A stretch of DNA of 64,000 nucleotides from Styela clava (taxonomy: Eukaryota; Chordata; Ascidiacea; Stolidobranchia; Styelidae), in assembly GCF_964204865.1 (NCBI RefSeq), contig NC_135257.1, forward strand, positions 6,780,151-6,844,150, given 5' to 3'. This document shows positions 1 to 64,000 of this stretch, one piece after another; the first letter of the stretch is position 1, and the number at the start of each line of letters is the position of its first letter. The translations under genes and the position numbers were made by a program. The notes beneath the pieces were generated by a model. The model ran no database searches, was not told the DNA's origin, and worked only from the letters and a program-made list of their open reading frames with translations.

Positions 1-356
1 CGCTCTACTCTCACCGCACTGTCAGTGCGAGCTGGGAAAATAAACAATTGTCTTAGTGAACAAACAATTGCGTTATAACGTGTGTTAAATAAACAAACAA
101 TATAAGGTCAAAGCAAAGAGCGTTGTAAACATTCCCCACTACTGTTATCAGTTATATTCAGATTCTAAATATAAATAGATTTTGCAAATTAGATTTTATA
201 TTAAGTTTTATTAACCATGGAATATCCCAAGAAACGTAAAGTTGACAGAGAGTGTCCAGCATTTAACAATGATTAGATACCGAAGTATTTTTTGTACTAA
301 TCCGGCCCGCCGAAGACTTCATTTTCCCACATCTGGCCCGCCGACTAGAGAAGTTG
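1..356 (+). mobile_element. Remnant of a hAT transposon with the first codons of its transposase
   Basis: Seen: from base 219 a short frame reads MEYPKKRKVDRECPAFNND then stops. This matches the usual N-terminus of hAT transposases of the GTF2IRD2/ZBED-related group (PKKRKVD, then E-C-x-x-F). The frame then jumps into an element end with two GGCCCGCCGA blocks (303-345) and a terminal GTTGTCCACCCCTG near 343-356. Inference: an internally deleted, non-autonomous copy whose left end may lie outside the window. It sits in an intron of the TSR gene, about 110 bp before the exon at 466. It cannot make a transposase. Confidence 0.6.
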
Positions 357-465
357 TCCACCCCTGCTGTAGATTCTAGCCCAGTCATAAGTTGACTGAC
401 ATATCATATATGGTAGAAAATTATCTTTTGTTTGAACTACTAATTTGTTTTTTTTCACTGGGCAG

Positions 466-3400
466 GTGGATATTTTGAAAAACAGGATTGTTCTGAGGGT
501 GGAGAATGTCCCTATTCTTGGTTGCCTTGGGAGGGATGGAGTCATTGTTATGAAAAGTGTGGACCAGAAATACGTGGAAAGTATTGAAGATTTTATATTT
601 ATCCTGGATAGAAAAAAGAGATAAGATGACTTAATTATATGTTGAACCAAAGCCACACATTGGGTTACCAGTTCAGTTCTGTTTTGGTCTTTAAGATGCA
701 TGCATTAACCAGTGGTTATGGGATTCCAAATAGGATATCTACCCTCTTACTTTTAATTGTCACATGATCCAAACTCGTGCAGCCAAGGTTACGCTGCAAT
801 TTATTTCATTCTGCTTCGTTCAATTATCTGGTATCTGCCAATAGCTGGGGCAAACTGAGCCTGCCACAAGAAGTAAATCAATAATGAACTGTGGCATTAT
901 TTTTGCACAAAAACCTTACTGATATGGTTCTCGGCCCCATTATAGTTTAGAAGCTGTTGTAAGGTTAGCTAGCATTTAGAAAATAGCCCTTTTACCACTG
1001 GAGTGAAAATGATTAACTTCATCCACAAGCTTCAACATGTAGTGCTCTTGTGTTGGATTAGTCAGAATATTACTCTTAAGAATTTATATTCACTTTAAAG
1101 GCCAAATCATGCAGTTTCTGATTTTCTGGTACTTTTCAACCCCATTATTCTTTTGGTGCTTTCCAGTATTTATCACGACCTTTTCTCAGTGTGAGATATT
1201 GGCTAATATTTAATTGCAATGGACCTTTTAAGTTTCAGGAAATGTACTGGGGCTGAAGAATGCCTTGGAAAATCCTTTATAGTGGAGGATTGTGGACATC
1301 CACCTTGTGGTAAGAAAGCCTAATATATTCTGTTGGTCGATATATGGTTATTGTTCAATGAAATCTTCATTGTGGAAACAATAATGTTGGATTTCTCAAT
1401 AATGCATGATGGCTCATATGACTTATTGATCAATGGCTGGTTATACTATCCGCCACCAACCATACCCATTTATGTACCGGTATCAACAATGTATTTGGAT
1501 AGTTGAGTATCCATCCTAGAGTGTTCGAGGTTTGCCCGATATCTTGGTTGGGATGGCATATGGAAATAATAATCTCCAATGCAAATTTGTAGCTTCAATG
1601 TCCTGGGTTTGAACACTTTATTCAGGGTGCAAAAAATGAGTAGTATGCGTCACACTTTTCAGTTTATACAAAATTTAACTTTTCACATCTTTCCAAATGA
1701 TTGTAAAGATCATTGTTCGTAGCAATGATATTAAATACTTCATAGATGGTATATACAAATAAAAGAGTTGTGGCTTTTGTCAGAGAACCATTTACAAGTT
1801 ATTTGCATGAAATTAAAGTTGATGTTTATGAGCAAAAAAATAAGAAAATGCGGTATTCCTGTTTACTTTTTGTTGTTGGCCTGTTTCGGTATACAGTGAT
1901 ACCTTGGTAGTCGACCGACTCGAACAACTCGGGAGTTGGACACAAATTTCTAGTTAAAAATGCTGCGGTATTGGAGCGAAAATCCAGCGCCCGAACTCCC
2001 GAGTGCACCACCAAGTGAGAACTGTGCATCAGAGCTGCCATTCAACAAAAGAGATGCTCAAATATGTGGAAGCGAAGGCCATAACGAAGTAGTACAGTTA
2101 TGCAATCTGTCAAGGTAGACTACTTGTACAGCAGTCTTTTTGACTAACATGAAAGCAGAATCGCAACAAAGTGCGCAATTTTGATGACGTAGTCGCACAC
2201 GAAAAACGAATTTCATAGAACCCTCAGAAATTTGCTCAATCAATTAAAAAATCACCATTGTTTTGTATTGCAAAAAAAGTTTCGGTACTCTAACAAATCA
2301 GTAGTCGAACACCAATCCAGAACGAATTATTTTCGACTACCGACTTATCACTGTAATTTATGAACAAAATTTAACTTGATTTGAAGTATACCACTAATCC
2401 ATCACTGAAACTCACTCAGGTGCCTTGGGATAGTGGAATTCAGTTTACATTTTGAGATCTTAGTTTTAAACCATTAAACTTGAAAGCATTAAATTTTCCT
2501 ACTCAAATATTTTTTACTGCAAGATGAGTCAGGTAAGCCTGCAGGAGGAAGCACAAATGTTGGTGGTGACAGTACTGGTAATGATGGTGGGATTACTGAA
2601 TCTAGTTGGGGAGAATGGTCGGCTTGTTCTGCTTCATGTGATGGAGAAAGAAAAAGGTTTGTGATATAAATCTTGATGATAAAATACAAAATAATTTTTT
2701 AATAAATAAATATTTTTCAAATTACCCCTATAAATTGTGAAATTCATTGTGTTTGGCATATAATTGGATTCCAGTTTAATTTAGTAATAAAATGTGATGT
2801 ATTTGGTATATCAGTGTTTTCTTTATGCTTATTTATGGTTTCTAATATCAATATACATCAAAATGTTGACCTTGCACTTCAGAGCAGTGTCTTAACCTAG
2901 AAGTCCAAGCTCATGTAGTGTTTTGAAGGTCGGCTTGTGGGATATTGTTCCAAATCAACCTATACCTATACGCATTTTATTTGCGATCTCATCTAACATT
3001 CAAATTTTCTGCTTTTCTTGCGACCACCCTGTATGATCAAATTGGGAATTCAGTACACATACCGGTAATTTGTTTTTTTATGAAAATATTAAGAGTTCAA
3101 TTATATTATGTAAGAACCCCATTGTTTTATTTTATGTGCAATTTGATATTGATCTAATGTTGAAACTGACCAGGTTTGTTATGTCATTCTCCATTGTGTA
3201 TTAATACAAGTTATTACAATTCAGAGAGAAATCATGTGGGAATTCATTATGTTCGGGTTCAAATTCTGAAAGAGAAGTTTGTAATACAGGAATATGTTAC
3301 GAAGGTATTATAAATGCATCATATTGGCCATCTTCAGTGAAGGCCTTTCAAATGCTGATTTGATCTATTCAACCATACTTACCCCCACCCAACCTACCAA

Positions 3401-6400
3401 TATTTGATAATAAAATATTCTTTGAGCAAGGCTGATTATTTGTTTGTTGTATCTGATTTTTAGTCCCAACATTTTTTCTAGTCCTAAACTCTCACTTGAA
3501 ATTAATGTATTTTTTTTGCATTTTTAATATGCAGGAGATGTCCTTGGTGAATGGGGAGAATGGGGTTCTTGTACTGCAGAGTGCAATCAGGTAAAGTCTA
3601 TTCAATATTTTTAAACAAATTCATGTATGTATATAAAATGTCTTTCAAATTTTGTGAAAATCTGTGAGCCGTATCAATTGCATTTCTAGAAACGCAAGCG
3701 AAGATGTCATGGTGTGGACAGAAAACCTGTTGATAAATGTGGGGCAAATGCTCCTGAATTTGAATTTGAAGAGAAATTATGTGACTCGTATAATTGTCGA
3801 AATCAAGGGGGTCAGTGGGGAGAATGGTCAACTTGTTCTGCTAGTTGTGAGGGAACGAGAATGAGGTTATTTGTTGTTTCTTTTGAATTTTTGAAGTGAT
3901 GTATTTGTGAGTGCCGTACATTTCTAAACTATAAACTTGCGGAGAACTTACTATTGTGTCAATATTTTCTGTCTATTGATAATGTATCGTTTTCCATTAG
4001 AAATAAGATGTGCAATGGCAGGGTGTGTCCTGGTGAAAGTCCGGAAGGAGAAATGTGTAATGTGGGAGCATGTGAAGGTAATGCGCTATTTTACTCTTGT
4101 AAATTTTGAACCTATGCGTTTGAATATACAGTTGATATTGAGTGTTATCAATATGCAGTTGTTATGACAAGAATGTCAATATTTTGAAAAAAAATTACTT
4201 TCCAACACAATTTCATGAAAACATGGGAATATAATATGATAATCTAATTTGAGATAAAGTTATGTAATTTACGGTATGTATTGTAATTAAATTGATCAAA
4301 ACTCTTAATTTTCAGATACCCTTGGTATATGGAGCACCTGGTCATCATGTAGCCATTTATGTTCTCAGGTGTGCATTATTCTTTGTTTGTGTGTGGTATT
4401 ATGGTATTTTATATTCTGAGATATATTGAACCCTGCACTCACTATTCGGGGATGAATGGTTTAAAAACAGTGTAACGATAGAATTTTTTGGGCAGGGATA
4501 GTTAAAAAATTTATTTTCCCTATTTATATATTTTTTGAAATTACTGGAGTATGAATGAAATTTTGGTAAAAAGAATTTTACTTTATTTTGATAACGGTAT
4601 TTTGGGTTTGGCATAGTCGTGCCAAACATTGTTAGCATTGGAAAGCAGAAATTTTGGATCTTAGCTGTGGTTAGTCTATTATCCAACCCAAGTCCACCAT
4701 ATAACCCTGAATGACCAATTGGAATCGATTTGATTATCAATAATAAGGATTGATTTATCATTAAGGAAAGGAAACGCAAATGTAGAGACTTGAACAATGA
4801 AGTTAGTACCTTGTGCGGTTATAATGCTCAAGAATATGAATATGACAAAAGATCTTGCAATACTGAAAATTGTGAATCAGAATCATCTTCTTCCATTGGA
4901 GAATGGGGATTTTGGTCAAGTTGTTCGAGATCATGTGATGGGACCAGGACCAGGTATACGCAAGCATAATATTCTTGCCCAATTCTGTATTTATTCAGAA
5001 TTAACAGTAATTTAAACTAGTTTTCTCACAACAATATATTTGTTTGTCCTCACACTAAACGTCTCGGCGGCCTGGCGTATCATGCTAAACATTATGAATA
5101 CGCTCGCTATCGCACCTCTGATTACCCTGTGTGGGTTCGCAGGCTCGAATCCCATGCAAGGATCCTATGTGCGAGAGGATTGCTGGACTTCTCGACATGG
5201 ACTGGTAACCGCATGAGAGGCCGTGGATCGCCATATGACTATACCGTCTTATCGACTTTCCTTTCTCCTAGGATAAATATGTTGATGATTCCTGAACAAA
5301 TAGCCTAAGCTCACAATGCATTTTTTCACTTTCGCATTTTGTTGGTTTTATTTCTTTATTTAGGAAACAAAAATGTCAACAGTCATTTTGTCCAAACCAA
5401 AAGGAACAAAGTGAACAATGCAATGTTGGTGTATGTACTGGTGAGGATAATGGTGATGGAACTGACGAAAGTGGGTTCACTATTTTTGTTTTTTACGTCT
5501 TATTACAGATGAAAGATGAGAGTGTCTAATAGGACATTAATTCAATTTAAGATTTTGATTTTCAGGAAATTATTGTATTAGACAGTGTTGTTTTCATTTT
5601 TAACCAAATATTTAAGTCAGAGCCGATATTGCTAAGACCGAATAATATTGAGAGTGGGAAACTGAGCTTTTTTTGTCTGATGTCAAATCTTCAAAGTGAC
5701 AAATTTCTGAAATAAAATATAATAAATTATTCCTAAATTACAGAATTATCTATATTGAACATAATCACATTCAAATATATTTGAAAATTTGATTTGTTCC
5801 GTTACCCCCGTTTCTAGAAAAGTGAGTTGCAATTTTTAATAGCGCAGTTGTAGTTTATATTTGAATAGAAACTATAACCGAAAGGCTTGCATGTGATAAA
5901 GCGTTTGGATTCCAATTTTGTTTTCATTGTATGTGGACGCTGAATTAGGATTCGAATATTTTTAATATGTAGCTGGAGACTGAAAAGATGATATGTGTGT
6001 TAATAAATTTGTGCATTAATAATTTATCATTTTTAGTATAGAACCCTCGAGTTCACATTGGACTAGATCTCTACCTCATCTTGCAATTACACAATTAAAC
6101 TAACGAAAACAAGAAATAAAAACAAGTAAATAGTTAATGTCTTAGGAGTAGTAATAATAATAAGATTTAAATTTCACAGATAACAGCATCTTTGAAATGA
6201 GAGAATTGAAAATATCAAATACTTTATGTGGATCATCATCTAATATCAAATGGTACTTTGGTGATTTCAATGGTGATAGACGAACTGATGCGTTATGTAT
6301 CACTTCGGGTGGTAGCCTGTAAGTACTTTGTTTCATTTTTAATGATTTTCTTCTTAGTACATTATATCTTCGCATATATGCCGTTATGCGCGTATAAGGT

Positions 6401-7357
6401 GGCAATTTAGTTTGGCGACTTTGGGTTTCAAACTTGGCTTATATGCGAGTTTATGTGGGAATTAATATTACTTTCGTTTGAAATATTAACCCAAAGTAGT
6501 CTAGGTTGGTATCTCAGGTTATGAATGTTAGATTCAAATCTTATTCTCACTAAATTTATTAGGAAATGCTGCACAAGAAAAATACCTTTTCAAATACTAT
6601 TGACTATTTGTAAAGATATTTTTATTAAGTAAATGCTTGGGATAACTTATTAAAAACCTGTCATCAATTCCGTTGAATTAGTAAAATTTGTGCTACTGAA
6701 GATAAATGTTTAGATCTTTTTCATTCATTCATTTCAGTTCTCTCGGGCATGCAAATACAGTTGGAAATGTCGAAAAACTACATTGGAAAGGAACAGCAAG
6801 ATCTTGTTCCGGAGAAAATATTTACATCGCTGATTTTAATGGAGATGGTAAAGATGACGTACTGTGCAAGGATGAAATGAAAAGGTAAGAATTTAATTAC
6901 ATATATATTGTCAAGTTCATCTTGTTTTGAATTCAATAAGTCGTCAGCAGAAAGATGGAATCTGTTCCTTTTTGTTTTCGTCGCAGATTTTGACAGAATA
7001 AGATCCTGCTCTGATTTCTAGTAGGCTTATTCATAAAATGACGATAACTTCAAGATCATCTCTTCTGATTTAGACTTTGGAGGATGTTTTTGTTTTAAAC
7101 AAATAGGAAATAATATCACACTAGAGGTTCAAATACTAATCTAAAATGAACATTCTGTTCTTGTTTTCAGGAGGCTTGTTTTGTTATATGCGAATAGTGT
7201 AGGAGTATTAAGTGAAAAAGAAGTTGATGCAGGAAATTTTTGCACTGATCCTTCTGATAATCTGGTTCTTATCAATATGCCAAACTCAAAAACTATGGAT
7301 CTTCTTTGTCACTTCGAAGATAAACATATCGAAGTTCGATCGAATATTGGAGGTTGA
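466..7357 (+). CDS. Thrombospondin type-1 repeat protein with C-terminal FG-GAP-like repeats (5' end outside window)
   Basis: Thirteen exons join in phase: 466-580, 1239-1309, 2524-2656, 3225-3304, 3535-3590, 3690-3865, 4001-4077, 4316-4368, 4766-4953, 5364-5440, 6180-6318, 6738-6884, 7171-7357 (stop TGA). They give 498 residues. The chain holds the end of one TSR and then six TSRs, each with a W-x-x-W-x-x-C style start (for example WGEWSACSASCDG, WGEWSTCSASCEG, WSTWSSC) and six-cysteine spacing. Each TSR is split across two exons. The last three exons carry two FG-GAP-like motifs (WYFGDFNGDRRTDALC, YIADFNGDGKDDVLC) with a DxNxDG calcium-type loop. TSRs are extracellular adhesion modules, so a secreted or membrane location is likely, but no signal or TM is inside the window. 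Exon 5364-5440 could use a second in-phase donor after 5470. The same final-exon layout recurs in the next gene, so the two are paralogues. Upstream domains are unknown. Confidence 0.85.
1894..2353. mobile_element. pogo/Tigger-like MITE with TA target duplication
   Basis: The ends are inverted copies: CAGTGATACCTTGGTAGTCGA at the left and its diverged complement (TCGACTACCGACTTATCACTG) at the right, each flanked by TA (1892-1893 and 2354-2355). The CAGTG..CCTTGG..GTCGA form resembles Tigger/pogo termini. It is 460 bp, lies in the intron between exons 1239-1309 and 2524-2656, and has no transposase frame. Confidence 0.75.
5064..5275 (+). mobile_element. tRNA-derived SINE, internally shortened copy
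   Basis: The head reads like a tRNA promoter: an A-box-like block near 5071 (TGGCGTATCATG) and a B-box-like GGCTCGAATCCC at 5143-5154. The body (GTGCGAGAGGATTGCTGGACTT) and tail (GAGAGGCCGTGG...TTATCGACTTTCC) recur in the copies at 17452, 19398, 59400 and 62369. This copy lacks the middle of the element. It lies in an intron of the TSR gene. Confidence 0.7.
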
Positions 7358-9051
7358 TTAGACATTTGAAAATGATGGACTCATTCATAGAAGTGTCATA
7401 TTTACATACTCGAATTCTCTTTACAAGGCCTTTTCATTTATGGGAGTGTGAATTAGGTATGGTCAGGTGTTTTTCCATACGATCCATACCGTAGGTATTT
7501 TCACAAGAGGATTTCAATTTTGAACATTTTCAAATTTTTTTGAGCATTTACCTTGAAATATACATAGGAGACACAATTTTGAAAATCAAATGTTTGATAT
7601 CTGCGATTACCATACTTCTATATGTATCCATGACTCTAGTTTTGAATAACAGTTCATATGAGTGCACTTTGTCCTGATATTCATGTGAAGCCTACTCATT
7701 TATAATATATAAAAGGGATTTTGTAACCATTTGCTGTTATTTTTTCTCATGGTATTGCGGTATGAAATATTGTTTATTATTTCTGAATGTCTTCATTTGT
7801 TCAATACTTAAACGTTAAGGTTTATGCTTTATTTGTTTGATTTGGCATGTATTACTATCCTATTTATTTTACAATGTATACTGTTTATATTTCAAGCTTG
7901 TGCATTGATTTGACTTCTTTTATGTATTACTCGATGCTTTGTTGGTATACCTATTCAAATTTGCTAGTGAATTGGTCAGTCTATTTTTGATGGTATTTTT
8001 GTTATTTACTGTAGGTCTTTTGATCAATTTTCAGCTCACAGTTTCAGCTTGTTTTTCTTCAAAACTAATGTGCCGATCATTTTCAGATTTTCAGTGCTTG
8101 AAAATGACAGAAGTCGCGACAAAGCTAATTTTTTATTTGGAAATGACCTTAGAATCCGGTTGAAGTTGGTAATTCGCCTCAAAAATTTTTCTGCTTCAGT
8201 TTAATTAAATGAGGGTACATTTCATTCTGTATTGCTCTACTACCCTTGTACTGCTTGTTTACAGATCTTTTCTTGCAAACTTGATTGTTTCGTGTGTTAA
8301 TGTTCCGGAACGATGCACGGCATCTATTACTATGTATTTGAACAACGCCCTCTTGTGGTGGTTATTCAAAAAAAATTGGGTGCTTCTGAAGTATGCGCAT
8401 CAAGATGTCGCATAGCCTAAACCCCAGCCTGGTACACAACCTGAGTTCAGGTTGTGCGCCATCTTGGTGCGCATACTTCAGGAGGTCCAAAAATTGAATA
8501 TATATACACCTGTTTTTATTTTAAAGTTCCTCATTTTGTACATCTTTTTAAATTACAATTCACTCTCATTTTATTGTCTGGTGTTGATACCAGTTGTCAT
8601 AAGCGCAATGCAATGATAAATGCAATAAGTGAATACTGTATATCCAATCCAGAATTAGAAACTTGACATAATATTTTTATTACTGATATGTTACAATTTT
8701 ATTTTCAATTTCAATTTTATGTTGTGTAAATTTTTTTTATTTTTGATGTTTCTATTTTGTTCTTGGAGAAATTTTTGTTGTTGTAAACAAGCGTTACAGA
8801 ACCATACATGTCTGAATGTTACTAACAACCAAAGCTGTGAAATCCAGACTCAGAGATTGCTACTTGAATCCAAAGTTTGAACCTCTTAGCATTGGTTTTT
8901 ATATTCCGAATAGACAAATATTTATTCATTTTAAATTAAATATGTTATGTGTTCATTTTTACAGTTAGTGCAAAGTTGACAAAAATGTCCTGACAGAATT
9001 GTTTTATTAATACTACCAATATGAGCAGCATATGCCTTGTGGTGGCAAAAT
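7358..9051. other. Spacer between the two TSR paralogues
   Basis: Holds the presumed 3' UTR of the upstream gene and the promoter and 5' UTR of the astacin gene. The only distinct structure is the palindromic MITE at 8386-8481. The short open frames here look like chance. I found no convincing AATAAA close behind the stop at 7357. Confidence 0.5.
8386..8481. mobile_element. Palindromic MITE with a nested hairpin
   Basis: Two 27-bp arms (8386-8412 and 8455-8481) are inverted copies with about three differences, sharing CTGAAGTATGCGCA and the AAGATG core. Between them a perfect 10-bp inverted repeat, CACAACCTGA / TCAGGTTGTG, makes an inner hairpin. A related, longer element lies at 56019-56211. 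Confidence 0.65.
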
Positions 9052-12000
9052 ATGGTTGAACTTCAACCAGTAGACACTGTAATTCCAGGCAAATCTTGTG
9101 GACCTATGACTGAAACAACAACTAATAGAAAGAAATTAAAGACAGCTGGTGGAAGATCGAAAGGTGAAATTGGGAATAATCAATAACTTATTCCATTTGA
9201 GGTTCAGAAATGGAAAAATTTTATCCGGTTTAGAAATATTTTGCTAGTTGCTTTATTCAATACAGTCATGAATGCCAGAGTAAGTTGTAAGACGTAACAC
9301 AATAAGTCACAATAAGTTTTTATTTTCGCGGAGTAGATTGGAATCCTAGAATCAGTTAGTGTTACTCGAAAATACTTTTCTTCCCTTTCTTTTTATTTTT
9401 GTTGTACTCTGAAGCAATTTCCTTTAATCTGACAGTACAGAAATAGATACCTGTTAGCACACAGCAAGACTGAATTATGATTTGTGATTAATTTGATTTG
9501 CAGGTATTCAGATAAATTGATTTTTTGGAAAATTATGATATACAACAAATTACTTCTAATAAAATTTAACAACATTAGCATTGCAAAAATGGCAACCTCT
9601 CAGAGGCTATAAACCGAAATTTTGATTGTCTGAGATCTCAATTAAAAATTTTTGAACAGCATTCCCTTGATTTGAACTAAAATATTTGGGAATGTTTGGC
9701 TACAAATTTTATCTAAATTGTGACCTTCTGAATAGATTACTTTTCAAATAATTAATATGGCAGGCTTCATCTGTGATTTATCCTAATAAATATAATGTCT
9801 TGTTGATATTCAGGTATATCAATTATTTTTTACAGGTGTTCGATCGTCGAGTACTACAACATGTGATGTCACAAAGCTTATTGTTGTTATCATCACAATT
9901 CTAATTCTTGTTTCTGCCCTCATTGCAGTTGTCTTAGTAATTGTTATGGGTATGTATGATTCATGAATGCATTATGCATTTTCTTTTTTAAAGCTGAATT
10001 TTATAGCTTTGCTCTTAATAAAACTTTATTCAGACAGCTACTCAGATATCGGGAGCTACTAAATTTAGAGAAACTGCAAAGTGGCCTAGTGGTTGAAGCG
10101 CTGGTCTTTGCTATGTTAGCATCACAAGTTTAAAATATGTGGTTCAAATACCATGACCATCATCTCTCTCTGTCTGTCTGCCAATCTCTGTCTTCTTTCC
10201 CTGTTTTAAATGGTGGAGGAAATAATTGGTATGCATACCATATAGTATGATAACATTCATATATCCAAATTTTCGACAATAGTATTTTATAATAGTTATC
10301 CAAATCATGATTGTCTTCAATATTCAGAAAAAGGACCATTGAGTTGGGGAAATTTACACCCAGCTACATTCAAAAAATGACCACCACTTTCGGAATCACT
10401 AAAATCTCGTCTCTCCTCCACCAGGTTGAGAGAAATTTTGCCTTGGACCCCTGCTCTGAGAAAACCAAATTTTTTATATCTAAATCTTCTGGGCATTCAA
10501 GATTTTTCCTCCTGTTGAGAATGCTTAGTTAAATGGATGAGTTTTCGTTGGAAATTTCAGTCAACACTTTTGTTGCCCGTAACTTTCCAACTTCTGATTC
10601 GGATGGGATCAAAATTTTGATTTCTAACTCCAGTATTGATAAAATCATGCAAATTTCTCGACGCTCTTGTTCAGAATGCTTACATTTTGTTTTGTAGTAA
10701 CTTGCATTGATGAGCCTATCACTGAATAATCATACCCAACTGAACAGTTGATAGAATTTTTTCAGTTCGAATATCTTTGTTTTCAGATCAAATGTCATCT
10801 TCATTAAGAGCTTTTGAGAAAGCATCATGTGATGAAGTAGAACCAACGCCTATGCATATAAATTCATGTTTAAGTGCGTCAATTATATTTCATTAATGAA
10901 TTAGTCTATCTGAAATATTGTGATATATGATTTGCAAAACTCAAATAATTTTAGGATGGCAAAATTAAGCAAATGTTTTTTATTATTCCTTTGTCACTTT
11001 GAATTCCATCATTCTTTTTTCAGCATTCTTTTGTCCTTGTTCTAATAGATTAGGTTAATATTATTGTGATGCGATTGTGAGAAACATATGCTGTAAAGTG
11101 AATTTATTGGAACACAGGAATTAACAAACTGATTTTGAAAACTGTCATTGTAGAAGAAACTGGTTAAAGTTGTATGTGTATTCAAAAGAGTTATTGACTT
11201 TATTTGTTTCATAATTTTCTTTCGTCTCCTTGTTGTTTTACCAAACATTGAATATTTGTTTTGTGTGAGGGCTCAAATAGCAGCATATTTTGATATTGGT
11301 ATCAACTTTGTGTACATTCATTTGAGCATTGCCTTCTTGTCTTCTTTCAGATTCTAACTGTCGATTTGATCTTTCTACTTGTTTTGAACCATGTCCATTC
11401 GGCTATAGAACAGATGAAAGTGGATGTGAAGATAGTTGTGAATGTGCTATTGAAGGAAGTTTTGAAGGAGATATTGCATTTTCTGAAGATGAAATACCTA
11501 AATTAACAGAAGTGTGTACAATTGAAAATATGATAAAGTTTGTTGGTCAAATTAAAATACATCTTCTGTCAGTATTCTCAACATTGTAGTCTCAACAACA
11601 CTTTGTCTACTTCGAAAGTCTTTTTCCCTCCTCTAGGCAAATACACTATTACCATTTCATGAGTCAAATTTTGATATTTGCCCTCATTTTAGTAATATAT
11701 ATATTTATGAACGAATAATGAATAAACTGCGATTAATGTTGTCAATATGATATTTTTTTCCTGAAACTCAAGATTCAAGATGTTTTTTTTCTTTAGAGTT
11801 TCAAAAAATAAGTTTAGATTTTAGCTGTTTTGGGGAAGTTCAAAATATCTTGACGAAAAAATATTTCTTGTCAAATTTTATCTTTCAAATAGATATTACC
11901 TTTATTAGCTACATAGAAATTTATTTAGAACATTCAAAATAGAATGAATTGCACACAACACCACCATACAGATGGAGACATTGTCAGGTCTGTTATAGAC

Positions 12001-15000
12001 CTTTGTAGTAATGAAACAATTTCAATGGAATTACTAACAATGTCATATATATATATCTAGCTTTATGGATACTCAATGCCTGGTGATTTTGACGTATTTT
12101 CTGGTTCGTCAACAACAGGTCGTATATGGAATGATAAACCTGTAGATGAGAGGCATAAAATCTATTATGAATGGGCATCTTCTGTTAGTGAGTAGAAAAC
12201 ATTGTGTTTCATTTTTACTGGCATTTGGAAAAAGAGTGAGCATAGCGACCGTTTTGTTATTGTGTTTTGGTGGTAAAATTGATTTCTCGGCAATGCCCAA
12301 TCATTGAAAGAAATTGCTAGATGTCTATTGCTCATATTTAATTTTTTCAAATTCAGTTTTCCCAGTCCTGTTATTTTTGTTTTTATTTTAATTCATGGAA
12401 CACTCATGATGTATGGAAACTTTTTTATTCAGTCACACTTGTCCACTAATGTTTCCAGCAAACTACATGCTCAGCTTAGATCAGCTTCGTATTGGTGCAC
12501 GGCCTGCATGTTAATTTATATAAATACGAATTACTCTCTTGTTTCAATCAACTAAAGCATAAATCCATATTTGTTTTTATAATAAGCAAATTTGTTTGTT
12601 TTTGTTGTGTTGGTAGTGTGTAACACACATGCTTTATTGTTGTATAACTAACAGTATTGTTATCTGAATAGTGATATATCCTAGAATTTTGTTATGCAAA
12701 TGGTACCATTTTTCAGAGAATTGCAATTTTGGTCACTTTTCGAAATAAAAATGATTTCAAACTTTAAGCTAAATACTATTAATTGGTAATTTCAGCTGAA
12801 AAAGCAGAGAAGGCAATTATTGAAGCTATTAAACGATATGAAGAAAAGACATGCATCGATTTTATTGAAAGGAAAACTGAGGAACGTTATTTCAGATTCA
12901 CTTCGGGAAGAGGTTGTATGTGAGTGCAATCATTATTCACATGTATATAGGACCCGGGAGTTAAATCAAAGGAAACTTCAAGCTGATGATAAATTTTTCA
13001 ATCCACTATTTGATTTATATCATTATTTTTTGCCGTGATGGACAGTTTGATTGATACACAATCCTGCAACACATAATTTATGATAGCGTTGTTTGGTGTC
13101 TGAAAAATGTTGTGTCTCACTTGTCCCGAGTATGGCTCACATTGTAGGAAGATAAAAACTTCATTATGGAATTTGCGGTTGTGCACACCGCAATTTTTAA
13201 AGACTACATCACAGGTACACAGCAATATGTAGAAAATTGACACCAACAGTTCTCAGGAGCTTTCCAGGAATCGTCCAGGGTTCTTGCTTAGGACCTCTAT
13301 TCTTCATTTTATACATCAACAATATCTCTAATTTCCCAGATCTATTGACTGGAGTATTTGCCGATAACACTGATCTTCTTGACAGCGCGAAATTGATGTC
13401 AAACCTTAAGAAGTGTGTAAATAACTATTTGCCCTAAAGGATATATTTATCATAACTCAGAATAGTGGGAAGGAATAAGATAACATATTTTAGTCATTGG
13501 TATTTTTCAACGATTTCACAAATCATGTTTTGAATAAATCTTGCGTTGTTAACTTCAATAGGTCAATGATAGGAAGGCATAGAAAAAATGGACAACAAGT
13601 ATCTATAGGTAAAGGTTGTGAGATACCAGGTGTTGTTCAACACGAATTACTACATCTGCTCGGATTTCATCATGAACATTCTAGACCAGATCGAGATTCC
13701 TATCTTAAAGTTTTAGAAGAGAACATACTCAAAGGTAAGGCTTGAAGTCAGTTAACAAATTGCTAAGTTCAAGGTTTTAAGTAATACTGTTATTTGAAAT
13801 ATTTGTTGAAGTTTGCAGGGGGCATGCTTTAAGGTTTGTGTTGACAAAAGAAACTTTTTTAATTCCAATCTTGAGAAACATAATTAGTTAGAAAATTCTC
13901 TAGAAGAAAAGTAGTTCGAGATTAGTTACTTTGGACCAGGGGTTCCCAAACCAGGAGTCGCGACCCTAAATTGGGTCGGAGTAGTAAGTAGGGTCGCAAA
14001 CAGGTCATGGGGTCGCTAAGGTAGGGTGGAGGATAATTGTACAAATCATCTAAGATTTGACAAACTATGTTAAATTTAGCAGTTTATACCATGGCTTACT
14101 GTAAAAGAGGCTCATAAGCATCGCTCTATGTTTATGATATAGAAAATGTAGATGCTTATTGTGACATCACTGTTTGGTTTTAGCTTATTTTACCTAACAC
14201 CTTCACATGACCAAACTCAAAAGTCCAGTGAAAGAAGCTCTATAAAGTTTCATGAAAAATATATATATTACCCTGGGGTCACACTGGACACTTGAAAGTT
14301 GTCCTTGGGGTCGTACTGAAAAGAGCCTGGGAACCCCTACTTTAGACAATTGTCATGATGCTGTTTTGTTACTGGTTTTGCATATTTTGTCTCCCGTGTT
14401 CATTTATATATCATTCATTAGCTAAAATGCCCTTGTTGCCATTATATCAGTTTACTAGTATAAATTTTTTTTCATGTTTTAGAAAGATTTGGCAACTTCA
14501 AGAAGAGATTAAAGAGTCAAGTGCGAGATCTTGATTCAGAATATGACATAACTTCTGTAATGCATTATCCAAGTAATGCATTCAGTAAAAATAAGAAACC
14601 AACAATACTAAACAGGAAAAATGATAAATTAGTAAAAGCACAAAGACGAGGATTCACAAATGAAGATTTATATGAAGTCAATTTATTGTACAACTGCTAC
14701 AATGAATTAGCAGCAGCAGGTGAGTGGTGTAGATGTCAATGGTGATTTTCAACTTTTTCGCATTAGTGAAAAATTACAAATAGTTCTTAACAGTTCAGTC
14801 TTATCCTGTCACATTTTAAAGTAAAAAGTATAAATTTTGAATACTCTGTGATGGATTTATTCATATATGTTTGATACAAACTAAATATATAAAAAGTTGA
14901 CTTTTTATCTCAGAATTGAGATATGATTGTATATTCATTTGTCTTGTAATGATAAGATTTATAGATAATGTGGAAATATTAATTTGAAGATGGGATTCTT

Positions 15001-18000
15001 GGACAAGATTGTACTGGTTTAAAACATGAATATGCATTATAAGCTCCTTTGGATTATTAGTGAACAAAACCTAATATAAAAAACAGATAGTTTTATAAAT
15101 AGTACAGCGATAGTCCAGGGACTGCAGACTGACACTTGTAACACTGTCAAACAACCAGTGTTGGGAATTCTCAGCGATTGACTCAACAAGAGAGTCGCAG
15201 CCTGTGTCGTATTTTCGAACTTACTGGAGTCTGAGTCAAAATTTGAATTTCTGAAGTATGAATCAGAATTGCAGTCTTTCAATTGGAGATAAAAAAAAGT
15301 TAAAACTACCTATAAAACTCAAAGGGCATTAAGTTTAATGAGCATTCTTTACAGTCTACCAGAGGAGGAAGCGAATGCCTACTTTTTGTAATCAAAAAGT
15401 GATTTGAGTATGAAAGCCGAATTAGAAGTCAAAACTGAATCAAATGGAAGCCAGAGTCGATTGTAAATTATCGCAGACCAACAATTGATATTTTTATTTT
15501 CTTAGCTAAGTGGGCATCTTGGACACCATGGAGTTTGTGTGATGAGACTTGTGGATTTGGCGAAAGATCTAGATTTAGAAAATGTAAAAATATGAAAGAT
15601 GAAATAGTTGCAGGATGCAAAGGTGCTAATTGGTTGGTGCTCGCAAATTTCACAGATCATGACTAGGGCTGGACATTTCGAATCGAATATTCAAATTGAT
15701 TTGAATAGTAAATTATGTAAATCTGTTCTGTCAAAAATTTTAAATTGGCACCATCTTGTTTTTTCTGTTAAAGTGAGGGTAATCCCTAATTTTTGTTTAT
15801 TGAAACCATATTTTCAAAATGCTATTCTGACTTATGACTTTTTTCTTCCTAGTGAGTAATTGATGTAACATGTTTCTTGTTATTTGTCAACATTCAGCGA
15901 ACTGTCTGATTGATGGATTCTATGTTTTCAATAATTTATGTGTCTGGAAGACATATTACAAAAAAAAATCACTTGTAATTATCTATCTTCCAAGTATTTG
16001 AGATTCGATTTGATTCAAAAAAAATATGATTTGATTGAGAAATCGTAAGATATTCGGAAATGCCCAGCCCTAATCATGACTCTTTTAGAATCTAGAAGAA
16101 TATAATTATTTGAATAATGACCCTCTCAATCATGAGGCCCAAAAAATACTTTCAGTTAATGAACTCCGTCTGTATATAAATTAGTTTTAAAATAGTTTTC
16201 ATTAATTTTTTATTTTAAATCGAATTTTTGTTTATAACCAGTTTGTGCTTTACTTTTTTCATCTTGGATTTAAAATATACCAATGACTATTACTGGAAAA
16301 GTTTCATGGCAAGATTTGTTCAGTTTTTCTTCATAAGATCTACCGGTTCTAAAATACGATTCTAAGATCTAAAATACGGTTCTAAATCTCAAATCTTTCA
16401 GACACTGACCACGATTGATTCTAATCTTCAGGTCAGTTTTTTATCATTATCAAATTCTGTCATCAACCTATATTTAGGATCTAAGTTTCAACGAATAGCC
16501 TGCCAAGGTCCACCATGTCCACGAAAAGCTGGGAGATGGAGTGAGTGGGGATCTTTCACAGAATGTAGTGAAAAATGCAGCGGTGGTTTCCAATGGAGGT
16601 TTGTTCAATACAATATCATGGTTGAATCTCTGGGTATTCAAATATTTTTATTGCGTTGCCTGTACTTAGCAATCCTGAAAGGCTTTGGAGAAAAATATCT
16701 TGAGTAAGAAGCTACGAAGATGAGGAGTATTTGCATTATGTTTTGTTACACACTGAGTATTGTTCTTATTATTTCTTATATTCTGTTTCAGTGACTTGAG
16801 TATTGAACATATATTCATAATTGGATAATGTTCAAAAGTCTGCATGATCTACTTTTCTTTTTTCACCAATAGTAAAGGTTTACAACATTGAACTAGTTAT
16901 TAAATAGCATACTTGACTCACACTGGTGATTTCTCAAAACCATGTGGTTGCTTATATTAGAATTAAGCTGTCAACTGCAATTTACCTGTGGTGTGAATAT
17001 TATAAATACCATCCTGCATTTGTGCAACCAACTTGACGTGAAGTTGTAGGGACGTCAACATTTAGATATATTCTCACCTAACAGGAGAAGAAGATGTTCT
17101 GCTTATGGTGAATGTGAAGGTGTATCATATCAAGGACAATCCTGCAATAAAGAAGTTTGTGAAGGTAATTCAAAGATGTGACAATTATTCATTTATCACT
17201 TGCATGCATAAGAGAATGTATATAAAAATGTATTGTCTGTACATATATATATAACAGTAGTTGAGGGATGAAATGTATCAGAATGTTGTTTAGTTTTTCT
17301 CTGAAGCTCAGTCAAAGTGAGGCATAAACTAAAAGTGGAAAGATCACAGAAAGAAAGGTAACAAAACACAACTTGCATGCAGAGATCTGCATATTGACTT
17401 GCAGTTTTTACAGAAATACCCATAAATACTCTGACTTTGAGCTATAATTGGCTTGGCGGTGTGGCGCATCATGCTAAGAGTTAGGAATACACTTGCCACT
17501 GCACCTCTGATTACCCTGCATGGGTTTGAATTCTGTGGAAGATTAATATGTGCGAGAGGATTGCTGGATTTCTCGCTGCCAGAGAGGGGTTCATGTAAAC
17601 GCTGGTCAGTTACTGCTTCCTCTGCCATCAAGTCCATGCATCTGAAAACAAATACCTGGCTAACTAATCCCATACCAATGGACTGGTAACCCGACCAGAG
17701 GCCGTGGTTGACCATGTTTTTGAGCAGTCTCATTGGCTTTTCTTTTCTGTGGGATAATTATCTAAACCCTATATTTAAGGTCCTTGTCAGGTAAACAGCA
17801 AACTCCCCATTGCAAAAGTTGTTAAAAACAATTCATGAATAAAAACTAGCTGCTAAGATTGGATGAAAAGTATTTTAGGCATTAATGATAGAAAGCTTTC
17901 ACAAACAAAGTCTGTTGTAATGTTTATAGAATGAGATTAGTGAAGCAAAATAACTGAGAAGCTAGTTTTAGATTAACAATATTTCATTTTCCAGGTATGC

Positions 18001-21000
18001 CAAGGTGGGCAGAGTGGTCTGCTTGGAGTACTTGCAGTAATAGGTGTGGAGGAGGATCAATGGTCAGTTTTATTTTAATAACAATTATATTAGGCTCACA
18101 ATCGATTTGAAATGTGGATTTCATATCGTTACATTCATGTGTCTAAATGTCACTGTTTATTTAGTCAGTTTCAGGTGTTTTGCTATCTTAGCTCATTGTT
18201 CTATTTGACATTGAAAGGGTATGGTAGGTATAGTGTATTGAACTACAGCTCTCATCTTCGTAGATTAGAAACTGTCAGTTTTTGAACGAGTTTAGCAACG
18301 GAGCTTGTAAATTATGATAGATCTGTCTCACTCTGTCATCGGTATGAGATGAAACACTGGTATGGTTATAGCCATTCAATTACACCAAGTAGTACTTTTG
18401 TAGATTTTTTTCTTGACATGATTGTCTTAACCAAGATTCCAAAAAATGTTGCTCGATTCAATAATAGCTTTACTTTTTCCAAATTTTTTAGTTTAGAGCA
18501 GTACTACTCCCTAATTTATTTCTTTAGTTTCTGTTTTTTATTTTCACAAATTGAATAACTTATCAAAAGCCTACTTTTCACAGTCACGCAAACGTCAATG
18601 CTTAACTGTTGACTTCGTAGCAGCATTGACTTGTGAAGGGGATGATGCAACAGGAGTTGAGACACAAAGAAAAGATTGTAATACAAATGACTGTGGCGGA
18701 ATTTCCATTGAGTCTGATTATGAAAATCTTTGGTCTAGTTGTTCATCTAGTTGTGAGGGTACAAAAACAAGGTAATATTTCAAAAGGAATTTTTCTATAC
18801 CTGAACTTCAGGAACTGTTATACTTCAAATTCATGGATGTCTAAAATTAATTGAATATTCAATAAGGTTCAAATATACTAATTTCTGGAAATTACGGTCC
18901 CTAGATATATTAACTTGAAATTTATGCAACAAAATGGCATTGGTCAATTTCTTGGTCGGCCTTTTTAATTTTGTTTATTTTCAAAATTGGCCTTCATATG
19001 ACCTAGTCACCAAATAATTTCCGCAATATTCTCTGTTAAACATGACTCTGTTTTATACTACATTTTCCAGACCATATGGTTTCAGTCATCCCAGATGGAT
19101 TTTGAAATTCTCTATATCTAGGTTCTATATCTAGATATACCAAAAAATCCCAAATAAATTATTTTTGGTCATTGAATACAATTTTTATTGCTTTCGCAAT
19201 GCCAGGCAATGTTTTTTGCAGGGAAAGAATTTGTGAAGGTAGCTGTCCTCCTGGTCAAAATATTGAAAAACAACCATGCAATGTTGGTGCTTGTGATGGT
19301 CCAAGTATGTTTTCATATTATTCCCATTTTTTGCTGTAACAAAAGTTGTTTTCAATTATAACATGCTTAATTGCCAGTAGGATAGGATTTAAATATTTAT
19401 CCTGGGAAGATGAAAGGCTTAATCATATGGCGAACCACGGCTCTTGTCCGGTTACCAGTCCATGAAGGGTTGGGGGACTTGATGGTGGAGGAAGCCGTAA
19501 ACAACCACCGGTTACTAAACTACCCTGTTGCTGCGAGGAGTCCAACAATTCTCTTGCATATAATTATCCCCACATTGGATTCAAACTTGCAAACTCACGC
19601 AGGGCAATCAGAGGTGCGGTGGCGACCGTATTCCCAACACTTATCACGATGCACCACACCGCCGAGCCATCAAGACACTAATGTATTCCTAATAAAGAAT
19701 AACCGTTACAATTTTCTGTCTAGAGTGGAGCTGAGTTATTTAGTGTTAGGAATTACTAGAAATTGAGGTAATATTAATTCCAGTTGTCGAACATCCTGTT
19801 TCAAAGTTTTAGAATCCTCATTATAATATATGAAAATATCCATTACATGATACATCTTTATAAAATTAAACATGCTACAATTCATTGAATGGTATCTGAT
19901 GAGATGAAACACTGTTATGGTTATAGCCATTCAATTACACCAAGTAGTACTTTTGTAGATTTTTTTCTTGACATGATTGTCTTAACCAAGATTCCAAAAA
20001 ATGTTGCTCGATTCAATAATAGCTTTACTTTTTCCAAATTTTTTAGTTTAGAGCAGTACTACTCCATAAGTTATTTCTTTAGTTTCTGTTTTTTATTTTC
20101 ACGAATTGAATAGCTTATCAAAAGCCTATTTTTACACTCATGCAAACGTCAATGCTTAACTGTTGACTTCGTAGCAGCATTGACTTGTGAAGGGGATGAT
20201 GCAACAGGAGTTGGGGGACTTGATGGTAGAGGAAGCCGCAAACGCCCACCGGTTACTAAACCACCCTGTGACGGCGAGGAGTCCAACAATTCTCTTGCAT
20301 ATAATTATCCCCACATTGGATTCAAACTTGCGAACTCACCAGGGTAATCAGAGGTGCGGTGGCGAGCGTATCCCCAACACTTAGCACGATGCACCGCAAC
20401 GCCGAGCCATCAAGACACTAATGTATTACTATTAAAGAATAACCGTTTCAATTTTCTGTCTAGAGTGGAGCTGAGTTATCTAGTGTTAGGAATTACTAGA
20501 AATTGAGGTAATATTAATTCCAGTTGTCGAACATCCTGTTTCAAAGTTTTAGAATCCTCATTATAATATATGAAAATATCCATTACATGATACATCTTTA
20601 TAAAATTAAACATGCTACAATTCATTGAATGGTATCTGATAGATAGACTAACGTCATAATTTGGCCACTTTTGTAACTTATACCATTTTTTTGATCATCT
20701 TTTCATGACCCTTTCATCAGGAGTTTATCAATTTTTTGTAAGTTTCAAAACCCAAAAATGGCTCGCAATTCTTATTCAATAAATTATTTGGCCTTTCTCC
20801 CTAATCTCATTTTAGGGCAATTGCATAACTTATTTTTTCCACGTAAGTTTGAGCCAGGTATTGTAATAAGCAAAACTCTGTATTTTTAGGTATAGTAGTA
20901 AAATATATTTAATACTTTGTTGTTTTATTCATAGGGCCAGAAATGTATCTCACGGATGTGGTACAGATGCCACAAGTACTTTGTAATCCATCAGCAAGAA

Positions 21001-22958
21001 ATAGGTGGTATTTTGGCGACTTCAATGGAGATAAAAGAACAGATGCACTTTGCATGTCTGATAAGGAATTTTTGTGCGTATCTATATTTTACACTCGAGA
21101 ATCCGATACTTTGAATCAATCATATTTTAACATTTGAATAACCAAACAAGCTTTTGGCAGAACATTGATGTTTCCCTGTATCAGATTTTGTTGTTATCAG
21201 ATTGTTAGAGCTGCACCAAATGAAGCACTATACTGCATGAAACCTATTTTTAAATTTCAATCCGGCTGTCATAAAACAATCAAGCAATACTATTTAAATC
21301 ACAATAAATATGACAACTTCACGTTCATCGTACATTGTCTGACGAGTTTTAACTGTAATTATATTTCCTGATATACTACTTATGCAATGTCCAATTTTAA
21401 TCCAACTAGTCCAATCTTAATGGTATGATTCGAACAGGTATATTGCAGAGAATTAGACTATTTTTTTATAATGTGAGAAATATTACACTCTGAATGTCAT
21501 CACCCTATATCTGCCATTTTCTATAAAAATCCCCCATTCAAATATTATTATTGATGAAAGTCAAAAATTTTTGTATTGTCTCATTCGAATTCGTTAAACA
21601 ATTTTGGTTATGTAATTAGTTTTACTTTCTTTGAACAAACAGTTTCCTTTGCCTGTAGTGAATACACTTTGCTGTGTATAATTGCAAAAAAAAAAATATT
21701 AACCAGCCATTCCATAGTTTGGAATTGAACTAAATTTAACTTGTAATTTTCAGTAAGCTTGCACATACAAGTCCTGATGGTGCACCGATAAAACTGAACT
21801 GGCAAGGATATTTACGAGAATGTACTGGCTGGTTCAGATTTATAGGTGATTTTAATGGAGATGGAAGAGATGATGTTCTTTGCAGAGATGATCAATCAAG
21901 GTATTAGTTTCTACAAAACAATAAAATACTTACTGTAGGTCTATTCAATAACATTGTTCTATCAAGAGATCAAGACACTTACAATGCTGAGAGTATTTTC
22001 TGTGTGTGCCACTTGCTCCCGTTAGACAAGTACAATACGTCGGACCTTAGAGACAAGTGGGATGCGATATTTTTGAGACACCCTGTTGAGAGTAGCATCT
22101 AATTGTTTTCCAGACAAATTGACCTTGAAGACAAGTTTATTCAGCTTCTATTTATGGGGTTGCCCACCTATCAAACTTTCTTACATTCTCAGTGGATGGG
22201 TGCACTACTGCACTTAGCAATGAACTGACGACCAGAGCTTGAATCTTAGACACTCATCGACACCACATTACTTAACTTTCTCAAAGCAGCAATAATCATA
22301 CAAATAGAGACAATAAGCAATCTTTACTAAATTTTTGAGATACTAATTCTTTGGCAAAAAATTTGCCTAGAAGAGAAAAAATAGTATAAAGACTCATTTG
22401 TTAAAATGGACACTCCATACCCTTACTCTCCAAATTTCTCAATTTTCATTGAGGTCTATTAGGGATAAAATTTACCTATTTATCTGTTGGGAGGAGAAAG
22501 CCGATAAGACAGCTCAAACATATGGCGAACCACAGTCTCACGTCCGGTTACCAGTCCATGTCGGGTATGGGATTAGTAAGCCAGATATTTGTTTTCAGAT
22601 GCATGGACTTGACGGTGGAAAAAGCCGTACTGTATTAGAAATGTTAGTATTTCAGATGACGATTGCTTCTATTATTAGATGTTGTACTATTGAGGCAGTG
22701 GATAAAAGTTTATATATTGTGTTGAAATTTTTAGTTGTGTGTTCATTTTAGACCATTTATTTTTTTTTCAACAGAAAATTGACAATAAAATTCGCCAATA
22801 AAGATGGACAATTTGATGACTTGGAATTAAATGTAGGAAATTTTTGTACACAACCAGCAGATAGGATATTTATAGCTGACGTAAACGGCGATGGAAAAGC
22901 TGATCTTATTTGTCGTTATGCTAATGTGGATATAGAAATACGGCTCAATAGAATATGA
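9052..22958 (+). CDS. Type II membrane astacin metalloprotease with antistasin-like, TSR and FG-GAP-like domains
   Basis: Seventeen exons, 753 residues: 9052-9163, 9836-9949, 10787-10873, 11351-11511, 12061-12187, 12796-12919, 13562-13734, 14483-14719, 15506-15622, 16478-16598, 17085-17164, 17995-18062, 18584-18771, 19222-19304, 20935-21073, 21754-21900, 22775-22958. There is no signal peptide; a basic N-terminal tail precedes one hydrophobic segment (residues 52-75), so the rest should face outside. Residues 108-136 match an antistasin-like domain (six Cys, FGYRTDESGC). FEGD at 142-145 is the astacin prodomain aspartate switch. The catalytic domain is complete: HELLHLLGFHHEH at 269-281 supplies the zinc histidines and catalytic Glu, and SVMHY at 324-328 is the Met-turn. 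Four TSRs follow (about 379-598), then FG-GAP-like repeats with DxNxDG loops. The exon 4/5 junction is uncertain: the chosen donor after 11511 is phase-correct, and an alternative uses a 16-bp microexon at 11971-11986. The third last and second last exons match the upstream gene in length. An active membrane-tethered protease is inferred; its substrate is unknown. Confidence 0.85.
10079..10200 (+). mobile_element. Second type of tRNA-like SINE
   Basis: GTGGCCTAGTGGTTGAAGCGC (from 10080) looks like a tRNA A-box region and GGTTCAAATACC (10141-10152) like a B box, with a CT-rich tail (TCTCTCTGTCTGTCTG). Spacing of about 60 bp fits a tRNA head. The acceptor ends do not pair, so this is not a tRNA gene. 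It lies in the intron before exon 10787. Confidence 0.55.
13237..13437 (+). mobile_element. Dead reverse transcriptase fragment of a non-LTR retrotransposon
   Basis: The 66-residue frame contains QGSCLGPLFFILYINNIS and, further on, GVFADNTDLLDS. These match RT motifs 4 and 5 of LINE elements (QGSxLGPLLFxLYINDI and FADDT). The catalytic FADD is FADN here, so a metal-binding Asp is lost. The piece is short on both sides and lies in the intron between exons 12796-12919 and 13562-13734 of the astacin gene. Confidence 0.7.
13937..14339. mobile_element. hAT-type non-autonomous element, 403 bp
   Basis: Starts CAGGGGTTCCCAAACC and ends CTGGGAACCCCTA. Flanking 8-bp target copies CTTTGGAC (13929-13936) and CTTTAGAC (14340-14347) differ by one base. 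The interior shows mirrored GGTCGC / TTGGGGTCG blocks near the ends and no coding frame. It sits in the astacin gene intron after exon 13562-13734. Confidence 0.8.
15664..16072. mobile_element. hAT-type MITE, 409 bp, perfect target duplication
   Basis: Terminal repeats TAGGGCTGGACATTTCGAAT and ATTCGGAAATGCCCAGCCCTA are inverted copies. The flanks are identical 8-mers ATCATGAC (15656-15663 and 16073-16080). The interior is AT-rich with repeated TTCGAATC-like words. It lies in the intron between exons 15506-15622 and 16478-16598. Confidence 0.85.
17452..17756 (+). mobile_element. tRNA-derived SINE, near full-length copy
   Basis: Most complete copy in the window. It has the tRNA-like head (GGCGGTGTGGCGCATCATGC at 17456, a decayed B box GGTTTGAATTC at 17522), then GTGCGAGAGGATTGCTGG, the CATCAAGTCCATGCATCTG block, TAACTAATCCCATACC, and the GAGGCCGTGG tail. 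Stretches of it are read as chance frames on both strands. It lies in an astacin-gene intron. Confidence 0.75.
18346..18659 (+). repeat. Segmental duplication, donor block A (contains start of a real exon)
   Basis: This 314-bp block, from GAGATGAAACACTGG to GCAACAGGAGTTG, includes the acceptor and first 76 bp of the true TSR exon 18584-18771. It recurs with few changes at 19901-20213. Confidence 0.85.
19398..19669 (-). mobile_element. tRNA-derived SINE, reverse orientation
   Basis: Reads as the complement of the SINE family: GGCGAACCACGGCTC...CCGGTTACCAGTCCATG at the tail side, CTTGATGGTGGAGGAAGCCG in the body, and a decayed A-box complement (CACGATGCACCACACCGCCGAGCC) at the head. Part of it, from 19469, is copied again at 20210. 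Confidence 0.7.
19469..19900 (+). repeat. Segmental duplication, donor block B
   Basis: This 432-bp block runs from GTTGGGGGACTTGATGG to CATTGAATGGTATCTGAT. It holds most of the reversed SINE and 220 bp of plain intron. It recurs at 20210-20640 with under about 5 percent differences by eye. Confidence 0.85.
19901..20640 (+). repeat. Rearranged duplicate of blocks A and B carrying a dead exon copy
   Basis: Block A copy 19901-20213 is fused directly to block B copy 20210-20640; they share GTTG at the join. The A copy holds 76 bp of TSR exon 18584-18771 (from about 20138), but the acceptor CACAG-TCACGC has become ACA-CTCATGC, so the AG is gone, and the exon is cut before its donor. It therefore should not be spliced in. 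The whole lies in the intron between exons 19222-19304 and 20935-21073. Confidence 0.8.
22500..22630 (-). mobile_element. Partial tRNA-derived SINE (tail half)
   Basis: Contains ATATGGCGAACCACAGTC, CCGGTTACCAGTCCATGTCG, GGGATTAGTAAGCCAG and GATGCATGGACTTGACGG, the complement of the tail half of the SINE at 17452. The tRNA head is absent. It lies in the last intron of the astacin gene. Confidence 0.65.
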
Positions 22959-24960
22959 AATGTTATTCATGGGTAGCGGAATGCAAAATATCTGGGGATT
23001 CAACATGTGGATATTCTCTCCATAAACAAATACATGAAGTTTCTGCATCCCCAAGTCACCATTTCAAATTTGTCACAATGCAAATGGTTAGTCAGGGTAT
23101 CATCTTCTCCAATCAGTTTAATCATCACTTTGAAAAATACCGATATATGTGATGAATGGCACATATGCATTGGTAATGCCCTAAGTCATGTGATGGCAAG
23201 AGGTTGTCAGATACGATCACAATGTGATCTGTTGAACAAGATATTGAAAATTCTAAATTAAACCCTAAATTTTATAACGGAGTGCAAAAAATTACTTGAA
23301 TTGGCTTCCGAATTCGTATTGCATTCGTGGTTCATGCATAGACATATATTTTCAGATGTAGGTGCACACTATGATGTTAGTTACTGTATATTAGGTGAAT
23401 CAATGTCCAAAGACAAAAGCCATGCATACTTCATTTCACATTTGTTATGCTTTTTTATCTAAAATTGCCACTCAGTTCAGTGTCCGGGATATTTTAATTC
23501 AAAATTTTGATGGGACTATTTTCAATCACAATTATAGGGAAGTGTGGCTTCTTTTATTCTAAAAATGATTTAGCTTCATTTGAGTAGAGACTATCTCTGT
23601 AGTCATTGGGTTAAAAATATTATCTTTTGTTTGTAATATGGTGAAGAAACTTATTTTATACTTGCCTATTATCATTTGTTTTTTTAAATTTCCTACTAGA
23701 CCTCATGCACACTAAGAATAAACTTCTAATTTAAAGTGCTTCTTCTTTTGTTAACATACCCTCAGAATGTGGTCTCTGTACTTAAGCACCCTGAAACATG
23801 CTTCCATGGAGTATTGATGTCATATTTGAGTTGGTCCCTCTGTAACTGCACTAAACCAAATTAAAGAAGTACTGGCTCACAATTGGCGTTTCACCTCGCA
23901 AACACTTTACCATGACAAAATGTGGGTGGGCTCATGTTTATTTCCAAATTTCAGTTGAGTGACGACGCTCAAAAGGGCAGTTTTTCTAATCTTATTGACT
24001 TAATTGCTCAACGTCCCATGTCAATCAACATTTTGATACGTAATGCACAAACTTATATAGTTCTTGGCATTTCGACGTAGTTGCCAGTAGTAGTAACATT
24101 GCCTCTCTTACTTCAACTAAATGCTTCAGCACCATATCAATATGCATGAACAAATTGCTTTTTTGGAAAATTTTGAGATGATAGATTGAAAAATAGCATT
24201 ACACTTCCATATAAACAGTAGCGTGACTGTTCAAGTACACATCCGGATCTTTAGCTCCAAATACCAAAAAATTGTATATGGCTTATTATCGCTGGAAAGA
24301 ATATTTCTGATATTTCACCACACAGAAAGGCACATTTTCTACAGCATTGATTTATTGCACAGTTAAGTGGTTAGTTAACAATACATGACTAAACTATTAA
24401 ATATTTAAGAGATAATGAACTAATATCATACTAAGCATGAAACAATAGAATTTATTAATAAGTAGCTTCTTCCAACTTATATGAAAATGGAAAGCACCGT
24501 ACCTTACTACTCATATTAGAATGTTTAGCAATGAGGTTTGACATTTCTTTATAGATTTGAAAAACTGGATCAAAGGATAGACGAGTGTTTCTTGCTTTTT
24601 AGCAAATTGTCAAATATCTCATCGTTCTAATAGCTACAAACTGTCTCTATGACAATACCATTCTTGAGGAGCATCTATTTTATTTGGTGTTAGGAAGATG
24701 GTTAAATATATGAAAAGTTGTTGATGCTTCTGTAATAGCTCCTGCTTTCAACAATCCTTGAAGTGCAACACCTTGATATGGATTATATAATCATGACGAA
24801 TTGCATGGTTGGTGCATGTGTAAATCATCATACTGAAGTCTCTTGTATAGAAGAAACAGCATTGGCCATAATGGAACTGATTGTACTATACCAGTTTTAG
24901 ATGAGTATATGATCATGTCATAATTACCTACCAACAACGATTGCTTCTTTATGACAAGCA
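22959..24960. other. Convergent spacer between the astacin gene and TBC1D22
   Basis: Should hold the two facing 3' UTRs. I see no coding exon, RNA gene or clear transposon end here; composition is ordinary AT-rich. The exact poly(A) sites cannot be placed with confidence. Confidence 0.5.
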
Positions 24961-27900
24961 TCACCTTTTGGCCGCTAAATGACTTTTTGCATCTTCATAC
25001 GTGTAACGCAATCTGAAAGCTTCCGCAATAAGAAGACCAATTTCTTCATCTCCCCAGTGATGAGTTGGTACATTTTGTAACCTCAACATCAAACCCTGGA
25101 AATAATATTACATTACCACATAGGATGACTTCTTCATATGGTAAACGTGTGCCAGGGTTTGCATGGTCTCAAACGCATATACTTGAACCACCCACATTCA
25201 GTCCCACTTAATAAGAAATTCTGTTCTATTTCAGAATTCAAACAAATTCTTTACTGGGTCAAATACTATTTATATTAATCCAATATTCGAATTCTAAATT
25301 ATGATACCATTTCGCAATCTGAAGTCAGTTTACATTGAATCAGTCATTGTATGAAAATCAATTGAAATAAAACTTTGCTTCTGGGTAGTGAATAAACACC
25401 CATTGTCTTATATTACCTGAAAGTCTCTTTCTTCAAGGAGTTGTTTTCTCCACTGTCTTAAAAATGCAACACAAACATACAGATGAAAATCTGAGAAGCC
25501 TTCAGTCTCTGCTAGATAAGTATCCCACAACCTTATTGTGCACCTTAAATAAAAGAAAATTCAATTATTACTTATTGAAAGATTAACTGTAGGCAATCGT
25601 GCGGACAGGGGCCAAACCTAATAAATTTTGTACAATTAAATTATGGTATTATGGCAAGACATTTTAAATGCTCGTATCAGCCATGGATTGAATATTTCAC
25701 GGCTCTTTTAACGAGCGGCGTAATCATAACGACCAATGCACAGAAATTTCAGATTTGAAAATCCTGGCTGTAGGTAAGGCGTTACAGTGCGCCTTAATTT
25801 CATATTTTTTTTGCCACTCACAGAAATGCCCTTGTTCCTAATTCTACCTGTGAGTGGGTCAGAAAAATGATCGCCATCGGACGGACTAGGCATACCTGAG
25901 TGGAATTTCTCTCATCAATAAATTGTTCATCCATCGGAAAGCAAATTGTAGATATTCAACCTGCTCACGTTCAAGATGATTGTGCAATTGTTCTGAAATA
26001 AGTAAAAGTACATTTCATCTTATAGAATGCAGCATCCGTTAAACAACAAACAATATGATACACCAGTAATATGCAGAATATAATGCAATATGTAATTTTC
26101 CTTTCCAAAGTGATTACAAAGGAACCTAGTATCATTTGTCATCCACTAAAGATGCACCGATTAAATTTACAACCAATATTTCTCAAAACGCTATATAAAC
26201 ACTTCAGCAATGGCACAACATTGTTTGAGCATTCAAAGCCAACTAGAGTTGATCTCGGCAAATCTATGCATCAAGAATAACGAAAACAACGATTGATCTT
26301 GTACTCACCATCAACACTTCTATTTAATTCTTTTAACCTTTGAACTTTAGTTTGTACACCTGGTTGTGCAAATGTGTAATTGTCTTGAATTCCATCAAGT
26401 AGTTTACTTGTACACCAATAAGTATCTGCTTCCATTCGATCTAGAATTTCTTGTGAAAGCTGCGACACATCATAGGTTTCAACATCATCATCAGCACCTA
26501 CGAAATTAGGACTTGAATCTAAGTCATTTCCTACTCTATTTAAGCTAAGGATAACAGATTTGCTTTGAACTTGGATGGATGTTATGGACTTACCAACAGC
26601 TTAATAAAATCTGAGTAAATATTAATAGCAGAATTATTCCTCACAAATATATTACATTGCTTAACAAGGCTCAGCAATCTATGAATGCAAATACCATGCA
26701 GTGGTTTCCAACCTTTTATGCTAAATTCCTCCTGTTGCCTATTTTTGAAACTCCTTATTTTCACCTCATTACGCATAAAACTCATAAAAAAGAACATTAT
26801 TTGTTCCATCTTTAATGGAGCCTTTGCTAGTGTTAGACACAACACAAGTCGCAGTTTTTTGTACGGTTTAAATAATTCATAATGCAATCATGAATAAGTA
26901 TTATTTATAGTAATGATAAAAGGCTCAAGAAGAATGGGAATACTACAGTAACCATGAGGCAAAATTCCATCCCGGTTAGAAAACGTTGCAGTAGAGTTGA
27001 ACATAGTAGAAAAGGGGGAAATGCAATATATAGGGTGCCCAAAAAATTTCACCCAATAACAATTCAAATTTTCTTTGCCTATGTTTATTAATAGTTCTTA
27101 TTGTGTTTGTGGTTCTCATTTATCACACAATAAAATGTATTTAAACTTAATGAAATGAATCTTTTGGATACCATGTACAGTATCTATATAGAATTTCAAT
27201 TACCAGAATAACTTACTTATCTGTTCTGACAGAAAAACAATAAAAAATGGAGTAACAAGATCATTTATTCCTTGAACATATCCACTTGCAGGATGTCTGA
27301 TTGCCCATATAAATAATAATCTTTCGAACATCTAAAATAAACAATAAAAAACCTACCGTAAGTATTTTGTGAGAAGTGTTATACAACTTGACTACAAAAC
27401 TAAGCAAACATTAAAATAGAAATGAAGTTTAAACAAATGTTTACAAAAATTATAATAATGATTGTGACAATATACATATTTGTCATTTTTTTGTGCTTCT
27501 GCTGTTTAGACACCCAAAAAGTGAATAGTACCAAAAAGCAGAAGTGCTCACAATTAGTCACTATGAAGTGATAAATAAAATTGTAATTTTCCAAGTCAGT
27601 CAGAAAATGGCAATTCAGTTCATTGGATAATTCTTGGTAAGTCAAAAACTGTCGAATATAAGTTATATATTGATTGCACTCATAAAGCATGATGCATTCT
27701 GCCTAAAATATTCTGCCTGCATATTCTTATTTCTGATTGGCTTGCAAAAAGGAAGTAAAGTATACACTCACTTCTTGAACTATTTTCATCTGAAACAATG
27801 GTATGAGTGGATTTGTCCTTGGAATATCGATGTGTATCTGAAAATAGCCAAAGTCAAAAGTGTTGATTTGATCCACTAAAATTACATTTGAGGATTGAAA

Positions 27901-30900
27901 TGAGAAACAGTTATAGCTCTAAATTGAAAAAATTTGGTTTAATATTAAACTTGCAGCACAATAAGAATCTTTGAAAAATATTGCTAGTATTTAACGACTC
28001 ATCACATTGCCACCTACAATATTTGTAATCATCACTGAATCATATGACGTACCTGATGAAACGTTTCTTTATGCATTCCTTGTCTTTCTCTGTCATAATA
28101 ATCTCTCACAAAATTGAAATATTCTTTCCTTTTTCTTATCAAAACACTTTCACGTCTCTCTTTATTAGCAGGCATATAATCCTATAGACAGGAATGATAT
28201 TATTCTGGTCATATGTTTGAATGAATGGATACATTGCAAGGAATATGAATCATAGATTATTATTACTCACAAGTCACAACTGCACTGGTCTCATATATGT
28301 AGATTTCATGAGTAAATAAGCCTGTTATTATGACTATACCAAATCACAAAAACGACCCGTCAATGCAATATAAGAATAATAAGGTATATTTATTGTAAAA
28401 ACAATAAAATATGAACATTAAATACTGACATTCATATTAACATAGTAATTGGTCGCAACTCACAAAGTCCCAATAAATTAAAATATTAATGAGAGCACAT
28501 TGAAACATGATAAATATCTTTCATATAAAAAACTACTTGAACTGGGTGTTTCATCTCAGTTTTGGTTGATTGAAATTTGAAACATAAAAGTATGGTCAGT
28601 AAGTTTGATCAACAAATTTTCAAATTCTTCAATTTTTTGATCTATGTATTCCTGTACACGTGAAAACAGATGACCAGTTCGCTAGAAGTCTGTGCTCAAT
28701 AATTACTATCATGTTTTAAGCTGGTATACTTACGCATAATACTCTCCAGGTATCAGGTCTCATGCAGGCTGGAATACCAGACCAACTCAATTCCCGGAGT
28801 TCAGCTGAAAATTTTTTATATGGTAAGTTGGTAACAATAAATGAGTGGAACAGAAAGTTTACAATACAAACAAATCAAGCAATTTTAAAACCTACATGCA
28901 AAGGGAAGCTAATAAAAGAAACTGCTATAGGTTTTGATTCAAAGAAAAAAATGATATCTATCTGAACTGGATAAAGAAATGGATTGTAGCAAAAATATTG
29001 TAACATTTTGTTTATCAGTAATTTTTTCTGATTTTTAGTATTCATGATGAGCGCTATTATTGTAGGAATATACACGACTACTATTTATTACACAATTACT
29101 CACATAGATCTGTATTCGGACTGTCAATAAGATTTTTAAACTTTGAGATTCGGATGGTTTCCCTCGATTTATCAATTGTTTGAAGCGGTGCACGCATGGA
29201 TTGTGTGTTCGGTGCGTTTGAGGCATCTGAAAAACACATAGATTTTCATTCATGATTGAAGCAACAATCATTACATCAATAGATGTAAAACAATAAATGC
29301 TGTGTATGTACAATAAGTGTCATATTACATGTTGTCATGAAAGCTATGCCACTTAAAAATCTCACAATACTCTTTCGTATGAAAATGAAACAGAAAAATT
29401 GTGGAATGATTAGGGTCTTTCATACCATCTCAATCCTTCAATTACCTGAATTTTTAAGCCTTTAGAGTCATTTTAGTGCAAAGAAGACCTTAACTAATTT
29501 AGAAACAAGTACAAAAAAACAAATACTACCATTACGGTGATCTTTACTATTATTTGGTGGTGTTGTGATGTGTGCTTGAGATTTATCAGACTTCTCATCA
29601 TCTAATGAAATAACAAAGAATCTTAAATTAAATATGAATCAATCAATAGATTCAAATACAGTGAGAAAATCCTGTTAAAATACACAAACACTGGATGGAA
29701 AGAGTAAATCGAAGTCGAAGATATTTTTGAGTAGAATATATTGGCAGTCAAATGTTCATACCTGTGAAAACAAGGGTGTGCAACAATTTTTGTCGGTGGG
29801 CCATATAACCAACCTTAGACATCCAGGCGGGCCACAGCCTCACAGAAATGTAGGCACCGGGGCAAAACGGCAAAAGATTCAACACCGGGAAGAGTAAAAA
29901 ACTTTATGTATTTATACCCATGTGAGCACCTTTTTGAACATAAACTGTCAGATTAAAATTTTATGCTCAATAATACAACATCTGAGTGCTGGCAAGGGCC
30001 ACACTAAATAGCTTGGCGGGCCGGGTTGTGGACCATGGGCTGCCTGTTGCACACCCCCGTTGGAAAGAATAAGATGGGCTTAGCAAAGTCACTCAAAACT
30101 ACATAGAATAAATACACTCTACTATGAATTGAGTAGTCAGATTTAAACATCTATTAAAAACAAATATTTACAGATTATCATACCTTGAGTCACTTGTTCA
30201 GATATATTTTGTTCAGTGGAATTCTTCTTTACTGATTCTTCTTCACTAACATTCACTGATGGAACAGTTCTGCTTGCACCACCGGGAAATTTCATTGTTG
30301 AACTTTGCAGCACTTTTTCATCTGCAGTAGATTTATTTTTTGAATCATTGTTGCTTGACGTTAAACTTGCACGCTTGCTATGACTCGCAATAACTGCTTT
30401 TGCAGATTCCTGTATGATAACAAAATAAAGTCATATTAAAGGTAAAAATAGAGAATCTCAGTAATTTCTAATCCAATTGAAGCAAATTACACACTGTATA
30501 TCCTCACATATAAGCCAAGTTTAAAACTCAAATAAAAATTGCCAAACTAAGGGGTCGACTTATACATGCATCCCCTAATCACATTAGAAAAATTCAGCTT
30601 ATACGTGCATAACCCTAACCTTCATAGATAGATGTATACCTCATTTACATATAACTTAATTAAATACATATATATATGTAAATATTTTTTTATAATATTA
30701 TGCAAATTAAATTTGCAGAAAGTGTTCAAGAAATTTTACTTCTAAATTTACAATGACATATTTAAAGAAATTTTCGAAAACATTTCGCCTTTAACAAGTT
30801 CAACTTTTTTTTTTTCAAGTTTGAATTATAGAACAACAGCGTGCGTTCAATACTACCTTTGCATGTTCTGGATGAATGTTAATTTTTGAAACAGCATCTC

Positions 30901-31346
30901 TGAGAAGATCATCTTCACTAGCGTCCCATGCATCTTCTGTATGATGCTCAAATTCTTTGAAAGACAATTTATGCCTCGGAACTGGTGATATGTTTTGTGT
31001 TGAGGATTTGATTGACCTACAATGTATAAAGTTATTGCTTACAATTTCTAATAGACAGATAATTATTTTGAAATATACACAAGGCCAATGATACATAATA
31101 TCAAGTGAAATATAAAGCTTAAATTCTGAAACCTGCAGAGCTGTGTACACAAACAGGTAGGTCACTTGTCAGGACAATCCTACAATTAAACTCAAATACA
31201 AGCAGATTGCATATTGTTACTATACTGCTATCATCTCAAACCTTTGTTCAGTTGTCTATACAGGAATGAAAAAGTACTAACCCTCCAGGCATTTTCGGTG
31301 AAGATCTCTTCCAAAATGGAACTTTGCTTGGCGATTTGGAAGACAT
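24961..31346 (-). CDS. TBC1D22: TBC1 domain family member 22 (Rab GTPase-activating protein)
   Basis: Thirteen exons on the minus strand, 524 residues: 31346-31282, 31016-30857, 30409-30184, 29601-29530, 29226-29104, 28804-28734, 28181-28053, 27837-27772, 27331-27217, 26497-26309, 25992-25896, 25543-25417, 25095-24961. All junctions are GT-AG and phase-consistent. The N-terminus (VPFWKRSSPKMPG) and the FKEFEHHTEDAWDASEDD block match human TBC1D22A/B; a low-complexity Ser/Lys linker follows. The TBC domain has ELRELSWSGIP, the arginine finger in IHIDIPR (Arg289) and the glutamine finger in GYVQG (Gln324), so both catalytic fingers are present. DTYWCTSKLLDGIQDNYTF is diagnostic of the family. 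Length is close to the human proteins (about 505-517). Known for the family: TBC proteins speed GTP hydrolysis by Rabs, and TBC1D22 proteins are linked to the Golgi. There is one gene here where vertebrates have two (A and B). The start at 31346 keeps the conserved N-terminus. Confidence 0.95.
29771..30059. mobile_element. hAT-like MITE, 289 bp
   Basis: Left end CAAGGGTGTGCAACAA and right end CTGTTGCACACCCCCG are inverted copies, followed inward by GGTGGGCCATA and GGCGGGCCGGG. The flanking 8-mers (TGTGAAAA / TTGGAAAG) agree only partly, so the exact edges are uncertain. It lies in the TBC1D22 intron between exons 30409-30184 and 29601-29530. Confidence 0.65.
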
Positions 31347-32007
31347 ACCGGTAGCTGTCAGGCTGTTGGTCACTTAGTAATTACGTATTATTTCAGTATT
31401 TCGACTGTTTTTGCACAGTTTGGTTTTTATTCAGTTACCGTATGGGAGCTGATCTTCATTCAGTTTTTAATAACAATCCAATTTCAACATTCCCTAATTC
31501 AGTAATAATAACCCAAGTTATAACTTTAAATTAATATCTTGAATCAGACACACAACACTACCAAGCAATGTATGAATGTCCAGAATGAGAAACAGGCAAA
31601 ATTGCCCTCTGAACTCATTCCACCCAAGTACCACAGGTAAAAAAATAGAAGTAGCCAAAGTAAATTACAATGCAAAGAGTAGTTACGCGTCATCGCCTGC
31701 ACTGGTGCGTGAATTACACTGTAGTGATTATATTTTCATTGTTTTTTGAATTGGAGATCATCTATGAATCATCGAAATAATGCAGTAGGTATACATATAA
31801 ATTTTGAAGCATAATTAAGAAACTATTGCTCCATTTTTGTAATCGCAATTATATTTTCGCTACAGCAAGTCAGCTTTTGGTGGGAAGTTTGGAAATCCCC
31901 ACTTTTCCACTTTCTGCATTTGCATGTAATTATGTTGTTGTGACCGGTTATTTTGCGTGTAATCTGATCTACAGAAATACCGAGGAATTAAAAAAAGAAA
32001 TTGAAAA
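31347..32007. promoter_or_regulatory. Shared divergent promoter of TBC1D22 and MCM8
   Basis: Only 661 bp separate the start codons of the two divergent genes, so one bidirectional control region is inferred. No TATA box is obvious near either start, and no specific factor site stands out to me. There may be a small non-coding 5' exon for either gene within it. Confidence 0.5.
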
Positions 32008-42511
<10,504 letters not shown>

Positions 42512-42761
42512 ATACTTTTATCTTACTACCGTAATTAAATTTTCTTTAGTTTTTTAATCCATTTCGTCCTTAAATTTATTTTTTATCGTTATTTTGTTTT
42601 ACCCCACATATGTGCCATACATTTCACATTTTATAACTACTTCAGAGTTGCAATCAATTTACTATGATTCGAACATGCCAGTCGCCTCTTGGATGCCCAC
42701 AGTCCAATTCTTCAAACTGAATTTAGTTTATCTGATAACTCAAGTGAAAATAGAACTGCTG

Positions 42762-42767
42762 AATAAA
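42762..42767 (+). terminator. Probable MCM8 poly(A) signal
   Basis: AATAAA lies about 250 bp after the MCM8 stop, followed by a T-rich run (TCTTTCTTTTTTTCTCTG) that could serve as the downstream element. Confidence 0.5.
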
Positions 42768-45700
42768 TTCAGGTACAGTTAGTCTTTCTTTTTTTCTCTG
42801 TTAAAAAATTAGTAATAAAAATCACATCTCAAAAATTTTGAACGCCACATGCAGAGACCAAATAGCATTATGGGAGCAGCATACATAGGCTTACCATACG
42901 TCCCGGTTCAGCTGAGACGGTGCCGGTTTTAGCATGTTTTTCCACTGTCCTGGCGATAAAGTGTCCCGGTTTTGCAGCATGACAATTCTAAATAATTTTT
43001 CTATTTGATACTATTACAAATACTTTTATTTTAACGGATGCAGCCGATTTTCGTCTCACTTCACTGGTTCAGAGAAATTGTTATGTCATAGTTGGATATG
43101 AAGTATGAACCATGCGTTAATTCAACCCCCAACTGTACTGTCGTTAAATCATCAAAATGTCGGAAACAAAGTGCAAGTTTTCCAATGGGTTGAACAATTT
43201 CCATTATTTGAAGCGAAGACCAGGATATTTTAATAGGATTTACAGCTAATTTTGATCCCCTTAATCTACCCACAATGGTATGGGGATTGTAAACTATTAC
43301 TTAGCCCCTCGAATCGAACCAAGGTTGGCCTGTCCAATCCGCGCCGTCTTGGTTTTTTGCTTCAGAAATATGGTAAGCCTAAGCATACACCGCCATCTAA
43401 GATGCCTAATTCTGGATCCAACAGTTAAAAATAATGTATTGCAGACTAAAGGTATTACAAAAATCGCCACAAAATTCCATTAAAAAATATGAGCAAATAT
43501 GGAATAATAATAATGACAAGATATTTTTACACTCTCACGTCATGTGTGTTTGACACTTTACGAGGGAAGTATTATCCTCTGGTTATTCAAATATATATAT
43601 TTATGTATAATCAATCGTACGAGCTACCTTATATAATTGAAACCAACGGATTTGTGGGCCATATTTTGTCACTGGTCTATTTAAAAAGCAACCAAAGCAG
43701 ATTTTCATTTTAACGGATTGTTACAAAAAGTGGACACTTTTTAGATAGAACTGTCACTCCAATATACCGGCACAAAGTGAATTAGCCCATTGATTTTTTA
43801 CGCATGTCCTATACGTTTTACATGTTTTGCTTTGACAAGCGCGTAAACGGGAAAATGAGATTACCACGGTTTCCGTGATCTTGAGTTTTCATACTAAATA
43901 TACGGCCCACCAACAAAACTAAAGTTCCCAAATGTATTGTCAAATTCTCACTAATGTATCTGCCAATAGAAATTATACCGATGGGGCCATATTTTAGAGA
44001 TATACCTTTGAATGTCAAGATTGGATTTATCCTGTTGCAAAGTAAACAAAGCCTGAAAGATCAATACAAGACGTCACAAATACGTTCCTCAAATCATAAA
44101 CAGTTCTCTGGGAATATGAAATGAAAACATCACAGGGATGGCAAATAAGAACAGGCCGAAGTAACTTATAGCAGTTGTCTTGTATGCAGCTAAACTAGTC
44201 ATAATTTCGACATGTTAACAATGCATTATATCATGATGTAGAATTATGTTCAGTTCCCTTAACGTAGTCAAATGTAATTTCATTGAATAACTTCTCCTAG
44301 CTCCTTGAAAAAAGTATGATCTATGCAGACCAGGAAACAGTTTTGTAAAGCGTAAGATGAATACATCTGATGCAGTGGTGGGATTCAATTTTTTTGTCAG
44401 CCGGTTCCATCACAGAAGTCATATTTTTCACCCGGTTCTGTTACAAAAAGTCATTAACAGTGACCAGTAATGCGAACCGGTTCGCTGATCTCATAAAATT
44501 CCGTGAGACGGAACCGGCTGAATTCCATTGATCCTGAAATTCCACACTGATCTGATGGTAACGCATTCATGTATATATAGGGTGACAATCTGGGGCGGAT
44601 TAAGCCCCTTTGATGCCCTAAGCACTGAAGACTTTGGTGTCCCCTCATGTGTAATTTAATTATAAAAACAATAAACCACATAAGTGTATTATCCATTAAA
44701 AATAATTACACCCAACAGTGAATAAAACAACTTTTACAAACAAACTGTTATATATAGCCGATATATATATATCGGCCGTTTACTGCCGATATGATATATC
44801 GGCAAACATGCAATATCGGCCCGATATATCGATTGAGCTCTGATCCTGAGGGAGTGTGACAATAAAGATTCATGCCTCCAGTCTCAACATGAGTCGAAAT
44901 ACCAAAGGATACAAGTCAGTCACAACTGAAATTTTCCAGTACCTAGTAGTCTACCTCAGGGTGGTTCCAGGTTGCTAGGTTGAAGGACCGCAAAAACTTT
45001 TGAGGAGGTCTCGCTGGCCGCAAGTCGGAGAAAACCCAAAAGTGATCGAAATATCGCGTGTTTACTTTAAATTGAATAAACAACGTGAGTTTACCGTTCT
45101 AATCAGACTATTATTATATATTATTGTTGCATGGTTGGCGTTCTTTCAAAGAAGATATATAAAGCCTTCAGGTATTTTAAAGTTTATTCCCGAAAATCAC
45201 CGTTGTATTTTGCGCATCTCGCGTTTAATTTCGCTCTAAACCAGACACTGTGTAATGGGCAAGGAAATACGTTTCCGTCGTGTTTTACTTATGTCACCTT
45301 TTCTTGCGACACTCATTTTATAACGAATTGTTATATTGAGTAATTTAAAAACTTGCAGCGTGAGCATGCTCAGTGTCATCGTCAAATACCAACCAAGTCC
45401 GTCTAAGTTGGTATTACGGGACTAGCTAAAAAAAAAACTGGAGTGCGCGACGTTAAACGTGTAAGATTGTATATCTTCGGTGAACTATAGTAACTTTGAT
45501 AATTTTTCCTAATTAGTAGGCAGGGTACTAAAAAGATTTTATTATATATATATATATATATATATAACTGTTCTACAGGACTTTCGGCGAACCCCTGGAA
45601 CAGCTCCACCGAACTCAGGGTATAAAACACTGACCTCAAGGTATCTCGTTGCATTGCGTCATATGTGTAATGATAATCACAAGTTTCTACTTATTTTAAA

Positions 45701-46885
45701 ATTTTCTAAACACATCAAAAACTGTTGATAATATCATAAGAAAATTTTAAAAATTCAATCCCGTGAATAAGGAGGACATTTTGGCATTTTAGAGCGTCCT
45801 CGGAGGACGTAAAATTTTCAACGAAAAAAGAAGACTAATCCTTCAAAAGGAGGACGTATGGTCACCAGCGCCGGATTAACCATTAAACAATATAAGCACG
45901 TGCTTAGGGCACCAAGCAAAGAGGGGCACCACAGAAATTTTAGAGCAGAATAATATATTATAGTTTATCGGTGTTTATCAAAATATTACGAGTTCACCAG
46001 ATTAACCTTCTTTATTAAAAATAAACACTGAACTTTTTTTTGGACACGAAATGGGCCTATGAGTCGTTTTCTTAAATTGTTGTTGTTTTTTCGTTCTAGT
46101 ATTCTCCTTGTTGCTGCATTTTTATTTGAAAAAAAAATTCTTTTCTTTTCAACAATTGGACCAATGAACTATTTACACTATGTGGCGGTTCCACGATCGC
46201 ATTTCAACGATCTAGTGGTAAGCGAAATCGGGAGTTTTTTGATAAGGTAGACCAGGGTGGTCCAAACCCTGCCATGCTGATACATTCCGCGCGGCTCACC
46301 GAACAATTTTAGCGTATATTTGTATCTAATGAAGGAACGTTTTTGAGTTTTTTGTTAGCTATTCCAACAGAGGTTTGAGATCCTGAGATTCAAACCCTTT
46401 TTCTAACGCTTTGTTCCCTTATTTTAGTAAGAACACTCCTCTGTTTTTAAGCGTCGGCCATGTGACAGTAGTGACGAAACGCAGCGTCGACTTAATAAAC
46501 AACTCGTAAAATAACTTAGTCGAGTGTAGCTTCGGCAGATATTATTTTACTGTACATGTCTGTTACATCATGAATTCAGTACAGTACAGTACGTCATCTC
46601 ATCTTGTATTTCGCAATTTAGTGTGAAGTCTCTATTTGAGCAGTAGGCCCAGTGAAAACTCTTTTTTACCCAATAACTAAAAAAAGTATCGATGCCTTAA
46701 AAAAGATCGAACTGATAGCGAAGCGGACTGCATTACTTGCGGATACGGTACTTTCAATTCTGTGGCAAATAAAGGCAAGATCAGCTTACAGTTACACGCT
46801 GTAAAAAGGACAAAAATGTCCCCCTAATATATATATATGTTAATTGCAGGAAATAAGTTTTTTTCTGTCTTCAGCGTTAATCACT
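42768..46885. other. Transposon-rich spacer between MCM8 and the lipocalin-like gene
   Basis: No real gene seen. Recognisable pieces are: a hAT-type end (ACCATACGTCCCGG) at 42893 and an inverted partner (GGACGTATGGT) at 45852; a MITE at about 44375-44535 with TCAGCCGGTTCC and GGAACCGGCTGAATTCC arms; CGATATATCGG-type inverted words at 44757-44833; a (TA)n run at 45541-45567; the GCGCCGGATTAACC end of another element at 45869; CAGGGTGGTCCAAACC, a hAT-like end, at 46253. Short open frames here appear to be chance or eroded transposon code. Confidence 0.5.
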
Positions 46886-49800
46886 ATGATTTTGATTGTT
46901 GCTTTACTTGTCCTATCGTCCTCATGTACATTGATATCAACGACACCCAAATTGCACAGATGCCGCCTACCTGAAGCAAGCAGTAAGCTTGATTTTGAAA
47001 AGGTAAATTAAGAGTCCAACATATGCATTCCACCCAGACAGATAGATATTTTGTATTTAAATTTGTTTTTAATTTAGACAAACTCGACTTTGTTTAATTG
47101 GAATGAAATTTTATCAGACCCAATAAAGAGTTTCAATTTTCTATGTCATTTTTGCATTTTACAATAATACATATATATATATATATATGTTTAATTTTAT
47201 GATTCTCTATTAATATAATATTTCCGTTGATTTTTGGATTTTACAGTTATCAAAAACTTCGTGGTATTCCGGACTACAGTCAAATGATATCACAGCGTCT
47301 ATGCTCTCTTGTATCAGATTAAGTAATTTTACGTCTACAGAATCTGGCTATCGAGTCGTCGTGAAAGAACACGGTATCAGGTTGAAATTTGAAATATTAT
47401 ATATTTTTAAAATTTTGTATCTAATCTGGGCGAAATAAATACCATGAAGATTCATCAGATAAATATATCGCTTGCCACACTGTGACAAGGCGTATTTACA
47501 AATAGATGCATTTAACATACATATTTAAAATCAAAATGAATTCAAATATCAACATAGCTTTTCGCAAAGCGTTCCAGAATGTAATTTAGATTTTGTAGTT
47601 ATCTGGTTGTTGTAATCAAAATAAATCAAACTCCTGGGTTTGCTTATAAAAATGTGCAACAAAGTTAGATTTTCGTACACCATGAACCACAACATGAAGA
47701 TGGGTTGAGGTTGAGGGATGAAGAAAATGGTGTTATAATGTAGCTACTACATTACACCATATAATATATATATACATGATATAGCCTATATCATATTTTG
47801 GCTATTCGAAAATCAAATGTTAAGGCGTGCCATAAAAGACCTTTTCTAATGCATTGTATTTATGTTAGATACCTTAAATTTGAATTGCATTTCAATTGGC
47901 ACAAAGAGGGATATTACGATTTGAGCAAATCAGACAAAGGTATGGGTTATCGCACAGATTTCCTTTATACACATTTTCACTGCTATAGACCAGTCTCAAA
48001 ATGGCACACGCGGACACCGAAATGTTCATAGACACATTCAAATGTCGATAGGACTAGCGATTTCGGATTTTCTAGCAATTGCCAACCAAATTCTTGTCCG
48101 AGGTACTAGTTGAAGAAATGCCTAATAATAACGGTCGAATGCGCTAAACACAAAATATGTTGCTTCAATTTGTAATTTTAAACGTTATTATGATAATTTA
48201 GGTGTCTCATATCAACGTTTATCAGTTTTGTATGTTGATAAACATTTAATTCGTATTATACCACTGTATTGTTTGAGATTGAAGTCGATTGTTACCTTTA
48301 TATTACATCACCTAATACATAGGTTCTCAAAGTGCTCCGTACGGAGCCCCAGGGCTCCGCGAGAGAAACCCAGGGGCTCCGCAAGCTATTCGATTACTCT
48401 TCAAAATACTGACTCAAAATTTTGTAACTGTTCAAAGAAGCAATAACAGCTTTGATAACATCTGACAACAATATAGCCTCGAAATATGGTACAGGGCCGG
48501 AATTAAAAAATGACATTATTTATGAGCAGTAGCGCAGCCAGGATTCTTAAGAGGGAGGTGGTTCAAAATTGGAATCGGAAATTTCCGCGCAACATTTTTC
48601 GCGATGAAAAAAACGGATAACGAGATTTGTGTTGCGTAAAATATTCAATCCAAGACCGATGGAGCATTTGACGTGTCTCGTCGGTATAATGTAGTTGTGC
48701 TCATCGTTACTCACGTTTGATTCGAGATTACTATTAGGATTACTAAAATGAAAGAATACTATTCTAAAATAACATAAAATATGTGATAAACTGCCAACTA
48801 TAAATAAATTGGTGTCGTATTTTTGCGATCTTGGTATTTGTCAAACTTGATTTGTTCTTTCGCACTTGAGATTATTTTTAAGCAAGATATCGCTGTTTAA
48901 AAAATCACAATGTCTGGGGAAAATACGAACAATTGAAAATTATTTTATTGCATTCAGCTCCGTCGGTAGTTTCAGAATGAAAAAAGGTACATCGCGGATC
49001 GCGCGCACCATTGATTGCGTGCGGCTGCGTCGGTAGTTTCAGAATGAAAAAAAAGGTAAATCGCGCGCACAATTGCTGTGTTTCGATTTCGCAGCTACTA
49101 CGATGAAAACCTAACATAACACCAAATTTTGTGATTTACAATGTCTATAGAAGCGTTTTCAATCTGAGGTGAGTCTGCTGAAACCAAAGTGTGATCTTCC
49201 ATTTTAAGTTTCAGTTTAAATATTTTAGAATGCCGCTTTTCAATCAAGAAATTTGAGTTGTGGATTTACCTTTTTATTGATTATTATTTTTAGCATTTCG
49301 TCGCCGATGACTATAATATGGTAACATGTTTTTCACATTGAACTCATAATTCCCCACGAGAACAAAAAAGGAATTAACGTCGTCATTGTGTAACAATACA
49401 TGTATATGCCGAGGGAAATTTTTGATTTAGGGAGAATAAACAGCGGCGTAAAGATGTTTAAAACACGCCATGCTGACGGAAAAAATCGGCGATTGTAACA
49501 AAATGAAATAGCGCACGTTACTAACGGCCTTTTAATTAAGTCTTCCAAAAATGTCAAAAAAGAAAAGATTCAGCATTTAGAATAAATAAAGTACTTTTAA
49601 CTTGCTCGGGAATAATAATCTGAAAGTAACAATTTTAAAATTTATTTTGGGGCTCCGCGAATAATATTCAACCTTTCAAGGGCTCCGCAACACCAAAAGT
49701 TTGAGAACCCCTGACCTAATATATATATCACAAATTTAATCATCGTAGAAGATAATCATGATGAGCACATGAGAGAAATGAATGGACTTCATAACGAAAG

Positions 49801-50518
49801 AGTTTCGGATATGGGTGAATATATGATGAATTATCTTCAAAAAATTACAAAATATTTACGACATATTTGCATTCCTCAACTTTTACTTTCTTACTTATCG
49901 ATTTTAATCGGTAAGTATGTTGATAGGTATTTGTCTGTTTATCTGTCTGTCTGTTAGATGCACGCGATATCTCACGAAAGTGAGATTGGATCTGCTGCAG
50001 ATTTTGCATGTGCATTCATCATATTTCGTACCAGTAGCCTATTGATTTTGGGCGAATTATGTCGTATAATAGCGAGTTATTAATTAATTAGTGATGGGAC
50101 ACAAGGTGTCACTATGGAGTAAGAGCGCTGTTTTGGGGGATCTCCTAACTTTCGATCGATAAGTCTTCGGTCTCTGACCGATATTCTCGTTTGTGTTTTA
50201 TAGATAATTTCCTTGGCGGTGGACATGACGTACATATGACCGACTATAAAAATTACATCGCGAGTTTTGTTTGTCCACCGGGTGGAATATCTGACAAAGG
50301 TATGAATAATAGAATTATTTTACCATGAATGATGCTTATTTTGTTAAGTTTGCCTGTTTCGTTTTACAGAACACCAAATGATTTGAGGATTTTTTCCAAG
50401 CCCAAATCCAACTTTGTCACAAATTGCTGCATACCTTAATGTTCTTCATCAACTCGGAATTTCCGTCAACTTCCATGCTTCTACATGTTCAGACAGAGAC
50501 TGGAGTCATGATCATTAA
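46886..50518 (+). CDS. Secreted lipocalin-like protein
   Basis: Exons 46886-47002, 47247-47380, 47869-47939, 49749-49910, 50204-50299 and 50388-50518 give 236 residues. The first 15-20 residues are a signal peptide (MILIVALLVLSSSC). Then KLDFEKLSKTSWYSGLQ resembles the first conserved lipocalin region (G-x-W), HMTDYKNYIASFVC the second (TDYxxY...C), and NPTLSQIAAYLNVLHQLGIS the C-terminal helix, followed by a Cys. Lipocalins are secreted barrels that carry small hydrophobic ligands; the ligand here is unknown. Oddities: the stronger acceptor for the last exon (after 50369) leads to an in-frame TGA at 50384-50386, giving a 198-residue form without the helix; the AG at 50386-50387, 18 bp on, bypasses it. 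Exon 49749-49910 is a symmetric 54-residue insert with no lipocalin counterpart; without it the protein is 182 residues, the usual size. Family assignment rests on motifs only. Confidence 0.6.
48318..49713. mobile_element. hAT-type element, 1396 bp, perfect 8-bp target duplication
   Basis: Ends CATAGGTTCTCAAAG and TTTGAGAACCCCTG are inverted repeats, with GGGGCTCCGC subterminal repeats inside both ends. Flanks are identical: ACCTAATA at 48310-48317 and 49714-49721. The interior has a CAGTAGCGCAGCCAGG motif at 48529, possibly a nested element, and a duplicated TGCGTCGGTAGTTTCAGAATG word near 48960 and 49025. No transposase frame remains. It fills the lipocalin-gene intron and ends 35 bp before the 54-residue exon. 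Confidence 0.85.
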
Positions 50519-50645
50519 AAAATGTAAATCCCCCTAATTCAGTTATTATTAATATTCAAGATTATATTCTTAGTTGTGTTATAGTTCAAAAAGGTTCAAC
50601 CAGAAAACATTGTGAATTGTGCCTGTATTGCTATGTACGCTATGT

Positions 50646-50655
50646 AATAAATAAA
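50646..50655 (+). terminator. Poly(A) signal of the lipocalin-like gene
   Basis: Two overlapping AATAAA hexamers (AATAAATAAA) lie about 130 bp after the long-form stop codon at 50518. The position fits a short 3' UTR. Confidence 0.6.
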
Positions 50656-51220
50656 GAAAATGAATTGCATATTTTAATGTTGTTTAAGATTGTTGCCGTA
50701 TGTCGATAAAGGTATCACAATTTATTGGATCATAAAAACAGAGGTAATTATTAATTTACACCAATATTTCCGCTGTCAACAAAGTAAAGAAGTCATGTAA
50801 TCAAATGACTCCTTGCGTCCATGCGTTATCGTGTTTAGAAGCATGCTAGAGTCTTGAGGTATCTGGGTAAATTGAATAAAATCTACGTGTGTCCAAATAA
50901 TTTTTTTTATTATCCACACCAAAGTTTAAAAAATGGCACCAACATATCGTTTTATAACAGATCAGTTCTTTGCATGCATTTACAACAATTCAAGTGTATA
51001 ATACATAACATTACATTATATAATCTACAACATCCTTCATTTATTCATCCTTCATTAAATTGATAATGTTAAATTCGAAATGGTACAATGTTTGAATAGG
51101 ACAAATTTGCAGTTTGTTTATTGCTCAATTTATTGTAATATACATCTACAACATACTGATATTCGTATTGAAATCCTCTCTATTGCATTTCACTGTTCCA
51201 ACAAAGTTTTATCATATGTG

Positions 51221-51353
51221 GCGTTTGAGAAGTAGTGTTGTTGATCGGCCGTAGGCTATAGTATCTCCAAATGGAAATTTCAGAAATGCGTTTGAGAAGT
51301 AGTGTTGTTGATCGGCCGTAGGCTATGTATCTCCAAATGGAAATTTCAGAAAT
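51221..51353 (+). repeat. Two-copy tandem repeat, 67 bp unit
   Basis: Units 51221-51287 and 51288-51353 are nearly identical (GCGTTTGAGAAGTAGTGTTG ... TTTCAGAAAT); the second lacks one base. It looks like a recent slippage or short tandem duplication. Confidence 0.9.
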
Positions 51354-51492
51354 GCAATCTGACTCTATTGTGAAGACACAGTATGATGCTGTTGGAATTC
51401 CTGAATTCTACTCCTATCTCTCAGAGCATACAGCAACACCAGCATCATTGTCGCAAGTTCAACAATATCTGAAGAACACGACAGTTTGCTAG
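51337..51492 (+). pseudogene. Possible hAT transposase C-terminal fragment
   Basis: A 51-residue frame reads MEISEMQSDSIVKTQYD... with ...VGIPEFYSYLSE.... The pattern LQSDxxLKxxYxxVGIPEFYxxL occurs near the C-terminus of hAT transposases of the ZBED/GTF2IRD2 type. The frame stops early (TAG), and related words continue in broken form to about 51530. Recognition is by eye on a short stretch, so it is tentative. Confidence 0.35.
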
Positions 51493-51530
51493 CATTTTAA
51501 TGAAAAGTGTTGTCGACCAACAACTGTGTG

Positions 51531-53623
51531 ATTTTCTCGTAAACACAGAAAACGTGATTGTACGACATTACTAAGAGATAAATATGATATTGAAATGATG
51601 GGGAATGTCCTGATACACATCGTCCTTCCAATACCGCCACAGATAAAAATCTGACATTTTCAAGTCCAATGGACCTTTCCCCGACCTTTGACCCTCAAAA
51701 AATTCTTCCTATACCTTACCATTGCAAAATTTTCGGGGCTTATTTTATATTTTATCATTATGATTCATCGCATACAACAATCTGTTTTTTAAAAATACCG
51801 GTAAACAATTTCAGCCTAGTCTATCACAGCTATTTCTATAATAATTTTTTATTACTGCAATTAAATTAAAACTCCTAGGAAGACAGAGTGATCATTGAAA
51901 TATCTAATTTATATTCAAATTCCCGAAACACAACTGAAAACTAACGAATAGAGTTCAAAAACGCGAAAACGAGGTAATGTTTACGACCACGCCTGAAAAT
52001 CTGTGTGAGTGAAAAAAGTGTCTGAGCGGATGCGAAAAGGTAGCATTGTTACGTCACTTTTTGAATCTTGCTGATTGGCCAATGTCACGAAGTAAACAAG
52101 GAAGTCAATGCTCGGGGAAAGGTCCATGAATGAGATGCTTCACCTTTTCTGAAATTGTTTACTTATCCAATCAAGGGCGTGATTTGATATGCCGATGGGG
52201 CCCTGTCTTGCTGGATACACGTCTGTCTCCTATATGCCTAAGGGGTGATTTCGAACATTTTCTAGATAGAACATTAATTTTGTGCAAAATGTCCAGGATT
52301 CCTGAACTTTTTGCGTTCTTTGTGTCCAATAAAAATCGAATGGCATAAAATAGAAAACTATCCAGTATCCACGAGCCATGGCGAAACCAAAGCGATCACC
52401 GTGGCGTAGATTCACTTTGGTCAAGCGGTCAAACGAAACGTAAATTTAACATTTACTGATGCGTAACAAGTAACTAGCACGTGTGTGTCGAGCGAGTCGA
52501 TGACGGCCCTAAAGTATATTCCAGTTCTCGAACAGCGACGTTCGGCGCTGGTTAACGCAATGTGAGATCGGCTTAATTTGTTATTGACGTTATACACATG
52601 GAGTTGCCGTATGACCTCCATTATAGTACATCGTGGCGATGGTTATATATATTTTGTGATGGGTCTTAGAAATAGTTCAGAGGGTTTTTTGTGCTTGACC
52701 TTACACTTTCAGACTTCACAGCCTTCTGGCCTCAAGAATTTTTGTTTTGTCGATCGGTGGTGGAAAACACATGTCTAGTGAGAATGTTTAAACGTTGCAA
52801 TTTTAATCTTGTGATATAGAAGTGAGGATGTTGTATATAATAGGAAAAATTCTTTGATATCTCAGAACTCTTTTTTCATATTTAATTCTCAATTTATAAT
52901 ATTTTAAATATGGCAGTACTGTACATCTGCTTCAGTAGGCTACTTCATACTTAAACCGAAACTGTGGTTTTGGCCCAGCCAAATTCAATGATTCAAAATA
53001 TTGGATCTTACTGCAGTCTGCAGTACTGTGTCAATTCTGAATTTGATGGATTGCATTAACCAGCTAATACCAAGAACTTGAGGAAACTCCAAAATTCCTA
53101 TTAGGCTATCAGAGGAAAAGGAAATAGATTTTCTTTAATTAATGAAGAATAATGAATTTCTTTAATTAATTTAATTTATTATACTGAATCTTCATAGACC
53201 ATACCATGGAATTTTGAAATAATGGGACATAGTCTTAAGATTAGTAAGTAGACTATCTACAGATCTAAACTATTTTGGACTGTTAGAGTTCCATTTTCTA
53301 AGCTTCACATCACACTGTCACATGCTTTTAATTTTAAGGTAGCCAAGTTCAATTTATGAGTAACTCTGTTGTATGTTATTTGATTTGTCTCTCACCGTTT
53401 CATAAGTATAAAAGCTAAAAAGAAGAAAAATTTAAACACAATCCTTTGAAATTATATCCAACTCGAGTTGCAGCATAACATATAATATTATTATTTATTT
53501 AATATCTGCCTGAGGCTATTCTGCCCATGATTACATTGTCAGATCTATGTTTGTATTATTATACATGAATCAAATCAATTTGTTACATTTTCCAGTAATG
53601 GTATAAGATAACACAGTAGCAAA
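51531..53623. other. Spacer upstream of NOP58
   Basis: Nothing coding recognised. The last part probably includes a NOP58 5' UTR intron: a pyrimidine-rich TTACATTTTCCAG ends at 53595, 28 bp before the ATG. Some hAT-like words appear near 52350-52560 but no element can be delimited. Confidence 0.4.
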
Positions 53624-55267
53624 ATGTTGGTGCTATTCGAATCACCAGCTGGCTATGCCGTATTCAAGGTTCTTGATGAATCAAAAGTCAGAGAGGCCGG
53701 AGACTTGCAATCGCTTTTCAGCACAGCAGAAAGTGCATCCAAAATGGTCAAATTGAAACATTTCAAAAAATTTGAAGATATGACTGAAGCCCTTTCAGCA
53801 ACAACCGCAGCCGTGGAAGGAAAGTTATGCAAGCCTTTAAAAAAATTGCTCAAGAAAATAGTTGCAAATGAAGCACATGAAAAACTTGCGGTTGCTGATG
53901 CAAAACTTGGAAATGCAATCCAAGACAAGATGGATTTAATGTGCTTGTATAGTCCAGCTATACATGAGTTAATGAGAGGAATACGTGCTCACATGACCAG
54001 TCTTATAACTGGGCTGCCTGAGAGCGATGTGACAGCTATGGCACTTGGACTCGCTCATAGTCTTTCTCGATACAAATTGAAATTTAGCCCTGACAAAGTT
54101 GACACAATGATCGTCCAAGCTATATCGTTACTTGATGACCTGGATAAAGAATTGAATAATTATATAATGAGATGTAGGGAATGGTATGGTTGGCATTTTC
54201 CAGAACTTGGTAAAGTTGTTACAGACAATCTTGCTTTTGCAAAGACCGTAAAGAAAATGGGAATCCGAACAGAAGCAATAAATTGTGATTTGTCAGATAT
54301 TCTTCCAGAAGAAATAGAAGAGCAAGTGAAAGAATTGGCAGAAGTATCAATGGGTACTGAAATATCTGAAGAAGATATCAGCAGGATTACTTACTTATGT
54401 GAGCAAATCATCGAAATAACTGATTATAGAGCACAGCTCTATGACTATTTGAAAAATCGTATGACAGCAATTGCACCAAATGTCACAATACTTGTTGGTG
54501 AACTTGTAGGTGCAAGGTTGATTGCACACGCTGGTTCTCTTCTTAACCTTGCTAAACATCCAGCTTCAACAGTGCAAATTCTTGGAGCTGAAAAAGCACT
54601 TTTTCGTGCTTTAAAAACCAGAAAAGAAACGCCTAAATATGGATTGATTTATCATGCTTCACTTGTTGGACAATCCAATCCTAAACACAAGGGTAAAATC
54701 TCAAGAATGCTTGCTGCAAAAACAGCCCTTGCTGTTCGTTATGACGCTCTTGGAGAAGAGTCCTCAACTCAGTTGGGAGTGGAAAATCGTGCTCTATTAG
54801 AAATGAGATTGAAGGCATTGGAAGAAGGAACATCATTTAAAATTAGCGGAACTGGAAAAGCCAAAGCCCAGGCTGATAAATGGACAAATAAAAGCGAGGT
54901 TAAAATGTATGATGACGCCAGGGATTCAACTCTGCCAGGCCCTAAGAAAAGAAAACATGAAGAAGCCTTGATCGTGTCCGATGGTAAACTGACTGCGCCC
55001 TGTACTCCAACTGCTGAACCTGTTAAAAAGAAAACTAAAAAAGAGAAAAAGATCAAACTTGAAACACAGGAGTCTGACGATGATCTTAACACATCCAGTG
55101 CTACCAATGGAACGGAAGTTGTTAAAAAGAAATCTAAAAAAGATAAGAAAGTCAAGACCGAAGTACAGGAGTCGTCACCAAAAAAGATCAAGACTGAAGT
55201 ACAGTCTCCACAGGTGGAAGGCAAACCGAAAAAGAAGAAGAAAAAGTCAAAAAAGGAGAGTGAATGA
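53624..55267 (+). CDS. NOP58: Nucleolar protein 58, box C/D snoRNP core protein
   Basis: A single open frame of 547 residues from MLVLFESPAGYAVFKVL to a lysine-rich end. It aligns by eye along its whole length with vertebrate NOP58 (about 529 residues): the N-terminal NOP5NT region, the coiled-coil stretch with VDTMIVQAISLLDDLDKEL and MRCREWYGWHFPELGK, and the Nop domain (GARLIAHAGSLLNLAKHPAS, VQILGAEKALFRALKTR, KYGLIYHASLVGQ). The tail from about residue 440 carries repeated KKK-K/E blocks, the KKE/D repeat typical of NOP56/NOP58. Known role: with NOP56, fibrillarin and 15.5K it forms box C/D snoRNPs that guide 2'-O-methylation of rRNA in the nucleolus. Odd: the coding region has no intron, although NOP58 is multi-exonic in vertebrates and most neighbours here are heavily split. 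The start is the first ATG and matches the conserved N-terminus. Confidence 0.97.
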   Translation: MLVLFESPAGYAVFKVLDESKVREAGDLQSLFSTAESASKMVKLKHFKKFEDMTEALSATTAAVEGKLCKPLKKLLKKIVANEAHEKLAVADAKLGNAIQDKMDLMCLYSPAIHELMRGIRAHMTSLITGLPESDVTAMALGLAHSLSRYKLKFSPDKVDTMIVQAISLLDDLDKELNNYIMRCREWYGWHFPELGKVVTDNLAFAKTVKKMGIRTEAINCDLSDILPEEIEEQVKELAEVSMGTEISEEDISRITYLCEQIIEITDYRAQLYDYLKNRMTAIAPNVTILVGELVGARLIAHAGSLLNLAKHPASTVQILGAEKALFRALKTRKETPKYGLIYHASLVGQSNPKHKGKISRMLAAKTALAVRYDALGEESSTQLGVENRALLEMRLKALEEGTSFKISGTGKAKAQADKWTNKSEVKMYDDARDSTLPGPKKRKHEEALIVSDGKLTAPCTPTAEPVKKKTKKEKKIKLETQESDDDLNTSSATNGTEVVKKKSKKDKKVKTEVQESSPKKIKTEVQSPQVEGKPKKKKKKSKKESE

Positions 55268-56018
55268 TTTCATAAGAACATTAACGTGTTTTAATTTTTT
55301 TTTCAAATCTTTCATTTGAGGTGATTTTTTGAGACTTTCGCTTCAGTGCTTCATCATGTATGCACTGTAGTGTGCTTCTGTACCATTTTAATATCACTGC
55401 CAAATATTAATAGATTTCAACCATGGAAGATGTCGGAAGGATTTGATTGTAACAAGTGATGGGATCCGGGGGTTTGCGCGAATCTATTTATTTTCTGAAT
55501 GAGAGAACCTGTTGTTAGTAAGTTTAATCCAAAAGAGAACCCATTCTTAGAATTTTGAATTCCATCACCATTTGTAACCAACCTAACCTTGTAGCAGACC
55601 TGGGAAGTAATTTTGATAGAATTTCCCAAACAAGCCTTCAATAATTTCTTTCTTACCACTATGTCGTACTCCTATTATTGGAGCTGCACATACTTTGCGG
55701 TAGCTAAGAATCTGAATAATCGGACTGTTTTTGTGAAATGAGAAACACAAAGCAGACCATACTTTTTCATACTCAGAACAAGGTCCTGTACAAGCACCCA
55801 TTGACATGTAAATAGCTATATTTGGGATGACCAGAATTTATTATACTCCTGGGTAATGTGGTTGGAATTGGATTTAATCATGAGATTGTAAAAAGCTGTG
55901 AAGCCCACATAAGTCAAGTCTACTAATTATAATACATTTATATCACAAGTTTCTAGGTCTCCTGACAGGGTGCCATGTTATATCGTTGCCTCAGTAATGC
56001 AAGCTCCCAATAATAGGA

Positions 56019-56211
56019 GGTACTCCCTAAGTATGTGAACCAAGGTGACGAACACCAGGTACCTGGTTGGGATTAGGCCATAATTTTAGGTACAAATACT
56101 ACAGGAGTCACTTGGCTAGTCCCCGAACTTGTAATATAACTAAAATTAGTATCTGGTACACATACTACATTCCGGTGTCTGCCATCTTGGTTCACATACT
56201 TCGGGATTACC
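56019..56211. mobile_element. Palindromic MITE related to the one at 8386
   Basis: Arms 56019-56056 and 56174-56211 are inverted copies (GGTACTCCCTAAGTATGTGA / TTCACATACTTCGGGATTACC, continuing into ACCAAGGTGACGAACACC / GGTGTCTGCCATCTTGGT). A possible TAATAG target duplication flanks it. The shared word AAGTATGYG..CCAAGATGGCG ties it to the element at 8386-8481. Confidence 0.65.
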
Positions 56212-56515
56212 TAATAGGATTATTTCTATGTCCACCTTACTAGACTTTTCACTAAGAAGCTGGATCGTGGAGCCGAAGCAGTCAATAGGAATTTTGGCTC
56301 GTAGAAATTATTGAGCCTCAAGCAACCCACTTTGTGCATAATAAATTATCAAGTCTTCATTCTGTGTGGGGCAGTTTGAGTAGAGAATGCTATAGTTAAC
56401 TGTATGCATGACTGTGGGTAACATTTGCACAATATTCCCTGAACATTTATTTGAAAGAATTTAAATTGGATCTTGTTCATAAAGCTATATTCAGAACTGC
56501 TATTGCGTATGAAAC

Positions 56516-56521
56516 TTTATT
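56516..56521 (-). terminator. Probable PCLAF poly(A) signal
   Basis: AATAAA on the minus strand (TTTATT on plus), about 220 bp after the PCLAF stop codon. Confidence 0.45.
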
Positions 56522-56742
56522 ATTCATGCCCTAAAGATATATGGAAAAAAAACTTGGCAGTAGAAAACAAAAGCAGTGAAAGGTATTAATAGCATCAATT
56601 ATAATGGAAACATTGAACAAAAATATAAACATGAGGAGCTTCGCTCGTTTTCTACTGATATTTCTGATGTATTTTACTCCCCTCCTCAGTATCTCACATG
56701 CAAGTCTGGTCAATAACCAGTCAATTCCTTCAAATAATGTTT

Positions 56743-57153
56743 TCAGTCCTCAGATATTTCATCAGACATCGTCACAACAGCACCATTAGCGGCTTTTTTT
56801 GATCCGGAAGGTCCGGGGGCACTTTCTTCTTCAGTTTGTAATTTCCGTTTAGTAGGCGAGTTATTATCTTTAGTTGATGACCCCGGGTTAATATTTTCTT
56901 TTTCAACGATTGCATCTGTTTTATCTGAACTATTGACAATATTAGGTGTTGTGTTCATTATGAAAAATCGATCAATAGGCTTCTGCCAGTTTGGAGTAGG
57001 CCTTGGGCAAACTGGATTACCTCCGGCATATTTATCTTTTTTTGAAGATGGTGATCCCAAGTCAATACGACTTGAGGCAGCAGCGAAATTTTTTCTAGGA
57101 GCTTTTTCGGCTGTGACTCGCCCAGTACCAGAACAAGCTTTGGTACGAACCAT
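56743..57153 (-). CDS. PCLAF: PCNA-associated factor PAF15
   Basis: A 136-residue frame beginning MVRTKA, the invariant start of PAF15. The core KYAGGNPVCPRPTPNWQKPI matches the vertebrate signature, and Q57-x2-I60-x2-F63-F64 is a PIP box for PCNA binding. K85-E86-N87 is a KEN box, the APC/C-Cdh1 degradation signal, placed as in human. The N-terminal half is basic and Ser-rich, the rest acidic and disordered. Human PAF15 is 111 residues; the extra length lies after the KEN box. Known role: binds PCNA at replication forks, is ubiquitinated, and modulates lesion bypass; its level is cell-cycle controlled through the KEN box. The coding region has no intron here, while the human gene is split. 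It is tail-to-tail with NOP58. Conserved residues and open frame argue for a live gene, not a processed copy. Confidence 0.93.
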   Translation of the reverse strand: MVRTKACSGTGRVTAEKAPRKNFAAASSRIDLGSPSSKKDKYAGGNPVCPRPTPNWQKPIDRFFIMNTTPNIVNSSDKTDAIVEKENINPGSSTKDNNSPTKRKLQTEEESAPGPSGSKKAANGAVVTMSDEISED

Positions 57154-57455
57154 TATTCTATAATTTTATGTTGACAATATTCTATAGCCTATAACTTCTG
57201 CAATTACTAAATGTAATTCAATAATATTCACCTTATTACTGTTTTAAATCAGGCAAATAATCTATGCTGATTATGCATAGAATAAAAATTTTCATATTTT
57301 TCTCAGGGAGGAGCTTTAACTGATGATGCGATAGCAAGCATTGGTCAAATAAAAATATAACCTGATATCAGAAACCCTGGCACAATATCAAACTGTCAAA
57401 GCATTTGCTATACACATTAACTTCATGCCATGGTTGCCTGGTGATAACACTAAGG

Positions 57456-58029
57456 CAGGGGTTCCCAAACTTATTTGGCCGCGGGCCAAAATTTCAAGGC
57501 GAGGATACTCGCGGGCCAGTAAAGCAGAATGACCAAAGAAGCGCGATGTAAAGGCTGGGGTTCAGGGCGCGCTTAAGCGCCCTGAGAAAATTTTGAAAAA
57601 TAGGCTGCAAGATTGATTTTAGATACACCCAGTATCGCAGTTTGTTATGAAATAAAATTCATAAGTATAGTAGCTTGGTGATAGAATATGCGAGGAATAA
57701 CAAGCACGACTTTCAAAAAGGATTTGTAACTGATAGCGACTAATGAAGTTACTTGCTCATCTGGAGTACGGCTTCGTATATATGTCTACTCATATCATAG
57801 TCAAGTTTATAATTGAATTGTTCCGATTTACACGTGCTTAAATTGTGATAATGACGTAACAATTGGCGGCTCTACGACCTGACGACGTAAAAGGATGAAC
57901 ACATTCAAATTGTTACACGTGTTAGTATTTATTCACGGTTATAGCCTAGTTTCACTAATGTTCGGCGGGCCATTTGAAATCGTCTCGTGGGCCGTAATTG
58001 GCCCGCGGGCCGCAGTTTGGGAACCCCTG
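57456..58029. mobile_element. hAT-type MITE, 574 bp, perfect 8-bp target duplication
   Basis: Ends CAGGGGTTCCCAAACTT and GCAGTTTGGGAACCCCTG are inverted repeats; GCGGGCC words lie just inside both. Flanks are identical: CACTAAGG at 57448-57455 and 58030-58037. The interior has a short GC-rich inverted repeat (CAGGGCGCGCTTAAGCGCCCTG near 57563). No coding frame. It is about 300 bp upstream of PCLAF. Confidence 0.9.
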
Positions 58030-58037
58030 CACTAAGG

Positions 58038-58677
58038 TATTGTGTAGGACTGTAGGAAGTATTGTTAGTAGACCATATGTGAAATTCAGAAAATAGTTGT
58101 CCAGTTGGCAATCAATAGCCATTCGAACTATAGAAAGCAAAATTAAGGTTGGTTTCAATTTAGGAATGTGTTGAGTAGGTATTGATTGAAATTGAACCAC
58201 TCGTGCCCAACCACACTATCTACCACATACCGTACAGTACAACCTGATTCTCAAACCACTTTAATTAAATAAGTAGACTATAAAGTCACAGTCCAGCAGT
58301 CTGGACTGGAGCGAGTTGAGTGCTGCATGTACAGACGTATTATTGAATATTATAATACACCAATTCATTCCTGTATTGACAATATATATTAAAATCGAAA
58401 CAAGCCTACGACCTCAAGCCAAAACATAAATGTGCTCTGCTCCACAGGAACCACAAACTGACAGCTCATCTCCAGTCAAAGATTGCCTTCACTCTCGCAA
58501 GTCGCGGTACAACGTCGGCCTTCCAACATTAGGGGAAATTTATTCGCCACTCGCGGGAAACTCATTGCTGTCACCTCGCGAATGGTTGTTGTCGTTAACG
58601 TTACAATGATAAGAAATTCACTCCATCTATCCCGGTTCCATTATATTTGTGCGCACGTGCGAGTGTTTCGCATCAAC
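58038..58677. other. Unassigned spacer
   Basis: No gene or element recognised. The only small structure is an inverted repeat AGTCCAG-CAGT-CTGGACT near 58290. Confidence 0.4.
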
Positions 58678-59132
58678 GAGTGGCGTAGCATTCACCCCCG
58701 CAACCCCCGCGGTCGCGGGCGGGCCCAAACGGTTGGAATTTAGAAATTTAAGCCGCAAAACCATGAGCTGTATTGCAAAACCAGTAATGCACATCTTATA
58801 ATGTTGATGTTAGTTCTGCTCAAATCGTTTTGTTACGTAACAATGCCAGGAAGTCGTCGATTTTTGGCGTCTCGTGGTTTGATGGCACGGGCAAAATTAG
58901 GAACCTCTCAGTGGCGCACTGAAACGCAGAAGAGGAAGCACGTATGAAAAAATTAAAGTAACTAAGATAAACGGCAAATTTTAGGTTACCATTGCTATTT
59001 AATAGCGAAATGTTATGCTTTTCGATGAAATAAAAAAAGCGTTGTTTTAGCTTATGTCCGAAAGTTTTTAGGGTCATTTCCACAAAATATTTTTGCGGGG
59101 GATGGGCTCACGAGAGTTTTGCTACGCCACTT
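58678..59132. mobile_element. hAT-like MITE, 455 bp
   Basis: Ends GAGTGGCGTAGCATTCACCC and TTTTGCTACGCCACTT are inverted. Flanks GCATCAAC (58670-58677) and GCATCAAT (59133-59140) form an 8-bp target duplication with one change. A GC-rich CCCCCGCGGTCGCGGGCGGG block lies near the left end. Confidence 0.8.
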
Positions 59133-59141
59133 GCATCAATG

Positions 59142-59246
59142 GACACTTTTACCCACAACTCTTAACACCCTCCGATACATATTTCAACCACGGACATTTG
59201 TATCCATGAATGTTGCGCCCGTGAGCATTTGCACCTATGCTTATGC
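59142..59246 (+). repeat. Degenerate 16-bp minisatellite, site 1
   Basis: Units such as CACGGACATTTGTATC, CATGAATGTTGCGCCC and GTGAGCATTTGCACCT follow one another at about 16-bp spacing. The same unit family recurs at 62578-62712 and, inverted, at 63805-63935. Confidence 0.6.
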
Positions 59247-59399
59247 GCATCAGGGGCGTGTTTAGATGGGCCATAGTCGTCCCGGGCATCTCATTATAAG
59301 AGTGAGTTCGTTGCTCTGTTTGATTATTTAAATAAAAATGTCACGAACATTCCGCTCTTACTTACCCTTTTAATTTATTTATTCTCATTTATAAAGTTC

Positions 59400-59505
59400 A
59401 GTGTCGCCACCATACCTCTGATTACTCTGCGTGGGTTGGTTTGGCACGTTCGAATCCAAATGCGGGGATAGTTATGTGCTCGAGGATTTGGTCGCGAGCC
59501 GAGGT
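59400..59505 (+). mobile_element. tRNA-derived SINE, head fragment
   Basis: GTGTCGCCACCATACCTCTGATTACTCTGCGTGGG, then GTTCGAATCCAAATGCGGGG (B-box-like), GTTATGTGCTCGAGGATT: the head of the SINE at 17452. It abuts the repeated block at 59508, as the SINE fragment at 62369 abuts the partner block. Confidence 0.65.
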
Positions 59506-59507
59506 CA

Positions 59508-59830
59508 TTTATCTTTCAGTTTCGTAGCGCACATAAGGTAACTACCTGAAAATGATTTTAAAATGTTCCTTAGAGATTTAGTAACAAATATTGCCTTGTT
59601 TCCACTTCCAAAAGTTGCACGTTTTACAGAAAAGACGCTTTTACTACAATAAATATGTGTTACCATCTGTCCTATTTTCTCTGCTTTTCCGGTATCATGG
59701 GCCAATGAACGCAGACTTTTGCATGACGTAACAATCAAATTAGTCAGCTGTAGGTGGATCCCCAGTGGTCGGATAAATATATCAGATGTACAACTACTGC
59801 TCGCTTTTGCGTTGAGTAGCCTTTCCATGG
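59508..59830 (-). repeat. Inverted partner of the repeat at 62046-62361
   Basis: Read on the minus strand it runs CCATGGAAAGGCTAC ... GTGAAACGTGCAACTTTTGGAAGTGGAAACAAGGC-like sequence ... TTTCAGGTAGTTACCTTATGTGCGCTACGAAAC, nearly the same as the plus-strand block at 62046-62361. The 107-residue frame is shared in part but resembles no protein I know, so this is treated as an unclassified repeat. Confidence 0.65.
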
Positions 59831-60540
59831 TTTTTTTCAGTTATTATTAGTTCAGTTATTCTAAGGAGGTGTTGAAAAGTATAAGTAAGATATTAAACAC
59901 TTGTATATCCTTACCATAAATAGCAATTTTAGTTGAGCACTAGCTCATAAGACGTTGTTAAATAGGTACAGTGCGGTAACTCCAAGGAAGGCTAGACCTA
60001 GAATGATATGTCACAAACAACGATATTTTCTGGCTTGCATGAAATGTTTATGATTAATTTAATGGCTCTTTTTGACTATTCAGCAGACTTATACTACTAT
60101 ATAGGCCACAGCATATTTGGAAATAGAAATTAATGGCTGTTTTTGTAATGCACGGTTGTGTGAAAGAGAAGAAAATAATCAATTTTACTAATGTCGGTTG
60201 GTCTAAATCTAAATTCTTAGAGTCGACAAGAACCTGGGAAGCAATGATAAGTTATGCCGGAGTGGAAAGAAAGTAGCATTGGAAACGATTGAGAGGTGAG
60301 AAATCAAGTTGTAGACAGACAGTTGATGTTTTAAAATATAGTCTATAGTCCATGCTCATACTGTCATAGGGCATTTCAGACTGTGATAAATCAAAATTTA
60401 GTGTAGATATAGTCAAGTAATGGTATGCAAACATTGCTGGACTGTAGTACATGCAATGAGCATATATACGCTCATTGAGTACATCAGATAAAATTGTATT
60501 AGTTAGTATTTAGTGACTGTTCCAAATATGATTTTCTCCC

Positions 60541-61308
60541 CCATTTTAGATACTGTACTACAAAAGAAAACGGCAATGTTCCACCAATCCTACCTAACGC
60601 AGGCTCTAATCCCTGCTGTTATCAGTGCTATAAAATGGATTAAACAAGAAGTCTTGAAGCGTAAAGGTATATGAGAATTATAATAGTTGCAAACAGCTTA
60701 GATGGGCTATTCATATCGAAATACTTCATCACTTTTCTGCAATTGGAACTGCCCATCAAACTCATGTTGGAGACTTCATTGAGGTTTTCAATTCATTTTT
60801 TTCTCAACTATGAAGATCTTTTGAGGTTAACGAGGCATTAATAAATAAAGCTGATGAATTTGTTTGTTCACTGTATGAAGAGGATATGAAGAATGTAAAT
60901 GATACCAGGGGACGTCTATTTAACACTGGCAAACATAAGGATTATACTCTGCCACCCAACAATGATTCACTGAAGAAGCATGTGGCCCTCAAATCAGTTC
61001 TTGAGTTGGCAAACTGCAAGTGTAAGAAAAATAGTCAAAATAATTTATGCAAGTGTGCCAAAATCAACTTAAATTGCACAGATTTTTGTTTTTGTATTGA
61101 CTGCAAAAATCACAGTACACTTATAGAGGAAAAGTCGATTTTCGAGATAGTGGATTTCGAAAACAATTCAGAAGAAAGTGAATTAGATATTGCAGTTGAT
61201 TTAATAAGTATCATTTATTTGTTTGTTTTTCAGGACAGTTGTCAGTGTCGTAGTCCTGTTTCTAGAAATAATATTGCCTTTGTTCGAATACATAACCACA
61301 TAAACTAA
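60541..61308 (+). pseudogene. Broken transposon-type gene ending in a cysteine-rich CXC-like motif
   Basis: The frame 60886-61308 (140 residues) has VNDTRGRLFNTGK, a LPPNNDSLKKHV block, and CKCKKNSQNNLCKCAKINLN with following Cys residues (CTDFCFCIDC). This layout (LPPTxDALxxH... then C-x-C-...-C-x-C-...-C) is typical of the C-terminus of repeat-encoded proteins found in many invertebrate genomes, with a tesmin/CXC-like tail. Upstream, 60560-60880 holds related but broken frames (ALIPAVISAIKWIKQEVLK, then stops). Function unknown. I infer a decayed mobile-element gene; the 140-residue frame alone could still be expressed. Confidence 0.45.
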
Positions 61309-61676
61309 AAAAAGACTAATTGTAATATTTCTGTTCACTATGTTATGTACATATTGTACATTCATTTAATTTTCTTGACTTTTCCGGTAAATTTCTCTTA
61401 TTTGTGTTTTCGTGCTCACGATGTTAATTTGTGACTTCATTGCTTAAAAATAAATACGTTTGATAGCTTCTATAAAATGGATGTAGCTTTTTATGCTGTT
61501 CTTGTTGTAAACTGCTTTTGGTTATTACATAAAATTTATTCGCTAATGTGAATCAGCGTTGTTGGTGTCGCTGCTTTCGAGGTCACTCGCGACTCCTGTC
61601 ACACAATTAAAGTATTATTGTTGTTGGTTACATGTATGCCATATTTATCGTAATCTACCTAATAAATTATGATTGA

Positions 61677-61760
61677 CTGAGGAAGTCCGATTTTGGTCAG
61701 GCAAAACATTACAGGAATATAGTTGTGTTAGTGTGCTGTAGAGCTCTCGAATTGCATAGT
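61677..61760 (+). repeat. Repeat end with decayed hammerhead-like core
   Basis: CTGAGGA, AGTCCGA-TTTTGG-TCAGGC, AAAACATTACAG, then TTGTGTTAGTGTGC. Same family as the copy at 63671, but stem II has a mismatch and the GAAA box is AAAA. Confidence 0.5.
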
Positions 61761-62045
61761 TATTATGTATGTGTTGTAAACTTATGGTTATTGAATTTCC
61801 GGGAACCTCTTATATTCAATTTCGCATCAGGATTGTGGAACAAGCTGTAATGCGTTCAGTATGTTCATTTTCCCACAAAACTGAAGAATTTATTTAGTTA
61901 CCAGATGTGCGCTACGAAACTCATTTTCTGGGCGTTTTCAAGGCTTCGTCTCACGGCCCATATCCGTGGTAATGATCTACAAGTGTTTAATAACTTACTT
62001 ATACATTTTTCAACAACGTCCTAGCTTAACTTAGCTAATAATAAA

Positions 62046-62361
62046 TAAACAGGGCTATGGAAAGGCTGCCCAACTCAACGCAAGGTCGAGCAGTAATAGC
62101 TAATATTCATCCTCTCGCTAACAGCTGATTCGATTCAAATGTTACGTCATGCAGAAGTCATTGTTCATTGCCGAAAAAGTAGAGAATATAGGACAGATCT
62201 TAGCACATATTTCTCGTCGTAAAAGCGTCTTTTCCGTGAAACGTGCAACTTTTGGAAGTGGGAACAAGGCAATATTTGTTACTAAATTTTTAAGAAACGT
62301 TTTAAAATCATTTTCAGGTAGTTACCTGATGTGCGCTACGAAACTCACTTTCTAGGCGTTT
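62046..62361 (+). repeat. Unclassified repeat, partner of 59508-59830
   Basis: Runs CTATGGAAAGGCTGCCCAAC ... CGTGCAACTTTTGGAAGTGG ... TTTTCAGGTAGTTACCTGATG then GCGCTACGAAACTC. Its end is followed at once by a SINE fragment (62369). A further stray piece of the end (GTGCGCTACGAAACTCATTT) is at 61907-61930. Confidence 0.65.
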
Positions 62362-62368
62362 TTCAGGG

Positions 62369-62540
62369 CCTCGGCTCGCGGCCTAGATTGCTGGACTTGT
62401 CGCCGCCGTAGGGTGGTTCACGTAACCGCTGGTCGGTACGACTTCCTCCACCATCAGGTTCATGCTTCCGAAAACAAATAACTAAACTAATCCCATACCC
62501 GACACGGGATGGTAACCGGACGAGAGGCCGTGAAAGGGGC
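62369..62540 (+). mobile_element. tRNA-derived SINE, tail fragment
   Basis: GATTGCTGGACTTGTCGCCGCCG, GGTTCACGTAACCGCTGGTCG, CTTCCTCCACCATCAGGTTCATGC, CTAATCCCATACCCGACA and GGTAACCGGACGAGAGGCCGTG match the body and tail of the copy at 17452. The tRNA head is missing. Confidence 0.7.
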
Positions 62541-62577
62541 ATCAGTTTCAGAAATTTGCCTCGGTCTATTGCCATAT

Positions 62578-62712
62578 TTGCTTCCGTGTACATTTGTATC
62601 CATGGACATTTGCACCCCGTACGTAAATTCGGAACTACCGGTCTGCACTCATGGACAATTGCACCCGTGCATATTTGCACCTGCGTATATTTTTATCCAC
62701 AGTCATTTTCTC
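62578..62712 (+). repeat. Degenerate 16-bp minisatellite, site 2
   Basis: Clear units: CGTGTACATTTGTATC, CATGGACATTTGCACC, CATGGACAATTGCACC, CGTGCATATTTGCACC, then weaker ones. An unrelated 33-bp stretch interrupts the run. Confidence 0.7.
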
Positions 62713-62742
62713 CGGCAAAATTTCATTTCAATATTTCAATTA

Positions 62743-63112
62743 CCGTAAATGCTCGTTTTAACGCCCGGTCTTGAAAGGGCCCGTTTGAATAGCCGCCGGT
62801 GTGAACAGGACATAAAAATAAATAAGGGCCGGTGCTTGAATACCCGCCCGGTGTAAAAGTTTTTTTTTTTTGCGTAGAAAAAGTCAAAATTTTCATTATT
62901 CTTGTTTAAATCATACTTGAGAACTGGAAATGACAATATACGGTATTAATTATTGTAACGATCGATCTTATCTACCGGTATTTTTGTGTGTAATTTTACT
63001 TTAAAAATAACAAGCGCCCCTGCTTGAATAAGGGCCGGCTTGAATAAGGGCCCGGTTAGTAAGTATGTTTAAAAAAATAAGCGCCCGGGCTATTTTAAAC
63101 GAGCAAATACGG
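62743..63112. mobile_element. TA-flanked MITE with CCGTAAATGCTCG ends, 370 bp
   Basis: Terminal inverted repeats CCGTAAATGCTCGTTTTAAC and TTTAAACGAGCAAATACGG, flanked by TA (62741-62742, 63113-63114). GCGCCCGG-type and GAATAAGGGCC words recur inside. The ends share the CCGTA(T/A)(T/A)T core with the element at 37569. Confidence 0.75.
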
Positions 63113-63114
63113 TA

Positions 63115-63656
63115 TGCTTGACGTATATTAATTTAAATGTTTACAGTCGTTTGTAACAACGTTAGTCGTTGGTAACAACCAACCTATGATCTATTATATT
63201 TTGCTTTCATTTACGGCTGTTTTTGGTTGACGAATCAATAAATCTTTATGACGTAAACGAGACTTCGATTACATTTGTTGAGGAGTGATGAATATTTTTT
63301 ATGTTAAAACAAGTAATGAACTTAAAAAGTGAACTTGAATCACGTGGACCAACGACTGCGTGGACTTTTGTTCTTGGACTTAGTTCAAGAAAGACCTACG
63401 AACGGGTCAAAAACATTTCGCATTTGTAGACGCCATTATAACTCAAAAAAAGAACAAGTATATATATTCAACGATCAGTAGAGGTTGCGCGAGACCAACT
63501 CCCAATCCTTTCTCTATGCCTTTGCGCTAGTGGATCCGTATGCATGTAATGCAAGGATGCTGTAGCAGGAATAAAATAGCATAATATACCATAATTTCAA
63601 ACAACTTTATTTATCGCCATATTTAAACTGCATGATTGCTCTTTTCTTGTCATTGT
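63115..63656. other. Unassigned spacer
   Basis: No gene, RNA or bounded element recognised. Confidence 0.4.
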
Positions 63657-63760
63657 TGTAAACTGCTTGTCTGAGGAAGTCTGATTTTGGTCAGACGAAA
63701 CGTTACAGAAATATATTTGTGTTAGTGTGCAGCAGGACTCTTGAATTGCATATTATATAT
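63657..63760 (+). repeat. Best copy of the repeat end with hammerhead-like core
   Basis: CTGAGGA (63671-63677), one base, then the perfect 6-bp stem GTCTGA / TCAGAC (63679-63684, 63691-63696) with loop TTTTGG, then GAAAC at 63697. CTGANGA - stem II - GAAA is the catalytic core order of hammerhead ribozymes, which are known in Penelope-like and other retroelements. Stems I and III are not convincing by eye, so ribozyme activity is not claimed. Confidence 0.5.
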
Positions 63761-63804
63761 ATTCAATATTGAAAAGTTACGTCAAACAGAGATATTTTCT
63801 TTTA

Positions 63805-63935
63805 TTGAAAATGCTTGTGAGTGCAAACGTCTGCAAATGTCCACGGGGGCAAACGTTCAGCCCGCGGGCGCTGAAAATCTGTGGGTGCAAAAGTATATAT
63901 CCTTCTCGCAGGTTTGGGGTGCAAATATCTGAATG
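63805..63935 (-). repeat. Degenerate 16-bp minisatellite, site 3 (inverted)
   Basis: Read on the minus strand: CGTTTGCCCCCGTGGACATT, then TGCAGACGTTTGCACTCAC and ATATTTGCACC, the same unit family as at 59142 and 62578, with more divergence. Confidence 0.5.
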
Positions 63936-64000
63936 TGCTGTCACTAGCAAGAGTGATACTGTATCTCCATTTACTATAGATATAGATTCTTTTTTCGATT

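Follow-up and report, generated by a model that had tools for sequence, protein, structure and literature searches.

A 17-exon Styela clava gene for a predicted type II transmembrane astacin of the Tast kind with an antistasin-like stretch and an FG-GAP tail

A 64,000-nucleotide stretch of the Styela clava genome (NCBI RefSeq assembly GCF_964204865.1, contig NC_135257.1, positions 6,780,151 to 6,844,150 of the forward strand; hereafter the window) contains a gene of 17 exons whose 753-residue product is probably a Tast-like astacin with a type II transmembrane anchor, kept latent by an FEGD switch and held on a matrix, with a role at the egg coat that is proposed by analogy. The core of this architecture (type II astacin plus TSP1) is already known, and the antistasin-like stretch and the FG-GAP tail go beyond the published Tast descriptions consulted. 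The features of the gene, in window coordinates, are as follows.

9052..22958, + strand: 17-exon gene, 753 aa (spliced translation, GT-AG borders, phases, Pfam)
9052..22958, + strand: domain order TM / antistasin-like / FEGD pro-region / astacin / four TSRs / three FG-GAP blades
9052-9163, 9836-9949, 10787-10873, 11351-11511, 12061-12187, 12796-12919, + strand: exons 1-6
13562-13734, 14483-14719, 15506-15622, 16478-16598, 17085-17164, 17995-18062, + strand: exons 7-12
18584-18771, 19222-19304, 20935-21073, 21754-21900, 22775-22958, + strand: exons 13-17
9877..9948, + strand: single hydrophobic helix, residues 52-75, exon 2 (hydropathy, splice-site scan)
11377..11445, + strand: antistasin-like stretch (borderline), residues 114-136, exon 4 (Pfam, PDB sequence matches)
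11461..11472, + strand: FEGD, residues 142-145, astacin-type aspartate switch, exon 4 (motif)
12151..14697, + strand: astacin catalytic domain, residues 189-371, exons 5-8 (Pfam 5.4e-56)
13641..13673, + strand: zinc site HELLHLLGFHH, residues 269-279, followed by E280 (motif)
14554..14568, + strand: Met-turn SVMHY, residues 324-328 (motif)
15506..19304, + strand: four TSP1 repeats, exons 9-14 (Pfam TSP_1 2.9e-18)
20935..22958, + strand: tail of three FG-GAP repeats (calcium blades), exons 15-17 (Pfam, lectin and esterase structures)

The gene model is sound. When rebuilt from the raw sequence, all 16 introns showed GT-AG borders and the exons joined into a single open frame of 753 codons plus stop, in agreement with the coordinates, the domain order and the one-gene interpretation of an earlier sequence-only reading. 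The claim in that reading that all splice phases agree holds insofar as the frame is unbroken, but it carries little weight for the N-terminal part, roughly a third of the protein, because 9 of the 16 exon joins are of phase 1 and exons 2 and 3 (each 1-1) could be skipped in frame. The Pfam search that the same reading had proposed gave scores beyond chance for astacin, TSP_1 and FG-GAP and a borderline score for antistasin; in NCBIfam two models matched, both far under their cut-offs. For the 5' exons, codon usage was compared with that of overlapping open intron windows, with exons 1-4 left out of the training set. The value of exon 4 was equalled by none of 638 such windows, that of exon 1 by 20 of 1469 and that of exon 3 by 53 of 2000. 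Exon 4 holds the antistasin-like stretch together with FEGD and thereby ties both to the astacin domain. The notion that two genes, one for the TM and antistasin-like part and another for the astacin, had been read as one was rejected on this ground, since FEGD belongs to the astacin pro-region; with no point found in its support, we regard it as barely credible.

Two further observations concern the same interval. An N-glycosylation sequon (N-x-S/T, x not P) is absent from all 753 residues, which seems unusual for a large ectodomain. A nested duplication extends into intron 14, with 18344-18659 copied at 19899-20213 (97%) and 19466-19905 at 20206-20644 (95%); the copying (within 18344-20644) carried along ∼75 nt of exon 13, which could be an artefact of the assembly or provide a decoy exon.

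Within the window, the 3' half of the model finds its strongest support in the neighbouring gene immediately upstream, whose 3' part is included and which the earlier reading had missed.

466..7357, + strand: upstream neighbour, 3' part only, 13 exons, 508 aa (tblastn, splice model, Pfam)

No exon before 466 was found in positions 1-465 of the window, and no astacin half of this neighbour, if it has one, is in view. The visible part comprises six TSR-like units (counted by eye) and the same three-repeat tail (Pfam TSP_1 6.3e-16, with one stretch passing 0.001 alone; FG-GAP_3 9.1e-8). Its last six exons have phases identical to those of exons 12-17, and three of the six are also equal in length (188, 139 and 147 nt). 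The two products share 40% identity across 263 residues, with 39% in the 155-residue tail, and a simple Nei-Gojobori comparison over the 263 residues gave dN of 0.62 and dS of 2.30, the latter near saturation. The shared phases, lengths and identity, together with dN below dS, indicate that the half made of TSRs and tail has been duplicated and constrained. All six tail cysteines are kept in the neighbour, and its third DxNGDG site is lost. Within its TSR region (3535-5470) a three-exon unit with phases 1-0-2-1 occurs twice (exons at 3535-4077 and 4316-5470), the copies being 43% identical over 102 residues, so the TSRs were probably multiplied by exon-block duplication. Elsewhere in the window we noted a long ORF without interruption that encodes Nop and NOP5NT domains (53612-55267), an ORF for a PCNA-associated factor on the - strand (56743-57165) and an MCM P-loop stretch (38288-38575).

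The predicted N-terminal anchor is encoded by exon 2. Its helix reaches a hydropathy of 3.44 over 19 residues, the next best value elsewhere in the 753-aa protein being 0.74, and the hydropathy profile contains no second hydrophobic segment in the remainder of the chain. The 51 residues before the helix carry 9 K/R and 4 D/E, and the 25 residues after it 2 K/R and 5 D/E; this distribution suggests a type II, N-in orientation, a prediction drawn from hydropathy and flank charge. To this extent the TM anchor and the type II layout of the earlier reading are borne out. A splice-site scan covered both strands and looked for open segments of 60-220 nt, phase 1-1, with an acceptor of at least 6 and a donor of at least 4.0 (a donor threshold set by exon 2 itself). 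It yielded 26 segments for the + strand and 6 for the - strand, and a mean hydropathy of at least 2.5 over 19 residues was found in 1 of the 26 and 0 of the 6, the single case being exon 2.

It is unlikely, in our estimate, that exons 1-3 are wrong or alternative and that the true protein has another 5' end, as in a secreted form. Such a possibility draws on the phases of exons 2 and 3, which allow either to be skipped, and on the properties of exon 2, whose codon usage is intron-like (its value is equalled in 763 of 1469 open intron windows) and whose donor is weak (4.0, lower in only 1 of the 27 other donors), while its acceptor is good (10.6). It also has a precedent in Halocynthia, where the TM is missing from six of the ten HrTast models, one of the six having a signal peptide (PMC11673157). 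On the other hand, exon 2 is the sole hydrophobic segment of the scan, and a signal-peptide exon replacing it was looked for in 7358-10786, where none of the 10 ATG-to-donor segments with a hydrophobic core has a consensus-like donor (GT(A/G)AG or GT(A/G)NG). An intron-like codon usage is what a hydrophobic stretch may show, and exon 2 is supported by splice signals and hydropathy rather than by codon usage.

The cysteine-rich, antistasin-like stretch of exon 4 is borderline by profile. Against Pfam Antistasin (PF02822), whose cut-off is 21.2 bits, the full protein scored 16.4 bits and its N-terminal 181 residues 21.8 bits. In a search of PDB sequences (E<=10) all five distinct matches were antistasin-family inhibitors, with E values from 0.0011 for the best to 2.3 for the weakest, so the likeness to this family looks real but weak. 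Of the eight cysteines in the aligned part of hirustasin, seven are present here, including the C-x-x-x-C-x-C end, which upholds the cysteine pattern described earlier; the second Cys of the CxC is Phe, and the full conserved Cys set of the family (PF02822) is thus absent. Relative to guamerin, hirustasin, antistasin and bdellastasin, the Styela stretch differs by this Cys-to-Phe replacement, by its borderline Pfam score and by a diverged segment, C-F-E-P-C, that aligns with C-R-I-R-C of hirustasin and C-M-I-F-C of guamerin and that we take to be the reactive site in the family. An AlphaFold2 model of exon 4 alone was too poor (pLDDT 53.5) and was set aside.

These features bear on the suggestion of a self-regulated protease, in which the antistasin-like domain would inhibit the enzyme or its activator. 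The Cys pattern, matching antistasin-family inhibitors only (in 5 of 5 PDB sequences), and the location of the stretch in the same exon as FEGD are compatible with such an arrangement. However, the Pfam score falls below the cut-off in the full protein, the reactive-site segment has diverged and one conserved Cys is lost; moreover, characterised members of the family inhibit serine proteases, and the family is not known to act on metzincins. We therefore do not favor self-inhibition, which appears improbable. The FEGD motif, present at residue 142 as originally noted, presumably acts as a pro-region switch in the role that it has in proastacin; it is sufficient to explain latency and is a likelier latch than the antistasin-like stretch, which is most likely a stalk or a protein-docking element.

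In the catalytic domain the zinc site HELLHLLGFHH and the Met-turn SVMHY are complete, in line with the intact HExxHxxGxxH protease of the earlier description, and the nearest solved structures by sequence are meprin beta (M12A, 1.4e-38) and tolloid-like 1 (3.9e-35), followed by BMP1 and astacin. With meprin beta the protein shares an astacin domain with HExxHxxG and SVMHY. Meprin is anchored in the membrane at its C terminus and carries MAM, TRAF and EGF modules, whereas none of these modules (among Pfam hits listed to E 1) and no C-terminal TM (by hydropathy) was found here.

Downstream of the protease, Pfam TSP_1 matches four stretches, each at E 1 or better among hits listed to E 1, which agrees with the four TSRs proposed before. 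The first repeat contains CDETCG, which we take to be an O-fucosylation-type motif. The FG-GAP-like repeats were likewise recovered, with FG-GAP_3 at 6.5e-12 in the full protein and 6e-14 with the tail alone (PF13517 and PF01839 at 46.3 and 31.3 bits against cut-offs of 26.9 and 22.1). The count of three blades is by DxNGD loops, at 626, 676 and 728; loops 2 and 3 are DxNGDG, and loop 1 is DFNGDK, with K in place of the G of the calcium motif. Each repeat has two cysteines (614/637, 667/687 and 717/739), which would pair as a disulfide within the repeat. Compared by sequence with solved structures, the tail comes closest to 'Lectin 2' (4tqj, 2e-8) and to two secreted esterases, with PVL as a weak further match. 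Repeats of this type have been named calcium blades in a study linking those of integrin, PVL and two bacterial proteins (PMC3123361). The tail has DxNGDG-type blades in common with 'Lectin 2' and PVL, but it has three of them against seven in PVL; three blades cannot close a seven-bladed propeller like that of PVL, which would make the pairing of chains possible.

A search of prokaryote genomes with the tail confirmed 113 relatives, of which 80 were kept (25-39% identity in the best segment). Between 30 and 80 loci align at each single cysteine of the tail, and 5 to 10 of them match it; at least two Cys-bearing repeats with the spacing of the tail (by pattern match) occur in 2 of the 80 kept loci, both bacterial.

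L001:2224-3873, bacterial: trypsin-type peptidase (4.2e-17), then FG-GAP repeats with paired-Cys spacing
L002:1792-3816, bacterial: M19-type peptidase (3.6e-13), then FG-GAP repeats with paired-Cys spacing

These two share with the Styela protein both the C...GDFNGD...C spacing and the position of the blades behind a peptidase domain; we do not take the likeness as a sign of transfer between kingdoms. Among open-licence PMC papers we found no ascidian protein combining FG-GAP with thrombospondin repeats and no transmembrane metalloprotease with an antistasin module, and astacin and FG-GAP appeared together only as separate table rows. Astacin, antistasin and thrombospondin are mentioned together in a paper on Hydra vesicles, and astacin and VCBS in the paper with the table rows and in one on a rotifer.

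The membrane-anchored astacin-TSR form had been regarded as unusual, a view that does not stand, since type II astacins with TSRs are published in tunicates as Tasts (PMC9265791, PMC11673157), sperm-surface candidates for the egg-coat lysin (PMC6353882, PMC9265791, PMC11673157); their role is restated in PMC8849226. Five CiTasts, each with 2-3 TSP1, were detected in Ciona sperm; an astacin domain is present in four of them, the fifth has a zinc metalloprotease domain without assigned subtype, and four of the five genes are clustered (PMC6353882). The same report found no TM or signal sequence, which was later revised, all five being described as type II and without signal peptide (PMC9265791). 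In Halocynthia ten HrTasts were described, of which four have an N-terminal TM and seven belong to two clusters, and to the knowledge of the authors type II transmembrane metalloproteases were previously unreported; in an AlphaFold model of HrTast2c the active site is covered by the pro-domain (PMC11673157). Not every such protein has the TM, since two Ciona and six Halocynthia astacin-TSR models are without it (PMC11673157).

With the TM-bearing Tasts (CiTast1 and 2a-d; HrTast1, 2b, 2c and 3c) the Styela protein has in common the predicted type II TM without a signal peptide, the metalloprotease and then TSP1. It shows an astacin domain, TSP1 repeats C-terminal to it and a single predicted N-terminal helix. 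The Tast genes are largely clustered, a trait that is typical of the family and not obligatory; the neighbour at 466-7357 has TSRs and the same tail, with no astacin half in view in the window, and may or may not be a case of such clustering. Differences are the TSP1 count (four here, against 2-3 in the published TM forms and up to 6 in other HrTasts) and the antistasin-like and FG-GAP modules, which in a comparison by description are unnamed in the published Tast domain lists consulted. These modules may perhaps be present but unannotated in known Tasts. The eight published primers for four HrTast genes of H. roretzi have no match in the window (best 5-7 mismatches), which sets the gene apart from these four and says nothing more.

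Taken as a type II astacin of the Tast kind, the protein would sit N-in on the cell surface, where the FEGD aspartate would cap the zinc until cleavage of the pro-region, perhaps near R179-I180. The TSRs and the calcium-dependent blade tail would keep the enzyme attached to a matrix of glycoproteins, and the astacin domain would then cut this matrix. By analogy with CiTast and HrTast, this matrix may be the egg vitelline coat and the cell a sperm; in Ciona a metalloprotease inhibitor stops fertilisation only with the vitelline coat present (PMC6353882). The likelihoods that we attach to this explanation and to its alternatives overlap and need not sum to one. Overlap is most direct for a tentative alternative, possible but clearly the lesser one, in which the same layout serves somatic matrix remodelling (metamorphosis, tunic, haemocytes) and which departs from the preferred explanation in cell type. 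Metamorphosis is a second reported role of the Ciona Tast genes: TALEN knockout and GM6001 both impair it, and three Tast mRNAs are expressed at that stage (PMC6353882). The five characterised CiTasts, however, were found in sperm (PMC6353882, PMC9265791).

A bolder and highly doubtful elaboration of the egg-coat role would make the chain a complete machine, with the inhibitor-like stalk docking the sperm protease that removes the pro-region and the blades pairing with a partner chain into a propeller. If this were true, the docked protease would be of the trypsin or chymotrypsin type and would remove the FEGD pro-region, while the three disulfide-stitched blades and three of the partner would form a six-bladed, glycan-binding propeller on the vitelline coat, the product of the neighbouring gene (with three of the same blades) being an example of such a partner.

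Which protease opens the egg coat of ascidians to sperm has yet to be established, and the Tasts are leading candidates (PMC6353882, PMC9265791, PMC11673157). They also show that anchoring of an astacin at its N terminus has precedents. Overall, two neighbouring genes of S. clava show that the half made of TSRs and blades is conserved, and the calcium-blade tail that this member adds points to one way of keeping the enzyme on its matrix.
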